Shown: piece after piece, positions 1-18,298 of the stretch | How the letters are laid out: each line of letters opens with the position of its first letter | Numbering within the stretch: position 1 is the stretch's first letter | Assembly (NCBI RefSeq): GCF_014904065.1 | Contig: NZ_JACXJG010000020.1 | Span: 14,487-32,784 of the forward strand | Source of the DNA: Gulosibacter sediminis | Lineage (GTDB): Bacteria > Actinomycetota > Actinomycetes > Actinomycetales > Microbacteriaceae | Direction: 5' to 3' | DNA: 18,298 nucleotides | The notes under the pieces: generated by a model | Databases searched by the model: none | Told to the model about the DNA's origin: nothing | The model's input: the letters and a program-made list of their open reading frames with translations, nothing else | Made by a program: the position numbers and the translations under genes

Positions 1-775
1 CCAGATCGGCGGCCTCGAGTTGGGCGACCGACTGCTCTGTCGTACCCTTCGGGCTCGTGACGGCGCGGCGTAACTCGGCGGGCGTCTTGTCGGGGTTCGC
101 GGCGACGAGTCCGACGGCGCCCCGGAAAGTCTGCACAACGAGCTCGTGCGCCTCGTCCGCGCTCATGCCAATGCGCTGCGCAGCCTCGATCATCTGCTCG
201 ATGAGGAAGTAGACGTGCGCGGGGCCCGAGCCAGAGATCGCGGCGAGGGCCGGGATGCGCGACTCCTCGAGTTCGACGACGGTGCCAACCGCCGCGAAGA
301 TCGCGCGGGCGTAGCCCATCGCCTCGGCGTCGGCGGCCAGTCCGCCCGCGATGCCCGCGGCGCCAAGACCAATAGCGGATGGGGTGTTCGGCATCGCTCG
401 CACGACGCGCACGTCGGGTCGCAGCCGCGCCTCCATCGCCTCGGTGGTGATGCCGGCGGCGACCGAAATCACCACGGCGCCGGGCTCGATCGCGTCGCCC
501 ACCTCGTCGAGGAGATCGGCAATCATGTATGGCTTTACACCGAGCAACACGATCTGCGCGCCGGTGACGGCCTCGCGACTCGCGTTCGGGTTCGTCTCAA
601 TGGCGGCGGCCTCGACCCGCGGCTCCTGTGCAAAGCGGTCGGCCGATGCCTGCGACTTCGTCGTCACGCGGACCGGAAGCTGCGCGAGCGCGTCTCCAGC
701 CAGCAGACCGGCAAGAATGGCCCCGGTCATGTTGCCGGTGCCGAGAATGGCGAGGTTTGGCAGAGCGTCAGTCAC
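1..775 (-). CDS. proC: Pyrroline-5-carboxylate reductase, 3' end cut by window edge
   Basis: Catalyses the last step of proline synthesis, NAD(P)H-dependent reduction of 1-pyrroline-5-carboxylate to proline, in the cytosol. Reading the reverse strand from the GTG at 775 gives 258 visible residues. The N-terminal Rossmann motif GTGNM is at residues 12-16, VKPYM and RAMPNTP follow mid-protein, ISGSGPAHVYF lies in the linker to the dimer domain, and the family signature VTSPKGTTEQ is near the visible end. Only the last few residues should be missing. The GTG start is chosen because it gives the standard N-terminus and sits 8 nt after a TAGACT hexamer. No Shine-Dalgarno sequence precedes it, so the mRNA is probably leaderless. 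It is divergent from the small gene at 864. Family assignment is secure. Confidence 0.95.
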   Translation of the reverse strand, partial: MTDALPNLAILGTGNMTGAILAGLLAGDALAQLPVRVTTKSQASADRFAQEPRVEAAAIETNPNASREAVTGAQIVLLGVKPYMIADLLDEVGDAIEPGAVVISVAAGITTEAMEARLRPDVRVVRAMPNTPSAIGLGAAGIAGGLAADAEAMGYARAIFAAVGTVVELEESRIPALAAISGSGPAHVYFLIEQMIEAAQRIGMSADEAHELVVQTFRGAVGLVAANPDKTPAELRRAVTSPKGTTEQSVAQLEAADL

Positions 776-783
776 AGTAAAGG

Positions 784-789
784 AGTCTA
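784..789 (-). promoter_or_regulatory. Probable -10 element of leaderless proC promoter
   Basis: On the minus strand TAGACT lies 8 nt before the proC GTG, where transcription would begin at or next to the start codon. No convincing -35 hexamer is visible at 17 bp spacing. The same hexamer at nearly the same distance precedes the marR-type gene at 3996. Confidence 0.5.
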
Positions 790-863
790 TTCTGGTCGCA
801 TCGATCACGGTGACCCCGCGCGGGACACCGTGAAATCACGCCGCTACAGAGGGGATGCCGATC

Positions 864-1151
864 ATGACGTCGAATGCCGCGGAGACCGTGCGCACGCTGA
901 TGCTCGAAAGCGCCTACGTGAACGAAGTGCTCAAGGTAGCGATCGACGACAACGAGAAGATCGTCGGGGTGCAGTTCTGCCTCGCCAACATCGACGACCT
1001 CGTCGCCCTGCCACCGCTGTTTGCCCAGCTGCGCGCCAACATCAAGCTCGCGCTGCCCGAGGTCGAGCACGTGTTCCTTGAACCCGACGTGACCGAGCGC
1101 CGCGCCGAGGCGGTGCCCACCGAGAACGTCGTCATTCGCGGCTGGGACTAA
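864..1151 (+). CDS. Small protein, weakly like the C-terminal domain of CDF cation transporters
   Basis: A 95-residue soluble protein with no membrane segment or signal peptide. The pattern of a beta strand, a helix and a C-terminal ALPEVEHVFLEPD (about residues 65-77) recalls the cytoplasmic ferredoxin-like domain that ends cation diffusion facilitator transporters. The transmembrane part and metal ligands of such a transporter are absent, so I infer at most a stand-alone relative of that domain. An upstream ATG at 855 would lie directly on the AGAGGGG sequence. Starting at 864 leaves that ribosome-binding site at a normal 9-nt spacing, so 864 is preferred. The gene is divergent from proC. 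Its stop codon directly abuts the stop codon of tadA, with no base between them. It could equally be an unrelated small conserved protein. Confidence 0.7.
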   Translation: MTSNAAETVRTLMLESAYVNEVLKVAIDDNEKIVGVQFCLANIDDLVALPPLFAQLRANIKLALPEVEHVFLEPDVTERRAEAVPTENVVIRGWD

Positions 1152-1610
1152 CTAGCGCCCCGCGAAGAACCTCGTTAACGGTTCCGCACACTCGGCTTCG
1201 AGCACACCGCCCACCACCTCGCTGCGCTGCGGGAGTCGCCCGTCGCGCAGCAGATCGTAGACCGACCCCGCTGCGCCGGCCTTCGCATCCCACGCCCCGA
1301 AGACGACGCGCGCAATGCGGGCCGTGAGCGCCGCGCCGGCGCACATGACGCACGGTTCGAGCGTGGTGAATAGGATGCAGTCGTCGAGCCGTGAGCTGCC
1401 CCGCGCCGCCGCCGCCGCCCGCAGCGCCACGATTTCGGCGTGACCAGTCGGGTCGTGCTCGACCTCGCGCACGTTACGGCCCGTACCGAGCACATGGCCG
1501 TCGGCATCCGCGACGACCGCGCCAATCGGAATATCCCCGGACTCGCCGGCAAGGCTCGCCTCGGCGAGCGACACCCGCATGAGGCGCTCATAGAGCTCAG
1601 GTACTCGCAT
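1152..1610 (-). CDS. tadA: tRNA-specific adenosine deaminase TadA
   Basis: Zinc-dependent deaminase that converts the wobble adenosine (A34) of tRNA-Arg(ACG) to inosine. The 152-residue length is normal for the family. The catalytic H-A-E is at residues 57-59, with the proton-shuttling Glu at 59, and the zinc motif P-C-V-M-C spans 86-90 with Cys87 and Cys90. The start is well supported: GGAGG at 1617-1621 lies 6 nt upstream of the ATG at 1610. It is divergent from upp across only 53 bp and ends tail-to-tail with the small gene before it. The C-terminal part ([19 protein letters not shown]) is typical of bacterial TadA rather than of cytidine or guanine deaminases. The expected substrate, tRNA-Arg with anticodon ACG, is encoded at 17151-17223. 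Confidence 0.93.
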
Positions 1611-1650
1611 CCGACACCTCCGACTTCACACGCGACGCAAGTTCGCTCGC

Positions 1651-1656
1651 TACGCT
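1651..1656 (+). promoter_or_regulatory. Probable -10 element of leaderless upp promoter
   Basis: TACGCT lies 7 nt before the upp ATG and no Shine-Dalgarno sequence is present between them. This fits transcription starting at or beside the start codon. The -35 region is not recognisable. Confidence 0.4.
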
Positions 1657-1663
1657 AACTCCT

Positions 1664-2299
1664 ATGGAGCTGCACGTCGCGAACCACCCGCTGATCGACC
1701 ACAAGATGACGCTGCTGCGCGACAAGTCGACGCCGTCGCCGGCGTTTCGCGAGCTCGTCGCCGAGCTCGTCAACCTGCTCAGCTATGAGGCGACACGGGG
1801 GCTGCGCGTTGAGCGCGTCGAGTTTGCGACGCCGGTCGCCACCACGACCGGGTCGAAGGTGACCGAGCCGCTGCCGCTCGCCGTGCCGATCATCCGCGCC
1901 GGCCTCGGCATGCTCGACGGCTTCCTCAAGCTCATGCCCTACTGCGAGGTCGGCTTCGTCGGCATGCGCCGCAACGACGAGACCCTGCAGCCCGAGACCT
2001 ACGCGAAGCGCCTGCCCGAAGACCTCGCCGACCGCCAGTGCTACGTCCTCGACCCGATGCTCGCGACCGGCGGCTCGCTCGCCGCCACCGTGCACTTCCT
2101 CCTCGAGGCCGGCGCGACCGACGTCACCGCGATCTGCCTCGTTGCCGCGCCCGAGGGCGTCGAGAAGATGCAGGCCGACTTCCCGGGCGCCAACGTGCGG
2201 GTCGTCGTCGCGGCGCTCGATGAGGGGCTCAACGAGCAGGGCTTCATCGTGCCCGGTCTTGGCGACGCGGGCGACCGCCTCTACGGCATCGTCGACTAG
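1664..2299 (+). CDS. upp: Uracil phosphoribosyltransferase
   Basis: Pyrimidine salvage enzyme that makes UMP and pyrophosphate from uracil and PRPP. The 211-residue protein matches the usual family length. The PRPP-binding loop [10 protein letters not shown] is at residues 130-139. The uracil-binding C-terminal segment [16 protein letters not shown] is at 193-208. The N-terminal [13 protein letters not shown] segment, which begins the family, is at 8-20. The ATG at 1664 gives the canonical N-terminus and appears leaderless. The gene is divergent from tadA. Its stop overlaps the stop of the convergent downstream gene, so the two ends share four bases (2296-2299) and leave no room for a separate terminator. 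Confidence 0.96.
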
Positions 2300-2772
2300 G
2301 CGTCCGAGCCGACGCCAAGCACGAGGTATTCAACCTGCTGCTTGACGAAGGCGAGCCCTTCGCAGGCTTTGAGGGCGTCGGCCCTCGCGCGTTCGAACTG
2401 CTGCGCGAGCCCCTCCGGCCAGTGCGGCAGCCGCGACTGCAGCGCGCCATCGAGACGCTCGAGCGCGTCTTCGAGGCCGATGTTGCCCGGGTCGATCGGC
2501 GCGCGCCTGGGCACATGCGGCTCGTCGGAGGGCGCGCTCTCGCGCAGCGCATCCTCAAAGCCGGTGATCGCACTAATGAGGTCGGTCGCCAGCTCGGTCC
2601 AGCGCTGCACGAGTCCCCGAAACTCGAGTTCCGTGGGGGTGTCGAAGCCACTGCGGGGAATTCCGTCGAAGTCGGCGCGCACGAGTTCGAGCAGGCCCAT
2701 GAGTTCGGCGCGCGAGGCGCTCACAATTTGCACACTGTCCGCGATCGCGCGATCCATAACCGGCTGATTCAT
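2296..2772 (-). CDS. Hypothetical helical protein, 158 aa
   Basis: I do not recognise this protein. It is 158 residues, soluble, acidic to neutral and without cysteine, signal peptide or membrane segment. Long amphipathic stretches (about residues 5-35, 48-77 and 97-153) suggest an all-helical fold, with a proline- and charge-rich linker near 78-95. The ATG at 2772 is preceded by AGAAGGTGG, a plausible ribosome-binding site at about 7 nt. A second in-frame ATG five codons in is possible. A TATACT hexamer about 45 nt upstream of the start can serve as the -10 element. It converges on upp with a four-base overlap of stop codons. Codon usage is strongly G/C at third positions, as in the flanking genes, which supports real coding. 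Confidence 0.8.
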
Positions 2773-2816
2773 GGCCCACCTTCTCGCAAAACTGATAGCC
2801 GTCTCGGCCTGGTGCG

Positions 2817-2822
2817 AGTATA
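2817..2822 (-). promoter_or_regulatory. Candidate -10 element for the 158-aa gene
   Basis: TATACT on the minus strand differs from the TATAAT consensus at one base and would place the transcript start about 38 nt before the ATG at 2772. No good -35 lies at 17 bp; a TTGAGC is present but 20 bp away. Confidence 0.4.
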
Positions 2823-2948
2823 CGAACGCGAGGTCAGGGCCTGCTCAACTGGGGCCTGAAATCACCCCGAGGGACCACCCCATACAACTTCCGACCGATA
2901 TCGGCCGCGAGCCGAACGTCCACAACTCACTTGAATTCGAATACCTAC

Positions 2949-2977
2949 TTGACTTTGGTTGAGGGCGCAAACAAACT
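2949..2977 (+). promoter_or_regulatory. Candidate promoter of the leaderless short ORF
   Basis: TTGACT at 2949-2954 and CAAACT at 2972-2977 are separated by 17 bp. The -10 element ends 7 nt before the ATG at 2985, so the transcript should start at the ATG or one base from it. The surrounding 100 bp is AT-rich compared with the genes around it, as expected of a promoter region. Confidence 0.5.
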
Positions 2978-2984
2978 TAACGAC

Positions 2985-3083
2985 ATGACTGCAAATTACG
3001 CCCGCCCTGTGTTCGCCCTTGAGGTGGCAGGTCGAGTCGGCATGATGGCCGGCGTTGTGGCGTGCTGTCGAATGTGTCGCTAG
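2985..3083 (+). CDS. Putative cysteine-rich leader peptide, 32 aa, leaderless
   Basis: A short ORF of 32 codons plus TAG. It begins at an ATG placed exactly where the upstream promoter would start transcription, and no Shine-Dalgarno sequence is present. Three of its last seven codons are cysteine (TGC TGT, two codons, then TGT), giving a C-terminus ACCRMCR. Short leaderless ORFs with clustered cysteine codons are known in mycobacteria as cysteine-responsive attenuators of downstream genes; a role of that kind here is inference. The next gene, an orphan winged-helix regulator, begins 91 bp downstream. Two small hairpins lie in that 91-bp leader (3095-3111 and 3117-3130), but neither is followed by a T-run, so a classical terminator is not evident. 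It is too short for coding statistics, and the case rests on position, promoter and codon pattern. Confidence 0.5.
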   Translation: MTANYARPVFALEVAGRVGMMAGVVACCRMCR

Positions 3084-3094
3084 CACGTATCTCC

Positions 3095-3130
3095 GCGCGC
3101 GGTTCTCGCGCACCCAGCCCGATTCCGGGC
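3095..3130 (+). other. Two small stem-loops in the leader between short ORF and regulator
   Basis: GCGCG at 3095-3099 can pair with CGCGC at 3107-3111 around a 7-nt loop. GCCCG at 3117-3121 pairs with CGGGC at 3126-3130 around ATTC. They lie 12 to 47 nt after the stop codon of the cysteine-rich ORF, where an attenuation structure would be expected. There is no T-tract, so they could as well be chance in GC-rich DNA. Confidence 0.25.
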
Positions 3131-3174
3131 ACGTACTCGCACACAACGACCTCATCTGCAGCAAGGAATCTTCC

Positions 3175-3933
3175 ATGTCGAACATCGCCCCGTTCTCACG
3201 CCCCACGCACGCCCACGTTCCCACGGCAGCGGCTGCGCTCAAGCCCGTCACCTCGAGCTACCCCGCCGCTGCGGCCGAGCAGCGCGAGGCCGCAGCCCCG
3301 GTGCAGCCGGTCGCACCGGCCCCCGAAACCCGCGGATTCGCCCTCTACGTCGGGCTCGACACCGACACCGCGACCGCCGATGGAGTGACCCTCACCGAGG
3401 TCGTCACCGCCCTGCGCCGCGTGCTCGCTGAGCGCGCCCCGTCGGCCTCGAGCTACGCATCCGTCGCCTTCGCACCCGCCGGCGCCCCCGGCGACAGCAT
3501 CGACCTCGTTCGCCTCGCGCTCCAGGAGCCGGGCGCGGTGCGCGACCAGCGCGCCGCGCGCCAGGAGGAAGAGCGCGCCGAAGAGGCGAAGCGCTCGCAG
3601 GCAAAGGTCGAAATCGACACCTCGCGCAAGCGCGTACTCGTGCAGGGCGAGAACGCCGAGTTCACGTACAAGGAGTTTGAGCTGCTGCAGGCGCTCGTGC
3701 TCCGCGAGGGCCGCACCGTCAGCCGCGAAGAGATCATCGACGTGCTGTGGCGTGAGTCACACGAGGAGCGCCCGCACGAGCGCACCATCGATGTCCACGT
3801 GCGCCGCCTGCGCCAGCGTCTCGGCGACTACGCCGACATCGTGCGCACCGTGCGCGGCATCGGCTACCGCTTCGACCGTCACGCAGACGTGCGCATCGTG
3901 CACTCGCTCGCGCCCTCGCCCAACCGCCACTAA
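3175..3933 (+). CDS. Orphan OmpR/PhoB-type winged-helix regulator
   Basis: A 252-residue DNA-binding protein with a C-terminal OmpR/PhoB winged helix (Trans_reg_C type) at about residues 145-233. It includes FTYKEFELLQAL, the recognition segment ERTIDVHVRRLRQRLGD (202-218) and the terminal hairpin TVRGIGYRF (225-233). There is no receiver domain and no phospho-acceptor aspartate. The N-terminus is an Ala/Pro-rich tail (1-52), followed by a small globular stretch (53-112) of unknown role and a charged helix (121-143). Reading continues upstream to 3055, but the ATG at 3175 is chosen because AAGGA at 3163-3167 is 7 nt away and the upstream codons overlap the short cysteine ORF in another frame. 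No partner kinase is nearby, and its targets cannot be read from the sequence. Confidence 0.88.
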   Translation: MSNIAPFSRPTHAHVPTAAAALKPVTSSYPAAAAEQREAAAPVQPVAPAPETRGFALYVGLDTDTATADGVTLTEVVTALRRVLAERAPSASSYASVAFAPAGAPGDSIDLVRLALQEPGAVRDQRAARQEEERAEEAKRSQAKVEIDTSRKRVLVQGENAEFTYKEFELLQALVLREGRTVSREEIIDVLWRESHEERPHERTIDVHVRRLRQRLGDYADIVRTVRGIGYRFDRHADVRIVHSLAPSPNRH

Positions 3934-3982
3934 TCTCGGTGGGGTCTGGGAGGTTGCGTCGCATTCTCCGCACGCCGCAACC

Positions 3983-3988
3983 TAGACT
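3983..3988 (+). promoter_or_regulatory. Probable -10 element of leaderless marR promoter
   Basis: TAGACT ends 7 nt before the GTG at 3996, and no Shine-Dalgarno sequence lies between. It is identical in sequence to the proC element at 784-789. Confidence 0.5.
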
Positions 3989-3995
3989 CGCGTAC

Positions 3996-4457
3996 GTGAG
4001 TGACACAGCACATCGATCCGCCGCGGCCGCAAAGCCGAGCGACGCCTGGGAAGCGCTCTTCCGAGCGCAGGTGTCGATCATGCGCGACCTGCGTCGGGAT
4101 TTCACCAATGTCGGCATGTCGATGAACGAGTACGACGTACTCTTCAACACGTATCGCGCGCCGAACCATCGCATCCGCCTGCGCGAGCTCAACTCGTCGG
4201 TGCTGATCACGCAATCCTCGGTCTCGAGACTCGTCGACCGCCTCGTCGCGCGCGAGTTCATGGTGAAGCTGGAAGACGAACTGGATGCGCGCGGCACGGT
4301 CGTGGAGCTGACGGCCGAGGGGGTGCGCGCGTTCCGCAGTGCCGCGATCGTGCACACCGAGAACATCAACGATCGGGTCGGCAGCGTGCTGACGCCCGAA
4401 GAGCTCGTCACGCTGCGTGATCTCTGCACCAAGCTGCGCGAGCACGACGAAGCATGA
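3996..4457 (+). CDS. MarR-family transcriptional regulator
   Basis: A 153-residue dimeric winged-helix repressor of the MarR type. The helix-turn-helix and wing run from about residue 60 to 108: RLRELNSSVLITQSSVSRLV, then RLVAREFMVKLEDELDARG and the wing strand TVVELTAEG. The latter matches the DxRG wing of MarR proteins with a DARG. Helices before and after form the usual dimer interface. The frame is open to 3939, but the GTG at 3996 is preferred because it lies 7 nt after a TAGACT -10 element. The last four bases overlap the start of the next gene (ATGA at 4454-4457), so the two regulators are translationally coupled. The ligand and operator are not evident. Confidence 0.88.
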   Translation: MSDTAHRSAAAAKPSDAWEALFRAQVSIMRDLRRDFTNVGMSMNEYDVLFNTYRAPNHRIRLRELNSSVLITQSSVSRLVDRLVAREFMVKLEDELDARGTVVELTAEGVRAFRSAAIVHTENINDRVGSVLTPEELVTLRDLCTKLREHDEA

Positions 4458-4783
4458 GCGACTCCGGGGTCGCCTGGCCGGGTGGTGAGGGCGCACCCGT
4501 CTCGGCGGCGGCCGCGCGCTCGCTCGCCGCGTCGCTACAGGCCCTCGCCGAGCCGGCGCGACTGCGCATCCTCTCGATCGTGTCGGCGAACGACCCGCGG
4601 CCGACGACCGTGACCGAGCTCGTCGATGCCGTCGGGCTGTCGCAGGCCACTGTGTCGCATCACCTCAAGCATCTGCTGCAGGCGGGTTTCGTGAGCGCCG
4701 AGCGTGCGGGAAACTGGAACCTCTACCGGGCCAACGCCGACGCGTACGCCGACGTTGTGCAGCGGCTCTCCCCCAACCGCTAA
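4454..4783 (+). CDS. ArsR-type winged-helix regulator without metal-binding cysteines
   Basis: A 109-residue regulator of the ArsR/SmtB fold. LAEPARLRILSIV (31-43) is the typical family opening, the recognition helix is in GLSQATVSHHLKHLLQAGFV (61-80), and the wing is ERAGNWNLYRA (83-93). The protein contains no cysteine at all, so the classic arsenite or zinc/cadmium thiol sites of ArsR and CadC cannot be formed; sensing must be by another route or absent. Its ATG overlaps the stop of the MarR gene. Its own stop codon overlaps the ribosome-binding site of the SDR gene that follows, making a compact marR-arsR-SDR operon. Confidence 0.88.
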   Translation: MSDSGVAWPGGEGAPVSAAAARSLAASLQALAEPARLRILSIVSANDPRPTTVTELVDAVGLSQATVSHHLKHLLQAGFVSAERAGNWNLYRANADAYADVVQRLSPNR

Positions 4784-4792
4784 GGAACCAAC

Positions 4793-5488
4793 GTGAGCCA
4801 AGCCATCGCCATCGTCACCGGGGCTTCGAGCGGAATCGGGCACGAGATCGTGCGCGAGCTCGCGTCGACCCACCGCATTGTCGCGCTCGGGCGGGATGCG
4901 GCGCGGCTCGCCGCGACCGGGGCCGACATCACGGTCACCGCCGACCTGCGCGATGCGGGCGAGTTCGCCCCTGGCGGCAAGGTCGCGGCGCTCATCGACT
5001 CGCTCGAGCGCGTTGACGTACTCGTACATTCTGCCGCCGTGGGCACGCCGGGCTCGTTCGCCGACACGGATGCGGCCGAGTGGCAGCGTCAGCTCACGAC
5101 GAACGTCGTCGCACCTGCGCTGCTCACGCGCCTCGCGCTGCCGAAGCTGCGGGAGGCGGCGGGCACCGTCGTGTTCCTCGGCTCGGGCGTCTCGGTGCGT
5201 CCTGCGCACCAGATGGCCGCTTACGTCGCGTCGAAGCACGCCCTCAAGGGACTCGCCGACTCGCTCCGGCTCGACGAGGCCGAGTACGGCGTCCGCGTGA
5301 CGACGGTCATGCCCGGCCAGGTCGACACCCCCATGCAGGTGGAGCTGCAGGAGGGTCTCGGCAATGCCTACCGCCCCGAGCGCTACCTACGCCCCGAGAC
5401 CGTCGCTCGCGCGGTTCGGTACGTTGTTGACGCCCCCGAGGACGCGCACCTCATCGACCTCAGCATCCGCCCCCGCGTCGCGAGCTAG
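4793..5488 (+). CDS. Short-chain dehydrogenase/reductase (SDR)
   Basis: A 231-residue classical SDR, an NAD(P)-dependent oxidoreductase of unknown substrate. The nucleotide-binding TGASSGIG is at residues 9-16, HSAA (79-82) replaces the usual NNAG, Asn104 is in TTNVVAP, and the catalytic triad is Ser131, Tyr144 and Lys148 in the YVASK motif. PGQVDTPM (174-181) follows as in the family. The GTG start at 4793 has AAGGA 6 nt upstream, overlapping the stop codon of the arsR-type gene, so the three genes should be co-transcribed and the two regulators may control it. The last 102 bp overlap the antisense 3' end of the yhgE-type gene. Confidence 0.92.
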   Translation: MSQAIAIVTGASSGIGHEIVRELASTHRIVALGRDAARLAATGADITVTADLRDAGEFAPGGKVAALIDSLERVDVLVHSAAVGTPGSFADTDAAEWQRQLTTNVVAPALLTRLALPKLREAAGTVVFLGSGVSVRPAHQMAAYVASKHALKGLADSLRLDEAEYGVRVTTVMPGQVDTPMQVELQEGLGNAYRPERYLRPETVARAVRYVVDAPEDAHLIDLSIRPRVAS

Positions 5489-7789
5489 CTTTGCGATCTT
5501 GCGTCGCTCGAGCCAGACGGCGACCGCGATGCCCACCAGCGCGATCGCGAACCAGATGAGCAGGCGGCCGACCGCCGCACTGACGTTGATGGTCGAGCCC
5601 GCAATGAGCGCGCGGAACGCCTCGACCGAGTACGACAGCGGCAGCCACGGGTGGATCGCCTGATAGAACGGTGGCGTCGTCTGCACGGGATACGTCGCGC
5701 CCGCCGAAGAGAGCTGGAGCACGATCATCACGAGCGCGAGGAATCGGCCCGGAGCGCCGAGCAGCGCGACTAGCGCCTGGTTCATCGCGACGAAGGTTAC
5801 GCTTGCGAGGAACGCCAGACCAACTACCGGCCACACCAGTGCGTAGTCGACGCCGACGAGGAAGTGCACGACGAGCAGCATGAGCGTGCTCTGCACGAGG
5901 CCCATGATCGCGCCGGGCAAGAACGCCCGCAAGGTGTCGACGAGGATCGACCCACTGCCACGGGCCTTGCGAAGCGGCTCGTGCATCATGAAGTACGCCA
6001 TGCCGCCGACCCAGAGCGCGAGCGACATGAAGTAGGGCGCCATGCCGTCGGCATTCTTCTTGACCTGGTTCTGGCGGCTCGTGTCGAGCTGCACCGGGTT
6101 CGAGGTGACGTCCGCCAGCGTCTCTGACTCGCTGTCGGTGTAGGAGGGTACTTGGTCGACGCCGTCCTCAAGGCCCGAGGTGAGCTCGCCGCTGCCGTCA
6201 ATCAGTTGATCGAGGCCGTCGCGCAGTGAGCTAGTGCCGTCGGCCGCCTCGCCCGTGCCGTCGGAGACCTGGTGCGCGCCGTCGGCGAGCTCGTCAGCGC
6301 CGTCACTGAGCTCGCTCGTGCCACCCGCGAGGGTGTTCGCTCCCGAGGCGAGTGTGCTCGTGCCACCGGCGAGGGCCGAGGCGCCGTCGGCGAGCTGAGC
6401 GTTCGCGTCGGCGAGCTGCTGCGCGCCCGAGTTCACCTTCGCGATGCCGTCGGCGAGGGTGCCGGAGGCGTCGCGCAACTGCGAGGTGCCGCCCGCAAGG
6501 GTTTCGGCGCCGGTAGCGACCTGCTGCGCGCCGTCATTGAGCTGGTTAACCTGGTCGACGATCGCTCCCGGGTCCTGCAGCGCATCGAGGCTCGAGAGGT
6601 CGATCCCCTCGAGGCTCGTCGCCGCGTCGTCGAAGCCGGTCTGCACCTGCTGCGCGCCCGACTGAATCTGCGTCACGAGCGCAAGCTTTTCTTCGTCGGT
6701 GAGGGCGTCCCAGTTCGTCACGAGGTCGTCGAGGCCGGTCGCGACGTTCGAGGCACCCGTCTGCAGCTCGCCGCCCTGGGCGGTGAGCTGTTCGGCGACC
6801 TGCGCGACCGTCTCGGCGGTCGACGCGGCGCCGTTCACCGCATCCGCGAGCTGCTGCGTGCCGTCGGCGACCTGACCGGCGCCGTCGGCGAGGCTCTGCG
6901 CGCCATCGTCGAGCTGCGCCGCCTGGTCGGGCAGGCCCGCGGTCTGCGTCTCGAGCTCGGCCGTGCCGGCCGCGAGCTCGTTCGCACCGGTCGCGGCCTG
7001 CTGCGCGCCCGAAGAGAGCTGCTGCGCGCCCGCGTCGAGCGTCGCGGCACCCGAGGCGAGGTCGGATGCGCCGCTCGCGGCCTGGTCGGCCCCGCTCGCG
7101 AGCGTGTCGGCGCCACTCGCGAGTTCACCGGTGCCGCTGACGAGCTGGTTGATACCAACCAGCAGCTCGCCCGCACCGTCGTAGGCCTGGCCGATGCCAC
7201 TGCCGAGCTCTTCGGAGCCGTCGGCGGCATCCTGCAGGCTGCCGTGGATCGAGGTGAAGCCGGCGTAGATGTTCGTCAAATACTCGTGGGACACCTCGGT
7301 GGCGAGCTCGTCGGCAACGACGGTGCCGATCTGGTTCGCAATCGTGCCGACGAACATGTTCACGGCGTCGTTCGTCTCGATGTGCAGCTGCGCCCGCTTC
7401 GGGTCGTCGCCCGCGGGCGAGACCGCGTTCGCCGAGAAGTCCTCGGGAATCGTCAGCACCGCGAGCACCTCGCCGTCGGCGAGCTGCTCGGCGGCCTCGT
7501 CGGCCGACAGCTCCTCCCAGTCGAAGTTCTGCGCCTCGTCGCTGTCGACGAGCTTCTCGGTGAGCTGGTCGCCGAGGTCGACGGTCTTCGTCTCGCCGTC
7601 GGTCGTCTCGGTCGTGGTGGCGACATCGTTGTTCACGACGGCGGCCTGGATGTTGTCGAAGTTGCCCTGCGGGTCGCTGAACGAGCCCGTGAGCAGGCCC
7701 GAGTAAATGAGGGGCACCGTGGCGAGGCCAGCAAAGATGATGGCTCGCCACAGTTTTCCGTTGCGGTTCTTAGCTTGCGTTTCGGTCAT
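5387..7789 (-). CDS. YhgE/Pip-family membrane protein
   Basis: An 800-residue membrane protein of the YhgE/Pip family, which includes the Lactococcus phage infection protein and relatives with ABC-2-like C-terminal membrane domains. An N-terminal transmembrane helix is at about 13-33. A large external region follows, with a mixed domain (34-185) and a long xxxLxxG repeat region (about 190-545). Five predicted membrane helices lie between about 584 and 763. The ATG at 7789 overlaps the stop of the upstream tetR gene (ATGA), so the two are coupled and the regulator probably controls it. The hydrophilic tail of about 35 residues reads antisense into the SDR gene for 102 bp. In other bacteria such proteins act in phage adsorption or type VII-like secretion; the function here is not determined. 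Confidence 0.93.
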   Translation of the reverse strand: MTETQAKNRNGKLWRAIIFAGLATVPLIYSGLLTGSFSDPQGNFDNIQAAVVNNDVATTTETTDGETKTVDLGDQLTEKLVDSDEAQNFDWEELSADEAAEQLADGEVLAVLTIPEDFSANAVSPAGDDPKRAQLHIETNDAVNMFVGTIANQIGTVVADELATEVSHEYLTNIYAGFTSIHGSLQDAADGSEELGSGIGQAYDGAGELLVGINQLVSGTGELASGADTLASGADQAASGASDLASGAATLDAGAQQLSSGAQQAATGANELAAGTAELETQTAGLPDQAAQLDDGAQSLADGAGQVADGTQQLADAVNGAASTAETVAQVAEQLTAQGGELQTGASNVATGLDDLVTNWDALTDEEKLALVTQIQSGAQQVQTGFDDAATSLEGIDLSSLDALQDPGAIVDQVNQLNDGAQQVATGAETLAGGTSQLRDASGTLADGIAKVNSGAQQLADANAQLADGASALAGGTSTLASGANTLAGGTSELSDGADELADGAHQVSDGTGEAADGTSSLRDGLDQLIDGSGELTSGLEDGVDQVPSYTDSESETLADVTSNPVQLDTSRQNQVKKNADGMAPYFMSLALWVGGMAYFMMHEPLRKARGSGSILVDTLRAFLPGAIMGLVQSTLMLLVVHFLVGVDYALVWPVVGLAFLASVTFVAMNQALVALLGAPGRFLALVMIVLQLSSAGATYPVQTTPPFYQAIHPWLPLSYSVEAFRALIAGSTINVSAAVGRLLIWFAIALVGIAVAVWLERRKIAKLARDAGADAEVDEVRVLGGVNNVPNRASDGLGA
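6157..7222 (-). repeat. xxxLxxG heptad repeat region within the YhgE-type protein
   Basis: The encoded protein carries dozens of seven-residue units such as TLASGAD, ELADGAH and QLADGAS, interrupted by two non-repetitive segments (around residues 320-365 and 385-415). At DNA level this appears as recurrent GCGCCGTCGGCGAG-like words. The same periodicity leaves a long open frame on the opposite strand, which is not a gene. Confidence 0.85.
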
Positions 7790-8403
7790 TTCGTGAAGTC
7801 CGTCATTGAGTAGTTGGCCGCACCAGAGGCGGCAAGGATGTTCGCGGCGAATCGCTGCACGGTGGGTTCCAGGGCATTCTCGCCCATGAAATCGCTGGAA
7901 AGCCAGGCAATCGCGCGCCAGACGGCGCCGGCACCGAGGAATTCGGCGCGGGCCAGGGCCTCATGCTCGTCGACGCCCTCGCGAAGGCGGGGCGCGAGCG
8001 GCGAGTGGTGGAGGAATTGGTCGGCGAGGTAGTGGACGATGCCCGCGAGCACCGGCACGGCGGCCGGGCCGCTCAGAATCGGCAGGTAGATCGCGGCATC
8101 CCGCTGCAGTTCGCCGAACAGCAGCGTGAGGCGGGCGCGGGCGAAGTCGTCCCACGAGTCGCCCGGCATCCCGTTCGGCATGCGATCGAACAGCTCGCCG
8201 AGGCGCTGCAGGGTGGCGACGCGCACGAGGTCCGGCACATCGGTGAAGTGCTGGTAGAAGGTCGGCCGGCTCACGCCGGCGCGCTTCACGACATCGGTAA
8301 TCGAGGGCGTGCCCCCGTCCACAGCCAGGTGGGCCCAGACCGCCTCAATGAGGGCGGCGCGGGAGCGAAGGGCGCGTGGGTCGATGGCGTTCGTACTTGT
8401 CAC
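7786..8403 (-). CDS. TetR-family regulator of the yhgE operon
   Basis: A 205-residue TetR/AcrR-type repressor. The N-terminal helix-turn-helix is at about residues 33-53 (PSITDVVKRAGVSRPTFYQHF), with an all-helical ligand domain after it. The start is a GTG at 8403, 8 nt after a TAAATT -10 element with no Shine-Dalgarno sequence, so translation is probably leaderless. A perfect 22-bp palindrome covers the promoter and begins 7 bp upstream of the start codon, the usual arrangement for autorepression. Its stop codon overlaps the start of the yhgE-type gene, indicating a two-gene operon. The ligand is unknown; lipophilic compounds are common for TetR proteins that sit beside membrane proteins, but nothing here shows it. 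Confidence 0.92.
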   Translation of the reverse strand: MTSTNAIDPRALRSRAALIEAVWAHLAVDGGTPSITDVVKRAGVSRPTFYQHFTDVPDLVRVATLQRLGELFDRMPNGMPGDSWDDFARARLTLLFGELQRDAAIYLPILSGPAAVPVLAGIVHYLADQFLHHSPLAPRLREGVDEHEALARAEFLGAGAVWRAIAWLSSDFMGENALEPTVQRFAANILAASGAANYSMTDFTK

Positions 8404-8409
8404 GAGCGA

Positions 8410-8431
8410 CTAATTTACATTTGTAAATTAG
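8410..8431. promoter_or_regulatory. TetR operator, perfect 22-bp palindrome
   Basis: Arms CTAATTTACA and TGTAAATTAG are exact reverse complements separated by two bases. The sequence is AT-rich in a GC-rich genome and overlaps the -10 element and part of the spacer of the tetR promoter. I infer that it is the operator of the adjacent TetR protein. Confidence 0.85.
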
Positions 8432-8440
8432 ATTTCGCAA
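8412..8440 (-). promoter_or_regulatory. Promoter of the tetR-yhgE operon
   Basis: On the minus strand TTGCGA (8435-8440) and TAAATT (8412-8417) are spaced by exactly 17 bp. The -10 element ends 8 nt before the GTG start of tetR. The promoter lies inside the palindromic operator, so a bound repressor would block polymerase directly. Confidence 0.7.
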
Positions 8441-8667
8441 GGGGTGCCACACCGCCAACACACAGCTTGGTCGGTGCGATGACATCGGTGATGGGGTCCG
8501 CCAGCCAGCGCGAAATGCACGCTGTTGAATTCGTAAGCCTTGCTCGTTCTACCTGCGACGGCGCCGAGCATACCAAGGCTCAGGGACCCTGTGAGCATGG
8601 CAGTAGAGTCAGCATCAGTTAGCGAGGATTGACGGTGATGGACCCCTGGCGAACAAGGAGAGGCCCG

Positions 8668-9774
8668 ATGAACTCTGAAACCAGCGGTGTCGTATCGGCC
8701 CCACCAGTACCCGACAGGAGCATTCTTGCCCCCGCCACAGCAGAATTCGCCAATCTAGTCGAACGCCTCGTCGCCAGCGCCGAGCAGTGCCGCGGCGAAC
8801 CGCAAGCAATGCTCGCGACCCTCGGCGAAGACGCGATTTCGCCAGAGGACTTTCCACTCCCCGGCGAGCACACGCTTGCCCTCTGGGAGCTGCTCGCAGA
8901 AGTGGCCGCCACAGATCTGGTCGCAGCGCGCACGCTCGAACCCCACCTCGACGCACTGGCCATTACTGCGCAGAGTCCCGAACCAGTACCTGCCAAGGGC
9001 ACTTGGGGTGTGTATGCGGCGGAAGGTGGCGACTCACCGTTGACCGCCCACCATCATCTTGGCTCAGCGGCGGACGTGCATTTGAACGGCGTCAAGCCGT
9101 GGTGCTCGCTGGCGGGATCACTCGACGCCGCGTTGGTGACCGCCCACACGGACGAGGGACGTCAGCTATTCGCCATCGATCTTCACCACCCCGGCGTCCA
9201 GGTGGAACGGGTGCGATGGGTGAGCCGTGGGCTCGCGCACGTCCCCAGCGGCCCGATTCGTTTCGACAACGTCCCCGCCACAGCCGTCGGTGCCGTGGGC
9301 TGGTATTTCGATAGACCAGGATTCGCGTGGGGCGGCGCCGGGGTGGCCGCATGCTGGTTCGGCGGCGCCGTCGGTGTTTACCGCGATCTCGTCTCGGCGG
9401 CCGCGCAGCGGCCGCCGGATCAGATTGGTTTCGCCCTACTGGGTCGTGCCGCCCGGTTAGTTCGGACCGGGAAGACTGCGCTCACCGATGCAGCGGAACG
9501 CGTCGACAACGCCTCATTCGATTGGCCAGACTCCCTCGCGCTGCGCAGCACGATCGCAGACATCTGCGCCGACGTGCTCGAGATCTCGGGTGTGGCGCGC
9601 AGCCCTTCCGCCCTCGCGTTCGACGATGTGCATGCCCGTCGCGTCGCTGACCTCGCAATGTACCTGCAGCAGCATCACGGCGGCCGAGACGATGCCGCTC
9701 TTGGCGAGTTCATCGTGCGTGACGATCCGTGGCATGCGCTCACCGGGCCCTCAACTCTGGTCGCCAAATCATGA
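8668..9774 (+). CDS. Divergent acyl-CoA dehydrogenase-family protein
   Basis: A 368-residue protein with the outline of an acyl-CoA dehydrogenase. A helical N-terminal domain is followed by a middle beta domain at about 111-215 (GTWGVYAAEGG, LNGVKPWCSLAG, SGPIRFDNVPATAVG), corresponding to the flavin- and substrate-binding region, and a C-terminal helical bundle. Conservation is weak and I could not place the catalytic glutamate, so normal fatty acyl-CoA oxidation should not be assumed. Several starts are possible: TTG 8629, ATG 8638 and ATG 8668. The last is preferred because AAGGAG at 8655-8660 is 7 nt upstream. The 264 bp before it contain the tetR promoter and no other convincing gene. 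Its stop overlaps the ATG of the deacetylase/methyltransferase gene, so it opens a coupled operon. Its substrate may be carrier-bound or a glycolipid intermediate. Confidence 0.8.
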   Translation: MNSETSGVVSAPPVPDRSILAPATAEFANLVERLVASAEQCRGEPQAMLATLGEDAISPEDFPLPGEHTLALWELLAEVAATDLVAARTLEPHLDALAITAQSPEPVPAKGTWGVYAAEGGDSPLTAHHHLGSAADVHLNGVKPWCSLAGSLDAALVTAHTDEGRQLFAIDLHHPGVQVERVRWVSRGLAHVPSGPIRFDNVPATAVGAVGWYFDRPGFAWGGAGVAACWFGGAVGVYRDLVSAAAQRPPDQIGFALLGRAARLVRTGKTALTDAAERVDNASFDWPDSLALRSTIADICADVLEISGVARSPSALAFDDVHARRVADLAMYLQQHHGGRDDAALGEFIVRDDPWHALTGPSTLVAKS

Positions 9775-11138
9775 CCGCCCCGCGGTTCACGCACGACGAG
9801 CCCGGCACGGGCGCTTCCGACTGGGATTGTGCGCACGAGCTCCCCGGCGTCACGACGACACAACTCCTCTCCCCGGGCGCCCCGCTCGTCGTCGTCGTCG
9901 CCCATCCCGACGATGAAACACTCGGAGCGGGCGGTCTGATTGCGACGGCGGCCGCACACGGGCATGACGTCACCGTGGTGCTCTGCAGCGACGGTGAAGC
10001 GTCGCATCCCGACTCCCGCACGCACACGCGCCAAGAACTCGCCGTGATTCGACGGCGAGAGTTCACCGCAGCCATGGACGCGCTCGGGAGCACGTCGAGG
10101 AAGTCCTGCAACCGTGTTTCGTTCACTGCTCTGGGACTGCCCGACGGACATGTGGGCGAGTTCGGTACCGAAATTGAGGGGGAACTTCGACGACTCGTGA
10201 CTCCGGGCAGCACCATTGCATCGCCCTGGCGGAGCGACGGCCATCCCGACCACGACGCGGTCGGCGAGATAGCCGCGGCAGTAGCCGCCGAGCTTGAGCT
10301 GACACTGCTTGAATTTCCGATCTGGTACTGGCACTGGGCTCAGCCCGTCGCTGATCCTCGCTGGCGGTCCATGCGCATCTTTCGGCTCGATCCGAGCGCG
10401 GCGGGCGCAAAACGGCTTGCGATGGCCGCATATCCCTCCCAGACGACGCCGCTCTCCGCAGCGGCAGAGGACGCTCCTGTGCTCACAGAGCAGTTCTTGC
10501 AGCATTTTCACCGAGACACGGAGGTGTTCCTTCGCACCGAACCCGGCTCGCTCGGAGCGCCGCAAGCGCGCGAAACATTTAACTCGCTCTTCAACAGCGA
10601 CCCGGATCCCTGGCGCTTCGACAGCGATTACGAGGTGCGCAAACGAGAGGTCCTGCTTACATCGCTCTCTCGTCCGGTCTACCGGCAAGCGTTGGAGCTC
10701 GGGAGCGCGACCGGCGCGCTCACCGAGCGGCTGGCGCAGCGGTGCGAATCTGTGGTCGCGATCGATGCGAGTGACGTGGCCGTCGAGCGCAGCCGTGTCC
10801 GCTTGTCCCAGTACCGGCATGTTCGTGTCGAGCAACGCGAGCTACCCGCGGATTGGCCAGACACCGGTCCCTTCGACCTGGTTATCATGTCTGAATTCGG
10901 TTACTACCTCACTCGTATCGAGCTGGGGGAGGTCTTCGAACGGATCGAAGCGTCCGTGACGCCAGACGCACAGGTGGTGCTCTGCCATTGGTTGCACCCG
11001 ATCGACGGTTGGGCGCTGGACGGGCGTGACGTGCACGAAGCCGCCCGGCGACGTGGATGGACCGCGCGGGTCACGCACCACGAAGCGGACTTCCTTTTGG
11101 AAGTCTTCACATTGAACGCGTCGAGTGACTCGATATGA
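9771..11138 (+). CDS. Bifunctional PIG-L deacetylase / SAM-dependent methyltransferase
   Basis: A 455-residue fusion. Residues 1 to about 255 are a PIG-L/LmbE zinc deacetylase: the metal motif AHPDDE is at 44-49 and the second metal histidine is in HPDH at 158-161. Enzymes of this family remove N-acetyl groups from GlcNAc-type sugars, as MshB and PIG-L do. Residues from about 270 to 448 are a NodS-like class I methyltransferase, with DPDPWRFDSDYEVRK (277-291), the SAM loop LELGSATGALTERLA (308-322) and the acidic strand end VVAIDAS (328-334). The fusion suggests that the amine freed by deacetylation is then N-methylated; this is inference. It overlaps both neighbours by ATGA, which implies coupled translation with the dehydrogenase-like protein and the glycosyltransferase. 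Confidence 0.92.
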   Translation: MTAPRFTHDEPGTGASDWDCAHELPGVTTTQLLSPGAPLVVVVAHPDDETLGAGGLIATAAAHGHDVTVVLCSDGEASHPDSRTHTRQELAVIRRREFTAAMDALGSTSRKSCNRVSFTALGLPDGHVGEFGTEIEGELRRLVTPGSTIASPWRSDGHPDHDAVGEIAAAVAAELELTLLEFPIWYWHWAQPVADPRWRSMRIFRLDPSAAGAKRLAMAAYPSQTTPLSAAAEDAPVLTEQFLQHFHRDTEVFLRTEPGSLGAPQARETFNSLFNSDPDPWRFDSDYEVRKREVLLTSLSRPVYRQALELGSATGALTERLAQRCESVVAIDASDVAVERSRVRLSQYRHVRVEQRELPADWPDTGPFDLVIMSEFGYYLTRIELGEVFERIEASVTPDAQVVLCHWLHPIDGWALDGRDVHEAARRRGWTARVTHHEADFLLEVFTLNASSDSI

Positions 11139-11863
11139 GGGGTCCTGCGTGCTCGGCGTTGGCGGTGGTGATTCCGGTACGCGACGAAGCTGCGCTAATC
11201 GGACAAGCGGTCGTCGCGGCACTGGCGGCGATGACCGCTGCCGAGTCGAGTTTCGGCGTCCGCACTCTCCTTGTTCTCGCATTCGACACCTGCGTCGATG
11301 ACTCCGAGCTTGCCGCCCGCGCCGCATCTGCGGGCGATCCGCGGGTGGAGTTCGTGCGGCTCGAATCGGGCATGGTCGGACGAACACGCGCAGTCGGCGT
11401 CGCTACGGCGCTGGGGATCCTGAGGCTACCGCCCTCAAATGTCTGGATCGCCAACAGCGACGGCGACTCTCAAGTACCGGCCCACTGGTGCGTCGAGCAA
11501 CTGCGCGAGGCAGCGGAGGGCGCCGCCGCCATAGTGGGTACGGTGATCCCGACCGGCAGTAGGGACATGAACGAAACGCTCAGCAAATGGGCAGACGACT
11601 ATCGGCCGGTTGATGGGCACGAGCACGTCCATGGCGCGAACCTCGGTGTCCGAGCCGATGCGTACCTCGCGTCGGGCGGTTTCCCTCCGGTCACACACGA
11701 CGAGGATGTGCGTCTCGTGCAGGCTCTGCGGGCTGGAGGTTATCGCGTCGTGGCGTCCGCTCGATGTCCAGTGCACACCTCCGCGCGGACACTCGGTCGC
11801 GCGCCGCACGGTTTCGCGGACTACCTCGCCGGGTTGCAATCGGACGCGCCACGCAGTCGTTGA
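11135..11863 (+). CDS. Family-2 glycosyltransferase
   Basis: A 242-residue soluble GT-A glycosyltransferase. The nucleotide-sugar fold begins at ALAVVIPVRDEAALI (residues 9-22). The metal-binding DxD is DGD at 109-111 within NSDGDS, the acceptor region HGANLGVRADAYLASGGF is at 166-183, and the probable catalytic acidic motif DED is at 189-191. There is no membrane segment, so it acts on cytosolic or membrane-surface acceptors. The ATG at 11135 overlaps the stop of the deacetylase/methyltransferase gene. It is slightly shorter than typical family-2 enzymes but keeps all the main motifs. The -35 element of the following dps promoter overlaps its stop codon. Donor and acceptor cannot be predicted. 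Confidence 0.88.
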   Translation: MRGPACSALAVVIPVRDEAALIGQAVVAALAAMTAAESSFGVRTLLVLAFDTCVDDSELAARAASAGDPRVEFVRLESGMVGRTRAVGVATALGILRLPPSNVWIANSDGDSQVPAHWCVEQLREAAEGAAAIVGTVIPTGSRDMNETLSKWADDYRPVDGHEHVHGANLGVRADAYLASGGFPPVTHDEDVRLVQALRAGGYRVVASARCPVHTSARTLGRAPHGFADYLAGLQSDAPRSR

Positions 11864-11888
11864 GGTCTAACACAAGCGAGTCTGATAG
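11860..11888 (+). promoter_or_regulatory. Candidate dps promoter
   Basis: TTGAGG (11860-11865) and TGATAG (11883-11888) are 17 bp apart and lie 28 nt or more before the dps ATG. This would allow Dps to be made separately from the upstream glycosyl operon, for example under stress. Confidence 0.45.
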
Positions 11889-11916
11889 GCCTTCCGTACA
11901 GACGAACGGAGATCTC

Positions 11917-12441
11917 ATGGCAACAAAGAGCACATCGACGAAGACCAGCGCCCGCCGTAGCACCAGGCAGAATGCGGAGGGCGGGTTCAAGGCATCGGCA
12001 TCACTCACCGACGACCTCCAACGAGTACACATTGACCTCATCGAACTTCATCTACAGGGCAAGCAGGCGCACTGGAATGTTGTCGGCAAGAACTTCCGTG
12101 ATCTCCACCGCCAACTGGACGAGATTGTCCAGAGCGCGCGTGAGTTCAGCGATGAGGTCGCCGAACGCATGCGCGCGCTCCATGCCATTCCGGACGGACG
12201 CAGCGGCACGGTGGCCAAGAACACGACGCTGCCCGAGTTCCCCGCGGGCGAAGTCGACACCGCGGACACAATCGACCTCATCACCGAGCGACTCGAAACC
12301 ACAGTCGGCACGCTTCGGGACGTGCACGACAACGTCGACGAACAAGATCCGACGAGCGCCGACCTGCTGCACGCGATCATCCAACGCTTCGAGCAACTCG
12401 CCTGGATGGTGAGCGCGGAGAATCGCACACCGTCAAAGTAA
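11917..12441 (+). CDS. dps: Dps-family mini-ferritin
   Basis: A 174-residue Dps protein that oxidises and stores iron in a dodecameric shell and may bind DNA. The intersubunit ferroxidase ligands are all present: His52 in AHWN, His64, Asp68, Asp79 and Glu83. The first 19 residues are rich in Lys, Arg, Ser and Thr, a tail of the kind that gives DNA binding in other Dps proteins. The frame is open from 11764, but the ATG at 11917 is chosen because it gives the full family N-terminus and GGAG lies 5 nt upstream. It sits between two glycosyltransferase genes on the same strand with its own candidate promoter. It may be a bystander of the glycosyl cluster or a partner under oxidative or desiccation stress. 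Confidence 0.94.
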   Translation: MATKSTSTKTSARRSTRQNAEGGFKASASLTDDLQRVHIDLIELHLQGKQAHWNVVGKNFRDLHRQLDEIVQSAREFSDEVAERMRALHAIPDGRSGTVAKNTTLPEFPAGEVDTADTIDLITERLETTVGTLRDVHDNVDEQDPTSADLLHAIIQRFEQLAWMVSAENRTPSK

Positions 12442-12503
12442 CCACACGACCGAACCGAACACACTAGCTGCTGGCGCCATACGCGATTGTGAAGGGAATG
12501 CCG

Positions 12504-13604
12504 TTGACACCTCACCCTCCGATCCGTGTGGCGAGCGTGCCCGCCAACCACGTCTACGTTCAGCACCTCCAACCGCTACATCCAGTTCGGGAGGCAAGGG
12601 TGCTTCGGCTTGAGGACCCGACACCGGCGGGCTCGGGGGCCGGGGCTGCTGCGCGGTGGTGGCCGCCGGTGATGCTCGACCCCGAATGGGTTGAGCATCA
12701 CCGCGGCGAGTTCGATATTTTCCATATTCACTTCGGCTTCGACGCACGTACCCCCGAACAACTCGAAGCATTGGTTGCCGCCCTGCGGGCGGCCGGGAAA
12801 CCTCTGGTCTACACGGTGCATGATCTTCGCAATCCGCATCACGAAACCGACGAACTGCACGATGCACAGATCACCGTGCTGATGAACGCGGCCGATGAAC
12901 TCATCACACTCACCGACGGCGCGGCAGACGAGATTTCGCGGAGATGGCGAAGAACCGCGAGGGTGCTGCCCCATCCGCACGTCGTCCCCCTCGACTTGAT
13001 ACCAAGATACCAACGACAGCACCGCTCGCGGCGAAGCGCATTCCGCATCGGCGTTCACATCAAGAGCCTGCGTGCCAGTATGGATCCACTGCCGGTCATT
13101 CGCGCGCTTGTTGACTTGCGGCAGCGCCATGACGGCATCGTGATTCAAGTGAACGGCCACCGCGACGTGCTCGATCGAGACGGCGCGAGACGAGACCCCG
13201 TACTCGGCAGTTGGCTGCAGGAACAGGCAAAATCGGGCTGGATCGATTTGCGCGTTCACGATTATTTCTCGGATGCGGAGTTGTGGCGCTACCTGACAAG
13301 TCTTGACGCCTCGGTGCTTCCGTACCGATTCGGTACGCATTCTGGTTGGTTGGAAGCGTGCCGTGACGTGGGCACCACCGTCATCGCGCCAACCTGCGGG
13401 TACTACACGGACCAGGCACCGGTGATCTCATACCAGCACGATGAGAGCGGGTTCGATGCAGATTCGCTCCAGGCGGCCGTGCTGGCGGCAATTAGCGCAC
13501 CCCCCGCCCCTGTACCGAGCGCGTCATTTCGCCGGGCACAGCGTGAGGAGATTTCGCGCGAGCATGCGGACCTGTACCTACGGCTCGTGAACACTTCCCC
13601 ATGA
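12504..13604 (+). CDS. GT-B-type glycosyltransferase
   Basis: A 366-residue protein with the two-Rossmann outline of GT-B glycosyltransferases. IRVASVPANHVYVQHL opens the N-terminal domain, and DIFHIHFGFD (71-80) and VYTVHDLRNPHH (102-113) resemble the acceptor side of family-4 enzymes. RIGVHIKSLR (181-190) starts the C-terminal domain. LPYRFGTHSGWLEACRDVGT (272-291) sits where the donor-binding E-x7-E motif is normally found but keeps only one clear Glu. In-frame starts exist at GTG 12489, ATG 12498 and TTG 12504. Only the TTG has a well-spaced site, AAGGGA 6 nt upstream, so it is used here with moderate confidence. It converges on the minus-strand glycosyl operon. Confidence 0.85.
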   Translation: MTPHPPIRVASVPANHVYVQHLQPLHPVREARVLRLEDPTPAGSGAGAAARWWPPVMLDPEWVEHHRGEFDIFHIHFGFDARTPEQLEALVAALRAAGKPLVYTVHDLRNPHHETDELHDAQITVLMNAADELITLTDGAADEISRRWRRTARVLPHPHVVPLDLIPRYQRQHRSRRSAFRIGVHIKSLRASMDPLPVIRALVDLRQRHDGIVIQVNGHRDVLDRDGARRDPVLGSWLQEQAKSGWIDLRVHDYFSDAELWRYLTSLDASVLPYRFGTHSGWLEACRDVGTTVIAPTCGYYTDQAPVISYQHDESGFDADSLQAAVLAAISAPPAPVPSASFRRAQREEISREHADLYLRLVNTSP

Positions 13605-13658
13605 CGTGGGCGCCGCGGGCAGCCGTCACCGACGTGCGGTCCGTGCCTCGCTCTTGGA

Positions 13659-14492
13659 TCATTCCCGCGGCCAGCGACGCCGCGCAGACGCTGTGCGGAC
13701 ACCGCCGGTGATAAGACCTCGCGCGCGGAACTCGTCGAGCCAGCCCCGCATCGGCCACGTCTGCCAACGCGTGAAGAATACGTTCGCATTGCGGACGATG
13801 TCATCGAGGTGTTGGGTGGGGGGCGTACTCGTCTCGTGCCACTGGTGGTACGCGCGCGCCGCACCAACCCACACGAGATCGATGCCGCAACTCGCCGCCA
13901 TGTATCCGAAGTCGGTGTCCTCGCCCCCGTAGCCCGAATACTCTTCGCAGAATCCGCCAATGGTGCCCCAGGTTTCCACCGAGAGCGCGAACGAAAGCGA
14001 CCAGAACAAGTCCGGGGACTCGGCACGCGCCACCTCGCCCGGCGCCGGTGCCGGGCGAGCTGGATGTGGCGCATCCAACTCACCGATCGTGCCGATGGGG
14101 TAACCATCCACGCCATGCGGGTCGAGATACGTTACCGGGCCACTGAGCAGACTCCGTTGCAGGGCCGGCCGACCGGCAGCGTCAGCGTACCCGCCAACGA
14201 GCGACTGCCCCGGGATGCAATCCACGTCGAGAAATATGAGCAGTTCCGCTCCTGCCGCGATCGCCGCCGCCGCACCAAGATTCCTAGCTCGCGACAGAGG
14301 CAGTCCGAGCGGCGTGCTCGGAACGTCGACGACCGTCGCGAATGGCGGGGCCATGGCACGAATCTCAGGATCGTCCATCGCGACGATGATGTAGTCGTCC
14401 GGCGCCTGCGCGGAGAGGGCGAGCCCCTCCTGCTGAGCGCGAAGGTGCGCATGTCGCCCATGTGCGATCGTGATAACTGCCGTGCGCATCAT
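13659..14492 (-). CDS. Family-2/7C-like glycosyltransferase
   Basis: A 277-residue GT-A glycosyltransferase. The metal-binding DVD is at 89-91 (LIFLDVDCIPG). A galactosyltransferase-like motif, YSGYGGEDTDFG (185-196), is typical of the Glyco_transf_7C domain that follows family-2 cores, and HQWH (216-219) gives the usual C-terminal histidines. The frame extends upstream to 14555, but the two adjacent ATGs at 14492 and 14489 give the natural start MRTAVITIAHGRH. They overlap the stop codon of the preceding glycosyltransferase and follow GGGGAAG. It is the last gene of the minus-strand operon. The 54 bp between it and the convergent plus-strand gene holds no obvious terminator. Confidence 0.88.
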   Translation of the reverse strand: MMRTAVITIAHGRHAHLRAQQEGLALSAQAPDDYIIVAMDDPEIRAMAPPFATVVDVPSTPLGLPLSRARNLGAAAAIAAGAELLIFLDVDCIPGQSLVGGYADAAGRPALQRSLLSGPVTYLDPHGVDGYPIGTIGELDAPHPARPAPAPGEVARAESPDLFWSLSFALSVETWGTIGGFCEEYSGYGGEDTDFGYMAASCGIDLVWVGAARAYHQWHETSTPPTQHLDDIVRNANVFFTRWQTWPMRGWLDEFRARGLITGGVRTASARRRWPRE

Positions 14493-15511
14493 GACTTCCC
14501 CGCGATATCCCGGATGACCGCGGCGGCCCGATCCGCACCGTAGCCATCGTTCCACGACTTCCAGTTTCTGCCGTCAAGCTGTCCAGCCCGCTCAAGTAAG
14601 TGGGCCCAGTCGTTACGTGCGAAGCTGTTCGCCACCATTACCGGGAGTCCGTCAGCCCGCGAAAGCGTGTGCGCCGTCATGATTTGTTCGCGGAAGGGGC
14701 GTTCCTGCGGAACTACTAAGGCGGGAACTCCGACAGCAGCAATGTCTGCGACCGCACCCTGGCCCGCATGGCTCACCACCATCGACGCGCGTCTAAGCCA
14801 ATCCGCCGGGTTAGGCGACCAGTTGTCGGCACTCGTGCCCACCTCGATCCACTCCACACCGGGTGTCTGCGCGCGAGCGGCGCGGATTTCGGGTTCACGC
14901 ATGCCGCCACCGCCACCACCACCCAGGACGACTACTCGATGTATCGACGCCGGGGTGCGTCCGGGACTGTTCGCCTGGACGGAGATCGCACCCACGGCAA
15001 AGAGTTTCCCTGCCAGAGGCTGAGCAACCGGTCCCGCGCCGGGAGTGTCTGCGGTGTCGACGCGGAGCATCCCCATCGCCCACTCGGGCCACGCGCCGAT
15101 GATGGCATCCGAGACATCGAAACCGAGGCGGTGCGCATGATCGGACCGCACACCTGGCAAGGCTATGCTGACGACCGGTACGCCGTGGAGGCGCGCGAAC
15201 AAGGCCACCTCTACCGAAACGTCGACCACCATCGCATCCGGTGCAGTCCTGTCGATCCAGGCGGCGATCTTCGCCATTCGATGCCGTAAACCCGCGTCGT
15301 GTTTCGGCGCCCAATGCAGACGTCCATCAGCCGTTTCGCTGCGTCCGTGACCGCTGACGTCGTCGCGCTCGAGTTGGAGCCACTGGCCCGGCCATCCCTC
15401 GGGCCGAGCCAGCGACGAGATGCCGGTGATTGGAACGCCGAGCCTGGCGGCGATCGCGCACGCCCTCCGAAGATGGCCGCGCCCGTGATGGTGAACGTAA
15501 TAACCGATCAC
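14489..15511 (-). CDS. MurG/UGT-like GT-B glycosyltransferase
   Basis: A 340-residue glycosyltransferase of the GT-B fold. The N-terminal glycine/histidine loop YYVHHHGRGHLRRA (4-17) resembles the acceptor-binding start of MurG-like and PseG-like enzymes. The C-terminal domain starts at about 192 with VVVLGGGGGGG. The donor-binding signature SHAGQGAVADIAAVGVPALVVPQERPFREQ spans 247-276, closely following the SHGG...P pattern of families 1 and 28. There is no membrane segment. The GTG at 15511 overlaps the stop of the GT4 gene upstream (GTGA), and its own stop overlaps the start of the next glycosyltransferase, so the three are tightly coupled. Substrates are unknown. Confidence 0.88.
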   Translation of the reverse strand: MIGYYVHHHGRGHLRRACAIAARLGVPITGISSLARPEGWPGQWLQLERDDVSGHGRSETADGRLHWAPKHDAGLRHRMAKIAAWIDRTAPDAMVVDVSVEVALFARLHGVPVVSIALPGVRSDHAHRLGFDVSDAIIGAWPEWAMGMLRVDTADTPGAGPVAQPLAGKLFAVGAISVQANSPGRTPASIHRVVVLGGGGGGGMREPEIRAARAQTPGVEWIEVGTSADNWSPNPADWLRRASMVVSHAGQGAVADIAAVGVPALVVPQERPFREQIMTAHTLSRADGLPVMVANSFARNDWAHLLERAGQLDGRNWKSWNDGYGADRAAAVIRDIAGKS

Positions 15512-16587
15512 AATGCAGTAGTTCTGCGCTTGCCCGAACTGACGGCCGCGTCGAGGACCCGTTCATACCCAGTGACCATTCGCTCCAGCGAACAGTGCGC
15601 GACGGCATGCGCGCGGACCTCGTCCCGAGGCAGTGCAGCAGCCTCGGCGGCTGCCTGCGCGAGTGCGTGCGGTTGTTCTGCCTGCACTAGACGACCAGAA
15701 CTCGCCCCGATAACCTCTGGCAGAGCTCCTCGCTCGAACCCTGCTACCGGGGTGCCGCTCGAGGTAGCTTCTGCCGCCACCAGCCCGTAGGGTTCGTTCC
15801 ACCGTGGCGTTACAAACGCGAGCTTCGAGTGCCTCACCACGTCCCGGAGCGTGGAGTGGTCCAGGTGCCCGAGATACCGGATTTGGGTGCCGAGCCACGG
15901 TTCGACTTCGGCCTCGAAGTAACCCTTGTCGTGCACAGGGCCGGCGATATCGAGTGACATTCCGGCTTCGAATGCGGCGCTGATCGCGTCAGCAGTGCCC
16001 TTCTCCGGAACAATCCGCCCGAACCAAATAGCTCGTTCCCCACCAGGGCCGAACCGCCACGCGTCCGTATCCACTCCGTTGAGCACAACCGTTGAGTCGA
16101 CCTGCTCGGCCCAGGCAAGCTGCATATGCTTGCTCACCGTAACAAAGGTCGTGTTTGCCCCTCGAACACGCATCGCCGACTCGAGCCAGTCCAGGGGTGG
16201 CGTATGGAGCGTCGTCACTAGGGGAATGCTGAGCAACCTGGACATCGCGATCGGCAAGTGATGGATACTCACGTTCAGCACCACGTCGAATCGGTTCGCG
16301 CCGGACTCGGCAAGGTCGATCATGAGCGACAAGTAGGCATGGTGCTCACGGATCCACATCTTCGGTGAGGCGCCTACATCATGGCGCGCCGCAGTGCTCG
16401 GTTCAAACTCCGCCGCATCGTAGAACGATGCGTTCAATGACGGGTCAGAACCCCGCGCGGCGAAAAGCGTGACCTCGTGCCCTCGCTGCGCGAGTTTGGT
16501 GACGAGCATGTGTGTGTGGGCCTCAAGGCCGCCAGCGAACGGTTCGATAATCGGAAACCGCGCTGGGCCGATGATACAGATTCTCAC
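15508..16587 (-). CDS. Family-4 glycosyltransferase
   Basis: A 359-residue retaining GT-B glycosyltransferase. The N-terminal glycine-rich loop is in PFAGGLEAHTHML (16-28), IWFGRIVPEKGT (187-198) opens the donor domain, and the family-4 E-x7-E motif is Glu265 to Glu273 within NEPYGLVAAEATSSGTPV. The reading frame continues to 16653, but the upstream residues look unlike the family. The GTG at 16587 gives the expected MRICIIGPARFPI start, with GGAG 9 nt upstream, so it is preferred. It is the first gene of the minus-strand operon and overlaps the next by GTGA. It shares the fold of MshA, but no mycothiol ligase or acetyltransferase gene is nearby. Confidence 0.9.
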   Translation of the reverse strand: MRICIIGPARFPIIEPFAGGLEAHTHMLVTKLAQRGHEVTLFAARGSDPSLNASFYDAAEFEPSTAARHDVGASPKMWIREHHAYLSLMIDLAESGANRFDVVLNVSIHHLPIAMSRLLSIPLVTTLHTPPLDWLESAMRVRGANTTFVTVSKHMQLAWAEQVDSTVVLNGVDTDAWRFGPGGERAIWFGRIVPEKGTADAISAAFEAGMSLDIAGPVHDKGYFEAEVEPWLGTQIRYLGHLDHSTLRDVVRHSKLAFVTPRWNEPYGLVAAEATSSGTPVAGFERGALPEVIGASSGRLVQAEQPHALAQAAAEAAALPRDEVRAHAVAHCSLERMVTGYERVLDAAVSSGKRRTTAL

Positions 16588-17099
16588 TAACGCAGGCTCC
16601 GGAGACTTACGGGGACAGAGGTTAGTGCGATGCATGGCAGCATAGCCACCCAAGATGCACGCGAAATCATGAGCACGTCCTTGATCGGTCTTCGGTGATC
16701 GTCTCGTTTTTCATAGCATGGGGGTGCTGCTCTCGCATTTCCTGGGAGGCGGGTGGCTGCACCTCCTCGGCGCGCTCAGTGCTCTTCTCCGAGCGCAATC
16801 TCAGCCCCCCCCTGACCGAGATCAAGCGGATTTACCCGACTATCACGGTGTATACGCGGCCCATGTAATGTGGCTCGCATGGCGCCACGCGAAGAGGTCC
16901 TTGTCCGCTACCTCAAGGCGTGGGAGCAACGGCCGACGCCAGCGCATCCGCGGCAACACCTCGTGACAGTTCGCAGAGAACCAGTCGCGAGATCGCTGGG
17001 GCGACGCGGTGCGCAACGCCGAGTTGTTCGTGATGGGACAACCCGACCACCGTCAACGCCCGTCCGTGCGACCTCGACGACTTCCTCGACTTCTCGGCA
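16588..17099. other. Gene-poor stretch with possible decayed coding sequence
   Basis: About 500 bp without an intact gene. The left part presumably carries the promoter of the minus-strand glycosyl operon, but no strong -35/-10 pair is visible. From about 16870 to 17100 short coding-like segments appear in different frames of the plus strand. Examples are REEVLVRYLKAWEQ, then RDRWGDAVRNAELFVMGQP, then TTVNARPCDLDDFLDFSAKQ, separated by stops and frame changes. This looks like a degraded gene, but I cannot name its family and the signal could be chance in GC-rich DNA. Confidence 0.3.
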
Positions 17100-17128
17100 A
17101 AGCAAAACGGCCCGCCGAAGCGGGCCGT
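17100..17128 (-). terminator. Rho-independent terminator of the tRNA-Arg gene
   Basis: On the minus strand ACGGCCCGC and GCGGGCCGT form a perfect 9-bp stem around a 4-nt loop (17107-17128). The stem is followed by TTTTGCTTT. It lies 22 bp past the 3' end of the tRNA. Confidence 0.9.
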
Positions 17129-17150
17129 CCAGTTCTGTCTCCACACAGAG

Positions 17151-17223
17151 TGCGCCTGGAGGGACTCGAACCCCCAACCTTCTGATCCGTAGTCAGATGC
17201 TCTATCCATTGAGCTACAGGCGC
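17151..17223 (-). tRNA. tRNA-Arg (anticodon ACG)
   Basis: A 73-nt cloverleaf on the minus strand. The acceptor arms are GCGCCTG and CAGGCGC with discriminator A. The D arm is GCTC/GAGC, the anticodon stem TCTGA/TCAGA encloses the loop CTACGGA, and the T loop is TTCGAGT. The CCA end is not encoded. Anticodon ACG requires wobble deamination to inosine by TadA to read all of CGU, CGC and CGA. A promoter and a terminator flank it. Confidence 0.97.
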
Positions 17224-17245
17224 AGGTCGCCTTGGCGACTGATCT

Positions 17246-17274
17246 AGCTTAGCAACGCCCAGGCGGAAGTTCAA
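17246..17274 (-). promoter_or_regulatory. Promoter of tRNA-Arg
   Basis: TTGAAC (17269-17274) and TAAGCT (17246-17251) on the minus strand are spaced by 17 bp. They would start transcription about 16 nt before the tRNA 5' end. They lie in the gap shared with the divergent MFS gene. Confidence 0.7.
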
Positions 17275-17289
17275 ATCCGCCCCAGAGAG

Positions 17290-17295
17290 TAACTT
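17290..17295 (+). promoter_or_regulatory. Candidate -10 element of leaderless MFS gene
   Basis: TAACTT lies 6 nt before the GTG at 17302. The GGAG in between is too close to the start codon (2 nt) to act as a normal ribosome-binding site, so a leaderless start is plausible. Confidence 0.35.
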
Positions 17296-17301
17296 GGAGA
17301 G

Positions 17302-18298
17302 GTGACAACTGGGCATGCGGGCTTCTCTGAAACGGGCACTACCTGGATAGGACACCGCCGCGGGACGGGCGGCTACACGCTCATCCAGCTCGCCATGTTC
17401 ATCGCGGGTGTCGCGACGTTCGCGCAGCTCTACGCGCCGCAGGCCGTGCTGCCGCAAATCGCCGACGGCTTCGGCGTCAGCACGGCCGAGTCGGCGCTCA
17501 TGATCTCAGCGGGCACGCTCGGGCTCGCCCTCGCAGTGGTGCCATGGTCGCTCGTCGCCGACCGCATCGGGCGCAAGCGGGCCATGTCGATCGCGATCGT
17601 CGCGGCGACGCTGCTTGCGTTCGTCACGCTCGCGATGCCGAACTTCGAGCTCGCGATCATCGTGCGCTTCTTCGAGGGCTGCGCGCTCGGCGGCGTCCCC
17701 GCCGTCGCGATGGCGTACCTCAATGAAGAAGTCCATAAGAAGGATGCGGCCGCCGCGGTCGGCACGTTCATCGCCGGCAACACGATCGGCGGCCTCTCAG
17801 GGCGCATCATCTCAGGCCCGCTCGCCGAAGCGACCGGCTCGTGGCAGTTCGGCGTGCTCGCGGTCGCGATTCTCTCGGCCATCGCATCCGTGCTCTTCAT
17901 TCTGCTCGCGCCGCGGCCGAGCGGCTTCCAACCGCTGAGCCAGATCAGCATCGGCGAATCGGTCGCGACCACGCTGCGCAACGCCTGGCGCCACCTGCAC
18001 GACCCGGTGCTCGTCTCGCTCTACGTGCAGCCGTTCCTGCTCATGGGCGGCTTCGTCGCCATCTACAACTACCTCGGCTTCCACCTCAGCGCGCCGCCGT
18101 TCCTGCTGCCGGTGTGGGTGTCGTCGATGGTGTTCCTCGCCTACCTCGCGGGCTCGGTGTCGTCGCCGTTCGCGGGGCGCATCGCGGGGCGGCACGGCCG
18201 CAAGCTCGTCATGATCGTGTGCGACCTCGTGGCCATCGCGTCGCTGCTGCTCATGCTCATCCCGAACCTCTGGGCGATCATCGTCGGCCTCGTGCTCA
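17302..18298 (+). CDS. Major facilitator superfamily transporter, 3' end cut by window edge
   Basis: 332 residues are visible of a 12-helix inner-membrane transporter, probably a drug or metabolite exporter of the arabinose-efflux/YnfM-like group. After a 24-residue cytoplasmic tail the first helix begins at about YTLIQLAMFIAGVATF, followed by LYAPQAVLPQIADGFGVS. The MFS motif A, DRIGRKR, lies at 87-93 between helices 2 and 3. A second copy, GRIAGRHGRK, is in the second half, and the protein breaks off soon after in the next helix. The GTG at 17302 is the natural start in this frame, and an internal ATG at codon 32 is inside the first helix and unlikely. It is divergent from tRNA-Arg. The substrate is unknown. 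Confidence 0.92.
   Translation, partial: MTTGHAGFSETGTTWIGHRRGTGGYTLIQLAMFIAGVATFAQLYAPQAVLPQIADGFGVSTAESALMISAGTLGLALAVVPWSLVADRIGRKRAMSIAIVAATLLAFVTLAMPNFELAIIVRFFEGCALGGVPAVAMAYLNEEVHKKDAAAAVGTFIAGNTIGGLSGRIISGPLAEATGSWQFGVLAVAILSAIASVLFILLAPRPSGFQPLSQISIGESVATTLRNAWRHLHDPVLVSLYVQPFLLMGGFVAIYNYLGFHLSAPPFLLPVWVSSMVFLAYLAGSVSSPFAGRIAGRHGRKLVMIVCDLVAIASLLLMLIPNLWAIIVGLVL

Follow-up and report, generated by a model that had tools for sequence, protein, structure and literature searches.

A conserved two-module gene cluster in Gulosibacter sediminis that may direct synthesis of a soluble, stress-protective oligosaccharide

Genes and layout of the cluster

The window, by which we mean the whole 18,298-nucleotide stretch of Gulosibacter sediminis DNA that was analysed, contains eight genes that an initial annotation had described, and all of them were found at the coordinates it gave:

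8668..9774, + strand: ADH, a flavoenzyme of the acyl-CoA dehydrogenase fold (module A, gene 1)
9771..11138, + strand: fusion of a PIG-L-type N-deacetylase and a NodS-like SAM methyltransferase, MT (module A, genes 2 and 3; Pfam PIG-L and NodS)
11135..11863, + strand: GT2 glycosyltransferase (module A, gene 4; Pfam Glycos_transf_2, 25.4 bits, acidic motif conserved)
11914..12441, + strand: Dps-type ferritin, a stress neighbour (Pfam Ferritin, 68.8 bits)
12489..13604, + strand: GTB, a GT-B-type glycosyltransferase (module B, gene 1, inverted relative to its partners; weak Glyco_transf_4 match)
13659..14492, - strand: GT7C-type (galactosyltransferase-related) glycosyltransferase (module B, gene 4; Pfam Glyco_transf_7C, 27.0 bits)
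14489..15511, - strand: GT28, a MurG/UGT-like glycosyltransferase (module B, gene 3; Pfam Glyco_tran_28_C, 36.1 bits)
15508..16587, - strand: GT4 glycosyltransferase, GTG start at 16587 (module B, gene 2; Pfam GT4 domains, 57.7 and 49.9 bits)

The gene overlaps reported earlier were confirmed from the DNA at four junctions, each of 4 bases (ATGA at ADH/PIG-L-MT, PIG-L-MT/GT2 and GT28/GT7C; GTGA at GT4/GT28), and GTB and GT7C converge with 54 bp between them. The two facing operons of the initial annotation stand, but GTB, whose Glyco_transf_4 match (24.2 bits) is below the Pfam cut-off of 28.5, is better placed on the other side: because it lies directly upstream of GT4 on the same strand in many relatives, we read the locus as module A, with Dps, facing a four-gene module B in which GTB is inverted. 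For GT4, the GTG start at 16587 was preferred over that of the longest open reading frame (16653), since in that frame the alignment with the nearest solved relative starts at residue 23. A scan for sigma-70 promoters found one against 1.2 expected, and seven terminator-like sites were found against 4.4 expected.

Both parts of the fusion protein score above their Pfam cut-offs (PIG-L, 90.8 against 28.2 bits; NodS, 52.2 against 24 bits). The residues H45, P46, D47, D48 and E49 (HPDDE) and D156, H158, D160 and H161 (DxHxDH) are present in 100% of 65 sequences, and Pfam score and metal/catalytic motifs together place the first part among the PIG-L deacetylases. Its nearest solved structures are TT1542 (1uan) and diacetylchitobiose deacetylase, which tied, while those of the MT part are 4isc and then NodS. 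In GT2, D109 and D111 are likewise found in 100% of 58 sequences. Pig-L has reportedly been treated in one paper on Clostridioides difficile. Another PIG-L protein, PSPTO_4989 of the P. syringae LPS core locus, was set aside as a counterpart since its neighbours differ, being an RfaB-type glycosyltransferase and a GNAT protein in the passages available (PMC8005017), and the available portions of PMC4192346 and PMC12029717 contained nothing bearing on module A.

The ADH protein has the acyl-CoA dehydrogenase fold, yet it is probably not a true acyl-CoA dehydrogenase. Its only Pfam match, Acyl-CoA_dh_M, is slightly below the cut-off (31.2 against 33.3 bits); the C-terminal domain Acyl-CoA_dh_1 occurs in 7 of 45 family members and is absent from the window protein; and no invariant or nearly invariant Glu was found beyond residue 245 in the family. 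A fold search was dropped as the arbiter of its chemistry, since acyl-CoA dehydrogenases, TdsC/DszC and KijD3 tied. The group D flavin monooxygenases and sugar nitrososynthases (DszC/TdsC, KijD3, DnmZ) share about 13-18% identity with it. An ADH-like gene also occurs apart from the rest of module A in Methylobacterium sp. FF17.

In module B, GT7C retains D89 and D91 in 100%, and E191 and D192 in 98%, of 54 sequences, and the N-terminal H7, H8, G10, G12 and H13 of GT28 are present in 96-100% of 54 sequences. The nearest solved structure to GT4 is 7fg9 (E 3.8e-33), described in the available passages as glucosylsucrose synthase (PMC9909042), with UDP-glucose:tetrahydrobiopterin glucosyltransferases following at little distance (E 3.7e-28). 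The catalytic Tyr18 of glucosylsucrose synthase is not conserved, the aligned position 40 being Ala in the window GT4 and in 34 of 55 sequences, with Tyr not among the six commonest residues. R213 and K218, equivalent to the UDP diphosphate contacts Arg179 and Lys184, are kept in 55 of 55 sequences, which counts for little since such Arg/Lys contacts are common in GT4 enzymes. Single-sequence searches found no solved relative of GT28 or GTB. A membrane check of the eight proteins found no enzyme with a clear membrane segment and gave marginal hydrophobic windows for GT7C (four), GT2 (two) and GT28 (one).

Conservation of the two modules in two phyla

The cluster is real and conserved, and joins two modules. 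Its genes recur together across Actinomycetota and Pseudomonadota, the neighbourhood check that had been proposed for it. The fusion protein matches 287 of the 296 genomes of the class, and PIG-L, being generic, is unsuited to counting, so that counts were made with an ADH profile and GT28. The gene order of module A is kept within 5 kb at 70 of 77 distinct actinomycete loci and 13 of 20 distinct gammaproteobacterial loci, and module B is complete (GTB, GT4, GT28 and GT7C) at 49 of the 56 actinomycete loci with GT28, the other 7 lacking GTB only. These locus counts (77, 20 and 56, and the 42 module-B-only loci below) follow removal of the duplicates L160 and L192. Across the order, module A was found in 99 of 347 genomes and module B in 67; both occur in 47, against about 19 expected (Fisher p 1.5e-15, which, like all p values here, ignores phylogeny). 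The two modules lie within one stretch of about 20 kb at 14 of the 77 actinomycete module A loci. Among Gammaproteobacteria module A is rare (5 of 274 genomes; 7 of 194 in one order).

On three sphingomonad plasmids, from Novosphingobium sp. P6W, N. resinovorum and Sphingobium xenophagum, profile-based homology identifies seven of the functions in a predicted single operon, GT4-GT2-GT28-ADH-PIGL-MT-GT7C, which a catalase gene leads in both Novosphingobium plasmids. The gammaproteobacterial locus L208 combines GT4, GT28, GT7C and a full module A with a fusion resembling sucrose-phosphate synthase and phosphatase (SPS/S6PP-like) and has no GTB, and L205 carries GT28, GT7C, MT, ADH and a similar fusion. 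L208 was scored as module-B-only because its ADH escaped tblastn, and it stands outside all three groups compared below. Since the same genes recur jointly in two phyla, the arrangement is beyond chance, and the idea of two unrelated operons lying side by side was rejected on the sphingomonad operons and L208. The plasmid loci examined for module A came from 7 of 82 records with a PIG-L-MT match and 3 of 32 ADH-search records. For module B, 13 of the 35 GT28 and 39 GT7C records were examined; two were actinomycete (Rhodococcus, Arthrobacter), and the other 11, with L205 and L208, make up the 13 non-actinomycete module B loci.

Stress and disaccharide genes near the modules

Genes for KatE, Ku, LigD, Dps, OtsA or OtsB were found in the stretch at 33 of 77 actinomycete module A loci, 9 of 20 gammaproteobacterial module A loci and 1 of 42 module-B-only loci (p 4.7e-7 for actinomycete module A against module-B-only), a count that favours the module A side because some queries (a Ku, a LigD and two Dps) were taken from module A loci, and that compares loci gathered by homology rather than at random, centred on GT28 for module B only and on PIG-L or ADH for module A. 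The single stress-positive module-B-only locus, L116, has ADH, MT and GT2 by profile search. None of the scored genes was present at 44 of the 77 actinomycete module A loci. Dps often accompanies module A (14 of 77 actinomycete loci, against 0 of 42 module-B-only loci) and is not clearly part of the pathway; it was rejected as a pathway gene, being one among several alternative stress neighbours.

Trehalose genes recur in this context. On two Comamonas plasmids otsA and otsB flank module A; in Acinetobacter ursingii otsBA and a catalase gene are close to it, and in Legionella lytica it follows otsB and GH65 genes. Among actinomycetes otsA was found at three loci, all from Brevibacterium. Other copies are near GlgE/GlgB and catalase genes (Cupriavidus) or Ku/LigD/rpoH (Bradyrhizobium), and the plasmid copies in Pandoraea and Sphingobium have none of the scored stress genes in their vicinity. 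In the window itself we saw no gene for sucrose or trehalose. The window genome gave no OtsA match and no TreS match above the cut-off; it has TreY, which makes trehalose plausible in this organism.

In Acinetobacter baumannii, the operon ACICU_02432-02435 has the same four annotated functions as module A (GT, MT, LmbE and an acyl-CoA dehydrogenase-related protein), and the available part of the source records a 31- to 62-fold fall in both colistin-dependent mutants alongside a 12- to 50-fold fall of otsAB (PMC5660220). This co-regulation is broad, since many other genes in the same table fell as strongly (PMC5660220). A blsA-linked A. baumannii copy can also be likened to module A by the functions annotated in the passages available (PMC6240043). 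Homology was judged from gene names and from tblastn matches in A. baumannii records rather than from the ACICU genes themselves; the operon differs in that PIG-L and MT are separate genes, and the available passages mention no module B (PMC5660220, PMC6240043).

An SPS/S6PP-like fusion adjoins module B at 9 of the 13 non-actinomycete loci examined; eight of these were named by Pfam and supplied the sequences for our SPS/S6PP profile, which leaves L226 as its only independent find. The best fusion (454.6 bits against the NCBIfam equivalog cut-off of 576) and the Comamonas OtsA (526.9 against 564.85) both score below their cut-offs, so that what these enzymes make may differ from plain sucrose or trehalose. 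A sucrose phosphatase in the window genome was rejected, since its partial 27.3-bit match comes from a model that also matches 11 of 14 controls. According to the available passages, cyanobacterial glucosylsucrose synthesis offers a parallel, in which a GT4 enzyme extends a non-reducing disaccharide, its gene (TeGSS/tll1591) adjoins the sucrose-phosphate synthase gene tll1590, and the product is formed under salt and heat stress (PMC9909042). Our system differs in that Tyr18 is not conserved, in its additional glycosyltransferases, deacetylase, methyltransferase and flavoenzyme, and in a window where no SPS was seen.

A proposed pathway and its alternatives

Modules A and B keep their catalytic motifs and recur in two phyla, and we consider it about evenly balanced whether the locus specifies a single pathway leading to a soluble, stress-protective oligosaccharide inside the cell. 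We infer the acceptor and the enzyme chemistry as follows. The acceptor would be a non-reducing disaccharide, sucrose-like where the SPS-like fusion is linked and trehalose-like where otsA or otsB is linked. GT4, GT28 and GT7C, with GTB in actinomycetes, would add single sugars stepwise from nucleotide sugars, and GT2 would contribute an N-acetylaminosugar, from which the PIG-L domain may remove the acetyl group, leaving an amine that the NodS-like domain could methylate. The flavoenzyme may oxidise the amino sugar, by N-oxygenation or dehydrogenation, and the predicted end product is an N-methyl-aminosugar oligosaccharide belonging to the general stress and desiccation response. We favour this soluble product because of the stress-gene and sucrose/trehalose context, which the initial annotation had missed, and because the eight proteins point to no lipid or membrane carrier; of the modified oligosaccharide or glycolipid suggested there, we favour the first over the second. 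Our literature search aimed at the module, which covered open-licence papers, agreed with the annotation in finding no characterised product.

A short surface glycan or glycolipid, which the glycosyltransferases would assemble on a carrier of the lipid or wall type, with module A supplying a modified aminosugar at its end, is less likely than a soluble oligosaccharide, and we regard it as unlikely. It would suit the five glycosyltransferases, the MurG-like GT28, the marginal hydrophobic windows and the pyruvyltransferase gene downstream of module B in Sphingomonas taxi, and it is conceivable because some actinomycete module B loci, like surface glycan loci, carry WcbI, FkbM and extra GT genes. 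Open reading frames, some of them in doubtful frames, were clustered over 54 stretches, made up of the window and 53 module B loci, with one member per cluster checked by Pfam: a WcbI-type cluster was present in 15 stretches, an FkbM-type cluster in 10, and another cluster, of the GT2/7C type, in 23. However, module A tracks stress and disaccharide synthase genes, and neither the eight cluster proteins nor the annotated compact sphingomonad operons include flippase, polymerase, lipid-carrier or anchoring functions. As had been claimed before, the eight proteins include no flippase or polymerase, and they include no exporter, which speaks against a capsule of the Wzx-Wzy or ABC-export type.

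We think it quite unlikely that the modules have separate products and are merely close together, with module A by itself yielding a small diffusible N-methyl-aminosugar metabolite (a mycothiol-like cofactor, a signal or an oxidised sugar). The modules are indeed often apart: of the 99 genomes with module A, 52 gave no GT28 match at the cut-off applied, of the 67 with module B, 20 gave none for ADH, and module B is absent from the fetched stretch at 63 of 77 actinomycete module A loci. Against this stand the seven-function sphingomonad operons, L208 and the excess co-occurrence in genomes. Mycothiol and bacillithiol synthesis (MshA/MshB, BshA/BshB) uses a GT4 enzyme and a PIG-L deacetylase on a small soluble acceptor, a logic common to our module set, which differs in its methylation, oxidation and further glycosyltransferases. 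The equivalog matches are weak (MshB, 34.6 against 224.35; BshB1, 37.7 against 182.5; MshA, 38.2 against 462.5), as is that of MT to the NCBIfam NodS equivalog (64 against 300 bits), and standard mycothiol, bacillithiol and Nod factor pathways were rejected on these curated cut-offs, in agreement with the earlier claim regarding mycothiol. In Nod factor tailoring an aminosugar is de-N-acetylated and then N-methylated (NodB/NodS), the same order of chemistry as we propose. A lipo-chitooligosaccharide-like signal, in which the terminal GlcNAc of a GlcNAc oligomer is so modified, nevertheless seems very improbable. The PIG-L domain is close to diacetylchitobiose deacetylase, the MT domain is related to NodS, and a Bradyrhizobium from soybean nodules carries one module A copy on a plasmid; but the deacetylase is PIG-L rather than NodB, none of the eight proteins matches NodA, NodB or NodC, and module A also occurs in genera that are not known as legume symbionts, among them Acinetobacter, Comamonas and Glutamicibacter.

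A broader suggestion, which we put forward tentatively and with some doubt, is that the locus specifies a new class of protective sugar, with a sucrose- or trehalose-like core and an N-methylated, oxidised aminosugar, encoded by a cassette that is found in both Actinomycetota and Pseudomonadota, can also move on plasmids, and is turned on along with catalase, Dps, DNA end-joining and trehalose to form a kit for survival in the dry state. If the proposal is correct, a soluble N-methyl-aminosugar oligosaccharide should appear under stress and be lost on deletion of a single gene. Functions would also be suggested for a flavoenzyme family whose annotation as acyl-CoA dehydrogenase may be mistaken, and for glycosyltransferase families without a solved relative (here GT28 and GTB). 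Many soil, plant-surface and marine bacteria, together with Acinetobacter, would then have in common a protective metabolite that has been overlooked alongside trehalose and sucrose.

Gene layout and conservation of the two modules

The eight cluster genes of the initial annotation were all found in the window, and each of the four overlaps it described between them is a genuine 4-base overlap; the catalytic motifs are intact.

Genes of the cluster (window coordinates, strand, product)
8668-9774, +, acyl-CoA-dehydrogenase-fold flavoenzyme (ADH)
9771-11138, +, fusion of PIG-L and a NodS-like methyltransferase (MT)
11135-11863, +, glycosyltransferase GT2
11914-12441, +, Dps
12489-13604, +, glycosyltransferase GTB
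13659-14492, -, glycosyltransferase GT7C
14489-15511, -, glycosyltransferase GT28
15508-16587, -, glycosyltransferase GT4

Comparison of gene neighborhoods in relatives (140 distinct loci, 142 minus two duplicates) revealed two conserved units, ADH-PIG-L-MT-GT2 (module A) and GTB-GT4-GT28-GT7C (module B). ADH was present in 77 actinomycete loci, 70 of which carried the module A genes in that order on a single strand, all inside 5 kb; the others had GT2 first (3/77), a span above 5 kb (2/77) or no recognised PIG-L (2/77). The same order within 5 kb was found in 13 of 20 gammaproteobacterial ADH loci, with GT2 first in four and one or two members absent in three. Module A is scarce in Gammaproteobacteria, occurring in 5/274 genomes of the class and 7/194 genomes of one order, counts that each include the Pseudomonas genome used as centre. 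PIG-L and MT were two separate matching pieces in the Pseudomonas loci (L011-L022), and a single fused frame, like that of the window, in Glutamicibacter, Arthrobacter and Brevibacterium (L002-L010, L023). All four module B genes occurred in 49 of 56 actinomycete GT28 loci, the remaining seven being without GTB only. GTB directly precedes GT4 in many relatives; judged by this comparison, the window GTB has been turned round, producing two facing operons. In many actinomycetes (L092-L144; K3, K5, K6, K8), a further recurrent gene set, encoding GT2/7C, WcbI, a Pfam-less protein of ~340 aa and an FkbM methyltransferase, adjoins module B.

The genome containing the window (contig C37) is 2.68 Mb in size and 91.5% complete. 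Upstream of the cluster, at 1152-3933, are what we take to be tadA-, upp- and winged-helix-regulator-like genes, and relatives of these three directly adjoin module B in two genomes of another family, f6 (L120, L122). Positions 5387-7789 (-) presumably encode a YhgE/Pip-like membrane protein, 800 aa in length and containing long repeats; what is probably a TetR-like regulator comes next. A 19-residue hydropathy scan detected no clear membrane protein among the cluster proteins, and marginal windows were confined to GT7C (4), GT2 (2) and GT28 (1), compared with 55 each for the 800-aa protein and an MFS protein in the same window.

Co-occurrence and spread of the modules

The two modules are co-conserved. 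Among 347 genomes drawn from the window's order, the ADH profile matched in 99 (E <= 1e-30) and GT28 in 67 (E <= 1e-12), and both matched in 47 vs ~19 expected (odds ratio 10.3; Fisher p 1.5e-15, without correction for phylogeny). Of the 77 actinomycete loci with module A, 14 had both modules in a single fetched stretch of ~20 kb. Beyond the phylum, on two Novosphingobium plasmids (N. sp. P6W and N. resinovorum), catalase-GT4-GT2-GT28-ADH-PIGL-MT-GT7C form one gene run, a predicted operon, with profile E-values in N. sp. P6W of 1.6e-128 for GT4, 3.9e-34 for GT2, 1.7e-83 for GT28, 6e-52 for ADH, 1.2e-30 for PIGL, 1e-56 for MT and 2.3e-88 for GT7C. On a conjugative Sphingobium plasmid this run lacks the catalase, and its GT28 is annotated as two pieces. 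The gammaproteobacterial locus L208 holds a sucrose-phosphate-synthase/phosphatase-like (SPS/S6PP-like) fusion together with GT7C, GT28, GT4, GT2, ADH, PIGL and MT within 9 kb, GTB being absent. In another locus, L205, the fusion, GT28, GT7C, MT and ADH follow in succession with a catalase gene further on, and PIG-L and GT2 were not found there.

In a FastTree phylogeny of 106 ADH sequences, the window ADH clustered with Glutamicibacter, Arthrobacter and one genome of another family, f2 (8 tips, support 0.975); the next clade of 16 contained no further member of the window's own family (f1). The nearest relatives of the window GT28 were from two f2 genomes (59-60%). Combined with the occurrence of plasmid copies in two phyla, these affinities suggest horizontal spread of the cluster. 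Since the cluster may be transferred, the tRNA-Arg (acg) gene immediately past it (17150-17223, -) is a possible integration spot.

Stress-gene and disaccharide-synthase contexts

Stress genes are frequent near module A. Six genes (KatE-type catalase, Ku, LigD, Dps, otsA, otsB) were scored, with a threshold of 80 bits, in stretches of mostly 20 kb, some of the query proteins being drawn from module A loci themselves. Among actinomycete loci with module A, 33/77 had at least one of them (Dps 14, KatE 12, Ku 7, LigD 5, otsA 3, the last all in Brevibacterium) and the other 44 had none; among gammaproteobacterial module A loci, 9/20 had at least one (LigD 7, Ku 6, KatE 1, otsA 1, otsB 1). Pfam confirmed one representative each of Ku and LigD. 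The corresponding value was 1/42 for module-B-only actinomycete loci from the same order, in stretches centred on GT28 (p 4.7e-7 vs actinomycete module A), and the sole positive locus, L116, carries ADH, MT and GT2 on profile search. Among annotated plasmid loci, two Comamonas plasmids have module A flanked by otsA and otsB. In Acinetobacter ursingii its surroundings include otsBA, catalase and xseA, an MFS gene separating it from otsA. In Legionella lytica it comes after otsB and a GH65 gene, with ADH annotated as hypothetical. Cupriavidus has GlgE, GlgB and catalase close to module A, with a PIG-L gene across the catalase, and Bradyrhizobium has Ku, DNA ligases and rpoH close to it. Module A adjoins catalase in Sulfitobacter faviae and occurs with ferritin-like and spore-photoproduct-lyase genes in Kitasatospora. 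None of the scored genes was present at the Sphingobium plasmid locus or at that of Pandoraea, although CsbD is close by in the latter.

A published transcriptome table (PMC5660220) marks A. baumannii ACICU_02432-02435 as one operon encoding a glycosyltransferase, a SAM-dependent methyltransferase, an LmbE protein and an acyl-CoA dehydrogenase-related protein. Both colistin-dependent mutants in that table show these genes reduced 31- to 62-fold; otsA and otsB are reduced 12- to 50-fold, and many other genes listed there are lower too. A passage of PMC6240043 places a matching gene set next to blsA. Full-text searches of open-licence literature aimed at the module returned no listing or passage characterising it.

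Disaccharide context is likewise frequent, and links module B and non-reducing DISACCHARIDES: the SPS/S6PP-like fusion adjoins module B genes in 9 of the 13 non-actinomycete module B loci examined (L205, L208, L220, L222, L223, L224, L226-L232), all except L220, L223, L228 and L231, as identified by Pfam in eight loci and by profile in L226. The five fusions scored against NCBIfam gave strong matches to its sucrose-phosphate synthase domain model that fell short of the equivalog cut-off (best 454.6 vs 576 bits), and the OtsA of one Comamonas was slightly under its own (526.9 vs 564.85), so the disaccharide may be a variant. A sulfotransferase gene is annotated nearby in five of the seven fusion-bearing plasmid loci (L222, L224, L229, L230, L232; alphaproteobacterial plasmids), hinting at a sulfated variant of the product. 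On the Sphingomonas taxi plasmid (L226), genes for a polysaccharide pyruvyltransferase and a GT2 come after the fusion, GT28, GT7C and GT4. A scan of actinomycete loci gave a single trace of the SPS/S6PP-like fusion, a 41.7-bit match in L133. The window's genome had no OtsA match; its TreY scored well above the cut-off (840.7 vs 498.65 bits), and it is probably able to make trehalose.

Possible products of the cluster

The product could possibly be a surface glycan: when ORFs from 54 stretches (the window plus 53 module B loci) were clustered, WcbI-type (15), extra GT2/7C (23) and FkbM-type (10) clusters recurred, and Pfam named one member of each. It is also conceivable that, in the 52 of 99 module A genomes that had no GT28 match, module A by itself makes a small metabolite.

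We propose instead that GT4, GT28 and GT7C, plus GTB, would act in the cytosol to lengthen a sucrose- or trehalose-like core, and that GT2 would attach an N-acetylaminosugar, to be deacetylated by PIG-L, N-methylated by MT and oxidized by ADH. Where module A occurs alone it might directly decorate trehalose, and where module B occurs alone other tailoring may replace that of module A, as the nearby sulfotransferase genes could illustrate. The modified oligosaccharide would build up under stress and may act as a protectant.
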